From: an uncultured Rubritalea sp.
GTDB taxonomy: Bacteria; Verrucomicrobiota; Verrucomicrobiia; Verrucomicrobiales; Akkermansiaceae
Assembly: GCA_937923145.1 (NCBI GenBank)
Contig: CALAJT010000029.1
Location: 1-49,956 of the forward strand
Reading direction: 5' to 3'
DNA length: 49,956 bases
The position numbers and the translations under genes were made by a program. The notes below the pieces were generated by a model. The model did no database searches and was not told the origin of the DNA. It worked only from the letters and a program-made list of their open reading frames with translations. Shown piece after piece: positions 1 to 49,956 of this stretch. How positions within the stretch are numbered: position 1 is the first letter of the stretch; the number at the start of each line of letters is the position of its first letter.

Positions 1-69
1 CTTACCTATAATATGGATTGTTACGCCTTCCTAATGAGATAACAGGTAGAAACCCTGAAACCACAGCTA

Positions 70-209
70 AATCAGACTAAGATAGGAATCAACGCCCTCG
101 AAAAGGAGCTAGTTTGAAGCCCATCAAGCGAAAATGCGACAACTTGATGAAGGTGAAAAAATCCTAAAATCTTGATTCCACTAGTTTGATGAGTTTACAG
201 AAGTTCCCT
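70..209 (+). repeat. Left arm of 140-bp perfect terminal inverted repeat
   Basis: Positions 70-209 are the exact reverse complement of 49817-49956, the last 140 bases of the window. I compared them base by base and found no mismatch. The match stops at 209/210 on the inner side; on the outer side it is limited only by the end of the window, so the repeat may be longer. Inside the arm are a 7-bp inverted repeat (CATCAAG at 122-128 and CTTGATG, spaced by 14) and two direct copies of CTAGTTTGA. One frame (70-114) reads NQTKIGINALEKELV before a stop, faintly like a coiled-coil gene remnant. No transposase is seen. It could be a multicopy element at which an assembly stopped, or the border of an invertible segment. 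Confidence 0.95.
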
Positions 210-215
210 TATAAT
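186..215 (+). promoter_or_regulatory. Candidate promoter across the inner edge of the left repeat arm
   Basis: TTGATG (186-191) lies inside the repeat and a perfect TATAAT (210-215) starts at the first base outside it, with an 18-bp spacer. It points towards the gene starting at 309. The -35 box matches the consensus at only 4 of 6 positions, so this is an inference from sequence alone. The rest of 216-308 is AT-rich with nothing else recognisable. Confidence 0.35.
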
Positions 216-308
216 AATAAAACAAAAGTACACGAGAAATCAATAAGCTATCTATGTAGAATATGCTTGCACGCAATAGCTACAAATTATATCAACTAGT
301 TTAATATA

Positions 309-1034
309 ATGCTAAAAAACCTGTTACCACGACTATATTACAGCACTTATTTTAATAAGAGCTCGATTGGTCAATTATATGTAATCTCTGAAGACATCAA
401 TACTCATTTTTACTTCAATAATCATAAAGGCTTCTTATTTCCTGAAGGAAACGAAAATCTAACGATCAATCTTGATATTCATTCTAGTTCAAGGAAAAAG
501 GTTCTTTCTAAGAGCTTCACATTAGATACTCATGATTCCCTCTCCGTATCCATCAGTTCATTGCTCAAGGATAAATTAACTCTGAGCAAAGAAGAAATTT
601 TAGGAACTATAGTCTGTACTTCTTCTAAAACTACTCTTCAAAACCACTTTTACTCTTATTATAGAGATGATAGTACTGAATCTGTGGCGATGATTCATCC
701 TCAGTCCACTGTAGGAAGAAAAACTACTTATAAAAAATGGGTGTCAAATCAGATTATCCATACGAAAGGACTAGATAAAATAGTGCGGTATCAGATGAAT
801 CACAGTCGAAGCTCTGCTTCTTGCCAGTATTATTTACACTCTTTAGAAGATCAGTCTTTATTCGTAGAGGCAGTAACCAGAGTAAAACAATTAGGAGCCA
901 CTAGAATAGAATTTGATCTTAAAGATAGTCCGCCTCAACTCTGCCTTAGCTTAGATAAACTAATGTCTCCTAACGGCAAACCACTGATCATGCGTAGATA
1001 CAAAAACCAAAAGTTTACGATCAACCATGGCTAA
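309..1034 (+). CDS. Unknown protein heading the glycan island
   Basis: A 241-aa protein that I do not recognise. It has no signal peptide, no clear membrane segment and no known catalytic motif. The middle third contains an aromatic stretch (NHFYSYYRDD) and the C-terminal part is basic and ends MRRYKNQKFTINHG. Its stop overlaps the start of the next gene by 8 nt (ATGGCTAA), so the two are translationally coupled. The local pattern QNHFYSYYRDD...STES here and QDFYIEHYIEN...SIS in the next protein suggests the pair may share a fold. Position at the head of a pseudaminic acid island suggests a role in surface glycan synthesis or its acceptor, but this is context only. Start ATG at 309 is the first in frame; there is no Shine-Dalgarno box. 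Confidence 0.75.
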   Translation: MLKNLLPRLYYSTYFNKSSIGQLYVISEDINTHFYFNNHKGFLFPEGNENLTINLDIHSSSRKKVLSKSFTLDTHDSLSVSISSLLKDKLTLSKEEILGTIVCTSSKTTLQNHFYSYYRDDSTESVAMIHPQSTVGRKTTYKKWVSNQIIHTKGLDKIVRYQMNHSRSSASCQYYLHSLEDQSLFVEAVTRVKQLGATRIEFDLKDSPPQLCLSLDKLMSPNGKPLIMRRYKNQKFTINHG

Positions 1035-1926
1035 AACGATTTCCATCCAAGGTAAAAACATCATCCTTTTTTACTGCTCTAGCCTCAAGACTTTAGGATT
1101 AGAATCTAGAGTCAGTTTACCAAATAAAACGGGCAAGATTACTGACGCTTTTGTTCAAGTATTTACTACTTCTGGCAAGTTCGTAGATGAACTTCAACTT
1201 GATCCAGTAGCTGATAAATCCATTACTCCAGTTGAGCTGAACGATCTTTATAGCGGACTTCAGTTAGACTCTTCCCAAAATTACGTGTTTCTTTTCTCTC
1301 TCGTACCTGAAGGCTACTCTCCGAATAAATTGAGTGATATAGAGCTCGGTGAAATTTCTAGATTGAATAGCACCCAAGATTTCTACATTGAGCATTATAT
1401 AGAAAATAGTATTTCAGCGGGTGTGCTTTATAAGGCATCACCAGTCATGAATAATAAAAGTATCATTCCACAATTTTACTTTTTCATGCAAGCTCCTAAG
1501 ATTTACCTTTCCAAGCATCAGGACACGATATTCCAATTCTTCAATCCTAATATTTCAATAGAACTAGAAAATTCTACTCTCTATTACTTCATCCGAGAAA
1601 CTGACGGGACTATCTTGAGCAAAGGAGAACTCCAAGTTTCTAGCAATGGTATGTCTCTGCTCAGTATTAAAGACACTTTAAAGAAAAATAACATTTCATC
1701 ACTTCAAGGATTTCTCCATTTTGAAGCCTTCTCTGATGAAGCAATATTCATTACTCTAACAATGCAATATAACAAAACTTTGGAGACCTTGGATTTGGAG
1801 CACACCTTATCTCCTCACTATTATTTGCAGAAAAATAAAATGGATAAAAAGGTCACCCATCAGTTTTATAGTGACCTGTACAAAACTTATAATAACAACT
1901 CTGTTTCAACCCCCGTCCATAGCTAA
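1027..1926 (+). CDS. Unknown protein, possible distant relative of its upstream neighbour
   Basis: A 299-aa protein with no family I can name. The predicted composition is rich in beta-forming residues with repeated short strands, and there is no signal peptide or membrane segment. A segment around residues 115-135 (DFYIEHYIENSISAGVLY) resembles in pattern the NHFYSYYRDD region of the preceding protein. It overlaps the previous gene by 8 nt and is followed after 2 nt by the first KpsC/KpsS-like glycosyltransferase, so it is almost certainly in the same transcript. A role with those transferases is inferred from position only. Confidence 0.75.
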   Translation: MAKTISIQGKNIILFYCSSLKTLGLESRVSLPNKTGKITDAFVQVFTTSGKFVDELQLDPVADKSITPVELNDLYSGLQLDSSQNYVFLFSLVPEGYSPNKLSDIELGEISRLNSTQDFYIEHYIENSISAGVLYKASPVMNNKSIIPQFYFFMQAPKIYLSKHQDTIFQFFNPNISIELENSTLYYFIRETDGTILSKGELQVSSNGMSLLSIKDTLKKNNISSLQGFLHFEAFSDEAIFITLTMQYNKTLETLDLEHTLSPHYYLQKNKMDKKVTHQFYSDLYKTYNNNSVSTPVHS

Positions 1927-1928
1927 TC

Positions 1929-3305
1929 TTGAACAATACAAACTCACCATTAAGAATTCTCTTCTGCTGGTTTCACCAACCGCACCTGCAGCAAGCTGTC
2001 TCAGAGTTTATCGATGAAAGTTCGCCTGAATATGTTGGACTCATGGGACATACTAATTACCTAGGTGATAAATCTGATACTTTTTTGCACTCTAAGAGAG
2101 CTCGCAAGAACTGCCATTTCCCAGACCACGATCACAAGCATGTCCCATCTCGCCAGATCATCGAATCGATGCGTGATTCGGAAGCTGAGGTGCTGAAAAT
2201 GATGGATCGTATTTATAAAAGTCCATTCAAGCCGCGTCAGTATGAATTCCGTAAACGTCTCTACTATTCGCAACTCTGCATGGCATACGGATTTTTAAAG
2301 GAACATAATTTCAACCGGGTTATCTTCTCTAACATCCCGCACAACAGTTTCGATTTCATCTTATTCGGACTCTGTAAGGCTCTTAGTATAGAGACCTCAT
2401 TCCTCTATCAATTACAGGTCAAAGACTGCTTCCTCCATGCTTACACGCTTGAGGAACTCTATGGACAGCTTGCCCTGCCTCCGCAATACGATGAATCAGA
2501 TGAATGGGAACTACCAGATTTTCTAGAAGAAGAAATCCAAGAACGATTAGGAACTAAAGCGCCATTCTACATGAATGCGAATCGCTTCCCTCTTAAGGAT
2601 AAGCTCAAAGTATTACGCAAGAAAGCATTCAGAATCCAAACCTACACCTACCCGTTCTATACATTTTCTAGTTGGTTTGCTTACAAGCGTATCCCCAAAT
2701 ATACCCCTACTCCTGATAGTAAGTTCGTTTACTTTGCGCTACACATGCAGCCTGAGGCGACCACTTCTCCTATGGGAGGAGTTTTCGTGGATCAGTATTA
2801 TGTGATCCTGATGATTGCTAGAGCACTACCAGAGGGTGTAAAAGTAGTCGTCAAAGAACACCCTCACCAAGAGATGTGGCAGCGCACTCCAGACTTTTAT
2901 AATATCTTAAAGGCTGAGCCTAATGTGGAATTTGTCTCTCTGAAACAGAATAGTTTTGAGCTTATAAAACAATCCATCGCTGTCGCCACAATCACTGGCA
3001 CAGTAGGCTGGGAAGCGTTATTCTTGAAAAAACCCGTTATCCTATTCGGTCACATTTTCTACAAGCACCTACCTGGAGTCATCAATGTAAACGACACGGA
3101 ATCACTAGCGGATGCCATGACTCAAATCCAGAGTGGTGATTTTAAACTCTGCGAACTTTCGGACATTCGCAAGTTACTCCACTATACTAACGAAATAGCA
3201 TATCATGGAGCTGTCGATGATGACTACTTCGAAATCTCTCACCTCTCCGCTGAAGAAAATAAAATCTCAGTCAAGCAAGCTCTAACAGATTTCATCATTC
3301 ACTAA
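1929..3305 (+). CDS. KpsC/KpsS-like capsule-type glycosyltransferase, copy 1
   Basis: A 458-aa cytoplasmic protein of the Capsule_synth type (the family containing the KpsC and KpsS Kdo transferases). The C-terminal half has the family hallmarks: YFALHMQPEA, then VVKEHPHQ, then TITGTVGWEALFLKKPVILFG, which form the nucleotide-sugar side of a GT-B fold. The N-terminal half (GLMGHTNYLGDKSD, KMMDRIYKSP, YEFRKRLYY) is shared closely with the next gene. The only start near the previous stop is TTG at 1929; the next in-frame Met is about 35 residues in, too far inside the conserved region. Members of this family use CMP-Kdo, a sugar similar to CMP-pseudaminic acid, so transfer of pseudaminic acid is a reasonable inference in this cluster. 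Confidence 0.85.
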   Translation: MNNTNSPLRILFCWFHQPHLQQAVSEFIDESSPEYVGLMGHTNYLGDKSDTFLHSKRARKNCHFPDHDHKHVPSRQIIESMRDSEAEVLKMMDRIYKSPFKPRQYEFRKRLYYSQLCMAYGFLKEHNFNRVIFSNIPHNSFDFILFGLCKALSIETSFLYQLQVKDCFLHAYTLEELYGQLALPPQYDESDEWELPDFLEEEIQERLGTKAPFYMNANRFPLKDKLKVLRKKAFRIQTYTYPFYTFSSWFAYKRIPKYTPTPDSKFVYFALHMQPEATTSPMGGVFVDQYYVILMIARALPEGVKVVVKEHPHQEMWQRTPDFYNILKAEPNVEFVSLKQNSFELIKQSIAVATITGTVGWEALFLKKPVILFGHIFYKHLPGVINVNDTESLADAMTQIQSGDFKLCELSDIRKLLHYTNEIAYHGAVDDDYFEISHLSAEENKISVKQALTDFIIH

Positions 3306-3306
3306 T

Positions 3307-4677
3307 ATGGCTGCTAAAAAAATTAACAAAAAAATCTTATTCTGCGGATTCTGGCAAAGCCATCACAAGGATGCGCTGAAGCAGCATCTAGAAAAATTCA
3401 GCTATGATAAGATTGGCTTAGTTAGCCACGATAACTATCTAGAAAAGCACAACCCTGTCTTTATATCACAACGTCAAATCTATAAGCACGATACTTTCCT
3501 AGGTAATCCTGCCCCTGATCTTCCCTCCCGAGAAATCATCGAGAAAATGCAGCCGATAGAGACGACCTGTCTCAAGATGATGGATCGCAATCATAAAAGC
3601 CCCATCAAATATCGACGCTATGAATTCCGTAAACGCACTTATCTAGCTCAGCTTGCTAGTGCCTACTCGATTTTAAAGCATCACCAATTTAATCAGATTC
3701 TTTTCTCGATCACTCCTCATAATACGTTCGACTACATCATCCATCACCTTGCTCAGCACTTAGGAATCAAGTCTACTTTCTTTGCTCAGATTCAGGTTAA
3801 AGATTCTTTTTTCCATGCTGACGACATTGAGAATATCTACGGACAGATTAGCGACGCTGTAGACCACGACAGCACCGAATGCGAACTTCCTGAACATTTA
3901 GAAACTGAGCTTTCAGACAGACAAGGACTTACAAAGCCATTCTACATGAACTCTGCTGGACTCACTTGGAAGCAACGTGTCTATAGAAAGCAGAAGAAGA
4001 TCTTTAGAATTCACAGCTACATTCAGCCAATGTTCGCCTTGCCGAACTGGATCGCCTATCAGCGCATACCTAAGTTGACCGCTCCGCCGAAAAATAAGTA
4101 TATTTACTTTGCGCTCCATTTCCAGCCAGAGGCTACTACTTGCCCACTCGGAGGAATCTACGTAGATCAATATTTTGCGATCCTCATGCTTGCCCGCTCA
4201 TTGCCATCGGACATCGATGTCATCGTGAAAGAACATCCGCGTCAACACTTCTGGCAGAGGTTCCCTGAGTTCTATAAGGTGCTAGCTGCTGAGAAAAATG
4301 TAAAGTTTGCTCATCTTAAGACTGACTCGCTAGAACTGACTAACAACTCACTAGCCGTAGCCACTATCACTGGCACTGTAGGCTGGGAGGCTGTGTTTAA
4401 TAAAAAGCCTGTCTTCCTCTTCGGAACTATATTCTACGAACATCTCGCTGGCATTGTAAAAGTCACTGACCAAGAGTCAATCTCATCTTCGATTCAAGAT
4501 ATACTAAATGATAACTTCACAACTGCCACTGAACTAGAAATACGCCAATATCTGAAAGCTATCTATGACTCTGGTTTCACGGGTGTCATCGATGAAGAAT
4601 ACTTCAGAAACTCAGCATTTTCAAAGAAACACAGCACAGACACTATGGTATATGCCATAGAGAAGTTCACCACCTGA
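3307..4677 (+). CDS. KpsC/KpsS-like capsule-type glycosyltransferase, copy 2
   Basis: A 456-aa paralogue of the preceding gene, clearly a tandem duplication: the same blocks occur in order (SHDNYLEKHNP, KMMDRNHKSP, YEFRKRTYL, YFALHFQPEATT, VKEHPRQ, ITGTVGWEAVFNKKPVFLFG). The start ATG at 3307 follows the previous stop by 1 nt, which indicates coupled expression. Two copies with divergent central parts suggest two linkage or acceptor specificities rather than simple gene dosage. Family knowledge: soluble, membrane-associated GT-B enzymes using CMP-activated ulosonic acids. The actual donor and acceptor cannot be read from the sequence. Confidence 0.85.
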   Translation: MAAKKINKKILFCGFWQSHHKDALKQHLEKFSYDKIGLVSHDNYLEKHNPVFISQRQIYKHDTFLGNPAPDLPSREIIEKMQPIETTCLKMMDRNHKSPIKYRRYEFRKRTYLAQLASAYSILKHHQFNQILFSITPHNTFDYIIHHLAQHLGIKSTFFAQIQVKDSFFHADDIENIYGQISDAVDHDSTECELPEHLETELSDRQGLTKPFYMNSAGLTWKQRVYRKQKKIFRIHSYIQPMFALPNWIAYQRIPKLTAPPKNKYIYFALHFQPEATTCPLGGIYVDQYFAILMLARSLPSDIDVIVKEHPRQHFWQRFPEFYKVLAAEKNVKFAHLKTDSLELTNNSLAVATITGTVGWEAVFNKKPVFLFGTIFYEHLAGIVKVTDQESISSSIQDILNDNFTTATELEIRQYLKAIYDSGFTGVIDEEYFRNSAFSKKHSTDTMVYAIEKFTT

Positions 4678-4736
4678 TCTTTTTTACTAGTCAATTTTCA
4701 TATAAACTTCTAACACTAACATAACATCTCATTATC

Positions 4737-5888
4737 ATGATTTCCTACTGCACAAATTGCTTACTACCTGACACCAAACCCGACCTTAGTTTTAATGAAG
4801 AAGGAGTATGCAATGCCTGCACTAATTTTGCTAACCGTAAGGAGGTCAACTGGGATGAACGTCTCGTAGAGCTAGATGAAGTTCTAGAACGCTATAGGAA
4901 TAAAGATGGCTCATACTGGGACTGTGTAGTTCCTGTTAGTGGTGGAAAGGATTCCACATTCCAGGTCATCAAGATGTTAGAATTAGGAATGAACCCACTC
5001 TGCGTCACAGCCCACACTTGTGACTTAGCAGAGATCGGTAGAGCTAATATCGAGAACATCAAGGCTCTCGGAGTCGATCTGCTAGAGTTTTCGCCTAATC
5101 CAAATGTTAGAGCTAAACTCAATAACATCGGACTAAAGCAAGTTGGCGATATCGCATGGCCAGAGCACGTAGGTATTTTCACCATTCCTGTCCGTGTAGC
5201 TACTCAGTATAAAATCCCACTCATAGTATGGGGTGAAAATTCACAGAATGAATATGGCGGACCAGCAGCCAATGCGAACTCAAACTCTCTAGACCGTAGA
5301 TGGCTAGAAGAGTTCGGCGGTCTGCTAGGACTCCGCGTGAGTGATCTAGAAGGAGTAGATGATATCAAAAAATCTGACCTTATCCCATACGTTTACCCTA
5401 CTGATGAAGAGCTTAAAGAAGCTAAAGTCACAGGACTTTTCCTAGGTCACTACATCCCGTGGGATGGCTACTCAAATGCACTTCTCGCTCAGGCATACGG
5501 TTTTCAGACATTACCTCACACCGCTGAGGGATCTATCGTGAACTACGAGAATCTAGACAACCATCAGCATGGTATCCACGACTACTTTAAGTTCCTCAAA
5601 TTCGGATTTGCGAGAGCGACAGACATTGCATCACTCCACATTCGCAGAGGACGTATTACCCGTGCGCAAGGTCTCGATCTGGTGAAGCGTCATGATGGTA
5701 AGTTCCCCCTCAGCTATCTAGGTAAGCCACTCGATCAGATCCTAGAAAAGATCGGAATGACCGTAGAAGAATTCACCGCCATTTGCGATAAATTCACCAA
5801 CAAGAAAATCTTCCAGAAAGATGCTCGCGGTAACTTGACAAAGGATCACAAAGGTAATCTTTCAAAAATTAACGACGACAACGACTAA
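4737..5888 (+). CDS. pseA: N-acetyl sugar amidotransferase (PseA/WbpG type)
   Basis: A 383-aa enzyme of the PseA/WbpG family, which converts an N-acetyl group on a nucleotide-linked sugar into an acetamidino group with ammonia supplied by a HisH/HisF-like pair. Visible motifs are a zinc-type cysteine set (C5, C8, C25, C28) and the PP-loop ATP pyrophosphatase signature SGGKDS at 68-73, which activates the substrate by adenylation. The two ammonia-supplying subunits follow directly; the stop and the next start share one base (TAATG at 5886). In pathogens the same trio acts on pseudaminic, legionaminic or uronic sugars. Here the pseudaminic pathway downstream points to an amidino-pseudaminic acid. 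Which sugar is modified is inference. Confidence 0.88.
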   Translation: MISYCTNCLLPDTKPDLSFNEEGVCNACTNFANRKEVNWDERLVELDEVLERYRNKDGSYWDCVVPVSGGKDSTFQVIKMLELGMNPLCVTAHTCDLAEIGRANIENIKALGVDLLEFSPNPNVRAKLNNIGLKQVGDIAWPEHVGIFTIPVRVATQYKIPLIVWGENSQNEYGGPAANANSNSLDRRWLEEFGGLLGLRVSDLEGVDDIKKSDLIPYVYPTDEELKEAKVTGLFLGHYIPWDGYSNALLAQAYGFQTLPHTAEGSIVNYENLDNHQHGIHDYFKFLKFGFARATDIASLHIRRGRITRAQGLDLVKRHDGKFPLSYLGKPLDQILEKIGMTVEEFTAICDKFTNKKIFQKDARGNLTKDHKGNLSKINDDND

Positions 5889-6505
5889 TGAGTATCATGA
5901 TAATCGATTACGGAATGGGTAACCTCACTTCCGTCCAGAGAGCACTCGAAGAAGTCGGAGCTGCCTGCTTCATCTCTGATCTACCACGAGATATCAAAGA
6001 CGCAGGATCTATCGTTCTGCCTGGTGTGGGAGCATTTAAGGAAGGCATGAAGAATCTGAAATCATCAGGGATGGCGGATGTAATCGTTGAAGCTACTAAT
6101 GAAGGTGTCCCACTGTTAGGCATTTGTCTCGGGATGCAACTTCTCGCTACCAAGGGTTATGAAGGAGGTGAAACAGATGGTCTAAATCTCATTCCAGGAA
6201 CGATCCGTGAAATGCAGGCCCAAGCTGGTGAACGAATTCCACACATAGGCTGGAACGAAATCAATCACTGCCAAGATCACCTCATGTATGAAGGCATCAA
6301 AGATCTAACAGATTTCTATTTTGTACATAGTTACCACTTTGATAATGATGACAACCATGCCGTCACCACTACGCCTTACGCTGGAGGGTTCACCTCATCT
6401 GTAGCGCATAATAATATCTGGGGAACACAATTCCACCCTGAGAAAAGTTCTAAAGCTGGACTCAAGTTGTTAGAAAATTTCATTAATATTCCATTCAACG
6501 TATAA
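5888..6505 (+). CDS. hisH: HisH-like glutamine amidotransferase subunit
   Basis: A 205-aa class I glutamine amidotransferase. The catalytic triad is visible: Cys80 in GICLGMQ, and His183 and Glu185 in GTQFHPEKS. It releases ammonia from glutamine and passes it to its HisF-like partner. Length and motifs fit HisH, but no histidine biosynthesis genes are nearby. It lies between a PseA/WbpG-like amidotransferase and a HisF-like protein, the arrangement known from wbpG-hisH2-hisF2 O-antigen clusters. I therefore read it as the sugar-modification paralogue and not the histidine enzyme. Confidence 0.88.
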   Translation: MSIMIIDYGMGNLTSVQRALEEVGAACFISDLPRDIKDAGSIVLPGVGAFKEGMKNLKSSGMADVIVEATNEGVPLLGICLGMQLLATKGYEGGETDGLNLIPGTIREMQAQAGERIPHIGWNEINHCQDHLMYEGIKDLTDFYFVHSYHFDNDDNHAVTTTPYAGGFTSSVAHNNIWGTQFHPEKSSKAGLKLLENFINIPFNV

Positions 6506-6509
6506 AATC

Positions 6510-7274
6510 ATGCTGAAAACTCGTGTAATCCCTACCCTACTCTGGAAACGCCCAGGACTCGTCAAAGGAATCGGCTTCGACAGCTGGAGAAGAGTCGGTA
6601 CAGTGTTGCCTGCTATTAAAGTCTACAACATGCGAGATGTTGACGAGTTGATCCTCGTAGATATCAATGCTTACTCAGAAGGAGTAGAGCCAGATTACGA
6701 AGAAATCGCTGAGTTTACTCAGGAGAGTTTTGTTCCTATGACTGTCGGAGGTGGAGTTACGGATGTAGATCATTTCAAAAAACTACTTCGTGTAGGCGCT
6801 GATAAAGTAGCGCTGAATTCAGTCATCTATGACAAACCTGAACTCATCTCAGAAGCCGCTAATAACTTCGGTAAACAATGCGTAGTAGCTAGTATCGACT
6901 ACATCAAAACAAGCGATGGGAATTACCAATGCTGCAGTCACTCCGGCAGCCAGATCAAGGATCGTCACCCGGTAGAATGGGCAAAAGAACTTGAATCACG
7001 AGGAGCGGGAGAAATTTTGCTCACCTCTGTAGATAAAGATGGAACAATGGAGGGATATGACTACGATATTACCAAACAAGTCACGGAAGCTCTTAAAATA
7101 CCAGTAATCGCCTCGGGAGGTGCTGGTAACTATGAACATATGGCTAAAGTGGTCACTGACTCGGGAGCCGCTGCAGTAGCTGCTGCCAGTATTTTTCATT
7201 TTACAGAACAAACTCCGCTGAAAGCCAAAGAACACATGGCTACTCAGGGAATCCCCGTCAGACTCATCAAATAA
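6510..7274 (+). CDS. hisF: HisF-like subunit of the sugar amidotransferase
   Basis: A 254-aa TIM barrel of the HisF family that conducts ammonia from the HisH-like subunit. Genuine HisF uses two catalytic aspartates, Asp11 and Asp130. Here the residue at position 11 is Leu (IPTLLWKRPG replaces the usual CLDVKDG) while Asp130 is kept (VVASIDYIK). The phosphate-binding glycines remain (TVGGGV near 79, ASGGAG in the C-terminal half). Loss of one catalytic Asp argues that it no longer makes the imidazole product and instead only channels ammonia to the PseA-like enzyme. ATG at 6510 follows the HisH-like gene by 4 nt. Confidence 0.88.
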   Translation: MLKTRVIPTLLWKRPGLVKGIGFDSWRRVGTVLPAIKVYNMRDVDELILVDINAYSEGVEPDYEEIAEFTQESFVPMTVGGGVTDVDHFKKLLRVGADKVALNSVIYDKPELISEAANNFGKQCVVASIDYIKTSDGNYQCCSHSGSQIKDRHPVEWAKELESRGAGEILLTSVDKDGTMEGYDYDITKQVTEALKIPVIASGGAGNYEHMAKVVTDSGAAAVAAASIFHFTEQTPLKAKEHMATQGIPVRLIK

Positions 7275-7294
7275 TTACACTATTAAATAAATTC

Positions 7295-8293
7295 ATGCTT
7301 AACGGAAAATCAATACTCATCACAGGTGGCACAGGCTCGCTAGGAAAAGAACTTACTAAAACGATATTAGCTAAATGGCCAGATGTTGCCCGCTTAGTTA
7401 TCTTCTCACGCGATGAGCAAAAGCAGTTCGTCATGGCTCAAGAATACCCTGCCGACAAGTTCCCGCAAGTAAGATTCTTTATCGGAGACGTGCGTGACCT
7501 AGATCGTATGTACAGAGCATTCCACGGCATTGACGTAGTGATCCATGCAGCAGCTATGAAGCATGTTCACATCGCAGAATACAACCCTGACGAGTGTGTT
7601 AAGACTAATATCGACGGAGCGCAGAATGTCATCAAAGCGAGTCTTCACTGTGGAGTAAAGGACGTCGTCGCCCTCTCTACGGACAAAGCATGTGCACCTA
7701 TTAATCTTTACGGAGCTACTAAACTAGCTTCCGACAAGCTCTTCGTAGCAGCCAACAACATCAGAGGAACTCAAGATATTAAATTCTCAGTAGTGCGCTA
7801 CGGAAATGTCATGGGGTCTAATGGATCGGTCATACCTTTCTTCATGCAGAGAAAAGATTCTGGCGTTCTTCCTATCACGGATGAGAAGATGACTCGCTTT
7901 AATATCTCTTTAGCAGATGGAGTGAAAATGGTGCTTCATGCGATTGATCACGCTTGGGGTGGAGAAATATTCGTTCCTAAAATCCCATCTTACCGAATCA
8001 CAGAGCTAGCTAAGGCAGTCGGTCCAGACTGTGAGCATCCTATCATCGGCATCAGACCTGGGGAGAAAATTCATGAAGAGATGATCACCTCGTCAGATTC
8101 ATTCACTACCTACGATCTCGGAACCTACTACGCAATCATACCGCAAATACCGATGTGGGATCTGGAAGAGTTCAAGACTCACTTTAATGCTAAGCTGGTT
8201 CCCCGTGGATTTAATTACACTTCTGGCGACAACGAAGATTTCCTCTCAGTAAGCCAGCTTCAAGAGTTGATCACTACCCACGTTGGAAATTAA
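7295..8293 (+). CDS. pseB: UDP-GlcNAc 4,6-dehydratase (inverting), PseB
   Basis: A 332-aa extended short-chain dehydrogenase. It has the NAD(P) motif GGTGSLG at 11-17, the catalytic region STDKA with Asp130 and Lys131, and Tyr139-x3-Lys143 (YGATK). PseB removes water from UDP-GlcNAc and inverts C5, the first step of pseudaminic acid synthesis. Length and motif order match PseB/FlaA1 proteins that lack membrane segments. It starts the core pathway operon; the next gene, pseC, overlaps or nearly touches its 3-prime end. The pathway genes here run B, C, F, G-H, I. Confidence 0.93.
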   Translation: MLNGKSILITGGTGSLGKELTKTILAKWPDVARLVIFSRDEQKQFVMAQEYPADKFPQVRFFIGDVRDLDRMYRAFHGIDVVIHAAAMKHVHIAEYNPDECVKTNIDGAQNVIKASLHCGVKDVVALSTDKACAPINLYGATKLASDKLFVAANNIRGTQDIKFSVVRYGNVMGSNGSVIPFFMQRKDSGVLPITDEKMTRFNISLADGVKMVLHAIDHAWGGEIFVPKIPSYRITELAKAVGPDCEHPIIGIRPGEKIHEEMITSSDSFTTYDLGTYYAIIPQIPMWDLEEFKTHFNAKLVPRGFNYTSGDNEDFLSVSQLQELITTHVGN

Positions 8294-8306
8294 TCGATCT
8301 GTAATC

Positions 8307-9509
8307 ATGTCTCAAGAAAACTTCATTCCATACGGCAAACAAAATATCTCCGATGGCGATATAGAAGCCGTAGTGGCGGCTCTCAAGTCAGACTTCCTGA
8401 CCTGTGGTCCCCTCGTGGATGAGTTTGAAAATAAATTTGCTGAGTATGTAGGAGGTAAACATGCGATTGTCGTCTGTAATGCCACAGCAGCGCTCGACAT
8501 CACTATGAGAGCAGCTGGAATAGGCGCTAGTGACAGAGTCATCACTTCACCTAACACGTTTCTATCATCAGCAAATTGCGCTGCATTTGTAGGTGCTACT
8601 CCTGATTTCTGCGATATTGATCCTGCCACTTATAACATGTCTGCGGATGCTCTAGAGCAGATGTGGACTGATGATATCAAAGCAGTAGTGGCAGTCTCCT
8701 TCGCAGGTCAGTCGTGCGATATGCCTCGTATCCATAAAATCGCGAATAGCCGTGGAGCAGTAGTGATAGAAGATGCCAGCCACGGCACAGGTGGAGGCTT
8801 CGAACTTAATGGCAAAGCATACAAGCAAGGCGGACATCCATGGGCAGACATGACTGTATTTTCATTTCACCCAGTCAAAACTCTCACCACAGGTGAAGGA
8901 GGCATAGTCATCACCAATAGCGACGAATTTGCAAAAAAACTCAGACAACTCAGAACTCACGGAATGACCCGCGATACTGAAGATTTTCAAGGTCTTGGTT
9001 CAGATACACCAGCCCTAGCTGAGAAAGGTCCTTGGTATTATGAAATGACTACTTTAGGTCATAACTTCCGCATCACTGATATCCAATGTGCTCTCGGAAT
9101 CAGTCAGCTAGCACGTCTCGGAGACTTCACTCAGAGACGTAGAGATATAGTGGCTATGTATAACGCAGCATTCGCGGGGTTAGATTTCTTAGAAACACCC
9201 AAAACTCTCAGACCTGAAGATGCTAATCATGTTTCATGGCACCTCTACTCAGTGCAGATCGACTTTGAGTCACTAGGTAGATCGCGCACAGAAATCATGG
9301 CTGAGCTTAGGGAAAGCAACGTCGGCACACAGGTCTTGTACATACCTGTCTATCTACAGCCATTCTATAGAAACACCTATGGTTACGAGCCTGGCAAATG
9401 CCCTAACTCTGAAGCGTATTACGCCAAAGCACTCAGTCTCCCTCTCTACCCTAGTATGACTGACAATGATGTCCAGAGAGTCATTACAGCAGTAAAAAAT
9501 TTAAATTAA
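8307..9509 (+). CDS. pseC: PseC, PLP aminotransferase for the 4-amino sugar
   Basis: A 400-aa aminotransferase of the DegT/DnrJ/EryC1 family. The pyridoxal-phosphate lysine is Lys191 in SFHPVKTLTTGEGG and the cofactor-contacting acid is Asp156 in VIEDASHG. It adds the 4-amino group to the 4-keto sugar produced by PseB. I chose ATG at 8307 (MSQENFIPYGKQ), which matches the usual PseC N-terminus. A TTG at 8283 would add 8 residues and overlap pseB. It is followed after 11 nt by the SpsF-like gene. Confidence 0.93.
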   Translation: MSQENFIPYGKQNISDGDIEAVVAALKSDFLTCGPLVDEFENKFAEYVGGKHAIVVCNATAALDITMRAAGIGASDRVITSPNTFLSSANCAAFVGATPDFCDIDPATYNMSADALEQMWTDDIKAVVAVSFAGQSCDMPRIHKIANSRGAVVIEDASHGTGGGFELNGKAYKQGGHPWADMTVFSFHPVKTLTTGEGGIVITNSDEFAKKLRQLRTHGMTRDTEDFQGLGSDTPALAEKGPWYYEMTTLGHNFRITDIQCALGISQLARLGDFTQRRRDIVAMYNAAFAGLDFLETPKTLRPEDANHVSWHLYSVQIDFESLGRSRTEIMAELRESNVGTQVLYIPVYLQPFYRNTYGYEPGKCPNSEAYYAKALSLPLYPSMTDNDVQRVITAVKNLN

Positions 9510-9520
9510 AAAACATACTA

Positions 9521-10249
9521 ATGCCATCAGTAACCGCTATCATGCAAGCTAGACTAGGAAGCACACGTCTTCCAGGCAAGGTCCTCATGGAGGTGAATGG
9601 AATGACATTTCTAGAGCATTCTTTCTCTAGGTTACAGCTTGCGGAATCAGTCGATACGGCAGTTATCGCTACGACTACAGAGCCAGCAGATGTAGCTATC
9701 GCCAGTATTTGTGAAAAGCGCGGTTGGGCTCATAATCGTGGATCTGAATCAGACGTTCTAGATAGGTATTATCAAACGGCACTCCTTTACCCAGCTGACA
9801 TTATCGTACGAGTCACCTCAGATTGCCCTCTGTTAGATCCTGCTATTATCGATGAAGTAGTGAATAAAGTAAAAGCAGATTTCCCTAACATCTCCTACTC
9901 TGCCAACGTGCTTGTTCCTCGACATTTCCCTCGTGGATTGGATGTGGAGGCTTTTACATTTACTGCTCTAGAAAAGGCATGGAAGGAAGCTACTCAGGAA
10001 CCTGACCGTGAGCATGTGACACCATTTATCAATACCCAACCAGAGATTTTCCCCCAGCACGGAGTCTCTTACCCCGAGGATTTTTCACAGCACCGCTGGA
10101 CGCTTGATACGCAGGAAGACCACGATCTACTGTATAAAATATTAGATGCTAAACCTGAACCTACTGGTTGGTTAGAAATTCTAAAGCTAGTGGAGAGTAA
10201 CGAGGGTTGGTCTACTATCAATGCCGCCATTGAGCAGAAGAAAATCTGA
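9521..10249 (+). CDS. pseF: SpsF/PseF-type cytidylyltransferase
   Basis: A 242-aa protein of the SpsF family of nucleotidyltransferases. The N-terminal signature QARLGSTRLPGKVL (9-22) is the nucleotide-binding loop, and RVTSDCPLLDP contains the metal-binding Asp. In pseudaminic clusters this family takes the place of PseF and activates pseudaminic acid as its CMP sugar, the last cytoplasmic step. It ends 1 nt before the best start of the PseG-PseH fusion. The symbol is assigned from role and context; SpsF proteins are more distant from Campylobacter PseF than the other pathway enzymes are from their counterparts. Confidence 0.85.
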   Translation: MPSVTAIMQARLGSTRLPGKVLMEVNGMTFLEHSFSRLQLAESVDTAVIATTTEPADVAIASICEKRGWAHNRGSESDVLDRYYQTALLYPADIIVRVTSDCPLLDPAIIDEVVNKVKADFPNISYSANVLVPRHFPRGLDVEAFTFTALEKAWKEATQEPDREHVTPFINTQPEIFPQHGVSYPEDFSQHRWTLDTQEDHDLLYKILDAKPEPTGWLEILKLVESNEGWSTINAAIEQKKI

Positions 10250-10250
10250 T

Positions 10251-11747
10251 ATGCTGGGTCCCACATTAGCTATCCGTGCAGACGCCTCACATCAGGGTGG
10301 AACTGGACACATCATGCGCACACTTGCGATAGCGCAGGAATGGATTACTCGTGGTGGAACATGTGTTTATATTAGCGCTACTCTTCCAGATGCTATCCGA
10401 CTACGTGTGGAGTCCGAGAATTGTGAAGTCAAAATGCTCAGCAGTTCCCCCGCTTCGTCAGAAGATGCTAAAAAAACCTCTTCACTACTCATTGAACTAA
10501 AAGCTCGTTGGCTATTAATCGACGGCTACTCATTCACTCCAGAATACCAAGAACTGTTAGAATTACCCGCTAGAACAAAACTAGCGGTCATGTCCGATTT
10601 TGGCTGTAATGACTTTTATGAGCCAGACCTAGTCATTCATTCTAACATCGAAGCAACCGCAGACTACTCGAAGCTTGCCGACGACAATAAAGCTATTCTT
10701 CTAGCTGGCTCTGACTATGTATTACTAAGAAAAGAAATTATTGAAATACAAAGTAAACCAACTAACTCTAAAGTTAAAAACCTACTCATTACTATGGGAG
10801 GTTCAGACCCTCGTGAGGCTAGCTTCTTAGCCTGTAACCAAATTCTAAAGCATTCAGATCATCAGAACCTAAATATCAAAATAGTTCTCGGTGCGGCCTA
10901 CCCAGCTGATGGTAGTATGCACTCTGTAGAAGCTTCGAACATCGAGCTAGTCTACTCCCCTCCATCTATGGGCAAGCTTTATGAATGGGCTGACACCGCC
11001 ATTTGCTCTCCAAGTACAACAGCACTAGAACTGGCATACTGCGGACTCCCTACCGGTTTGATTATTACCGCTGACAATCAAGAAAAAATTCTGCAAGCTA
11101 TGCTAGAGAAAAAGATAGCCTTCCAACTTTCTGACGCCAGAAATGAACAGCCTGAATTACGACATCTCACAGATCTGTTAGACTCTGATCAACGAATTGA
11201 AATGTCTAACAGATCTGCTAAGCTAATCGATGGCAAAGGCACAAAACGTATTTGTGATGCGATGCGTTTTCCAGACATTCGCCTTAGACTAGGAACCATG
11301 GAAGATTCGAAAGATCTCCACCATTGGACTAATGACCCAGTCACTCGTGCCGCATCCTTTAGCTCTGATCCTATTCCTTGGGATAATCATATCGCATGGT
11401 TAGAAAAACAACTTAGTGCGCCTGATACGACTTTATTGATCATCGAGTCATGTAATGAAAAATTAGGAGTGGTGAGGTTTAATAAGAACGCGGAGACTGA
11501 TGGTGAATCTATCATTTCGATCAGTCTTGATTCTGAATGTCGTAGCCTAGGTCTAGCACCATTGATTCTAGCTATAGCCGCTGAGTATTTCTTTGCTCAA
11601 GAACCTCAGCAAGTGATCACTGCATGGATAAAACCAGAAAACATAGCTTCTATTAAGACCTTCATTCGTGCAAACTATAAAGATTATCCTTCACCTACGC
11701 AGCCTGATCAGGTCAGAATGCGTTTAACAAACACACCATCATCATGA
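10251..11747 (+). CDS. pseG: PseG-PseH fusion: UDP-sugar hydrolase plus N-acetyltransferase
   Basis: A 498-aa two-domain protein. Residues 1-340 are PseG, the hydrolase that removes UDP from the 2,4-diacetamido-trideoxy-altrose. It shows the GT-B-like loop RADASHQGGTGHIMR (9-23), TMGGSDPREA (181-190) and SPSTTALELAYCGLP (253-267). Residues 342-495 form a GNAT acetyltransferase domain (RLGTMEDSKDLHHWTNDP and following) matching PseH, which acetylates the 4-amino group just before the PseG step. Fusion would keep two successive steps together. ATG at 10251 gives the normal PseG N-terminus; an earlier in-frame start at 10221 would overlap the SpsF-like gene by 29 nt. The stop overlaps pseI by 4 nt (ATGA). 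Confidence 0.9.
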   Translation: MLGPTLAIRADASHQGGTGHIMRTLAIAQEWITRGGTCVYISATLPDAIRLRVESENCEVKMLSSSPASSEDAKKTSSLLIELKARWLLIDGYSFTPEYQELLELPARTKLAVMSDFGCNDFYEPDLVIHSNIEATADYSKLADDNKAILLAGSDYVLLRKEIIEIQSKPTNSKVKNLLITMGGSDPREASFLACNQILKHSDHQNLNIKIVLGAAYPADGSMHSVEASNIELVYSPPSMGKLYEWADTAICSPSTTALELAYCGLPTGLIITADNQEKILQAMLEKKIAFQLSDARNEQPELRHLTDLLDSDQRIEMSNRSAKLIDGKGTKRICDAMRFPDIRLRLGTMEDSKDLHHWTNDPVTRAASFSSDPIPWDNHIAWLEKQLSAPDTTLLIIESCNEKLGVVRFNKNAETDGESIISISLDSECRSLGLAPLILAIAAEYFFAQEPQQVITAWIKPENIASIKTFIRANYKDYPSPTQPDQVRMRLTNTPSS

Positions 11748-12793
11748 ATACATTTGAAATCGCTGGCAGAAAAATCGGTCCAGGTCATCCATGCTACATC
11801 ATAGCAGAACTATCCGCCAATCACGGGCAGAATATCGATAATGCTCTCGCATTAGTAAAAGTAGCAAAAGATGCTGGTGCTGATGCCATTAAGCTTCAGA
11901 CCTATCGAGCCGACACTATCACTATCGACTGCGACAACGAATACTTCACCATCAAAAAAGGAACGGCTTGGGAAGGTCAGATACTCTATGACTTATATGA
12001 AGAAGCGCATACCCCATGGGAATGGCATCAAGCTATTTTCGACGAGGCTGCTAAATACGGTCTGCAATGTTTCTCCTCACCATTCGATTATACTGCAGTA
12101 GATTTCCTAGAGAGTATTAATTCTCCAGCTTACAAGATAGCATCATTCGAAATCGTAGATCATGGTCTAATCGCCAAGTGCGCACAGACAGGAAAGCCAA
12201 TGATCATGTCTACTGGAATGGCGTCTAAAGAAGAAGTCGAGGACGCAGTAAAAGTAGCCAGAGACAATGGATGCACTCAGCTAGCTCTATTAAAATGCGT
12301 AAGCGCCTACCCTGCTCCAGCGGACGAAATGCACCTCGCTACTATCCAAGATCTCAGCCAGAGTTTTGACTGCCCAGCAGGACTTTCTGATCACACACTA
12401 GGCATCACTATCCCCGTAGCGGCAGCCAGTATAGGTGCTAGTATCATTGAAAAACACTTTACTCTCAGAAGATCTGACGGCGGACCAGACTCCCATTTCT
12501 CACTAGAACCACATGAATTTAACGAAATGGTTAAATCTGTTAGAGAAGCGCAGTCGGCAGTGAGCCAACCATCCTACGATCTTACTAAATCTCAAGTCGC
12601 CTCTCGCATGTTCAGACGCTCGCTATTTGTAGTCCAGGACATCAAGGCTGGCGAAAAACTTACCGCTGCGAATATCCGTTCAATTCGTCCTGGTCATGGT
12701 CTTGCTCCGAAAAATCTTGATGAAGTCCTCACTAAATTTGCTACTACAGATATTGCTAAAGGCACGCCTTTGGACTGGGATCTAATAAGCTAA
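11744..12793 (+). CDS. pseI: Pseudaminic acid synthase, PseI
   Basis: A 349-aa enzyme that condenses the 6-deoxy-altrose derivative with phosphoenolpyruvate to make pseudaminic acid. The NeuB-like barrel occupies about residues 1-280 (IIAELSANHGQN, ADAIKLQTY, STGMASKEEV, LLKCVSAYPAP, GLSDHTLG, EKHFTL). A C-terminal SAF/antifreeze-like domain follows from about 290 (RRSLFVVQDIKAGEKLT, IRPGHGLAP). Family choice among NeuB, LegI and PseI rests on the PseBCGH neighbours and on the close fit of the motifs. It overlaps the fusion gene by 4 nt. Confidence 0.93.
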   Translation: MNTFEIAGRKIGPGHPCYIIAELSANHGQNIDNALALVKVAKDAGADAIKLQTYRADTITIDCDNEYFTIKKGTAWEGQILYDLYEEAHTPWEWHQAIFDEAAKYGLQCFSSPFDYTAVDFLESINSPAYKIASFEIVDHGLIAKCAQTGKPMIMSTGMASKEEVEDAVKVARDNGCTQLALLKCVSAYPAPADEMHLATIQDLSQSFDCPAGLSDHTLGITIPVAAASIGASIIEKHFTLRRSDGGPDSHFSLEPHEFNEMVKSVREAQSAVSQPSYDLTKSQVASRMFRRSLFVVQDIKAGEKLTAANIRSIRPGHGLAPKNLDEVLTKFATTDIAKGTPLDWDLIS

Positions 12794-12812
12794 ATAATAG
12801 AATGTATTTGTA

Positions 12813-13442
12813 ATGAGCGATGAAACTGTCCAACTATCTGAAGAAAACTTCATTGCTTCTGGAGCGTTTTGTCGCTGCTATAGGCATCCACAGATTGCTG
12901 ATCAGTGTATTAAAATTACCACAGATGAAAAGAGAGCAAACAAGCGCTTGAAAGCGGACTTGTCCTATTATAAGAAACTATATCGTAGAAATGCAGATCT
13001 CTTCTATGTCGCAGATTACCTAGGTACTTGCACGACTAACTTGGGTAATGGCTATCTATTTGAATGCATAGTAGATAGTGATGGATCGGTTTCTAAAACG
13101 ATAGAATATTATTTAGAAAACAAAGTGATACAGCCTGAAATATTCCTGAAAGAGCTACATCATTTAGGCGTTCATCTACTCAACAACTGTATTCTTATTA
13201 GCGACATCCATGCTAAGAATGTTCTCATTCAGCTTACTGAAGATAATGCTCCCAAGCCAGTAGTCGTTGATGGCATCGGTGATTCTGTGGCTATTACAAT
13301 CCAAAATATATTTAAAGCTGAAGTTCGCTCTAAGATAACACGCCGATGGAATAGGTTTGCCAACAAACTCATCAATAGTTACCCAGAATACGAATCTTTT
13401 CTGCAAATGGTTTTTATAAGCAAAAACGATATCGTTCGATAA
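12813..13442 (+). CDS. YrbL-like protein with kinase-type fold
   Basis: A 209-aa protein resembling the PhoP-regulated YrbL family, a small protein-kinase-like fold. Visible features are the N-terminal GAFCRCYRHP loop, the segment CIKITTDEKRANKRLKADLSYYKKL, and a catalytic-loop-like LISDIHAKNVLIQ followed by VVVDGIGD, similar to the D-x-x-x-x-N and D-x-G/D motifs of kinases. In LPS clusters, proteins of this fold sometimes phosphorylate sugars; whether this one is active is unknown. It begins 19 nt after pseI and precedes a glycosyltransferase by 13 nt, so it belongs to the glycan operon. Confidence 0.75.
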   Translation: MSDETVQLSEENFIASGAFCRCYRHPQIADQCIKITTDEKRANKRLKADLSYYKKLYRRNADLFYVADYLGTCTTNLGNGYLFECIVDSDGSVSKTIEYYLENKVIQPEIFLKELHHLGVHLLNNCILISDIHAKNVLIQLTEDNAPKPVVVDGIGDSVAITIQNIFKAEVRSKITRRWNRFANKLINSYPEYESFLQMVFISKNDIVR

Positions 13443-13455
13443 AATATTTACTATC

Positions 13456-14403
13456 ATGCCTAAGCAAATCAACATCATCGCCAGAAGCAACGGAGTAGGA
13501 CTCGATAGCGATGTAACTCTCCTTACCCAAGCTATAGAGAAAGCTGGGCACAAGGTGACGTTTAGTCATTGTAGGTCACGTTCGTTACTTAAGAAATGGT
13601 TTAGTCGTAAGCCTCAATATGATGCTAATATTTTTCTAGAGCGTATTTTCCCAGTCTGGTTTGGAGCTGCTGAGAAAAATATCCTCATTCCGAATCAAGA
13701 ACGCTTCCCCCAGCGTCATGTGAAGCGACTCGAAAAAATAGATCATGTATTATGTAAATCTCAACATGCACTAGACATCTTTTCTGAACTGTCTGTCGAT
13801 ACAAAATACATAGGATTCACCTCTAAAGATATCCACCTTAACGATGAAATTCCTGACTACGGTATATTCTTTCATCTCGCTGGTCGTTCGACATTAAAAG
13901 GAACCGAAACAATACTAAAACTGTGGAAAAAGCACCCTGAGTGGCCTACTCTCACTATAGTTCAGCACAGAGACAATGCTCCAGAATCTGTACCGAATAA
14001 TGTGTGTTTAATTGCTGAGCATCTTCCCTATGCTGAACTCATTAAACTAGCGAATAAAAACGGCATACATCTATGTACATCTTTATCAGAAGGCTGGGGT
14101 CATTATATCGTCGAAGCGATGAGTAGTGCAGCTATCGTAGTAACTACTGATGCTCCACCTATGAATGAACTAATCTCCAGTGAACGCGGAGTTCTCGTCC
14201 CCTTTGATAAACAAGAACCGAGACATCTGGGAACTAATTTCTATGTGGATTCAGATTTGCTTGAAGAACAAATCACAGCAATCATAAATTCAGACCTAGA
14301 GTTACTCCAGACAAAAGCAATCCAAGCGCGTGCTTGGTTCGAGCAAAATCAAGTAAGCTTTAATGCCAGAGTCGGCACAGTATTTTCTAAAATACTGTGC
14401 TAA
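13456..14403 (+). CDS. Glycosyltransferase, GT4-like
   Basis: A 315-aa GT-B glycosyltransferase. The C-terminal half contains the donor-binding motif LSEGWGHYIVEAMSSAAIVVTTDAPPMNE, which is the E-x7-E pattern of the GT4 group, with HLAGRSTLKGTETILKLW before it. The N-terminal domain is short. It follows the YrbL-like gene directly and is the last + strand gene of this transcript. Its stop overlaps, over 14400-14403, the stop of a convergent glycosyltransferase gene. Donor and acceptor cannot be told. Confidence 0.82.
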   Translation: MPKQINIIARSNGVGLDSDVTLLTQAIEKAGHKVTFSHCRSRSLLKKWFSRKPQYDANIFLERIFPVWFGAAEKNILIPNQERFPQRHVKRLEKIDHVLCKSQHALDIFSELSVDTKYIGFTSKDIHLNDEIPDYGIFFHLAGRSTLKGTETILKLWKKHPEWPTLTIVQHRDNAPESVPNNVCLIAEHLPYAELIKLANKNGIHLCTSLSEGWGHYIVEAMSSAAIVVTTDAPPMNELISSERGVLVPFDKQEPRHLGTNFYVDSDLLEEQITAIINSDLELLQTKAIQARAWFEQNQVSFNARVGTVFSKILC

Positions 14404-15209
14404 TCTACTTTAAGCTTAAATTCGTCTTTGATTATTGGCACAAAAGCCTCTTTATAATTACTAGAAACCTTAGTTAATAAATGAACATTAATAAGTAGCT
14501 TCAATTGTACTTTAAATCGCCTTATTCTAAATTTCAGATAAGAACTTATAGAGTCAGCCTTGGGCTTCACAGTATTTGAAATAGCTGAAGCACAACAACC
14601 CAGTTCGCCAATACCGTATTCTAAACACATATCTAACTGTAACAAGGGAGCTGGATAAACCTGTCCTTTAGCAAGCTTAGTGCACTCACCTAGAAAAGCG
14701 TCTGCTGGAGACGCACCTTTTTCTTTAAGACGTTCTAACAGAGATTTTGCAGCATCAGGCCATATAATATATCCAGCAGATCCTCCCTTATCATAAAGCA
14801 AACCATGTAATACATAATTATCTATGATAGGTGTATTCTGTTTACTCAAAAATTTATCTCTCCGACGAGTTTCTAGACTGATAAAATTATAACTACCTTT
14901 TACGGAAAGAGCTCCTAATAACTCTGGTAACTTATTACTAATACAAGCATCATCCTCAATCACTAGACAGGCTTCATCTAATTTAGCTACTAGCTGCCAA
15001 CATTTATGATGACTCAATGTGCATGCTATTTCTGCGACTCTGAGGGGACGTTGCCAGCTATTTTGATATTTTTCGATAGTGGCTTCATCTAAATCATTTT
15101 TTTCGATTGCTGTAATCTTTTCAAAACTCAATCCAAGATTATTTAACTGAGTGCTTTGAAATTCATATCTAGCCACATCTAGATTACGATTAATAATTAG
15201 TATTTTCAT
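14400..15209 (-). CDS. Glycosyltransferase family 25 protein
   Basis: A 269-aa LPS-type transferase of family GT25 (the Lex2B/LgtB-like beta-galactosyltransferase group). The N-terminus MKILIINRNLDVAR, the block AEIACTLSHHKCWQLV and the metal-binding VIEDDACIS fit this family well. It is the only - strand gene in the glycan island and overlaps the preceding gene tail-to-tail by 4 nt (CTAA shared by both stops). The C-terminal third is basic and poorly conserved to the eye. It may decorate the LPS core or O-chain; the sugar is unknown. Confidence 0.85.
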   Translation of the reverse strand: MKILIINRNLDVARYEFQSTQLNNLGLSFEKITAIEKNDLDEATIEKYQNSWQRPLRVAEIACTLSHHKCWQLVAKLDEACLVIEDDACISNKLPELLGALSVKGSYNFISLETRRRDKFLSKQNTPIIDNYVLHGLLYDKGGSAGYIIWPDAAKSLLERLKEKGASPADAFLGECTKLAKGQVYPAPLLQLDMCLEYGIGELGCCASAISNTVKPKADSISSYLKFRIRRFKVQLKLLINVHLLTKVSSNYKEAFVPIIKDEFKLKVD

Positions 15210-15376
15210 TTATATTAGCTATCTAGGTAATCATCACCTTAAAATTCCCTTTAGTCATTATAAAAATGTTCACTTGCTCGTATTTTAATGATCGAAATAT
15301 ACCTTTACTACTACTCTAAGAAACTGCAAATTCTATTCTATACAACTTGAATACTGGTCATTTAAAACACTACCCT

Positions 15377-16420
15377 ATGGAATATCCTCAGCAGGAAATA
15401 CAGCTCATCCTTGGCAACTCTAATAAAAGATTTTCTGGCGTCACCTCGACAATGTTACAAGCCCTCCCTTACCAAAAGGAAATCATGTCAGTCGCTGTGT
15501 TAGGAGAGCACCATCTACCAGACGGCTTCCCTTCACTAAGCTTCAGAGAATTTGTCAAACTGTGCAAGAAGCCTTTAGCCGATGGTTCACCAAGAATATT
15601 TCATGCTCGTAGAAACGATGAAATGATTCAGGCATGGGTCGCTAAAAAACTCTTCGGTGCAAAAATTAAAATAGTATTTACCTCTACCGCTCAGCGTCAT
15701 CACAGTAAATTCACTCGTTGGCTGATGAGTAAGATGGATGCAATCATCACCACTTGCTCAGCGGCTGGATCTTATTTAAAAAAGCCTGCTGACATCGTTA
15801 TACCTCACGGTATAGATATAGAGACTTACACAGCTAAAGATAAAACTGAACCATCTGATGAAATCAAAGTAGGAGTCTTTGGTCGCATTCGTCCTTCTAA
15901 AGGCATTGATCTACTCATCGATGCCATCATTCCCATTTTAAAATCACACTCGAATGTATCTCTAACAGTTTGTGGTGAGACCACTCCAAAGTTCCAAACT
16001 TACCTCTCCGAACAAAAAGAAAAACTAGTTAAGGTGAACGTCTCGGAACAAGTAGAATTCCTCGGCAAAGTAGAATTCAACACCTTACCCAATCTCTACA
16101 GAAGCATGGATATCGTCTGTGCTGTGAGTCGAAACGAAGGCTTCGGGCTCACCCCACTCGAAGCCATGGCATCAGGAACAGCCGTCCTCACCTCAGAAGC
16201 TGGAGCTTGGAAAGACATTATAGAAAATGCTGTTCATGGCTACTGTGTCTCGACTGATAATGTTGAATCTATAAATGAAAAGTTACTCTATATGGTCAAC
16301 CACCCTGAAGAGCTCATTACAATGGGCAAAGCGGGTAGAGCTCATGTAGAACAAAATTATACCAATAAAAAAGAAGCAGAACTGCTATGCGCATTCTTTA
16401 AAACCCTCCAAAATCCCTAA
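15377..16420 (+). CDS. Glycosyltransferase, GT4 family (WaaG/RfaG-like)
   Basis: A 347-aa GT-B enzyme. Key blocks are FHARRNDEMIQAW, FTSTAQRHHSKFTRWLMSK, IPHGID, VGVFGRIRPSKGIDLLI and the donor-binding NEGFGLTPLEAMASGTAVL. The overall pattern resembles LPS core transferases. I chose ATG at 15377 (MEYPQQEIQLI); a TTG at 15347 would add 10 unremarkable residues. The 167 nt upstream are shared with the divergent GT25 gene and must hold the promoters of both. It closes the glycan island; downstream comes a dead toxin gene. Confidence 0.85.
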   Translation: MEYPQQEIQLILGNSNKRFSGVTSTMLQALPYQKEIMSVAVLGEHHLPDGFPSLSFREFVKLCKKPLADGSPRIFHARRNDEMIQAWVAKKLFGAKIKIVFTSTAQRHHSKFTRWLMSKMDAIITTCSAAGSYLKKPADIVIPHGIDIETYTAKDKTEPSDEIKVGVFGRIRPSKGIDLLIDAIIPILKSHSNVSLTVCGETTPKFQTYLSEQKEKLVKVNVSEQVEFLGKVEFNTLPNLYRSMDIVCAVSRNEGFGLTPLEAMASGTAVLTSEAGAWKDIIENAVHGYCVSTDNVESINEKLLYMVNHPEELITMGKAGRAHVEQNYTNKKEAELLCAFFKTLQNP

Positions 16421-16421
16421 A

Positions 16422-16643
16422 GAACAGAGATTCCGCGTCGTCTTACATTTTCTCTGGCTCCCACATCCATCTGAATCAATTCGGAGAGTGAAACAAAGAG
16501 TCAAAAAAGGAGGTCACCATGTTCCAAGCGAAGATATTCACCGAAGATATCCTCGAACATTTTATAATTTGGTCGCCCATTACCTTCCTCTAGCTGACGA
16601 ATGGACTGTTTGGAATGCTACTTCGCCTAAATTTATTCCCTAG
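16422..16643 (+). pseudogene. C-terminal remnant of a Zeta-toxin-like ATPase/kinase gene
   Basis: An open stretch of about 74 codons with no start and no N-terminal domain. It reads KEQRFRVVLHFLWLPHP, then RVKQRVKKGGHHVPSEDIHR, then YLPLADEWTVWNATSP before the stop at 16641. This is the C-terminal part of the chromosomal Zeta-toxin-like P-loop family (the usual FLWLPSPE..VRQRV..GGH.VPE..I.RR pattern). The Walker A part is absent; it begins just after the stop of the glycosyltransferase gene, so the 5-prime end was probably deleted. The small gene that usually accompanies such toxins is still present 53 nt downstream. Confidence 0.8.
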
Positions 16644-16696
16644 GCAGACCACCACACCTATGCTATCCATTATATAGCTAATTACCTAGAAATTTA

Positions 16697-16876
16697 ATGA
16701 TTAAGCCAATATACAAAGAATTAAAACCTATCCCAACTAAAGATCTGCCTGAGTTTGCACGTATTGCTCTTAAGGCACAGCACCGTGCTGCTCGAAAGCT
16801 TCGTGCGGTGCACAAGCGACTGGGGATGCCTCTTATTGGTTGGAAAAATGGTAAGGTGATAGAGATTCAACCTTAG
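16697..16876 (+). CDS. Small partner-type protein of the Zeta-like toxin
   Basis: A 59-aa basic protein starting MIKPIYKELKPIP. Its C-terminal part, HKRLGMPLIGWKNGKVIEI, fits the short proteins found beside Zeta-like toxins, which typically end in a phrase like LG.P...WRDGKV..I. The frame is intact from ATG (16697) to TAG (16874) although the toxin upstream has lost its N-terminal half. It meets the convergent HAD gene with a 1-nt gap. The role as antitoxin is inferred from pairing, not proven for this family. Confidence 0.65.
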   Translation: MIKPIYKELKPIPTKDLPEFARIALKAQHRAARKLRAVHKRLGMPLIGWKNGKVIEIQP

Positions 16877-16877
16877 T

Positions 16878-17672
16878 CTATTCAAAGAAACGGTGTAGTG
16901 CTTCTATCACACCTTTACTAGCGGGTAGCTTACAGACATAGCCACCATTTGCGATGACGTGTTGCTTTACATCAATATCTGCATTTGCAGGACAAGCGAT
17001 CATATCTGCGACTTTTCGGTCTAACATATCCAGATCATTGTGCCCGTCTCCGATGGCAAACACATCGTCTTTCTCTACGCCACATCGTCTCGCTATTTCA
17101 GCTAATGATGAGCCTTTGTGATAATCTTTATGGCTTATGCGCATGTAAATTGTATTACGTAAATATCCCATCACAGTCGATTTTTCACAGTGAGGATCTA
17201 CCACTGTTAGAATCTCTGCCATTTCTTCGATCGAAGTAGCTATTACCCCAGCAGGGTCACCTTCCTCACTTATCCATTGAGCCTTGGTATTATTTTCTAC
17301 GTAAGCCTGAATCTCTTTAATAGCCTTCTTAGATTTACGGAACATCTTCTTATGATCTTTTTCTGAACGACCATTCCATTCTTTAACAGATACCCATCTA
17401 CCAAACTTACCGGGAGTATAAATTTCTCGCTCACGTGCGATGAGAAAATCAGGGAGGAAAGGAAATTTGCTCTCCACAAATCCAGAAGTTGTCTGCATTT
17501 GCGATCGTCCTGTGTTGATGCCCCATACCCATCCTACGTCACGTAGCAGGCGCATCATTTCAAAGAACTCAGGCTCTGTCACTGGATCGCTCTCTTGATC
17601 ATACAGTGTCCCATCGAAATCAAATGAGAGCACTCCTACTATATTTTCTGGTAATGGTAATGACTGAATCAT
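16878..17672 (-). CDS. HAD-superfamily phosphatase (Cof-type)
   Basis: A 264-aa hydrolase. Motif I is DFDGT with Asp18 and Asp20 (SFDFDGTLYD), and the final acidic motif is GDGHNDLDML at 208-217. Between them lies a Cof-type (C2) cap domain, as in sugar-phosphate phosphatases such as mannosyl-3-phosphoglycerate or sucrose phosphatases. The substrate cannot be read. It starts 1 nt after the stop of the upstream metallo-hydrolase gene, so both are in one transcript. Confidence 0.85.
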   Translation of the reverse strand: MIQSLPLPENIVGVLSFDFDGTLYDQESDPVTEPEFFEMMRLLRDVGWVWGINTGRSQMQTTSGFVESKFPFLPDFLIAREREIYTPGKFGRWVSVKEWNGRSEKDHKKMFRKSKKAIKEIQAYVENNTKAQWISEEGDPAGVIATSIEEMAEILTVVDPHCEKSTVMGYLRNTIYMRISHKDYHKGSSLAEIARRCGVEKDDVFAIGDGHNDLDMLDRKVADMIACPANADIDVKQHVIANGGYVCKLPASKGVIEALHRFFE

Positions 17673-17673
17673 A

Positions 17674-18522
17674 TTAAAATAAATCTCCTTGAATAAAATC
17701 TTCTGCTTCGAGTTTAACTACTATCTTCTCACTTCCAAATGATACCCACTCGGTAGGTTCATGCTGACTAGCGCATACTAAATCTATTTCTAACAGCTCT
17801 GCATTTTTTAGCAGAGGGTCGATCGTATTGATCACTTTATCACTCGTGTTACAATCACTGCTCAAGTGACCTAGTAAGACATAGTCTAACTTTGCACAGC
17901 CGACTTCTGCTATGAGTTCCCCTGCTTGGGTATTGGAGAGGTGCCCATGCTTAGATGATATGCGTTGTTTGGTCATCCATGGTCTCTTGGTGTCACTCTC
18001 TAACAGTTCTTCATCATAGTTTGCTTCGATGAATAAGGCATCAGCATGTTTTAGACTTTCTCTCATCACATTAGTTACACAGCCCACGTCTGTGACTAAT
18101 CCAAACCTAGCTTGCTCTGTTTCGAGCACGAATCCCACTGGCTCAGCGGCATCATGCGGTATAGAAAATGTATTCACTGAGAGATCGCCTATCTTGAACT
18201 CCTGACCTGTCTGAAACACCTTCCATTTCACGTCAGACTTGATCCCCCACTCCAGAGCTTCCTTAGTCATCGCATTTGCATAGACTGGAATATCTCTAGT
18301 CTTGAGGAGGACATTTAGTCCTCTAGCGTGGTCACTATGTTCGTGAGTGAGAAAGATACCATCTAGATCATCGGCAGCTATCCCTAACAACTCTAACCTT
18401 AGCACGAGTTGCTTGGCACTCAGTCCTGCATCGATCAGGAAAGTGCCTTCATCACAGCAAAGCACGGTGGCATTTCCGCCACTGCCACTTCCTAATACTG
18501 CCACTTGCATCGCTTTTGCCAT
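17674..18522 (-). CDS. MBL-fold metallo-hydrolase, YycJ-like
   Basis: A 282-aa metallo-beta-lactamase-fold protein. The zinc motif THEHSDHARGL (H-x-H-x-D-H) and the opening VAVLGSGSGGNATVL are typical of the YycJ/WalJ group, thought to be DNA exonucleases. Further metal ligands are in SIPHDAAEPVG, LVTDVGC and LLGHLSSDC. I chose ATG at 18522 (MAKAMQVAVLG); an upstream start at 18594 would add 24 residues with cysteines and hydrophobics that do not fit the family. A start at 18510 (MQVAVLG) is also possible. Confidence 0.88.
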   Translation of the reverse strand: MAKAMQVAVLGSGSGGNATVLCCDEGTFLIDAGLSAKQLVLRLELLGIAADDLDGIFLTHEHSDHARGLNVLLKTRDIPVYANAMTKEALEWGIKSDVKWKVFQTGQEFKIGDLSVNTFSIPHDAAEPVGFVLETEQARFGLVTDVGCVTNVMRESLKHADALFIEANYDEELLESDTKRPWMTKQRISSKHGHLSNTQAGELIAEVGCAKLDYVLLGHLSSDCNTSDKVINTIDPLLKNAELLEIDLVCASQHEPTEWVSFGSEKIVVKLEAEDFIQGDLF

Positions 18523-18655
18523 CTTCTGGCATGAACCTAAACATTCTTTTCCATCTCTCAAGCCGTTTATGAGACAGATGAAAAAAATGATCATTTTTTA
18601 CAATATTCGTAACTTTTGCCTTTCGTCTCGGCAAAAATCCCATAAAGCTATATCT

Positions 18656-19300
18656 ATGAACAATATCAGATTTCTAGTTTGCACTATATTTACGATACTC
18701 GTAGCAATACTCGTCTATTTTTATGTATCTACTGACACTAATAGCAGTCAGGCGGATGACAGGTCTATAGAGCAGCTCAATAGAGATTTAGCAGATGCAC
18801 ACCTTAATAAAGACATTAGTGAGCCAGTAGCTCTATTCACTCCAGCACCAATCGATCTCTCACCAGAGCCAGATCTTGTGAAGCAACTCAGTCTAGAAGA
18901 AGAAACTGCTCTAGCTGAAGCTGATATCAAACGTCAAGCTGATGCTCTTGAGCAAGAAACTCTGGCTGCTGAAAAAGCCAAGATCGATGCTGAAATAGCT
19001 GCAAATCAACCTGAGCCAATTAGCGATGCTCGACTCAAACTCATCCAGCAAGCTCTCGTTATGGCTACCGTAAAGCACTATGATGAGCCTAGCCGTATTA
19101 CTTTGTTAGAACTTGCGAGACCTGAGAATGTTGTTAATGGACAAATCCTTGGTATACGCAGAAATCAGTCGGGCATTATTGGTAGAGTCAAAATCGCTCG
19201 TATCCAAAATGGACAAGCATTTGCTGACCCTATCGCTGAGTCATTCTTCGGCAAGCCTGTTGAAATCCGCGAAGGTGACGAACTCATCGTCATCCCATAA
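18656..19300 (+). CDS. Membrane-anchored protein with coiled coil, unknown function
   Basis: A 214-aa protein with one N-terminal membrane segment (NIRFLVCTIFTILVAILVYF, residues 3-22). It is followed by an acidic, alanine- and glutamate-rich helical stretch (about 85-125) that is probably a coiled coil, and a small C-terminal domain (KHYDEPSRITLLELARPENV to the end). The family was not recognised. I chose ATG at 18656; the frame is open further upstream but that part overlaps the divergent metallo-hydrolase gene and has no credible start. It is followed by the HD-domain gene after 32 nt. Confidence 0.75.
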   Translation: MNNIRFLVCTIFTILVAILVYFYVSTDTNSSQADDRSIEQLNRDLADAHLNKDISEPVALFTPAPIDLSPEPDLVKQLSLEEETALAEADIKRQADALEQETLAAEKAKIDAEIAANQPEPISDARLKLIQQALVMATVKHYDEPSRITLLELARPENVVNGQILGIRRNQSGIIGRVKIARIQNGQAFADPIAESFFGKPVEIREGDELIVIP

Positions 19301-19332
19301 ATCTTTAAATCTTTGAATTGACTTAAGATCAA

Positions 19333-20451
19333 GTGGCACACCTCTCTATACAACAACTAAAGGAAACCACTGGTGCTTCTGGAAGCACAGCCATCACGGC
19401 TACAGTTGATGCGCAATTGCAGCAGTCTACGGTCAAAACTACTAAGTCTGGTAAGCCATACCTGCAAGTTTCCTTCGCAGATGCGACGGACCAGTTCTCG
19501 TTGAAAATCTGGGATAATCTCCCTCAGTTTGAGACTATAAAGCAACTTGCTACTGAATCATTCATCCGCATCGAAGGTGACTGGACTCAAAACCAATATG
19601 GGCTTGAAGCCCCTCGCTGGCAATATCGTCTGCTCAATCAAGGTGAGATCCAAGACTTTCTGTTAGGTGATAGCGAAACTAAGGAAATCCAAGCTAGAGA
19701 CTGGCAAACGATTAGTAATTACACCGCTGGAATCAAAGACCCTAGACTCAATGCCCTCTGTGTACTCTTTTTCAAAGGTTACCAAGAGCAATTTCTCCGC
19801 ACAGCGGCTGCTAGAAAAAACCATCATGCTCGTCGTGGAGGATTAGTCGAGCACGTTGCTCAGATGATGCGTAGTGCGACTGCTATTTGTAGCGTCTATA
19901 CAGATCTAAATCATGATCTACTTATCGCTGGAGTTCTCTTCCATGACTGCGGGAAGCTCTGGGAAAATACTTATCCTGAAAATGGTTTCATTCAGCCATT
20001 CGATATCGAAGGCGAAATGCTCGGACATATTCCACTCGGTCTCACGCTAGTGAATGATCTCTGGCAGGAGCTACTCCAGACTAATAAAGCTGCGAGCTGG
20101 GACGAGCTTTCTCCAAGTAATGCAGATGTCCGTATTCATCTACTCCATCTCATTGCAGCGCATCACGGCACCTACGAGTTTGGCTCTCCTACACTACCCC
20201 GCACTCCTGAAGCTCATGCCTTGCACCATGTTGATAACCTAGACGCCAAATATGAAATGCTGAAGCAGGCATACCGTAATGCACCAGAGTTAGCCCCAGG
20301 TATTCAGGAAAAGCAATTCCCTCTCCCAGCTAATCTAGTTAGACCGCTCGAAAAATTTGGCGCTGATGATGAAATTCATTCTGATATCGATCCTGCCTTA
20401 AATATCGAAAATGAACTTCAAGGGAAGCCTTTCGACGGAGAACTATTCTAA
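19333..20451 (+). CDS. OB-fold plus HD-domain nuclease, YhaM-like
   Basis: A 372-aa protein with an N-terminal OB-fold nucleic-acid-binding domain (about 20-110) and an HD domain (about 140-320). The metal-binding pattern is visible as GLVEHVAQMM, LFHDCGKLWE and IAAHHGTYEFG. This is the arrangement of YhaM, a 3-prime to 5-prime exoribonuclease. The start is GTG at 19333 (MAHLSIQQLKETTG); no ATG is available near it. The last 4 nt overlap the stop of the convergent MFS transporter gene. Confidence 0.85.
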   Translation: MAHLSIQQLKETTGASGSTAITATVDAQLQQSTVKTTKSGKPYLQVSFADATDQFSLKIWDNLPQFETIKQLATESFIRIEGDWTQNQYGLEAPRWQYRLLNQGEIQDFLLGDSETKEIQARDWQTISNYTAGIKDPRLNALCVLFFKGYQEQFLRTAAARKNHHARRGGLVEHVAQMMRSATAICSVYTDLNHDLLIAGVLFHDCGKLWENTYPENGFIQPFDIEGEMLGHIPLGLTLVNDLWQELLQTNKAASWDELSPSNADVRIHLLHLIAAHHGTYEFGSPTLPRTPEAHALHHVDNLDAKYEMLKQAYRNAPELAPGIQEKQFPLPANLVRPLEKFGADDEIHSDIDPALNIENELQGKPFDGELF

Positions 20452-21695
20452 ACGGTTTTCCAGTTCTTAACCACTTCAGGCATTAGCCATAGAGAAGAAA
20501 GTAGGATCAAGCTCGCACCGATCATTCCAATCCCAAATGGACCGATCCAAAGGATTAATGGGAATGCTATAAACGCGGTGAAAATACCGCGAACACCAGT
20601 CAGGCAGGTGTGAACACTCATGTATTCTCCCACATTTTCAGCTGGCGCAAACTTTGTGACCCAAAGGCTCCATATTATATTTCCCCCAGCCTTACCCATG
20701 CCATGCAATGCCATACCAGCGCAAAGCCAAAGGTAGCTAGGAGCAAAAAAGAATACTAGAATACCTGCTACGAAAAATAGGTTTACCAAAACCCGCAGTC
20801 TGTAGAATTCCATCTTATCGTAGATCATTCCCCAGAATACTACCGAGAGAATAAATGCCAGCATTGGCACCGTTGCCGTGATCATACTTATCTGTGCTTC
20901 ATCAAAGCCAAATCCGTAGCGTTCATTACTCACATATTCCGCGAATAATGCCATCGCTATGAGATTCCCCACACCTAACAGCATCCATGCAGAAATCAAT
21001 TTTCTGAAGGCTACGTCCGTTCGTAAATGACCAAACGCATCTAATAGTTTCAGCTTATTACTCTTTCTTAGGTAAACAGGCTTCATAGTCAGAGTGAATA
21101 CTCCTTTCAGCAAGCTACAGCCGGCGAAGATCCAGAGTAGCCCGGCATAACTTAGTGATCCATTAGTCAACATCATTCCAATAACGTATGCAAAAGCAGC
21201 TGCCGTACCCGACCGCACTACTCCCACTACTGAGAATAATTTGCCTCTGATTTCACCAGGATAGTGCCGACGATAAATCTGTGATAGCAATGGTGATGAT
21301 AAACTGTGCGAGAGTAGAGCAAGCACCATTCCTCCGACAAAATACAATTCATTACTTTGACCATCCATTCCATCTATAGCTGCCAGAGCAAAACCGACGC
21401 TAGCAAACACCCATGTAAGAGCAGCGCTTAAGTTTACGCTCCAGCCTAGCCTCCTAACCATTGCCACAGAAAACAGACTCAATAGTAATCCAATTGCTGT
21501 CCCTGCCACGAGCCAAGACTTCATGACATCCGCTAAATCTAAGTAGCGATTTGCGATCAATATAGCAAAGGTAGTCACAGAGGTTTCTACTGCTCCCATA
21601 GGCATAGCCCGGAGGAGGTCCCAGCGGAATGTCTGTCGGCACACGCCTGGAACTAGATCTTGGTCATGAGCTCTCTCTTTAACTTGCTTACTCAT
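20448..21695 (-). CDS. MFS transporter
   Basis: A 415-aa integral membrane protein with about 12 hydrophobic segments and the loop pattern of the major facilitator superfamily (for example the basic stretch RRHYPGEIRGKLF after TM4). The N-terminus is a soluble tail of about 25 residues. No substrate-specific signature is seen. Its start overlaps the stop of the heme A synthase gene by 4 nt, so the two are translated in series. The link to heme or copper handling is contextual only. Confidence 0.8.
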   Translation of the reverse strand: MSKQVKERAHDQDLVPGVCRQTFRWDLLRAMPMGAVETSVTTFAILIANRYLDLADVMKSWLVAGTAIGLLLSLFSVAMVRRLGWSVNLSAALTWVFASVGFALAAIDGMDGQSNELYFVGGMVLALLSHSLSSPLLSQIYRRHYPGEIRGKLFSVVGVVRSGTAAAFAYVIGMMLTNGSLSYAGLLWIFAGCSLLKGVFTLTMKPVYLRKSNKLKLLDAFGHLRTDVAFRKLISAWMLLGVGNLIAMALFAEYVSNERYGFGFDEAQISMITATVPMLAFILSVVFWGMIYDKMEFYRLRVLVNLFFVAGILVFFFAPSYLWLCAGMALHGMGKAGGNIIWSLWVTKFAPAENVGEYMSVHTCLTGVRGIFTAFIAFPLILWIGPFGIGMIGASLILLSSLWLMPEVVKNWKTV

Positions 21696-22702
21696 TTCTT
21701 TTTATAGAATGCAGCAAGTGACCAGCTAAACATCGCAATGATCAGAATGGACGACAGACCGATGTGAAGCACCTGGACAGTCCTTAGGACTCCTACATTG
21801 GATAAAATAAGTCCTAGGATCATCTGCGATAACACCATTGCTAGAATCACCTTCTCCTGCCATTTCACTCCACCGATACGGTAGTTTTTATTCACTATAT
21901 AAAACCAAATAGCAGCTACTAAAATAGCCCAAGAGAAGCTTCGATGAACTACGTACATCCACGAGTGCTCCAGCCTATCACTCCACTCCGAACGTGGAGC
22001 ATGGTTAAATTCTTTCTGAAGCTGGTCAGTCATTTCACGAACTTGCGAGCCCATTACACCTTCCACTATGATGAAGAAGAATAACATCAGACCAATGCGC
22101 TTCACGTAGCCTCCGCGCTTACTAAACTCTATCGAGACTCTCTGGTCTGACTTAGCTCCAGCCCAGACTAGATAGACATACACACACATCAGCAGCTTAG
22201 CTAAAAGCATGTGAATTGTGATTGTCCCGGGCAGTAGACCTGAATGTACGATCCGCATTCCCATCCATGCATTCAGCCCCACTAAAAACACTCCCATGAA
22301 TGCTCCGAAGAATAATTTAGGTCGCGAACTTCGATACTGAAAGGAAATGATCATCGCTAACAGGGAAAAGATAGCGATTGGAGTCGTGCAGAGTCGGTTG
22401 ATAAACTCTACCCAGGTATGAAAAGGATGAAACTCAGCTAGCACAGTCTCCTCTGTGATATCATCAGGGTTGCCCCCCATGCGTTTGCGCTTCTCCTTGT
22501 ATTTCTCTATCGGCAGGTCATCGACATTAATCTGGCTTACATCGGTAGGTGGGATGTATTTTCCCCAGCATTTCGGCCAGTCAGGACAGCCCATGCCTGA
22601 GCCAGTAGCCCTTACGATCGCTCCCATGAAAATTAAGAGCACCACACTCAATAGCGCTCCTAGTGCGACCTTCTGAAATTTCGTTAAATTTCTCACAGGC
22701 AC
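21692..22702 (-). CDS. ctaA: Heme A synthase, COX15/CtaA family
   Basis: A 336-aa polytopic membrane protein. The signature GSGMGCPDWPKCWG near residue 32 and the following hydrophobic segments identify COX15/CtaA. This enzyme oxidises the methyl group of heme O to make heme A for cytochrome oxidase. Conserved histidines are visible at FHTWVEFINRL, at IVHSG and TIHMLL, and at VVHRSFSW and VLHIGLS. It is divergent from the S10 peptidase gene and cotranscribed with the MFS gene. No cytochrome oxidase genes are in this window. Confidence 0.9.
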   Translation of the reverse strand: MPVRNLTKFQKVALGALLSVVLLIFMGAIVRATGSGMGCPDWPKCWGKYIPPTDVSQINVDDLPIEKYKEKRKRMGGNPDDITEETVLAEFHPFHTWVEFINRLCTTPIAIFSLLAMIISFQYRSSRPKLFFGAFMGVFLVGLNAWMGMRIVHSGLLPGTITIHMLLAKLLMCVYVYLVWAGAKSDQRVSIEFSKRGGYVKRIGLMLFFFIIVEGVMGSQVREMTDQLQKEFNHAPRSEWSDRLEHSWMYVVHRSFSWAILVAAIWFYIVNKNYRIGGVKWQEKVILAMVLSQMILGLILSNVGVLRTVQVLHIGLSSILIIAMFSWSLAAFYKKK

Positions 22703-22826
22703 CTAATACGACTCATTATCCACAGAATCAAGCCGTTTAGTCGTTTAGTTAACTTAAAACCCAACACTTTTAATCACACGTTCTTTTCTCTTTGCTGAAT
22801 TCTGAAATAGGGCTATGTCTTAACTC

Positions 22827-24341
22827 ATGAAACTCATTTATTATCCAGTGCTTAGCATAGTTAGCCTGAGCCTACTGATTACTACTGCTTCTGGACAGGA
22901 TAAAGCCAAGAAGGACTCCTCTGATAAATCTAAAAGCGAGAAGACAGAGAAGAAAAAAGATACTTCTAAATCACTAGAGGCTTCTGTAACTATTGGTGGT
23001 CAGAGTATTGATTACACCGTGAAGGCAGATGAACTTTTACTTACCAACGATAAGAAGGAAGATAAGGCTAAAATTTTCTATGTGAGCTATATAGTTAAAA
23101 GTGCAGATCCAAATAAAAAACGTCCAGTAATGTTCGCATTTAATGGTGGTCCTGGCTCTTCTGCTGTGTGGTTGCATCTCGGAGCATTGGGTCCGAAGAT
23201 CGTGCCTAGCTCACCAGATGGGACATTACCATTGAAGCCACCAGTCGTATTGATGGATAATGCTCATTCTATCTTAGACGTTGCTGATCTAGTTTTCATA
23301 GACCCTGTATCTACTGGATATTCTCGTTTAGGCAAATCTGGAAAGCATAGTGAATTTCATGGCTTAGAGGCTGATATTAGCTCTGTTGGTGATTTCATAA
23401 GACGATGGGTTACTGAGAATAAACGCTGGGATTCACCTAAGTTTCTCCTAGGTGAAAGCTATGGTGGAATTAGAGCCTCTGGTCTCTCTAGCCACATGCA
23501 GGAACGCTACGGAATGAATCTTAATGGTATTGTCCTGCTCTCAAGTCTTATCGACTACCGAACACTCCAGCCTAGCCAAGGAAACGATCTAAGTTACCAG
23601 ATCTACCTGCCTGCGCTCGCTGCTACGGCACATCATCATGGCATGATCGAAGGAGATAGAGATACCATAGTGAAAGAAGCCAATGAATATGCTAACGGTG
23701 AATATTTGATCGCACTAAATAAAGGCAATAGTCTAACAGATGCAGAGAAAAATACAGTGGCTGAAAAACTGAGTAAGTTCACTAGTCTGGATAAGCAGCT
23801 CATCCTCGACTACAACCTACGCATTCACCCATCCCCTTTTCGTGCTGAGTTATTGAAAGCCAAGGGCAAGGTCATCGGTAGATTTGATGCGCGAGTAGCC
23901 TGGGACACTAGTTCTAAGTCTAGCCGTCCCGAGTTCGACCCATCCTTCTCTGTCTGTAAAGCCCCATTTACCAATGCGATGATGAATTTTCTGAGTAATG
24001 ACCTAGGCTGGGAAGATAATCGTGTGTATGAAATTATCACTGGAAAAGTCTATCCATGGAATCTAGGTAAAGCGAACTCATACGCTAACATGTCATCACG
24101 TATAGAATCCGCCATGCAAAATAATCCTAATCTCAAAGTTATGATACAGTGCGGACACACTGATCTGGCCACACCTGCAGGTGGTATCCTACATTCTTTT
24201 GATCACATGGATTTGACTAAACCCCAGCGCAGTAATGTGAGTGTAAAATGGTATGATGCTGGACACATGTTCTACTTAAACCAACCTGATCTAGAGAAAA
24301 TGCGTAAGGATCTAGTAGAGTTTATAGACTCTGCTAAGTAG
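22827..24341 (+). CDS. Secreted serine carboxypeptidase-like protein (peptidase S10)
   Basis: A 504-aa protein with a signal peptide (about residues 1-23, ending ASGQ) and a lysine/serine-rich linker. The alpha/beta-hydrolase domain is of the S10 family. The family motif FNGGPGSSAVWLHLG and the nucleophile motif GESYGG are present; Asp lies in CGHTDLATPAGG and His in YDAGHMFYLNQ. It probably trims peptides in the periplasm or outside the cell. It is a single gene; the divergent promoter region with ctaA is 22703-22826. Confidence 0.9.
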   Translation: MKLIYYPVLSIVSLSLLITTASGQDKAKKDSSDKSKSEKTEKKKDTSKSLEASVTIGGQSIDYTVKADELLLTNDKKEDKAKIFYVSYIVKSADPNKKRPVMFAFNGGPGSSAVWLHLGALGPKIVPSSPDGTLPLKPPVVLMDNAHSILDVADLVFIDPVSTGYSRLGKSGKHSEFHGLEADISSVGDFIRRWVTENKRWDSPKFLLGESYGGIRASGLSSHMQERYGMNLNGIVLLSSLIDYRTLQPSQGNDLSYQIYLPALAATAHHHGMIEGDRDTIVKEANEYANGEYLIALNKGNSLTDAEKNTVAEKLSKFTSLDKQLILDYNLRIHPSPFRAELLKAKGKVIGRFDARVAWDTSSKSSRPEFDPSFSVCKAPFTNAMMNFLSNDLGWEDNRVYEIITGKVYPWNLGKANSYANMSSRIESAMQNNPNLKVMIQCGHTDLATPAGGILHSFDHMDLTKPQRSNVSVKWYDAGHMFYLNQPDLEKMRKDLVEFIDSAK

Positions 24342-24422
24342 ATTTAATTATTGTTAGAAAGTTACTAACTAACAAGAAAACGACTTTACGAATCAATAAT
24401 ATAGGTTTAGATTACTCAAGTT

Positions 24423-24872
24423 ATGAAACTTATACAAAAATTAGCACTACTTAGCGCTTTTGCAGTAACTCCAGCATTTGCGGAGGATGCCGCAGAGCAT
24501 CCAGGTAAAGCAGTCTATGTGACTTGCACAGCTTGTCACCAGCCTACAGGTCTAGGACTCCCTGGGATATTCCCACCATTAGCAGAATCTGAGTGGGTCA
24601 ATGGACCTGCTGAGAACCTTATCCGCATCCAGCTTCGTGGACTTATGGGTAAAATCACTGTCAAAGGAGTAGAATATAACAGCGTAATGCCACCTAACTC
24701 GGCAATGACTGATCAGCAGATTGCTGACGTTCTGAGCTATATTCGCAGCAACTTCGGCAACAAGGCTGATGCAGTAACACCAGAAATGGTGAAAGCTCTC
24801 CGTGGAGAAGTTGGCAAACCTATGCTTACAGCTGCAGATCTTATAGATCCTGCTAAGAAAGAAGACAAATAG
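24423..24872 (+). CDS. Small periplasmic mono-heme cytochrome c
   Basis: A 149-aa protein with a signal peptide (cleaved near AFAED, residue 20) and one heme-binding motif C35-T-A-C38-H39. The likely distal Met is in NSVMPPNSAM, and the C-terminal helix IADVLSYIRSNFGN is typical of class I cytochromes c. It probably carries electrons in the periplasm. It has its own strong terminator 27 nt after the stop. Confidence 0.9.
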   Translation: MKLIQKLALLSAFAVTPAFAEDAAEHPGKAVYVTCTACHQPTGLGLPGIFPPLAESEWVNGPAENLIRIQLRGLMGKITVKGVEYNSVMPPNSAMTDQQIADVLSYIRSNFGNKADAVTPEMVKALRGEVGKPMLTAADLIDPAKKEDK

Positions 24873-24898
24873 TCTTCTTTCAACTTAAGGAATCACTC

Positions 24899-24929
24899 AT
24901 ACTCTCAGCATACTGAGAGTATTTTTTTG
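24899..24929 (+). terminator. Rho-independent terminator after cytochrome c gene
   Basis: A perfect 10-bp stem, ATACTCTCAG and CTGAGAGTAT, with a 4-nt loop (CATA) is followed by a run of seven T. It is oriented with the cytochrome c gene. Confidence 0.93.
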
Positions 24930-24946
24930 CCCCAAATAAAGCTAAT

Positions 24947-26113
24947 CTATCTACATCTACTTAGCGTAGAAAGAGCATAGCCTGTTCCGTATGCTTGGTG
25001 ATAATCATAGAGAGGATAGTCCCACCATGAACCATTCTTATCTTGGTTTTGAATGATAATCTTACCAATTTTACTTTTCCATTCTACCTGCTTTTCTTCA
25101 GAGAGAAGTTTCATTCCTAGAATGGCGTAGTAGTGACCATAGTAATAAAAATATCCTGATACTGCAAAGTGAGTTTCATGTGGTATTGGTCGTTTTCTAC
25201 CAATATCTAGCCAGCCGTTGCGTTTCACTAAGCGGTCTAACCATTTAATGGTGATTTCATCAGTCACTTTTTTATCGCCGAAGATTCGGAGTGCGTAGTT
25301 ACAAGCCTGAGTTCGCCCTAGAGATCCACCAGGGCGGTTGATTGAATATCGAGGTCGATATTTATGTCCACGAGCATAGACGTAGGAAAAATCAGGAGTA
25401 CGCTGGTAGATTATGGATGCAACGGCTTGCTTGAGACGTGATGCTGGCACCTTAACATCAAGCACCTCCATGGCATCGTAAATACCGCCTAAAACAGTTG
25501 CAGTGCTGAAGCTCATAGATCCAAAGTTAGGTCTAGCCGTAATTATGCCATAGTGATAATAACCCCAACCTCCATCTAGATCTTGTATAGTCAGCAGAGC
25601 AACAACTTGGCTCTGTGCCATTTTCTTATACTTTGCTTTCTGTTCCGTAGTAATTCCTTCTCTAGAAGCTAAAGCCGCTATCGAGTGTAGAGCGTAGCTG
25701 TGACCCCATAAATTATAAGTGGTAGAGTCATCTGCACGTCTTAGCCTAGGTAAGTTTTTAATCAGCCAGGCTTCAGCTTTCGCTATCGTCTCAAGTGTTT
25801 CTTTGCGCTGATCACCCGTATCCAACAGACCTGTAAGAGCGAGGCAAGTGCTACCCATTCTAAATGCATGATGAGCACCAGGAATAGGCGCATAGATATT
25901 TAACCCCTTAGTCTTTGTTGCACTCCCCCATGAGCCATTTTTGTTCTGAGTTTTAATCAGGAAATCTACTCCTTCGACTATCGATTTATCGAGAGCCTCT
26001 GGTTTCAGTGCTATCTCATCCACTACTGCTGATGGGACAGGTCTGGTCTTTTGCGCAATCGTATTGATAGAGCATAACAAATAGAGTATTATCAGCGCTT
26101 TCATAGAGAACAA
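24947..26113 (-). CDS. Secreted squalene-cyclase/prenyltransferase-repeat protein
   Basis: A 388-aa protein with a signal peptide (about 1-20) and alpha/alpha-toroid repeats of the prenyltransferase and squalene oxidase type. The repeats read FLIKTQNKNGSWG, LTIQDLDGGWGYYHYG and IIQNQDKNGSWWDYP. The catalytic D-x-D-D motif of true cyclases is not seen, so it is probably a binding or peptidase-related toroid and not a terpene cyclase. It starts 2 nt after the stop of the adaptor gene and ends the three-gene operon. Confidence 0.8.
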   Translation of the reverse strand: MFSMKALIILYLLCSINTIAQKTRPVPSAVVDEIALKPEALDKSIVEGVDFLIKTQNKNGSWGSATKTKGLNIYAPIPGAHHAFRMGSTCLALTGLLDTGDQRKETLETIAKAEAWLIKNLPRLRRADDSTTYNLWGHSYALHSIAALASREGITTEQKAKYKKMAQSQVVALLTIQDLDGGWGYYHYGIITARPNFGSMSFSTATVLGGIYDAMEVLDVKVPASRLKQAVASIIYQRTPDFSYVYARGHKYRPRYSINRPGGSLGRTQACNYALRIFGDKKVTDEITIKWLDRLVKRNGWLDIGRKRPIPHETHFAVSGYFYYYGHYYAILGMKLLSEEKQVEWKSKIGKIIIQNQDKNGSWWDYPLYDYHQAYGTGYALSTLSRCR

Positions 26114-26115
26114 AT

Positions 26116-27558
26116 CTAGGGAGTAATAATTACCTGACCGGCTTCAATACCACCAGTAATTTCAATTTTATCCCCTGACTCACGTCCTACAGTTACTGAA
26201 GTTTCTTTAGGATCACCTTCCGCCATTTTAAGCATGACAGTGAATGTCCCATCTGGCTTAGGTGTAACAGCTTTAGAAGGGATTGAAATCACATTTTCAG
26301 CAGACGCAGTAACGATTGAGACAGTCGCCTTAGTTCCAGTAATAACCCCTTTATTCATTATATCCTTAGCAGTAAAGTTTACTAGCCATTGATGCTTTAG
26401 GTTAGGATACGCTGGAGCTGGCTGAGCCACGGCTTCGTAACTAGTCCAAGGATTCATCTTAAGCTTTAGACGCGCGGGTTGAGTTTCTGAAAATAGATTT
26501 TTCTTATCCTCAGATAGAAAAGCGCTAAATTGGTAGTCAGCATCTACTGGAACTATAGACATCACAATTAGTCTCGATGGAACATCCCCGCCCTTGACGA
26601 GTACCTTCTTCGCTTTTTCAGTTTGCCACTCACCTGCGTCAAACTCACCATAGTGAACTACACCATCCACAGGAGAAGCGAAGTTCATGAGCTTTCTATC
26701 TGCGACGAGTTTATCTAAGTGCTCTTGTTTTTTAGTATCGTCAGCGACTAGCTTGGCAACCTCTAGCTGCTTGATTTTCAGATTTCTTTGAAGGTTCTTT
26801 TTTTCAGACTCCAGATTGTTTTTTTCGATTTTGAATCCTTTTTCCCAGTCTACATCTTTACGTGGCAATTCCACTTCGATAGTAAACTTAGCGTTGCGCA
26901 TATTATTTTTCACATGTCTTTGCCCATCGATCACATTGTTTTTAGTGCGTTGTAGAATAATCTCTTCAGTCTCTTCAGTAAGCCCATCTTCGTTGTACAT
27001 CATCTGTAACTGCTTGAGCTCTTCTTTTTGGTATGAGAGCCCTACTTTAGCGCGTTTGACATTATAGTTAGCGCTTTCCACTTCATGTGGTCTCAAAGTC
27101 TCTTTATAGTATTCGTAGTTTTCTGCATAGTGGTCAAACTTACGTTGGATAACTTTCATCTCGATAGGCGTATTACGCACAAGCTCAGAGAGTTCTTGTT
27201 GAGCTGCTTCTAGCCTAAGTTTTTCTAACACTCTAGCTTTCTGAGTCGTTTCAATAGCCCTATCCAGCCCTTCTGTGTCTATCCAGATAAGTGTGTCCCC
27301 TTTATTTACTAGTGAACCCTGAGGTAAAACTTTCTCTATTTTGAAAGCGTTCCAAGCTTTTGGCTTCACTGAGATTTGCGTTGCTTGAGTAGGCAGAGCG
27401 ACAGCGTCTAGAGTAATCACCTGCTGAAATGCCCCAGCCTTAAGTGTGTGCTCAGCTGCACGAGAAAATGAATTTACAGAAATGAATGAAATAGCTAACA
27501 GAGCTGCCATTTTCATCGTGTTTTTACTAGTGTTACTAGTTAATTTGATCAGATTCAT
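26116..27558 (-). CDS. Periplasmic adaptor-like protein (HlyD/RND type)
   Basis: A 480-aa protein with a signal peptide ending near SRAAE (about residue 35) and the order of a membrane fusion protein. That order is: a first lipoyl half (VLPQGSLVNKGDTLIWIDTEGLDRAIE), a long coiled-coil hairpin of about 170 residues rich in K, E and L, a second lipoyl half (NFASPVDGVVHYGEFDAGEW), then beta-barrel regions ending IEAGQVIITP. Usually such proteins pair with an inner-membrane pump, but none is adjacent. It overlaps the upstream gene by 4 nt. Confidence 0.8.
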   Translation of the reverse strand: MNLIKLTSNTSKNTMKMAALLAISFISVNSFSRAAEHTLKAGAFQQVITLDAVALPTQATQISVKPKAWNAFKIEKVLPQGSLVNKGDTLIWIDTEGLDRAIETTQKARVLEKLRLEAAQQELSELVRNTPIEMKVIQRKFDHYAENYEYYKETLRPHEVESANYNVKRAKVGLSYQKEELKQLQMMYNEDGLTEETEEIILQRTKNNVIDGQRHVKNNMRNAKFTIEVELPRKDVDWEKGFKIEKNNLESEKKNLQRNLKIKQLEVAKLVADDTKKQEHLDKLVADRKLMNFASPVDGVVHYGEFDAGEWQTEKAKKVLVKGGDVPSRLIVMSIVPVDADYQFSAFLSEDKKNLFSETQPARLKLKMNPWTSYEAVAQPAPAYPNLKHQWLVNFTAKDIMNKGVITGTKATVSIVTASAENVISIPSKAVTPKPDGTFTVMLKMAEGDPKETSVTVGRESGDKIEITGGIEAGQVIITP

Positions 27559-28277
27559 CTGCGTTTTCGTTGTGAGTTAGGTGAGTTTTGAGAAATATAA
27601 GCGCCTTTTTTTGCTATCCAAATAGTGTGTAGCCTATTTTTACGTCCTTTGTGCGCCGCCGGGACTTCTATTACCGAGACTTCTAATTCAGCCTTTCGTA
27701 ATAGTTTGGTATATTTAGGGTCAGAATATGCGGACCATACTGCTAGGATTCCCCCGTCCTTAAGAGCATTCTTGGCAGCATGTATTCCCTCCAGTGAGTA
27801 GATACTGTCATTATCTGAACCGTGAAATGCACTGGGTCCATTGTCTACATCCAGCATGATAGCCGAATAGTGATCATTAGCCTCTGCTATCAGTTGCTGA
27901 ACAGGCTTTAACTTCACTGTAACACGAGCGTCGTCAAGCAGCCCAAGGTGTAGACCTTTCATGTAAGTTTGATTCCATTCTAAAATCGCTTGGGTTAACT
28001 CAGCTACTATAAAGCTGGCACCTTTTTGTGGAAGAGATTCTACCGCTGCTGCTAGAGTAAAACACATACCCAATCCGCCTACCAATACTACAGGCTGCTT
28101 AGCTGGGCGAAATGGCTGACATGCTATACGCGCGAGTTCTTCCTCAGATCCATGTGCGAGGCTAGTCATTAGGCGATTTCCATTTGAACTAATAAAAAAA
28201 CTTCCGTCGTGCTCAAATAGTTCTAAGGACTCACCCTCTGGAGTCAATGTTTCAGCTAATTTATTGTATGGTTTCAT
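27555..28277 (-). CDS. Spermidine-synthase-like SAM-fold protein
   Basis: A 240-aa protein with a Rossmann-type domain: VVLVGGLGMCFTLAAAVE is the nucleotide-binding glycine loop, VAELTQAILEW ends in the acidic residue after strand 2, and IMLDVDNGP is the motif IV-like loop. This arrangement matches spermidine-synthase-like proteins; a true polyamine substrate is not assured because the family is often divergent. It begins the operon with the adaptor and the toroid protein. Confidence 0.75.
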   Translation of the reverse strand: MKPYNKLAETLTPEGESLELFEHDGSFFISSNGNRLMTSLAHGSEEELARIACQPFRPAKQPVVLVGGLGMCFTLAAAVESLPQKGASFIVAELTQAILEWNQTYMKGLHLGLLDDARVTVKLKPVQQLIAEANDHYSAIMLDVDNGPSAFHGSDNDSIYSLEGIHAAKNALKDGGILAVWSAYSDPKYTKLLRKAELEVSVIEVPAAHKGRKNRLHTIWIAKKGAYISQNSPNSQRKRR

Positions 28278-28342
28278 CTATACAGAGGTATTAGTAACTG
28301 AAGATGAATTTATAAAGCTAATTATTTACATTCTAACCGATA

Positions 28343-28765
28343 CTATGATTTTTCGGCTTTTTCCTGTAGTTTTTCTTCCGGACTAGGCTTCCACATGAAG
28401 AGAGCTTGCAGAACCTCTTTAACACCTTGATATTCGTGCATTTCGCGCTCTATTTCAATGGCTGCTTTATCGTGATCTGTAGTGCTTTCTGTACTATTAC
28501 GCAGTCTGCCAACCATTGATTTGAGGTCGTCATCGCCATCTATCAGCCGCAGTTTCGCTAATTTAGAAAACCTTCTCAGTTCATCTACTTGGCGTCTGAT
28601 CTCATTCCAGTGAGCAATTTGAGAAGTATTTAACGATGTTTGAAAAGCGTTCATCTCAGTTTCTAGTAATGCATCTCTTTCGAGAAGTTTTGTAGCATTT
28701 TGCTCTTTGCCTTCGTTGAGATGAGACTCAATTTCCTGATATAGTGTTGTGTGGTTATCGATCAT
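28343..28765 (-). CDS. Unknown acidic helical protein
   Basis: A 140-aa protein, almost wholly helical and charged, with heptad-like patterns (EIRRQVDELRRFSKLAKLRL, EIEREMHEYQGVKEVLQALF). It has no signal peptide and no membrane segment. The family was not recognised. It lies alone between the spermidine-synthase-like gene and rsuA with gaps of 65 and 71 nt. Start ATG at 28765 is the only good one. Confidence 0.65.
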   Translation of the reverse strand: MIDNHTTLYQEIESHLNEGKEQNATKLLERDALLETEMNAFQTSLNTSQIAHWNEIRRQVDELRRFSKLAKLRLIDGDDDLKSMVGRLRNSTESTTDHDKAAIEIEREMHEYQGVKEVLQALFMWKPSPEEKLQEKAEKS

Positions 28766-28836
28766 GGCACTTTAAATCTACAATCAATTCAATCTTCTGC
28801 AAGTCATTTTGGCACTAACTACCAAATGTGGTTTTA

Positions 28837-29523
28837 CTAGAACATAGCAATTTCATCTGAGCTTAATTCGCGGAAATCTCCTTCTTTTAATCCCTCTAGG
28901 CTCACGCCTCCTACTTGCTCTCTATGAAGCTTGGTAACTCTGTTACCCATAGCTCCGAACATGCGCTTCACTTGGTGGTATTTTCCCTCTGTAAGAGTTA
29001 GTCTAGCAGACTTCTCACTGAGTATTTCTAGCTTGGCTGGTTTGGTGAGTTTCGTTTCCTCTTTCAGAAGTATTCCTTTTTCAAATTCTGCTATATAGCT
29101 CTCTTGTATAGCTATGACTGTTTCTAGAAGATAAACTTTCTTACACACATAGTTAGGTGAAGTGACTCGGTGAGACCACTGTCCATCACTAGTGATTAAA
29201 ACTAACCCCGTAGTGTCTTTATCCAGACGCCCTGCAATGTGTAGTTCCTTGTGTGTATAACCATCTAGAAAGTCGAGTACTGTGTCCTGCTCTTCATCCT
29301 GAGTAGCGCAGATTATACCAGTCGCTTTATTCATCGCTAGATAAACTTCTCCTGATACATCGATCACAGAGCCGTTGACTGCTACTTCATCAGTAGTTTT
29401 CACTTTGGTTCCTTGGTCCTTAGTAGCTACACCATTAATGGTGACGCGACCACTTTTGATCGCCATTTTTGCGAGTGAACGAGTGGCTTCACTATGGGTG
29501 GCTATGTATTTGTCTAATCTCAT
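28837..29523 (-). CDS. rsuA: 16S rRNA pseudouridine synthase, RsuA family
   Basis: A 228-aa protein with an N-terminal S4 RNA-binding domain (RLDKYIATHSEATRSLAKMA, residues 2-21) and a pseudouridine synthase domain with the catalytic Asp in AGRLDKDTTGLVLITSDG. KYHQVKRMFGAMGNRVTKLHR is the conserved C-terminal block. It modifies one uridine in 16S rRNA (position 516 in E. coli). I chose ATG at 29523 because the S4 domain begins there; the open frame continues 27 codons upstream without similarity to the family. It is divergent from argF. Confidence 0.88.
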   Translation of the reverse strand: MRLDKYIATHSEATRSLAKMAIKSGRVTINGVATKDQGTKVKTTDEVAVNGSVIDVSGEVYLAMNKATGIICATQDEEQDTVLDFLDGYTHKELHIAGRLDKDTTGLVLITSDGQWSHRVTSPNYVCKKVYLLETVIAIQESYIAEFEKGILLKEETKLTKPAKLEILSEKSARLTLTEGKYHQVKRMFGAMGNRVTKLHREQVGGVSLEGLKEGDFRELSSDEIAMF

Positions 29524-29631
29524 TGAGGCGGAAGCTAGGCTATAACTGTCATGAAACAATAAGAAAACGCTCGACACAGGCGCGAAGTCAGTGTTTTTAT
29601 CCACTTTTCTAATTTAAACTGTATCATCATT

Positions 29632-30531
29632 ATGAATCATCTATTATCTATCGAGGAACTTAACGCTGAGCTTCTCAACGAACTTATCGACTCTGCTCTG
29701 AAGCTGAAAGGCGAACGTGGAGCGCCCACTAGCAAGCCACTAGCAGGTCAAACCTGGGCGATGATTTTCACTAAGTCTTCTACTCGTACTAGAGTATCTT
29801 TTGAGGTCGGAGTGCGTGAGCTTGGAGGTTCTATTATGTTTCTTTCATCAAATGATATCCAGCTCGGCAGAGGTGAGCCTATCAAGGACACTGCACGCGT
29901 GTTAGGGCGTATGGTGCATGGATGCATCATCAGAACATTTGCTCAGCAAGATGTCGTAGATTTTTCAGAATATGGCAATATCCCTACTATCAACGCACTT
30001 ACCGACGAGGAACATCCCTGCCAGATTCTAGCTGACCTTCTCACGATTAAAGAGAAACTAGGAACATGGGAGGGCAAGAAAATCGTCTTCATCGGAGATG
30101 GTGATAACAACATGTCACGCTCATGGATCTGGGCTGCCAAGTATCTAGGCTTCGAGCTAATAGTGGCAGCCCCGAAAAGCTGTCAACCACCTGCTGACTT
30201 TATGGCAAAAGTAGGAGCTGATAATGTAACTCTAACTGATGATGCCGTAGCTGCCTGCACTGGTGCCGATGTCATCAATACCGATGTCTGGCTCTCTATG
30301 GGTCAAGAAGGACAAGATGAAAAGGAAGCTCTCTTCGGAGCTTATCAAGTGAATGACAGTCTATTGAGACACGCAAATAAAGGACATATAGTGCTACACT
30401 GTCTTCCCGCATATCGCGAAAAGGAAATCACGGAGTCTGTACTTGAGGCGCATTCGGTGACAATCCTCCAGCAGGCTGAGAACAGATTACACGCTCAAAA
30501 AGCGGTATTAGTTAAGATCGCTAAGAGTTAG
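29632..30531 (+). CDS. argF: Ornithine carbamoyltransferase
   Basis: A 299-aa enzyme that makes citrulline from ornithine and carbamoyl phosphate in arginine synthesis. The carbamoyl-phosphate motif STRTR is at 50-54, followed by EEHPCQILADL, the ornithine-side DVWLSMGQE and HCLPAYR. It is slightly short but complete. No other arg genes are adjacent. The 108-nt gap to rsuA holds both promoters. Confidence 0.95.
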   Translation: MNHLLSIEELNAELLNELIDSALKLKGERGAPTSKPLAGQTWAMIFTKSSTRTRVSFEVGVRELGGSIMFLSSNDIQLGRGEPIKDTARVLGRMVHGCIIRTFAQQDVVDFSEYGNIPTINALTDEEHPCQILADLLTIKEKLGTWEGKKIVFIGDGDNNMSRSWIWAAKYLGFELIVAAPKSCQPPADFMAKVGADNVTLTDDAVAACTGADVINTDVWLSMGQEGQDEKEALFGAYQVNDSLLRHANKGHIVLHCLPAYREKEITESVLEAHSVTILQQAENRLHAQKAVLVKIAKS

Positions 30532-30542
30532 GATCGCTAAAT

Positions 30543-30577
30543 AAAAAAAGCTCTCAGGCGAATGTGCGCCGAGAGCT
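30543..30577 (-). terminator. Terminator of the small - strand gene
   Basis: The stem AGCTCTC with GAGAGCT is extended by GGCG with CGCC around a one-base bulge, with a 6-nt loop. On the - strand it is followed by seven T (A-run at 30543-30549). There is no T-run on the + side, so it serves the 75-aa gene and only incidentally faces argF. Confidence 0.88.
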
Positions 30578-30598
30578 AAGATGATCAAAATATTTGTT

Positions 30599-30826
30599 CT
30601 AAGCAGCTATTTCGTAGTGCTTAGTGATATCTGAAAAGATCTTGTCTCTGCGGTGTCGAGCTTGTTCTACATCTCGGGTTTTCAGAGAAAAGCGAAGTCT
30701 CTCAGCAGTAGCATCTGACTTGTGTACGGTAAGGTGACACCACCAAACTCCTCTGTTATTCCAGAGATGGTGATTAGGATTATCTCCATTGACGCGCATT
30801 GCTAATCTTGTTTTCTTGGTAGCCAT
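30599..30826 (-). CDS. Small protein resembling an integrase arm-binding domain
   Basis: A 75-aa basic protein. The segment NRGVWWCHLTVHKSDATAER followed by RFSLKTRDVEQARHRRDKIF has the layout of the N-terminal arm-type DNA-binding domain of tyrosine recombinases (W..H.T...R.R.SL.T.D...A..RRD). No catalytic domain follows; the gene ends and has its own terminator. It may be a stand-alone DNA-binding or excisionase-like protein; this type seems to occur alone in verrucomicrobial genomes, but that is from memory. Confidence 0.65.
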   Translation of the reverse strand: MATKKTRLAMRVNGDNPNHHLWNNRGVWWCHLTVHKSDATAERLRFSLKTRDVEQARHRRDKIFSDITKHYEIAA

Positions 30827-31019
30827 AGTTCTATTTAGTTCTATATCTAATTCGTTTTTACCTCCGAATTGACGTTACCCTAGTAATTTCAAGCTAATTA
30901 ACAAGCCAAAAACTCTTTAACGAATATAGCCTGAGGCTAAAACCTATATTTGATACAATGTAACCTCAAATTAAAAATACACACACAGTATCGCAACCCT
31001 ATATACTATATGACAAAAA

Positions 31020-33068
31020 TTAATTTTTGTTACAGTTCTCTAGACCGAAACGCGATTTCTCATGACGATTTAATACCATTTTTAGGTTTGATTGTTCCGA
31101 ACTAGAAAGATGAGTTGAATGATTGAAGAACCATTGACGTAAGGTTATTGCTAGAGGACGTTCTCCAAAATTTTCTTCCCACTGTTTCACTATTTTTTCA
31201 ATTTCTTTACTAAATTCGTAATCTTTAAAATGATTATCTATCTGGCTATGATTTGAGCCTAATCTCTTTCTCCAGATTCTGATACCAAACCAAATTACTA
31301 ACAAACCACCGACAATTATCAGAAGTCTGTTAAACACAATCTCATTCCCCTCTTGGCTCTTCCAAACTTGAAAATCTTCGCGGTAACGCTGAAAACCATC
31401 TGTGAATCGCTGCCACCAGCTGAAACCTTTATCGACACCTTCCAATGCTAGCCAGTCTGGTGGTGTGAGGTCAACATTCTGCCACTCACCATCCATCCAG
31501 ACATGACACCATGCATGTCCATGTGTACCTCGGATGAGCCACTGGTCATTATCTTTTTCGCGCACTACATAGCCTACTACATAGCGAGTTGGCACTCCTA
31601 CTTGTCTGAGCATTAGCGCTGCGGTGGTGGCGAAGTATTCACAGTGCCCTTTACGGTGTTTTATGAATCTCTCTAACTCTGAGCCTGAGAAATAGTCGTC
31701 TCCGCTATGAAAATGGAGGGCATATTGATACTTGTTAGTGAATAGTCTACGTATTGCCACTACTTTTTCAAGAGTGGTTGGATATTCATTTAGCTTTATT
31801 TCCTCTACTAGCTTTTTGATTACCTCTGTATGTTCGGGATCGCCAAGTGTATCTACATTTTCAACAGGAGCGGAAACTATTTCTTCCAGACTATCTGTGC
31901 GCCATAGTTGATAATCTATAATCACCTCTCGATCTACGAGCTTGATCACCCCCATCGGGTTAATAGTCGGTATAGTATCGGATGATGCCAGATCACTAAC
32001 TACCTTAAAACCTAAAATAGAAGGAACGATACTTTCTGAAGTTTTAGTCTCTCCCACACCTCTGATCTTTATTTTACTGAGATCTTGGGCTTTTCTAGCT
32101 TGTGCTATTTTAGGGATTTCAGAGTCTTTGAATACATAGGCATTATCTGTAGAATCTGTTAGTTTTACTCCTGTTCCGTCTTTAGAAAAAGAATCAGCCA
32201 GCGACTCAAATTTTGAAGATTTATAATCATATTTCCAGCGCATCCTATCAAATTTATTATAAATGCCTGTATGAATGTAATCAGGCGGTTCTTCTGCTTC
32301 ATCAGACCAGAGTCTCCACTGGATGTCATCGCTCTGCTTAACCTGCCCCAATGCACCGAGTCTTGCGCTGAGAGCATCGTAGCTACTACTTGTTTTATAG
32401 TTCCCGGCACCTGTTCTAATTTTAACGATTTTCACATAGCTATCATTTATTATCGCCTGAGCAGCTAGGGTAAAGCCTAACAGGAATGGAAGTACCCAGA
32501 TGAGTCGCTGCCAGCGCATTCTTCTCTCAATGATAACAGAGAACAAAATAGCTAAGACGATAACTAACATACCAACCGACACCAACCAATCTTGCCTGTC
32601 TGTGCAAGTCGCTGAAATAAGCACTCCGATAAGATATGGATAGCCTGTATTTATCACATTAGGAATGACTTGTCTGCCCTCTTTCCGGTCATTGATCATG
32701 CGTTGTCTAGAGAAGTAGAAAAACGTATTAAGGAACATACGATCACTTTTACCGTAGCGCTGGGCTAACTCTATAGGTAGAGCAAATATGGGAGACCAAC
32801 GAATCATCTTAGAAAAACTTGTGATATCAACGTCGTCTAAGCGTATAATTAAAAGTGTGACTGCGACTAAGAAAAGCGTAACGTAGAACGCTTTCACATA
32901 ACCTTTTTCACTAATATCCCAGCGATAGCTAACCCAATTTTTAGCTTCCAACATGATAGCCATAACTAGCGCAATGAATGGCAACCCCACCATGGCACCC
33001 CAATACAAAACCACTGCTCCAGCGAGTAGTTTCGGCGGAACCATGATTTTAGAATCCTTCTGCACCAT
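31020..33068 (-). CDS. TgpA-like membrane transglutaminase
   Basis: A 682-aa protein with six or so membrane segments in the first 200 residues, a periplasmic region with a transglutaminase-like core, and one more membrane segment near 590-610. The catalytic triad is visible: Cys in KGHCEYFATTAALMLRQVG, His in GTHGHAWCHVWM and Asp in NVDLTPPDW. A cytoplasmic tail follows. Such proteins are usually next to a MoxR-type ATPase and a DUF58 protein; neither is here. The C-terminal tail is 80 residues and charged. The start ATG at 33068 leads directly into a short soluble tail and TM1. Confidence 0.88.
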   Translation of the reverse strand: MVQKDSKIMVPPKLLAGAVVLYWGAMVGLPFIALVMAIMLEAKNWVSYRWDISEKGYVKAFYVTLFLVAVTLLIIRLDDVDITSFSKMIRWSPIFALPIELAQRYGKSDRMFLNTFFYFSRQRMINDRKEGRQVIPNVINTGYPYLIGVLISATCTDRQDWLVSVGMLVIVLAILFSVIIERRMRWQRLIWVLPFLLGFTLAAQAIINDSYVKIVKIRTGAGNYKTSSSYDALSARLGALGQVKQSDDIQWRLWSDEAEEPPDYIHTGIYNKFDRMRWKYDYKSSKFESLADSFSKDGTGVKLTDSTDNAYVFKDSEIPKIAQARKAQDLSKIKIRGVGETKTSESIVPSILGFKVVSDLASSDTIPTINPMGVIKLVDREVIIDYQLWRTDSLEEIVSAPVENVDTLGDPEHTEVIKKLVEEIKLNEYPTTLEKVVAIRRLFTNKYQYALHFHSGDDYFSGSELERFIKHRKGHCEYFATTAALMLRQVGVPTRYVVGYVVREKDNDQWLIRGTHGHAWCHVWMDGEWQNVDLTPPDWLALEGVDKGFSWWQRFTDGFQRYREDFQVWKSQEGNEIVFNRLLIIVGGLLVIWFGIRIWRKRLGSNHSQIDNHFKDYEFSKEIEKIVKQWEENFGERPLAITLRQWFFNHSTHLSSSEQSNLKMVLNRHEKSRFGLENCNKN

Positions 33069-33182
33069 CTAATTTAAATACTACTTCAACCATAGGACAT
33101 GACAATGCCAAAGTCTTAGTAAGCTGATCAACATAATCTCAATCTACTTGTCAACCTTCTCATTTAGCAGTATGTAAAGCTT

Positions 33183-33704
33183 ATGTTACGCATTACATTT
33201 GTCATAGGCTATGCAGTTTTATTGATTAGTCTTATCGCTGTTATTGGCTTTAAAGTCACAGCACTTGGTCAGAATGGATCTTGGGGTGAAAGCCCTCTCA
33301 CCGATTACTCCCGTGGTGTTGACGGATTTATTTCTGATAAGTCAAATTGGTTTGTCATCATCTGCTCAGTATTAGGATTTATTGCAATCTGGATAGCAGC
33401 TCTTTTGTTCTTGGTTAAACGTAGCCCTGAGTGGGAGAAGCAATGGGTGAAGACATTAATCGTAGGTTGCTCGATCATGATGACATTTTTCTTCGTGTTA
33501 GCTGCAGTTGGTTGCACTGCATATTATGCTAAAGGTATCGTCAGGGAAAGTGCTGCTAAATTAGCGGGATTTATGAGTTCGCCGTTGTTCATGGAGGCTA
33601 GCCTATTCTTTATAGGTATATTGCTTCTCATGAGCTATAATCTTATTCGCAGAAAAATGGATGGTGATGATTTCGTAGAAATGGAAATTGAGGACGAAGC
33701 GTAA
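33183..33704 (+). CDS. Unknown four-segment membrane protein
   Basis: A 173-aa protein with about four hydrophobic segments (residues 5-27, 57-80, 90-112, 133-153) and an acidic C-terminal tail (MDGDDFVEMEIEDEA). There are no recognised motifs. It is divergent from the transglutaminase gene and converges on the rhodanese gene with a 3-nt gap. Confidence 0.7.
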   Translation: MLRITFVIGYAVLLISLIAVIGFKVTALGQNGSWGESPLTDYSRGVDGFISDKSNWFVIICSVLGFIAIWIAALLFLVKRSPEWEKQWVKTLIVGCSIMMTFFFVLAAVGCTAYYAKGIVRESAAKLAGFMSSPLFMEASLFFIGILLLMSYNLIRRKMDGDDFVEMEIEDEA

Positions 33705-33707
33705 AGC

Positions 33708-34160
33708 CTACTGCTCTACACCAGCAATATAAGCCTTCCAGCCACCACGAAGAATGTAAACTTCGTCATGAAGCATGTTCTCTAGGATCTTAGCTCTTAC
33801 ATACTTGCTACTGCCACAAGCGTCTGTTTGACAGAGAACGACTATCTTCTGGTACTTATTATTGGCTTCGAAAATGAGTTGAGCAGTTTTACCAAGATCT
33901 TCATTAAGATGAGTAGCTGAAATTTCTATTGCGCCTGCACTAGCCATTGGCTTTTTATTTGCCCTTCTACCACGAGCATCGACCCAGAGGACATCACCCT
34001 TCCAGTCTCCTTGCACCGTAGCCATACAGACTTCATATGGCAGCAGACTAGCAGGGTCACATGGCACACTACGATTGTATTCTCCTGCTACAAATCTGGT
34101 AGCCAGAGCACATAAGCCTGCGATAATTACGAACAATACACTTTGATAAATCCAACTCAT
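33708..34160 (-). CDS. Secreted or anchored rhodanese-like protein
   Basis: A 150-aa protein with an N-terminal hydrophobic segment (residues 5-22), then a rhodanese fold: VLWVDARGRRA is the entry strand and VVLCQTDACGSSKYVRAKIL contains the active-site loop. The nucleophile is one of the two Cys in LCQTDAC. VYILRGGWKAY is the C-terminal hallmark. It is predicted to be periplasmic. It lies 12 nt downstream of the DUF1573 gene, a pairing commonly seen in this group of bacteria. Confidence 0.82.
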   Translation of the reverse strand: MSWIYQSVLFVIIAGLCALATRFVAGEYNRSVPCDPASLLPYEVCMATVQGDWKGDVLWVDARGRRANKKPMASAGAIEISATHLNEDLGKTAQLIFEANNKYQKIVVLCQTDACGSSKYVRAKILENMLHDEVYILRGGWKAYIAGVEQ

Positions 34161-34172
34161 AATTCTATTATT

Positions 34173-34919
34173 TTAAGGGTTAACTTGAGTAGGCTTTTTC
34201 TTATTTACTGCTAGAAATATCTGCACCATTTTATAGCGTTGGAGTTCATTGTCCGTATAGAATCTTAGTACACCTAGTGCTGGGGTTTCTGTTTTCTTAG
34301 GAGTCACAGTCACTTTGTATTCTACTCCATCTTTTATCGTTTCCATTTTATAGGCGAAAAACTCATCTGCTCCGTAACCCATTGTGTGCTTAATAATACG
34401 GATCGGTTTTGTGTGATTTACTTTGATAAGAAATTCTTGTGGAGTTAATTCACTATCGATCGCCCATTTCAATGCAGATTTGTCAGGTCCTATTAGTGTT
34501 GGAATAGTAACAGTAGCTGTTAGGACGATTGAAGGTTTACCCTTTTCATCTTTTGAAGTTCTAATCCAGATTTTCTTATCAATAGTGCCTGTGAAATTAG
34601 CAAAGTCTAGTTTACCGATCACTACACCCTTATCACCAGATTTGAATACAAAACTCTGGGTTCCGTCAGCCCTCCGCAATCTCGCCCCCATACAGGTGCA
34701 GGGAGCATCATACTCGACTATTTCTATCGTTTCCTTGCTGTTATTTACAAACGGATATTCAGCAAAAACTATTTTCGTATCAGGCTGTGTAAATATTTTA
34801 CGCGTTTTTGTTTCAAAGGTAAATTCAGCCTTCTCATGCTCTAACTCAGCTTGTTCAGCTTCAGCAGAGATTATTGCAGTTGAAAAAGTTGTTAAAATAA
34901 CTAGTAAGTTCCGTAACAT
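34173..34919 (-). CDS. Secreted DUF1573-domain protein
   Basis: A 248-aa protein with a signal peptide (MLRNLLVILTTFSTAIISAEA). It has an immunoglobulin-like DUF1573 domain marked by FVNNSKETIEIVEYDAPCTCMGAR, with the conserved cysteine pair. The function of the domain is unknown; it is frequent in surface and periplasmic proteins. I chose ATG at 34919, which begins the signal peptide; an upstream start at 34964 would put 15 charged residues before it. It is divergent from the RlmD-like gene with a 53-nt gap. Confidence 0.8.
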   Translation of the reverse strand: MLRNLLVILTTFSTAIISAEAEQAELEHEKAEFTFETKTRKIFTQPDTKIVFAEYPFVNNSKETIEIVEYDAPCTCMGARLRRADGTQSFVFKSGDKGVVIGKLDFANFTGTIDKKIWIRTSKDEKGKPSIVLTATVTIPTLIGPDKSALKWAIDSELTPQEFLIKVNHTKPIRIIKHTMGYGADEFFAYKMETIKDGVEYKVTVTPKKTETPALGVLRFYTDNELQRYKMVQIFLAVNKKKPTQVNP

Positions 34920-34972
34920 GTTTCCAATATAGCTTCTTCGCCTAAAAACGCTAACCTTTTCCATAATTCCTT

Positions 34973-36295
34973 ATGCCTAGACCATTCAAACGCAACAGAA
35001 AAAAAACTACTAATAATCGTACTGAAAATAGAAATAAAATCCGAGATAAACATAGTAAGCTAAGAGATGCTCAGCCTAAGTTTAAAGCTGGAGCCTTTAA
35101 GATGCATCAAGAACTTATTGTTACTATTGAGTCACTATCAAACCAAGGAGATGGGGTTTCTAAAGTGGATATCCCAGATAAAGACCTAACTAACTGGGTA
35201 GTTTTCACTCCATTTACGATTCCTGGTGAGTCAGTGAGGATTCGGATCATTAATAATAGCCATAATTGCTCACAAGCAGAGATTTTAGAGATAATTAAAC
35301 CTTCTGTTCACAGACGTGATGCTGAGTGTGTTCATTTCACGAAGTGTGGCGGTTGCCAATATCAGCATATCAAATATGAGAAACAACTTTGCGAAAAGTC
35401 TTCTCAACTTAAGGAACTACTCGTTCATATCGCTGGGATCGAAACTGAAGTTTCACCTACTATTGCCTCTCCTAAAGAGTATAATTACCGATCAAAAATT
35501 ACTCCTCATTTTCGCAAACCTTACAACGGAAAAATTTCTAACATCGGTTTCGTGTCAAAAGCTAGAGGTAGTAAGTATCTAGATATTGAACATTGTCCTA
35601 TTGCTATGGATGAAATAAATCAGGCTCTACCCGAAGTTAGAGAGAGAACTCGCAAGATCGCTACTAGCTTCAAAAAAGATCATACGCTTTTACTACGTGC
35701 AGCTTCAGGTATTATAGAAACAGACGAAAACACTACCGTTAAAGAAACAATCAACGGGATCGACTTCAGTTTCCTGGCGGGAGATTTCTTCCAGAATAAT
35801 CCCTTTATTCTCCCAGCATTCGTCGACTACGCCGCGAAGCAGAGTAAGGGAAACAAGTATTTAGTAGATGCTTATTGTGGCTCAGGCTTGTTCGCTCTGT
35901 CGCTAGCCTCTGATTTTGAGGCTGTGAAAGGTGTAGAGATCTCAGTCACAGCTACGGACTGGGCTACTAAAAACGCTAAGTTGAATAAAATCGAAAATGC
36001 AGACTTTATCGCAGCGAGTGCTGAAGCTATTTTTGATGATATCAGCTTTGCTGGTGATCAGACCACTGTATTGATCGATCCTCCAAGAGCTGGCTGCTCT
36101 CCAGCATTTCTGAGACAGCTGTTCGACTTCTACCCAGCAAAAGTAGTCTACGTTTCATGCGATCCTGCTACTCAGATGCGTGATTTACGTAGCTTCACAG
36201 AAGAAGGATATTTAGTTACAGGAGTTCAGCCATTTGACTTATTCCCACAAACAAAACATCTCGAATGTATTATCACACTCGAGATAGAAAAATAA
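34973..36295 (+). CDS. rlmD: 23S rRNA (uracil-5-)-methyltransferase, RlmD-like
   Basis: A 440-aa protein with a basic, disordered N-terminus (residues 1-40), a TRAM RNA-binding domain (about 45-105) and an iron-sulfur cysteine set (CVHFTKCGGCQ and then Cys in KQLCEKS). A SAM-dependent methyltransferase domain follows. Motifs are VDAYCGSGLFALSLA for SAM, LIDPPRAGCSP and the catalytic VSCDPATQMRDL. It methylates a uridine in 23S rRNA (U1939 by RlmD). The related RlmCD and TrmA have the same domains, so the exact target is not certain. Confidence 0.87.
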   Translation: MPRPFKRNRKKTTNNRTENRNKIRDKHSKLRDAQPKFKAGAFKMHQELIVTIESLSNQGDGVSKVDIPDKDLTNWVVFTPFTIPGESVRIRIINNSHNCSQAEILEIIKPSVHRRDAECVHFTKCGGCQYQHIKYEKQLCEKSSQLKELLVHIAGIETEVSPTIASPKEYNYRSKITPHFRKPYNGKISNIGFVSKARGSKYLDIEHCPIAMDEINQALPEVRERTRKIATSFKKDHTLLLRAASGIIETDENTTVKETINGIDFSFLAGDFFQNNPFILPAFVDYAAKQSKGNKYLVDAYCGSGLFALSLASDFEAVKGVEISVTATDWATKNAKLNKIENADFIAASAEAIFDDISFAGDQTTVLIDPPRAGCSPAFLRQLFDFYPAKVVYVSCDPATQMRDLRSFTEEGYLVTGVQPFDLFPQTKHLECIITLEIEK

Positions 36296-36311
36296 TTTTG
36301 ACTTACAAAGA

Positions 36312-36878
36312 CTACATTTCTATATCGTCTTTTGTATTTGCATTATTATCCTCAAAGTCTTTACCAGTAGATTTCAAGTCGAAGCCACCTTCAAAATTAT
36401 TGATATCTCCACCTACTAAACTACCGTTGTTTATATAAGTTATATCTTGTTGCCAAGAATCAATCAACTTGCCACTAGTCCAAGAATTTTCAACTGCATC
36501 ACCATCTACAAATTTACTTTGAGAGCCTTCAGGGAGTAAGTCTACCATGGCTGGTTTAACATTGTATGTATTATCAGGGTCAACTAGAGAGAAATAATTA
36601 TCATTACCAGTTAGATATTTAAGTAGATCATCAGTATCTCCAGTGCTTATAGGATACGGGACACCTGTCTCCAGCTTTACAGTCTCCATATTAGTAGCGA
36701 TACTTTTCATGAAAATCGTAGTCTCCTTTTCTTTCGCACTCCCTCTTAATTTAAAGAAAACTCCAGCGCCAATAGAAGCCAATGCTGCGATGATAAACAT
36801 CACTACTAAGAGTTCGACTAAGGTAAAACCAAATTTATGACGGCGTTTAGAAAGAGTTGTTAGATAAGTAGTTTTCAT
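36312..36878 (-). CDS. Type II secretion/pilus-type pseudopilin (GspG-like)
   Basis: A 188-aa protein with a type III signal: basic leader, then G-FTLVELLVVMFIIAALASIG, where a prepilin peptidase would cut before Phe and methylate it. The rest is a small soluble domain of GspG type. It is the last gene of the operon and is separated from gspF by a long hairpin, which may raise its expression relative to the assembly genes. No prepilin peptidase gene is in the window. Confidence 0.87.
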   Translation of the reverse strand: MKTTYLTTLSKRRHKFGFTLVELLVVMFIIAALASIGAGVFFKLRGSAKEKETTIFMKSIATNMETVKLETGVPYPISTGDTDDLLKYLTGNDNYFSLVDPDNTYNVKPAMVDLLPEGSQSKFVDGDAVENSWTSGKLIDSWQQDITYINNGSLVGGDINNFEGGFDLKSTGKDFEDNNANTKDDIEM

Positions 36879-36903
36879 AGAATTTATAATTTTATTAAGC
36901 CCA

Positions 36904-36942
36904 ATTATGGTTAGAGAGATAAAATATCTTTCTAACCATAAT
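36904..36942 (-). other. Long imperfect hairpin between gspF and pseudopilin gene
   Basis: ATTATGGTTAGA (36904-36915) pairs with TCTAACCATAAT (36931-36942), and after one G-T mismatch AGATA (36917-36921) pairs with TATCT (36925-36929), leaving a 3-nt AAA loop. It has no T-run on the - strand side, so it is probably a processing or stability element 26 nt before the pseudopilin start and not a terminator. Confidence 0.8.
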
Positions 36943-36982
36943 AAATTTTCTCTGTTTACTATCTCTTAAGATAGTTTGCGGG

Positions 36983-38269
36983 TTATCCGTCGAGTGAGTT
37001 AATCATCTCCATGAGTGGTAAGAACATCGCAAGAACGATTGTTCCAACTACGAGCGCCAGCATTACGATCATGATAGGCTCAAGAATCGATGTCATGGCG
37101 GTAACTGCGTTATCTACTTCATCATCATAGACGTCTGCTATTTTAAGCAGCATGTCTGGAAGCTTACCAGTCTCTTCACCTACGTCTACCATACTGATTA
37201 CCATCGCTGGGAAGACTGGGCTAGCTGACATTGGTGTTACGATAGACTCACCTTCTTTAACAGCATCATGAATACTGTTAATAGCCTTGGTGACCACATC
37301 ATTACCAGCTGTCTCGCCAGTAATTTTGAGAGCTTGCAGGATTGGCACACCTGAAGTAACTAGAGTTCCAAGAGTCCGGCTAAATCTAGAGATTGCACTC
37401 TTTCTCTGAAGATCACCTAATACAGGCATCTTGAGTTTGAATGCATCAAATTTAGCCCTACCACCTTCGGTAGCAGTCCATGCCTTGAATGCTACTACTA
37501 AAGCACCTATAATTAGTGCAACCCATACGATGACTGGCAAGAAGAGAACACTCTTCAGCATGTTATCAGAGAATCCAAACACGAACTGTGAAATTCCTGG
37601 CATTTCGATATCCTGACCATCAAACATAAGTCTGAAGCGTGGAACAACAACGACCATCAAGAATACTAAGATTGCTACAGTGATGAACATGACGATCATA
37701 GGGTATACCATCGCTGATACGATCTTATTCTTAAGCTTGTTAGCTTTCTCTTGATAGTCTGCGAGACGCTCAAGAACAAGTTCTAGAACACCACCTAGCT
37801 CACCAGCACGAACCATGTTCACATAAAGCTTGTTGAATAATTTAGGTTGTTGAGACAGAGATTCTGAGAATGTCGACCCACTAGAAACTGAATCCGAAAT
37901 ATTTAAAATTGCATTTTTAAGCACCGGGTTAGGCTCCTGCTTACCGAGAACCGTGAGTCCCTTTAGCAACGGTAGTCCAGCCTCGATCAATGTTGCTAAC
38001 TGTCTGGTGAAAACCATCATCACCTTCGGCTTTACTTTTCCTTTGGTAACTTTCTTGACTTTAGATTTACCTTTCTTGGAGGCGCCAGTAGTGCTTTTAC
38101 CTCTTGTTGAGGTTGTATTTAGCGCGCCCTTACCTTCTTCAACTACTTGTGTAGGATATAGTCCGTTAGCTCTAATTTGAGCAATAGCTTCCGCTTCACT
38201 CGCAGCTTGGACTGAACCTGTTGTTTGTTCTCCTTTTGCATCGAGTGCAATATATTGAAAATGTGCCAT
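36983..38269 (-). CDS. gspF: Inner-membrane assembly protein GspF/PilC
   Basis: A 428-aa protein. The N-terminal block AHFQYIALDAKGEQTTGSVQ is the usual start; residues 60-80 form a lysine-rich linker. Two GspF domains follow (FTRQLATLIEAGLPLLKGL and FSRTLGTLVTSGVPILQALK), each with GELGG/GEETGKLPDML motifs and membrane segments (MVYPMIVMFITVAILVFLMV). It connects ATPase and pseudopilin in the secretion or pilus motor. A 110-nt gap separates it from the ATPase gene upstream. Confidence 0.9.
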   Translation of the reverse strand: MAHFQYIALDAKGEQTTGSVQAASEAEAIAQIRANGLYPTQVVEEGKGALNTTSTRGKSTTGASKKGKSKVKKVTKGKVKPKVMMVFTRQLATLIEAGLPLLKGLTVLGKQEPNPVLKNAILNISDSVSSGSTFSESLSQQPKLFNKLYVNMVRAGELGGVLELVLERLADYQEKANKLKNKIVSAMVYPMIVMFITVAILVFLMVVVVPRFRLMFDGQDIEMPGISQFVFGFSDNMLKSVLFLPVIVWVALIIGALVVAFKAWTATEGGRAKFDAFKLKMPVLGDLQRKSAISRFSRTLGTLVTSGVPILQALKITGETAGNDVVTKAINSIHDAVKEGESIVTPMSASPVFPAMVISMVDVGEETGKLPDMLLKIADVYDDEVDNAVTAMTSILEPIMIVMLALVVGTIVLAMFLPLMEMINSLDG

Positions 38270-38379
38270 AGAAATTTATGTATATATATTATGTACTTAT
38301 TGTAATTAAACTAATTCACTGCGCTCTGGAAAGCTCAAAGTGCGAGTATTTTTCTCTGCAGTGAAAGGGTCCATTGTTT

Positions 38380-40044
38380 TTATGTGTATTTAAGTACCTC
38401 TTCAATTGTAGTTTTACCTGTATAAATATTACGCAGACCGTCTTCTCTGAGAGTTTGCATACCGAGTTCGATTGCCTTTTGCTTGATCACGACGGTAGGT
38501 GCCCGCTCAGTAATTAGTTCACGAATAGGGTCTGTAACATCGAGCAGTTCAAACAAACCTTGTCTGCCTTTATAGCCATTACCGCATACATCACAGCCTT
38601 TACCTGTGTAAAATTCTTTATCACCTAGCTCAACTGCTGAAACTCCTAGTTGGTTAAGTAAAGCTTCATTTGGCTCGTAGGAAACTCTGCAAGAATCACA
38701 AATCGTTCTAACCAATCTCTGAGCGAGCACACCTTCCATAGATGCGGCCACTAAGAATGGCTCTACTCCCATATCGATGAGTCGAGTCACTGCTCCTGGG
38801 GCATCGTTGGTGTGAAGTGTGGACAGCACTAAGTGACCAGTAAGTGACGCCTGAATAGAAATCTGGGCTGTCTCCTTGTCTCGAATCTCCCCTACTAAAA
38901 TACGATCAGGGTCTTGACGGAGAAACGCGCGTAGAACGCGAGAGAAATCTAATCCAATGGCTTCATTTACTGGGATCTGGATGATGCCATCAATGTCATA
39001 TTCCACAGGATCTTCCGCTGTTAGGAGTTTGGCATCGATCGTATTAATCATTCTCAGCGCCGCATAAAGTGTGGTAGTTTTACCTGCGCCTGTAGGTCCA
39101 GTTACTACGAAAATACCATTTGGCTTATGAATAGTCTCCGTGACGTATTCATACATAGGCTTAGGTAAGCCCAATACTTCCAGAGATAGGTTAATATTAC
39201 TTCTGTCTAGAACACGGAGCACGATACTTTCACCGTGTTGTGTAGGTAGTGATGACACACGCATATCTACCTGTTTTTCTCCCATGTTTTTAACAATTCT
39301 ACCATCCTGAGGGACACGATTCTCAGCGATATTCATGTTAGACATGACTTTCACACGAGAAATAATCGCTCTAGCGAGGTTCATAGGAGGTGGCGCCATC
39401 TCGAAGAGTGCTCCATCAACACGGTAACGGATTTTAAATTCTTTCTCAAATGGTTCGAAGTGAATATCTGAGGCTTGCTCTCTGATCGCCATGAACAAAA
39501 CTTGATCCACGTAGCGAATGATGGGAGCTGAATTAGCTTCTGACTCTACATCTTCTAATGAAGCCTCTGCTTGCGTATCCAGTTGCTTAAGCATGTCTTC
39601 CATGCCGCTGCTACCACCACCGTAGCATTGCTCGATCTTAGCTTCGATCAGATGGTCGGGAGCCACCATGACGATGATCTCCTTACCTAGCGAGAAACGT
39701 AAGTCTTCAGCTGCTTGAGGATTAAGTGGATCTACTAGTACGATGTAGAGTCCCTCAGGACCAACATTTACAGGAAGTGCTCCGTGAAGTCTTGCCATAC
39801 CTCCTGGCACGAGCGCTAAGAGTTCGTCAGGTGGTGTAAATGTAGTGAGATCAACTAACTCTGTGCCAAGCTCAGATGCAATGACTGGCCAGATGTCATC
39901 TTTATTCGAAGTGATCTCGAAATCTACTAGAGTCTCGGCGATTCCCTTACCTGTTGACTCCATGGACTGGTGCATATCCTGAGCGAGAAATTTATCTACC
40001 AATCCCCTTGAGGTGAAGAGGTCTATGACTTGTTGACTATTCAT
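38380..40044 (-). CDS. GspE/PilB-type assembly ATPase, copy 2 of operon
   Basis: A 554-aa hexameric ATPase. The N-terminal GspE_N domain (about 1-150) precedes the motor. Walker A GPTGAGKT is at 316-323, the aspartate box and Walker B lie around RILVGEIRDKE, and the zinc tetracysteine is CDSC...CDVC. It powers pseudopilin or pilin assembly through GspF. It is paralogous to the next gene upstream. The two probably serve different motors or form a mixed ring; which is gspE and which pilB cannot be said. Confidence 0.9.
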   Translation of the reverse strand: MNSQQVIDLFTSRGLVDKFLAQDMHQSMESTGKGIAETLVDFEITSNKDDIWPVIASELGTELVDLTTFTPPDELLALVPGGMARLHGALPVNVGPEGLYIVLVDPLNPQAAEDLRFSLGKEIIVMVAPDHLIEAKIEQCYGGGSSGMEDMLKQLDTQAEASLEDVESEANSAPIIRYVDQVLFMAIREQASDIHFEPFEKEFKIRYRVDGALFEMAPPPMNLARAIISRVKVMSNMNIAENRVPQDGRIVKNMGEKQVDMRVSSLPTQHGESIVLRVLDRSNINLSLEVLGLPKPMYEYVTETIHKPNGIFVVTGPTGAGKTTTLYAALRMINTIDAKLLTAEDPVEYDIDGIIQIPVNEAIGLDFSRVLRAFLRQDPDRILVGEIRDKETAQISIQASLTGHLVLSTLHTNDAPGAVTRLIDMGVEPFLVAASMEGVLAQRLVRTICDSCRVSYEPNEALLNQLGVSAVELGDKEFYTGKGCDVCGNGYKGRQGLFELLDVTDPIRELITERAPTVVIKQKAIELGMQTLREDGLRNIYTGKTTIEEVLKYT

Positions 40045-40125
40045 TCTTTTTTATTTTTAAAACGGTGTTCGAAACGAGCGAAATTTTCTAGCTTTCTTAT
40101 AATTTTTTAGCTTTCTTATTAGTGA

Positions 40126-41802
40126 CTAGCCTTGGTCTCCCATAGTGACTGCTATTACTTCTTCCGCAGAGGTCATGCCCGATAGCACCTTACGGATGCC
40201 ATCTTCTCTCAAAGTCCTCATACCTAATTCACGAGCGCGCTTGCGAAGCTGTGGTGAGGACAGGTTATCGTTGATCATGTGTCTGACTTCATCATCTATC
40301 TCTAGAATCTCAAAGATTCCGAGTCTGCCTTTAAATCCTGAGCCACGACATTTGTCACAGCCCTCAGGACCATTGATCGTATTGTCTAAAATCTGTGTTC
40401 CATCGATATTGAGCATGCGCATCTCACGCTCGGTGAGTGGCACTGGCGTCTTACAGTTAGGACAAAGCTTCCTGACGAGTCGCTGAGCTATAATGGCACG
40501 AACTGCAGATGCTACTAGGAACTTTTTAACCCCAATATCAGCCAAACGCGCAACAGCACTCGGAGCGTCATTGGTGTGGAGTGTGGAGAATACTAAGTGA
40601 CCTGTTAGAGCGGCGTTAATCGCTATATTAGCTGTTTCTTCGTCTCGTATCTCACCAATCATGATGATGTTCGGAGCTTGTCTGAGCATTGCTCTGAGAG
40701 CGGCAGCGAATGTCATGCCAATGTCTGTTTTCACCATGACTTGGTTGATCCCAGGCATTTCATATTCTACCGGATCTTCCACTGTAATTATCTTTTTATC
40801 AGGCTTGTTGATAACATTGAGACAAGCATATAGCGTAGTAGTCTTACCACTACCCGTAGGTCCTGTAACGAGGATGATGCCATCCGGCAAACCTATCAGC
40901 TCATGGAACCTATCCTGATCGTCAGAATAGAAACCGAGCTCTGCAAGACCAAGAACAAGTGAAGACTTATCCAAAATACGCATAACCACACTCTCACCGT
41001 GATTACTAGGAACACTAGAAACACGAAGGTCTACATCTTTACCTGCGACCTGGATCTGTATACGACCATCCTGAGGCAGACGCTTCTCTGCTATGCTCAT
41101 TGAGCCACTCATCACCTTAAGTCGAGCTACGATAGCTGGTAGGAGTTTCTTAGGGTGGTTATCTACTTCGATAAGTTTCCCATCCACTCTGTATCTTATT
41201 CTCAATGACGTTTCTAAAGGTTCGATATGGATATCACTCGCTCGCATTTTAAATGCCTCTACGAGGATATGAGAAACTAATTTAATAATCGGTGCATCGT
41301 TCGCATCTAAATCTTCACCTTCATCTCCACCCCATGATAAACCATCTTTGGCAGTTTCATCATCGTTCAGGTCTGTACCATAATTGTGCTTTATCACCTG
41401 AGCAATAGCAGATGGTGTGGCACAAACAGGAGAAATCTCTCTACCTAGCAAATGAGGAAGAGTATCGAGAGTTTCAAAATTCAAAGGATCAGCAACCGCA
41501 ATCGTGAGATAACCACCTTGATCAGCAACAGGTACAGCCTTAAATCTTTTCACAAGATCCTCTGGTATTTTCTCGAAAACATCAGGTGCGATAGGAGTGT
41601 TAGCTAAATCTATATAATCCACACTAGAGCTCTGAGCACATACCTGAGCTACTTGTTCCTCAGTGATTTTATGCTCTAGGATCATAAATTCGATCACACT
41701 TTGGTTGCCTGTAAGATTGCTGCGGAATATCTCAACGTCTTGCTGAGTGATCAAGCCTGCTTCTTCGATCAGAGTGATAAGATAATCTTCGTTTGAATAC
41801 AC
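40126..41802 (-). CDS. gspE: GspE/PilB-type assembly ATPase, copy 1 of operon
   Basis: A 558-aa ATPase with the same plan as the next gene. It has a GspE_N domain (1-145), the region GGDEGEDLDANDAPIIKLV linking to the motor, Walker A GPTGSGKT at 314-321, IIMIGEIRDEETAN, and zinc cysteines CPNC...CDKC. It is the first gene of the operon; its promoter must be in 41803-42037, the gap shared with mscL. The 81-nt gap to the next gene holds two direct copies of TAGCTTTCTTAT (40089 and 40108). Confidence 0.9.
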   Translation of the reverse strand: MYSNEDYLITLIEEAGLITQQDVEIFRSNLTGNQSVIEFMILEHKITEEQVAQVCAQSSSVDYIDLANTPIAPDVFEKIPEDLVKRFKAVPVADQGGYLTIAVADPLNFETLDTLPHLLGREISPVCATPSAIAQVIKHNYGTDLNDDETAKDGLSWGGDEGEDLDANDAPIIKLVSHILVEAFKMRASDIHIEPLETSLRIRYRVDGKLIEVDNHPKKLLPAIVARLKVMSGSMSIAEKRLPQDGRIQIQVAGKDVDLRVSSVPSNHGESVVMRILDKSSLVLGLAELGFYSDDQDRFHELIGLPDGIILVTGPTGSGKTTTLYACLNVINKPDKKIITVEDPVEYEMPGINQVMVKTDIGMTFAAALRAMLRQAPNIIMIGEIRDEETANIAINAALTGHLVFSTLHTNDAPSAVARLADIGVKKFLVASAVRAIIAQRLVRKLCPNCKTPVPLTEREMRMLNIDGTQILDNTINGPEGCDKCRGSGFKGRLGIFEILEIDDEVRHMINDNLSSPQLRKRARELGMRTLREDGIRKVLSGMTSAEEVIAVTMGDQG

Positions 41803-42037
41803 GTTTTTAGATGGTTGCTATAAAGTTAGGAAAATTTCATACATACTATGAGATCATAAATACTCGTAGTTCTACTGTAACACACTGACCAACTCCCATT
41901 GCCACGTCAAGCTAGCAGATCAATAAGTCTAGAATTTTTTCCTTGTTATCCAAGACTTCTGATCTTAATCAAATGCCTAAGTAACTAGAAGTAAACTTCT
42001 TTTAGTTCAAATCAAAACAAAATAATCATCTAACAAT

Positions 42038-42484
42038 ATGTTAAAACAATTTAAAGAATTTGCCTTTAAAGGCAATTTAGTAGACATGGCAGTAGGTATC
42101 ATCATCGGTGGTGCATTCGCAACTGTAGTTAAGTCACTAGTTGGTGACGTCATCATGCCAGCAGTTGGCGCTATAATTGGAGACATTGACTTCACTAAGA
42201 TGAAGCACGTCCTCTCTGAAGGCACACCTGCTGTAGATGCAGTTAAAGACGCTGACGGCAACATTACGACTGCGGCAGTGGCTGGAATAGATGAAGTAGC
42301 TATTAGATATGGAGCATTCATCACTGAACTCATCTCCTTCGCCATCCTTGCGTTTGTTGTCTTCATTCTCGTGAAGAAGGTAATGGCTGGAATGGAAAAG
42401 AAAAAGGAAGAGGAAGAAGAAGTTGAAGAAACTCCTAAGCAGGAAGTTCTACTTGCAGACATCCTTGACCAACTTAAGAAGTAA
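42038..42484 (+). CDS. mscL: Large-conductance mechanosensitive channel
   Basis: A 148-aa channel protein. The N-terminus MLKQFKEFAFKGNLVDMAVG followed by IIIGGAFATVVKSLVGDVIMPAVG is the MscL hallmark, with TM1 at about 16-40 and TM2 at about 90-112 (ITELISFAILAFVVFILVKK). The C-terminal helix is acidic and lysine-rich. It releases solutes under osmotic downshock. A single gene with its own terminator. Confidence 0.95.
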   Translation: MLKQFKEFAFKGNLVDMAVGIIIGGAFATVVKSLVGDVIMPAVGAIIGDIDFTKMKHVLSEGTPAVDAVKDADGNITTAAVAGIDEVAIRYGAFITELISFAILAFVVFILVKKVMAGMEKKKEEEEEVEETPKQEVLLADILDQLKK

Positions 42485-42503
42485 TCTTAAAAACCAATTT
42501 TCT

Positions 42504-42541
42504 AAAGCTGAGATAGCCACTGCGCTGTCTCAGCTTTATTG
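42504..42541 (+). terminator. Terminator of mscL
   Basis: The stem AAAGCTGAGA with TCTCAGCTTT has a 14-nt loop and is followed by ATTGTTT. The U-run is weak but the stem is perfect, and it begins 20 nt after the mscL stop. Confidence 0.8.
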
Positions 42542-42689
42542 TTTATAAGACGCAGATTACTACACAGCTACTTCCTAGAATAACGTTTCAGCCTGTCAGC
42601 CACCCTCGATTACTAGATAGTAATTTGGGCTTCACTCATCCGGCAAGTTATATACAGATTTGCTTATCCTTAATTTCTCTGTCTTTCTA

Positions 42690-42727
42690 AAAAAGAAAAA
42701 CCCACTTTGGAAAACCAAAGCGGGTTG
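42690..42727 (-). terminator. PEP-CTERM cassette terminator, copy 1
   Basis: Read on the - strand: AACCCGCTTTGG, loop TTTT, CCAAAGTGGGTT, then a T-run. One G-T type mismatch. The core sequence CCCGCTTTGG recurs in the terminators at 44335 and 49041 and, weaker, at 47395, so it is shared by sequence and not just by shape. Confidence 0.9.
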
Positions 42728-42778
42728 AAAGTATTATCTAGGATATTTTTCCTTAAAACTTTATCCTCGAGCGAAGCG

Positions 42779-43414
42779 TTATCTCTCACGACGCGCAAGG
42801 AGGCCGAGTGCCCCAAGCCCAAGAAGGGCTCCACTTGATGGCTCAGGAACAGCCGTCACAGAGAAACTATCAAAAACAGCAACATTGTTATTATTTCTAG
42901 ATTTGTCGGCTATTTCTAGACGAAGATTATTTCCTGTCCCTGTAAACATTTGAGACACAGCGCCCATAGTGTCACTAGTAGGCAGAGTATATGATGCTGA
43001 ATAAATTGATGTATTGGTTACTGTATCAATAATGGAAACGGTAATAGGAGCTGATAATGGCCCAAAGGATCTGGTCCAATAATCGTAGTTTAATCGATAC
43101 CCTGTTGCCGCAACACTTATAAAATCTTGATGCATAGTCACAGGTGAACCTTCTCCGTCAGTTTGCATAGCCCAGTCACCTGTTCCATTTGGCATAACCC
43201 ATGCTCCACCAGCATTGCTTCCCAGGTAGGTAGTTCTACCAGATGTCACAGTCCATCCTAAAGGACTAGCTACGACTCCATATTGATTAGGAGTAGGAGA
43301 GGTATTTACATAGCCAGCATTGTTTTCAAATCCACCATTAGTGAGGAGGTTCTGAGCACTAGTTAACCCTGTAAAAGCGGTAACCGAAACGAGAGTAATA
43401 ATTGTCTTTTTCAT
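42779..43414 (-). CDS. PEP-CTERM secreted protein 1
   Basis: A 211-aa exported protein. Signal peptide MKKTIITLVSVTAFTGLTSA (residues 1-20), then a beta-rich domain beginning NLLTNGGFENN, like carbohydrate-binding or DUF642-type modules, and the tail VPEPSS, hydrophobic segment, RRER. The PEP-CTERM tail directs cleavage and surface attachment by an exosortase. The leader lacks the long conserved module, having only a C-run 20-24 nt before ATG; it lies 50 nt behind the next gene upstream, so both are probably on one transcript. Confidence 0.88.
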   Translation of the reverse strand: MKKTIITLVSVTAFTGLTSAQNLLTNGGFENNAGYVNTSPTPNQYGVVASPLGWTVTSGRTTYLGSNAGGAWVMPNGTGDWAMQTDGEGSPVTMHQDFISVAATGYRLNYDYWTRSFGPLSAPITVSIIDTVTNTSIYSASYTLPTSDTMGAVSQMFTGTGNNLRLEIADKSRNNNNVAVFDSFSVTAVPEPSSGALLGLGALGLLARRER

Positions 43415-43464
43415 TCTATTGTTTTATTAGTTAGGGGGTGATAAAGGTTAATTCTATGTTGCGA

Positions 43465-44028
43465 CTATCTTTTACGGCGAGCAAGAAGCCCTAAAGCTCC
43501 GAGTCCAAGAAGAGCTGTGCTAGATGGCTCTGGAACAGTATTAAAGTTAGCTTCTCTGATTTGCTGGAAGCCACCATGACCACCTGTTGCTGAAGTAACC
43601 TCTAGGACTACTGTGTCAACTGCTGTATAGGTAGAAAAGCGGTAAGACTCCATGCTAGTAGCAGCCAATGTTGCTCCTAAATGAGTTGACCCAGGTGTCA
43701 AATCTGCAGAAACAAGTGACTCTGTTCCTAAATTTGTTATCCCAGAGAAAAAAGTAAGAGTAAAACTCTCTATCCCTTGCTTATTAGCTGGAGTCCTAAC
43801 ATCGTCCCAGAGATTGAACTGGTAGAGATCTACTGCTGAATTGAAGCCAAAAGTGATAGATCCTGTTTGCTCAGGGTTCTGCGTCCAACCTACATTGTAA
43901 TTATTATCAATGATCGCTGATATAGAACCTCCAGCCATTGCTGTTGATACACTATCAGCAGTAACTTGAGCATTAACTGACACAGTCAGCGTGGCTATAG
44001 AAGTGAGGGTGAAAATTGTGTTTTTCAT
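43465..44028 (-). CDS. PEP-CTERM secreted protein 2
   Basis: A 187-aa exported protein. Signal peptide MKNTIFTLTSIATLTVSVNAQ (about 1-20), a domain with a discoidin-like look (IDNNYNVGWTQNPEQTGSITFGFNSAVDLYQFNLWDD) and the tail VPEPSS...RRKR. It has the full conserved leader upstream (44035-44292) and no terminator of its own, so it reads into PEP-CTERM gene 1. Confidence 0.88.
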   Translation of the reverse strand: MKNTIFTLTSIATLTVSVNAQVTADSVSTAMAGGSISAIIDNNYNVGWTQNPEQTGSITFGFNSAVDLYQFNLWDDVRTPANKQGIESFTLTFFSGITNLGTESLVSADLTPGSTHLGATLAATSMESYRFSTYTAVDTVVLEVTSATGGHGGFQQIREANFNTVPEPSSTALLGLGALGLLARRKR

Positions 44029-44034
44029 AGTCTT

Positions 44035-44292
44035 ATTAATTGGGGGGTAGTTGCAGAGATTAGGCTCTCCGCCTGCGCCATGACGCCATAATATTTAATG
44101 AATAGATTAAATTCTATAGTAAATCTTATAGCAGCTTATATTTCTATTTGGGGGAATAAACTAAGAGATCATCATCGACCTTTCAAGGCTTCCTGAAGCC
44201 TGACCGTCAGACCATTTCCTCTTAACTTCAAATACTGTAACTAATTTAATTAATATTTCAAGATAATATACATATACGTGCCATTTTATTTA
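44035..44292 (-). repeat. Conserved PEP-CTERM leader, copy A
   Basis: About 240 nt upstream of PEP-CTERM gene 2, similar along the whole length to copies B (45076) and C (48064). Shared blocks, in + strand text: TAGGCTCTCC, a GCAGCTTATA block, GAATAAACTAAG, CATCGACC and TAACTAATTT. A run of six C (- strand) sits 14-19 nt before ATG. The hairpin pairing here is weak (GGC with GCC around 44063-44079). With the terminator at 44335 it fills the gap to the next gene. Confidence 0.85.
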
Positions 44293-44334
44293 GCCCCCTT
44301 CTACGTCCTCTTGTCTTCTTTAAGATTGAATAAC

Positions 44335-44370
44335 AAAAAGAACCCGCTCTGGACAAACCAAAGCGGGTAG
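44335..44370 (-). terminator. PEP-CTERM cassette terminator, copy 2
   Basis: Read on the - strand: ACCCGCTTTGG, loop TTTGT, CCAGAGCGGGT, then TCTTTTTG. It sits 26 nt after the stop of PEP-CTERM gene 3 and has the same core as copy 1. Confidence 0.9.
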
Positions 44371-44395
44371 ATAAAGCCTAAACTGTAAGTGCAAT

Positions 44396-45070
44396 TTACC
44401 TCTTACGACGAGCTAGAAGACCTAGAGATCCTAACCCAAGAAGAGCCGTGCTTGATGGCTCTGGGACAACTGATATAGCAACATTTAAGTTATCGTAACC
44501 AGCCGTCTGCGATACTCTCACATCTACTCCTGAAACATTCCTTGTACTATTTGCAGTAAATATACCAAACTGAATGACTCCACCATCAGATGTGAGCCCT
44601 GTCTGATGATCAGTTCCACTGATTGTATCCCAACTAAGCTGTGACGCTGAATCATAAAAAGCCAGTCGAGTTACTCCACCTTGTCTAGCATATACGCCTG
44701 TGCCTTGGTTACCTGGATCATTAACAGTATCGATACTTGCTGTAAACTTAAGCACTGTGCCAGCAGACAGACCCGCGAGAGATGGATCATATGTCCAGCC
44801 TGTTCTATCGTAATAGTTACCCACAGAAGAACCTCCACCAGAAGCAGCAACCCATCCTTGATTAATCTTCAAGTAAGATCCAGTGTTACCGCCTGAAGCA
44901 ATAAAACTAGTTGATTGAGTAGTGCTACCTGCAAGAGCTCCACTAGTGCTATTAACATTGGTATAATTAGCTAACACCATCGCGGTATCCAAATTTGAAT
45001 ATAGAGTCTGTGCATTAGCCGAAACAGATAGAGTAGTAATCGTTACTAAAGTAAGTGTAATATTTTTCAT
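44396..45070 (-). CDS. PEP-CTERM secreted protein 3
   Basis: A 224-aa exported protein. Signal peptide MKNITLTLVTITTLSVSANA, a beta-rich domain with Ser, Thr and Gly-rich loops (SGALAGSTTQSTSFIASGG), and the tail VPEPSS...RRKR. An in-frame start at 45130 would add 20 basic residues before the signal peptide and lies in the conserved leader, so I chose ATG at 45070. Leader copy B is upstream and terminator copy 2 downstream: a complete cassette. Confidence 0.88.
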   Translation of the reverse strand: MKNITLTLVTITTLSVSANAQTLYSNLDTAMVLANYTNVNSTSGALAGSTTQSTSFIASGGNTGSYLKINQGWVAASGGGSSVGNYYDRTGWTYDPSLAGLSAGTVLKFTASIDTVNDPGNQGTGVYARQGGVTRLAFYDSASQLSWDTISGTDHQTGLTSDGGVIQFGIFTANSTRNVSGVDVRVSQTAGYDNLNVAISVVPEPSSTALLGLGSLGLLARRKR

Positions 45071-45075
45071 AGTAT

Positions 45076-45318
45076 TGTTTATTGGGGGTATTTGCGGAAG
45101 TTTGGCTCTCCGCGTGAGCCTCGTTGCCATAATATTAAATGAGTAAATCTAATTCTATCGTAAATTTCATAGCAGCTTATATTTTTTATTCTGAGGAATA
45201 AACTAAGAGCTCTTCATCGACCTTCTTTAGGTTTCCTGAAACATGATCACCAGAACATTCACTCTTAATTGAAAACACTATAACTAATTTCATTAAGATT
45301 TCAACACATTATACATAT
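45076..45318 (-). repeat. Conserved PEP-CTERM leader, copy B
   Basis: The same module as copies A and C. It has the clearest hairpin: GGCTC (45104-45108) with GAGCC (45116-45120), loop TCCGCGT, located 34-50 nt before the ATG. A run of five C (- strand) follows 14-18 nt before ATG. In copy C the stem sequence differs (AGGCT with AGCCT) but still pairs. Confidence 0.85.
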
Positions 45319-45601
45319 CTGTTCTATCAGGGCTGGGATAAGCTAGGGAGGAAAGTAAAAAAATGACCCCTAATTACGCTGATTTTTGTTACTAATAAGA
45401 CCTTTTAGAGAAAATCAAGTCGACCTAGAACATTGAAACTTCAAATTTGAATACAGAGGATATGAAATCAGTTTATAATCAGCTAAATCAGCGGTTTAAA
45501 AGTCTTTACCCCTAGTTTGGTTGCCCTGACGCCCTCCTCAACAAACCGTTAAACGTCTCTACATAAGCTATTACGAGAAAAACAGGTGTAATCCTAACAA
45601 C
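45319..45601. other. Gene-poor stretch with GCTGATT motifs
   Basis: No coding frame is credible here. It contains AATGACCCCTAATTACGCTG at 45362, similar to a stretch at 47228, and an inverted pair of the motif (AATCAGC and AAATCAGCG around 45476-45492). No terminator for the beta-propeller gene that ends at 45602 was found. Confidence 0.5.
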
Positions 45602-46554
45602 CTACTTCATCGTCCCTTCAGCTTTTCCATTTGTGGAAATCACATGCACCTCATGGACCCGAGCACTGGGATGAAAGAACTCCCAGACGACTTTCTTGTC
45701 GGGACTAATTTCGAATAATTTTGGCATTTGGGGATTTTTTTGACCGTAGCTGCAAATAATGGTATTACCACTTGCGAGTCGTTGCCCACCGCAGGGATCT
45801 GCAAATCTACCGGCTACATCATCGTTAGTAACTTTCCAGGAGACCTTTCCTTTGGCATCGAATTCTACGGTTTTGTTGCCATTCGTTAAGTTCACGAGAG
45901 TGTTTCCATTCTCAAGACGAATAGCAGTAAATGGCCAGTTGCGTTTTCCGCGCCCTCCTAGCTCTTTTAAATCAGTTTTTATCTCGCGGACAACAGTACC
46001 ATCAGGCTTGTATTCTTTTACTTTAAAAGCCAATAAATGGGGAACGATGTAATTTCCATTAGGCAGCTTTCGAGCCATACGAGTTTGCATATGAGCCTTA
46101 TCCGTTTCAGGCTTTAGAGCTACCTCAACTACGACTTCTCCGTCTTTGGTGATTTCTAATAACCGTGGTTTAACTCCGCGTTCAACGACAAGCGTATTCC
46201 TGTCTTTTAACCGAATAGCTGTACCTAGTTCTTTGTTTTCTTTGGCTAATGTATAACTCCAAACGACTTCGCCATCGGTTGAGACCTCCTTAGCGGAGTT
46301 GCCGATAGACAAGAGAATATTACCATTTCCAAGAACATAACCATCTCGTGCTTTGCCTTTCGTCTGCCATTTCACCTTGCCATCTTCACCTACGAGAATA
46401 GTTCGACTTCCTGCTATAAGAAAAGAATGCTTGATTCCTGAATCAGACTTTGGGACGCCTAACTGCTTCTCTCCAATTATTTTTGACAAAGTTTGTGAGA
46501 TTGCAGCAAAGGGCAATAGACTAAACAAGAGAATAAGAATTGATTTTTTTTCAT
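45602..46554 (-). CDS. Secreted beta-propeller protein with a frame break at its start
   Basis: About 315 aa. It has repeated blades with the pattern DGKVKWQTKGKARDGYVLGNG, DGEVVWSYTL, NGNYIVPHLL, NGNTLVNL and SGNTIICSYG, resembling PQQ-like or arylsulfotransferase-type propellers. The main frame is open only from a TTG at 46528, which would leave a truncated hydrophobic start. Upstream in another frame is ATG at 46554 followed by eight A. With nine A the protein would begin MKKKSILILLFSLLPFAA, an excellent signal peptide. So there is a one-base frame break in the A-run: sequencing error, real mutation or slippage. No PEP-CTERM tail. No conserved leader. Confidence 0.78.
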
Positions 46555-47394
46555 CCAGAAATATTTTGTGAAAATAACACTAGCAACGCAATATTTTTTC
46601 TGTGGAAATTAAGTCAATGTTCTCCAACTAAGGAGTAAAATAAAGAGTTTCACCCCGACACTCTTTATTCATCATCCCTATCATTTGTTTCATTACAGAG
46701 ACTTTTTAACTGACCTATCAACTTCTAACAGATAATGGACAATCCTTCTGACTATCACGGAGTTCTTGGCAGAATTAAACCTTCTGAATCCTGAGCACCC
46801 CTATCGATAGAGCATGTCTAATACCCCGTGGCAACTATTCCTAACAATCAAAAAACCACCTGTAATTCATTGCAAATAATCACACTACAAAACCCAACTC
46901 ACATCACATCAAGCAGAAATACGGCTCCTTCTTGAAGGTGCAAATTTTCAAGAATGCCTTTCAGACCTTTATTTAATACATAACAAGTCAATACGCCCTG
47001 CTGATCGCAGATAAAAAAAGCCTCATTGGAAACACTACCCCAATGAGACCTATATTATATAACCCCCCTAGATTATAATGAACAGAGGGTTCCAATTATT
47101 CCTCTGAGCTCGCTACCTTAATAACGAGCTGAAATATTGTTAGCAAAAATAGCCGCATCCAAATATCCTCATTGCGCATAGCTGTATAAGGGAATCGAGC
47201 TAGAGAGCCGCTCATAGTAAAAATAAAGAATGTCCGCTAATTATGCTGATTAACGCTGATTTTTTTGCTAGCCCTGCTTTTTTAAGCGGAATCGAGTCCT
47301 CTATTACACTAAAGCTGAATCTGTTAAATAAAAAGGCTTTAATCCAGTAGACATACGCAACCTTTTTCTGAGAGATTCGTAAGGGCGGTTAATT
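46555..47394. other. Non-coding stretch with hairpins and orphan terminator
   Basis: 840 nt without a credible gene. Hairpin 46640-46668 (ATAAAGAGT with ACTCTTTAT, 11-nt loop) lies about 86 nt before the beta-propeller start. An orphan terminator is at 47011-47049. A motif stretch at 47228-47272 resembles 45362-45390. Nothing else is recognised; the region looks like decayed sequence. Confidence 0.6.
47011..47049 (-). terminator. Orphan terminator
   Basis: Read on the - strand: CTCATTGG, 10-nt loop, CCAATGAG, then GC and seven T. The nearest - strand gene to its right (47486) already has its own terminator at 47395, so this one has no gene to serve. It may mark a lost gene. Confidence 0.8.
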
Positions 47395-47432
47395 CAAAAA
47401 AAGAACCCATTCTAGAAAACCAGAACGGGTTA
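47395..47432 (-). terminator. PEP-CTERM cassette terminator, copy 3
   Basis: Read on the - strand: AACCCGTTCTGG, loop TTTT, CTAGAATGGGTT, then CTTTTTT. It has the same layout as copies 1 and 2 with a changed stem sequence that still pairs. It lies 54 nt after the stop of PEP-CTERM gene 4. Confidence 0.87.
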
Positions 47433-47485
47433 GTAATTTTAGGCAGATAAAAGGCTGAGAAACTTTTCCCTTTACGCTTTTAGAG

Positions 47486-48058
47486 CTATCTCTTACGTCG
47501 AGCAAGAAGACCTAGAGCGCCAAGTCCCAGAAGTGCTGTACTTGACGGCTCTGGGACAGCTGTAAATGAAACATTGTCTATAACTGCATTAATTCCAGAC
47601 TTAGCAGTTTCTGTAAACCGAAGAGTCAAGTTACCAGAAGACGCAACGTTGACTAGTGTAGTATAGGTTGAATATCTACTTGCGGTAGTAATAGAGTCAG
47701 AAAAAGTGCTTACACCTGTTAAATCAACATCAAACGTGACTCCAGCATTTGAAAGCTCTCCGATGTAATCAAAACTTAATACGTAAGAACCCGCAGCTAC
47801 TGAAATCGTTTGTTCAGCGTATCCTCCATTGCCTGTAGCAGATCCACTAGGACCAAGATCGAGAGCATTACCAACTCCTCCTGATGCCGGCACAACTCCG
47901 TTATGAGCATAAACCAGAGGATCATTAACTGCTCCTCCTCCGGTAATCCAACTCGTAGGAGAACCTGTGTTCGCTTCAAAATCTCCATTGAGCACTTGAG
48001 CATTAGCTGAAACGGCTAATACAGAAACAGTCGCCAGAGTAATAATTGTATTTTTCAT
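47486..48058 (-). CDS. PEP-CTERM secreted protein 4
   Basis: A 190-aa exported protein. Signal peptide MKNTIITLATVSVLAVSANA, then a beta-sandwich of DUF642/carbohydrate-binding look (QVLNGDFEANTGSPTSWITG, YVLSFDYIGELSNAG) and the tail VPEPSS...RRKR. Full leader copy C upstream, terminator copy 3 downstream. Its mature domain resembles PEP-CTERM gene 1 in topology (NGDFEAN versus NGGFENN). Confidence 0.88.
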   Translation of the reverse strand: MKNTIITLATVSVLAVSANAQVLNGDFEANTGSPTSWITGGGAVNDPLVYAHNGVVPASGGVGNALDLGPSGSATGNGGYAEQTISVAAGSYVLSFDYIGELSNAGVTFDVDLTGVSTFSDSITTASRYSTYTTLVNVASSGNLTLRFTETAKSGINAVIDNVSFTAVPEPSSTALLGLGALGLLARRKR

Positions 48059-48063
48059 AGTTT

Positions 48064-48315
48064 TATTTATTGGGGGGTAGTTAGGGAGGTTAGGCTCTCC
48101 GTATTAGCCTTTGATTGTCATAACATTCGATAAGCGGATCTGACTCTGCTCGTAGATTTCATGGCAACTTATAGTTTATTATTCTGGGGAATAAACTGAG
48201 GGGGTTTCATCGACCTTTTTAGGTTTCCAGAAGGCGTGATCACTAGATCATTTCCCTCTCAACTGAAAACACTCTAACCAATTTCATTAAACTCTCAATA
48301 CATTATTCGCATGTT
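48064..48315 (-). repeat. Conserved PEP-CTERM leader, copy C
   Basis: Third copy of the leader module. Stem AGGCT (48092-48096) with AGCCT (48106-48110), loop CTCCGTATT; run of six C (- strand) 14-19 nt before ATG. The far part also has a small palindrome GATC-N4-GATC that is only partly kept in A and B. Confidence 0.85.
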
Positions 48316-48638
48316 TTCTATATTATTTAAGTGAAAATCAATATTTATTTATAATATAGGCGCCTCCGCACTGGATTTCTCAAAAAAAACAATTCATTTC
48401 AAAACTAAAAATCATCAATTAAGCGATTAGATTTTAGTATTTTCAGTATAAATAGCGCTACATCTCGATTGTTTCTTTTCGATGTTTTCGACCTGATAGT
48501 CTGACTTTTATATTTCCACCACGGAAAATAGAGATGTATTCCTGATCTGCCGCTGTCCTAGCCTCTTAGCCGCACATCTACAGAACCTCATAGCGGCTAG
48601 GCGTTGACTTCTGAAGAACTAAGAAATAAGATAAAGAC
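48316..48638. other. Gene-poor stretch without recognised features
   Basis: AT-rich sequence between leader copy C and the coiled-coil remnant. No frame, hairpin or motif stood out. Confidence 0.5.
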
Positions 48639-48776
48639 GTGTCCACAGTAGAATTACAGGCAATCGTCGAAAAACTAGCAATCTCACAAACTGATACGAA
48701 CCGTCAGATGAAGTAAACTGACCGAAAAATCAAGGCGCTTGAAGGTATGCAAAGCGGAAAGGCTTTTATGTGCTGA
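48639..48776 (+). pseudogene. Remnant of a TDRK-type coiled-coil gene
   Basis: From GTG at 48639 the + strand reads VSTVELQAIVEKLAISQTD, then TNRQMK and a TAA stop at 48714, then continues in the same frame TDRKIKALEGMQSGKAFMC to TGA. The run NRQMK-stop-TDRKIKALE is the repeat of proteins with NRQMKETDRKIKALE coiled coils (G to T would turn GAA into TAA). The rest of the gene is missing. It is + strand, opposite to all neighbours, and may be transferred material. Confidence 0.6.
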
Positions 48777-48842
48777 AAAGCAGGGATGGGATAGTAAGCA
48801 TCGAGAATGAGACTGATTTCACTCCGCAAGCCTACTAAAGCA

Positions 48843-48873
48843 GAAAACCCGCTCAGGAAAATGCAAAGCGAGT
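48843..48873 (-). terminator. Degenerate PEP-CTERM cassette terminator
   Basis: The sequence AAAACCCGCTCAGGAAAATG and following AAAGCGAGTTAATT keep the order of the cassette terminator, but only AAC and GCT with AGC and GTT pair well. No gene ends here. It reads as the relic of a deleted cassette. Confidence 0.55.
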
Positions 48874-49040
48874 TAATTAAATAAGTTGAATCAGTTCTTG
48901 ATCTCTAAAATTCTAAATTATAGGACTGACCCTTTTGCTTTTTCGACACTCTGCATCCCCCAATGACCTAACCTCGTCTTCTCATCCTGCGGTGGAGTAA
49001 AAACCGCCCTCCGTGATGGCAAAGCAGAGTGACAGAAACG

Positions 49041-49073
49041 AAAGAACCCACTCTGGAAAAACCAAAGCGGGTT
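49041..49073 (-). terminator. PEP-CTERM cassette terminator, copy 4
   Basis: Read on the - strand: AACCCGCTTTGG, loop TTTTT, CCAGAGTGGGTT, then CTTTCG. Same core as copies 1 and 2, 29 nt after the stop of PEP-CTERM gene 5; the T-run is poor. Confidence 0.8.
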
Positions 49074-49102
49074 GCTGAAAGACGTTAGTCTGTTAGATGT
49101 GA

Positions 49103-49813
49103 TTATCTCTTACGACGAACAAGAAGACCTAAAGCACCAAGTCCGAGTAGAGCAGTGCTTGATGGCTCTGGAACAGGCGTTACATTTAGATCGAAGATGA
49201 CTTCTTCATTACTTGTGTTAACATTACCATCAGTAATGTAAGTAAAACCTACCTTCGTTGTGCCAGCTCCGAAATTAACAGCCCATTGATCTGTAGTTCC
49301 GTTTACCCATCCTACAGTGGAGTTAGCTCCGATATTAGAAGTCAATGTATCACCCGAGCTAATAAGATCACCATTTGCTAGGCCATTAAAATAATCTAAC
49401 CCGCTAAGAGTTGTTCCGTCTGAAATAGTTGCATTAGGTGCTCCATTAAAACTAATTGATTTGTAAATTGGGTTTGCTAAATCAAATGTAGTTCCAACAG
49501 AGTTCATAACTAAGCCAGAAACTGTGTATGTAGGGTCAAGAGTTATTCCTAAAGTATAATCTGCTGATGCAGATCCGCTACTGGGTCCTCTAAATCTGCC
49601 ATGTAGATCACTTCCTCCAATCGCAGTCGATGTTGTAGCAGAAGATAAATTGTCAATTTGTAACGTGAAGTCACCTATATCAGCCCCACCAAGTAGAATG
49701 TCACCTTTAGAGATTCCTGCAGAGTAGGAATTTACATTCCAATCAACTGTTTGAGCATAAGCAGATCCAGAGAGAGTCGCAACGGAAGCGAGAGTAATAA
49801 TTGTATTTTTCAT
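49103..49813 (-). CDS. PEP-CTERM secreted protein 5
   Basis: A 236-aa exported protein. Signal peptide MKNTIITLASVATLSGSAYA, a beta-rich domain (WNVNSYSAGISKGDILLGGA, TVGWVNGTTDQWAVNFGAGT) and the tail VPEPSS...LVRRKR. I chose ATG at 49813 because it matches the other four signal peptides; an upstream ATG at 49840 lies in the terminal repeat and would add nine residues. The usual leader and C-run are missing: the repeat arm ends 3 nt before this ATG. Confidence 0.88.
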   Translation of the reverse strand: MKNTIITLASVATLSGSAYAQTVDWNVNSYSAGISKGDILLGGADIGDFTLQIDNLSSATTSTAIGGSDLHGRFRGPSSGSASADYTLGITLDPTYTVSGLVMNSVGTTFDLANPIYKSISFNGAPNATISDGTTLSGLDYFNGLANGDLISSGDTLTSNIGANSTVGWVNGTTDQWAVNFGAGTTKVGFTYITDGNVNTSNEEVIFDLNVTPVPEPSSTALLGLGALGLLVRRKR

Positions 49814-49816
49814 AGT

Positions 49817-49956
49817 AGGGAACTTCTGTAAACTCATCAAACTAGTGGAATCAAGATTTTAGGATTTTTTCACCTTCATCAAGTTGTCGCATTTTCGCTT
49901 GATGGGCTTCAAACTAGCTCCTTTTCGAGGGCGTTGATTCCTATCTTAGTCTGATT
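49817..49956 (-). repeat. Right arm of 140-bp perfect terminal inverted repeat
   Basis: Exact reverse complement of 70-209. Its inner border (49817) lies 3 nt upstream of the ATG of PEP-CTERM gene 5, where the other cassettes have their conserved leader. Its outer border is the end of the window, so total length is unknown. The repeat may truncate or replace the native leader. Confidence 0.95.

Follow-up and report, generated by a model that had tools for sequence, protein, structure and literature searches.

Two insertion sequence copies account for the inverted repeat

The DNA under study (the window) is a whole contig, C29, of 49,956 bases in a draft genome of 53 contigs and 2,696,574 bases. 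We identified the inverted repeat at its borders as, almost certainly, the shared right end of two independently transposed copies of one IS5-family insertion sequence (IS) that face each other in opposed orientation about 50 kb apart. Positions 70-209 and 49817-49956 are exact reverse complements of each other (140/140 bases), which bears out the perfect repeat described in a sequence-only reading of this DNA, and the pair is the only inverted exact match of at least 20 bp within the window. Its length precludes chance as the source of the identity. The repeat is the right end of an ordinary multicopy IS5-family element. The features at the two borders are:

1-208, plus strand: right (3') end of the IS5-family IS, ending in ...CAGAAGTTCCC
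1-42, plus strand: end of the transposase gene, last 13 codons and stop (read by eye)
43-208, plus strand: non-coding tail of the IS with the right terminal repeat
209-212, no strand: 4-bp target duplication, TTAT, also present next to the left end of the IS on contig C47
49103-49813, minus strand: PEP-CTERM protein gene, its ATG directly after the target duplication
49814-49817, no strand: 4-bp target duplication, TACT as read on the minus strand, also present next to the left end of the IS on contig C45
49818-49956, minus strand: second copy of the IS right end, in opposite orientation, cut by the contig end

The IS accounts for 139 of the 140 repeated bases. The remaining one (T at 209, partner 49817) is the first base of each target duplication and is shared by coincidence, TTAT and TACT both starting with T. 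What limits the repeat to 140 bp is simply the contig end reached by its right copy. On the left, the element runs on to base 1, and the 69 bases at the start of the window also precede the copy on contig C7 and, at 99% identity, the copy on C10.

Copy number and position in the draft genome

A search of the 53 contigs with the 140 bp recovered 11 right ends, nine of them identical to the query at 137-140 of 140 positions and two at 114. All of them run off a contig end that is no more than about 200 bases away. Ten left ends (eight detected first and two later) are also located at contig ends, and an end of this IS thus occupies 21 of the 106 contig ends in the assembly. The sequences flanking the IS differ from copy to copy, as in a multicopy element dispersed at unrelated sites. 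Contigs extend 138-332 bp into the element (farthest on C10, 332 bp from the flank) and no copy is read from end to end in the draft. The middle of the IS was not found in the 53 contigs, nor did the ends of the contigs carrying left ends match PF01609; we infer that the draft omits the middle as a collapsed repeat. With about a dozen similar copies in the genome, nine of the eleven right ends being nearly identical, the assembly broke inside each copy and, as a result, the window starts and ends within the element. Draft assemblies generally break at repeats and leave IS copies at contig ends, and we saw no difference between this pattern and the one found here. A multicopy element at which the assembly stopped was one of two origins proposed from the sequence, together with a genome search for further copies, and the 11 copies at contig ends show that this proposal was right. 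Across 12 genomes of the genus, the window's own included, the 140 bp matched only the latter and one other (G009; four matches, 71-79% identity).

The coding sequence directly upstream of the repeat is the C-terminus of a transposase. In the copy on C10, this region encodes the C-terminus of a DDE transposase (PF01609, DDE_Tnp_1; 24.1 bits, cut-off 23). A full-length relative from Rubritalea profundi (L072) is 71% identical to the C10 remnant over 52 residues and matches the NCBIfam model of IS5-family transposases, NF033581, with 242 bits (cut-off 140). The IS5 assignment therefore combines PF01609 on the element's own C-terminal remnant with NF033581 on this relative, the catalytic middle of the transposase being absent from the assembly. 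Relatives of the C-terminal 54 residues occurred at 28 loci in named genomes; going by record title, 23 of them are in Verrucomicrobia and ten of these in Rubritalea, the closest included. To judge from these nearest transposase relatives, the draft genome is related to Rubritalea.

The termini of the element are consistent with this assignment. The ten left ends read GGGCACTTCTGGAAACC (in shorter form, GGGCACTTCTGG...) and are followed by a short leader and then by what looks, on visual inspection, like the beginning of the transposase frame. The 11 right ends finish in CAGAAGTTCCC or CAGAAATCCCC. Between the left end and the main right end we counted, by eye, 14 complementary positions among the outer 17. 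We checked six relatives for both ends (L072, L073, L075, L077, L079 and L084) and found clear terminal repeats in L079 (16/16) and in L084 and L077 (both 15/16), in elements of 1253-1309 bp. The 1253-bp element at L084 is complete and flanked by TCCT on both sides, while the 4-bp flanks at L079 and L077 did not match despite the matching terminal repeats; for L072, L073 and L075 our script found no convincing pair of ends. The IS thus resembles the IS5 family (NF033581, transpos_IS5_4; DDE_Tnp_1) in its DDE_Tnp_1 C-terminus, short terminal inverted repeats, 4-bp and mostly AT-rich target duplications and, in its relatives, lengths of 1253-1309 bp, and we saw no difference from it.

A 129-bp MITE-like element that resembles the IS ends was also noted on contig C36 (positions 1533-1661, within L024 and L116). 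Its terminal repeats are GGGAACTTCTG...CAGAAGTTCCC, and it is flanked by TTAT on either side. The element had 28 matches in genome G010 and two in G003; the search pattern covering both ends had no hit at the five G010 loci that were examined.

Matching flanks point to two simple insertions

IS5-family transposases act at the terminal repeats of the element, and the target is duplicated upon insertion. By analogy with the family, the transposase of this IS would act at GGGCACTTCTGG... on the left and ...CAGAAGTTCCC on the right and would insert the element into 4-bp targets that are mostly AT-rich and would be duplicated in the process. To compare the flanks, we defined the element as GGG...CCC. 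For nine of the ten left ends, the adjacent 4 bp are also present next to a right end, as target-site duplications would predict. By comparison, 24 shifted registers (1-24) gave 0-2 flank matches, only 1 of 20,000 composition-matched random draws reached nine, and draws of random 4-mers from the window yielded at most four. We settled on the register and length of the duplication once the flanks of the first eight left ends had been seen, before either flank of the window had a partner; the two left ends found later carried exactly the missing ones, TTAT at C47:1 and TACT at C45:1.

Each of these left ends is the sole partner of its window border. As a practical gain, the 4-bp pairing proposes C47-C29-C45 as contig neighbors, in addition to C30-C7, C34-C39, C24-C2 and C1-C27. 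TATA is common to three left and three right ends, whose pairings are indistinguishable, and no partner was found for the left end on C11 (ATGA) or the right ends on C12 (TCCA) and C28 (ATTA). Because the two borders of the window pair uniquely with different contigs, they are best read as independent insertions, and the flank pairing indicates that both were probably simple ones.

Is the 50-kb segment invertible?

The opposed IS copies could also serve as substrates for homologous (RecA-type) recombination, which would invert the 50-kb segment in part of the population. Homologous recombination between inverted IS copies is known to occur in general, and the border copies are inverted and identical over the 140 bp. 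Yet we found no sign that inversion happens here: the flank pairing gives one consistent ancestral order, and the other IS copies in the genome are available as similar partners. An inversion through the IS would leave the half-junctions unchanged, so the pairing speaks for the ancestral order only. On this evidence we consider inversion by such recombination unlikely. Even less probable, in our estimate, is that IS recombination turns around the segment, with its sugar-synthesis island and its series of PEP-CTERM genes, in some members of the population; such a flip would alter the DNA that precedes the island and the last PEP-CTERM gene.

Phase variation often involves invertible segments flanked by inverted repeats, and the window likewise has an inverted repeat at both borders. 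Unlike phase-variable segments, however, its borders are formed by a multicopy IS with separate 4-bp flank pairs, no recombinase was found among the 47 reading frames scanned, and nothing seen points to two orientations. The recombinase search covered 47 of the 53 open reading frames of at least 90 amino acids in the window (Pfam, E <= 0.001) and returned none; the six unscanned frames all overlap other ones. The integrase-arm-like protein noted earlier inside the window was not recovered among the 47 frames at this threshold, and the integron integrase that we did find lies outside, on C45. An IS end is not a known site of integron-type integrases. Furthermore, contigs C39, C45 and C47 are also bounded by two opposed ends of this IS and the inverted arrangement of the window is, therefore, not special. 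The second origin proposed in the sequence-only reading, borders of an invertible 50-kb segment, thus gained no positive support from the flank partners, the reading frames or the comparison with these three contigs. Most likely, the inverted repeat is not a special genetic switch. Tracing it to an IS explains the repeat and removes what was likely a false lead, that of a 50-kb invertible switch, though the finding itself carries little biological weight.

Two independent insertions also explain the borders far better than a composite transposon, in which the 50-kb segment would have moved as a unit between its two inverted IS copies. The IS copies on both sides, with their left ends facing outward, have the layout of such an element. 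A composite transposon would, however, be expected to have identical outer flanks, and given the C47 and C45 pairings these are TTAT and AGTA when read on the same strand, a difference on which we rejected this explanation. Each IS has, in addition, its own matching flank pair; a sequence resembling the leader of the right-most gene lies on C45, as if the site had been contiguous before the insertion; and genome G006 has part of the island without an IS at the left junction. We regard a composite origin as highly improbable.

Equally improbable is that the 140 bp are a structured non-coding RNA or the site of a site-specific recombinase: the plus strand folds somewhat better than its shuffles (-30.3 versus -22.5 on average, z -2.4), and nine tail sequences, from the copies and G009, are conserved at 88% mean column identity, but the other strand folds no better than shuffles (z -0.03), none of the 23 predicted pairs has a two-sided compensatory change and five are broken in at least one of the nine sequences, and the 140 bp directly follow the transposase gene. 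Folding of one strand only and the lack of compensatory change leave a structured RNA unsupported. There were no Rfam matches in the window and no tRNA was found.

The left junction and the glycan island

The link between C47 and the left junction consists of the 4-bp match only. G006 carries the same island without an IS at the junction (window positions 257-12735 at 79% DNA identity, with further pieces to 16876). Upstream of the island, this genome has a different gene, which we read as acyltransferase-like and whose only match in the window's own genome is on contig C18, at 57% identity. Over the 40 kb of the G006 island contig that were compared, nothing matched C47. Because the G006 neighbor is not on C47 and C47 is unmatched in these 40 kb, synteny neither supports nor contradicts the link. 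A squalene/phytoene synthase gene on C47 has matches in all 12 genomes of the genus, the window's own included.

The glycan island itself (1929-14403) encodes a NeuB-type synthase, a cytidylyltransferase, an aminotransferase, a glutamine amidotransferase, a His_biosynth-family protein and capsule-type proteins. One of the latter (1929-3305) was found in only two of the 12 genus genomes, G000 and G006, which suggests that it is patchily distributed in the genus.

The right junction and the PEP-CTERM genes

We compared the ten left-end flanks with the leaders of five neighboring PEP-CTERM genes. The flank of the IS left end on C45 gave the highest local scores for three of these leaders (15, 13 and 12). 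The other flanks reached at most 9 against any leader, and one of the three leaders matched by C45 lies on C45 itself. With scores of 9 and 7, the C45 flank did not outperform other flanks on the remaining two leaders. A further PEP-CTERM gene, read in the same direction, follows on C45. The leader-like flank supports the pairing of the right border with C45 independently of the 4-bp match. It also suggests that the IS separates the PEP-CTERM gene at 49103-49813 from a putative leader on C45, and the insertion may have disconnected this gene from its native promoter region. A promoter search at the right junction gave one 9-of-12 match (mean of 0.4 in shuffles), which we took as chance.

Next to its PEP-CTERM gene, C45 encodes a tyrosine recombinase of the integron-integrase family (L097:1755-2846, minus strand; TIGR02249, 381 bits, cut-off 265); across the IS lies the row of same-direction PEP-CTERM genes. 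The recombinase has matches in all 12 genus genomes, the window's own included; many of the weaker matches are probably ordinary Xer-type recombinases. Because C45 carries this gene, we considered whether the right arm of the window contains an array of integron cassettes. A scan with a crude home-made pattern for attC-like sites returned one candidate, listed once per strand, just after a PEP-CTERM gene (48966-49098; ATCTAAC ... GTTAGGT, 133 bp). On C45, the first 8 kb yielded no candidate on the strand of the array. As the paralogous stretch after the PEP-CTERM gene on C45 lacks the second core site (by eye), the candidate is probably a chance match. We found no literature that treats PEP-CTERM proteins, integrons and Verrucomicrobia together.

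The PEP-CTERM row of the window comprises five genes in the same direction (42779-49813, minus strand), at least three of them with similar leaders, as in a locally expanded family. Several of the five are followed by a G+C-rich, hairpin-like sequence that was recognized by eye.
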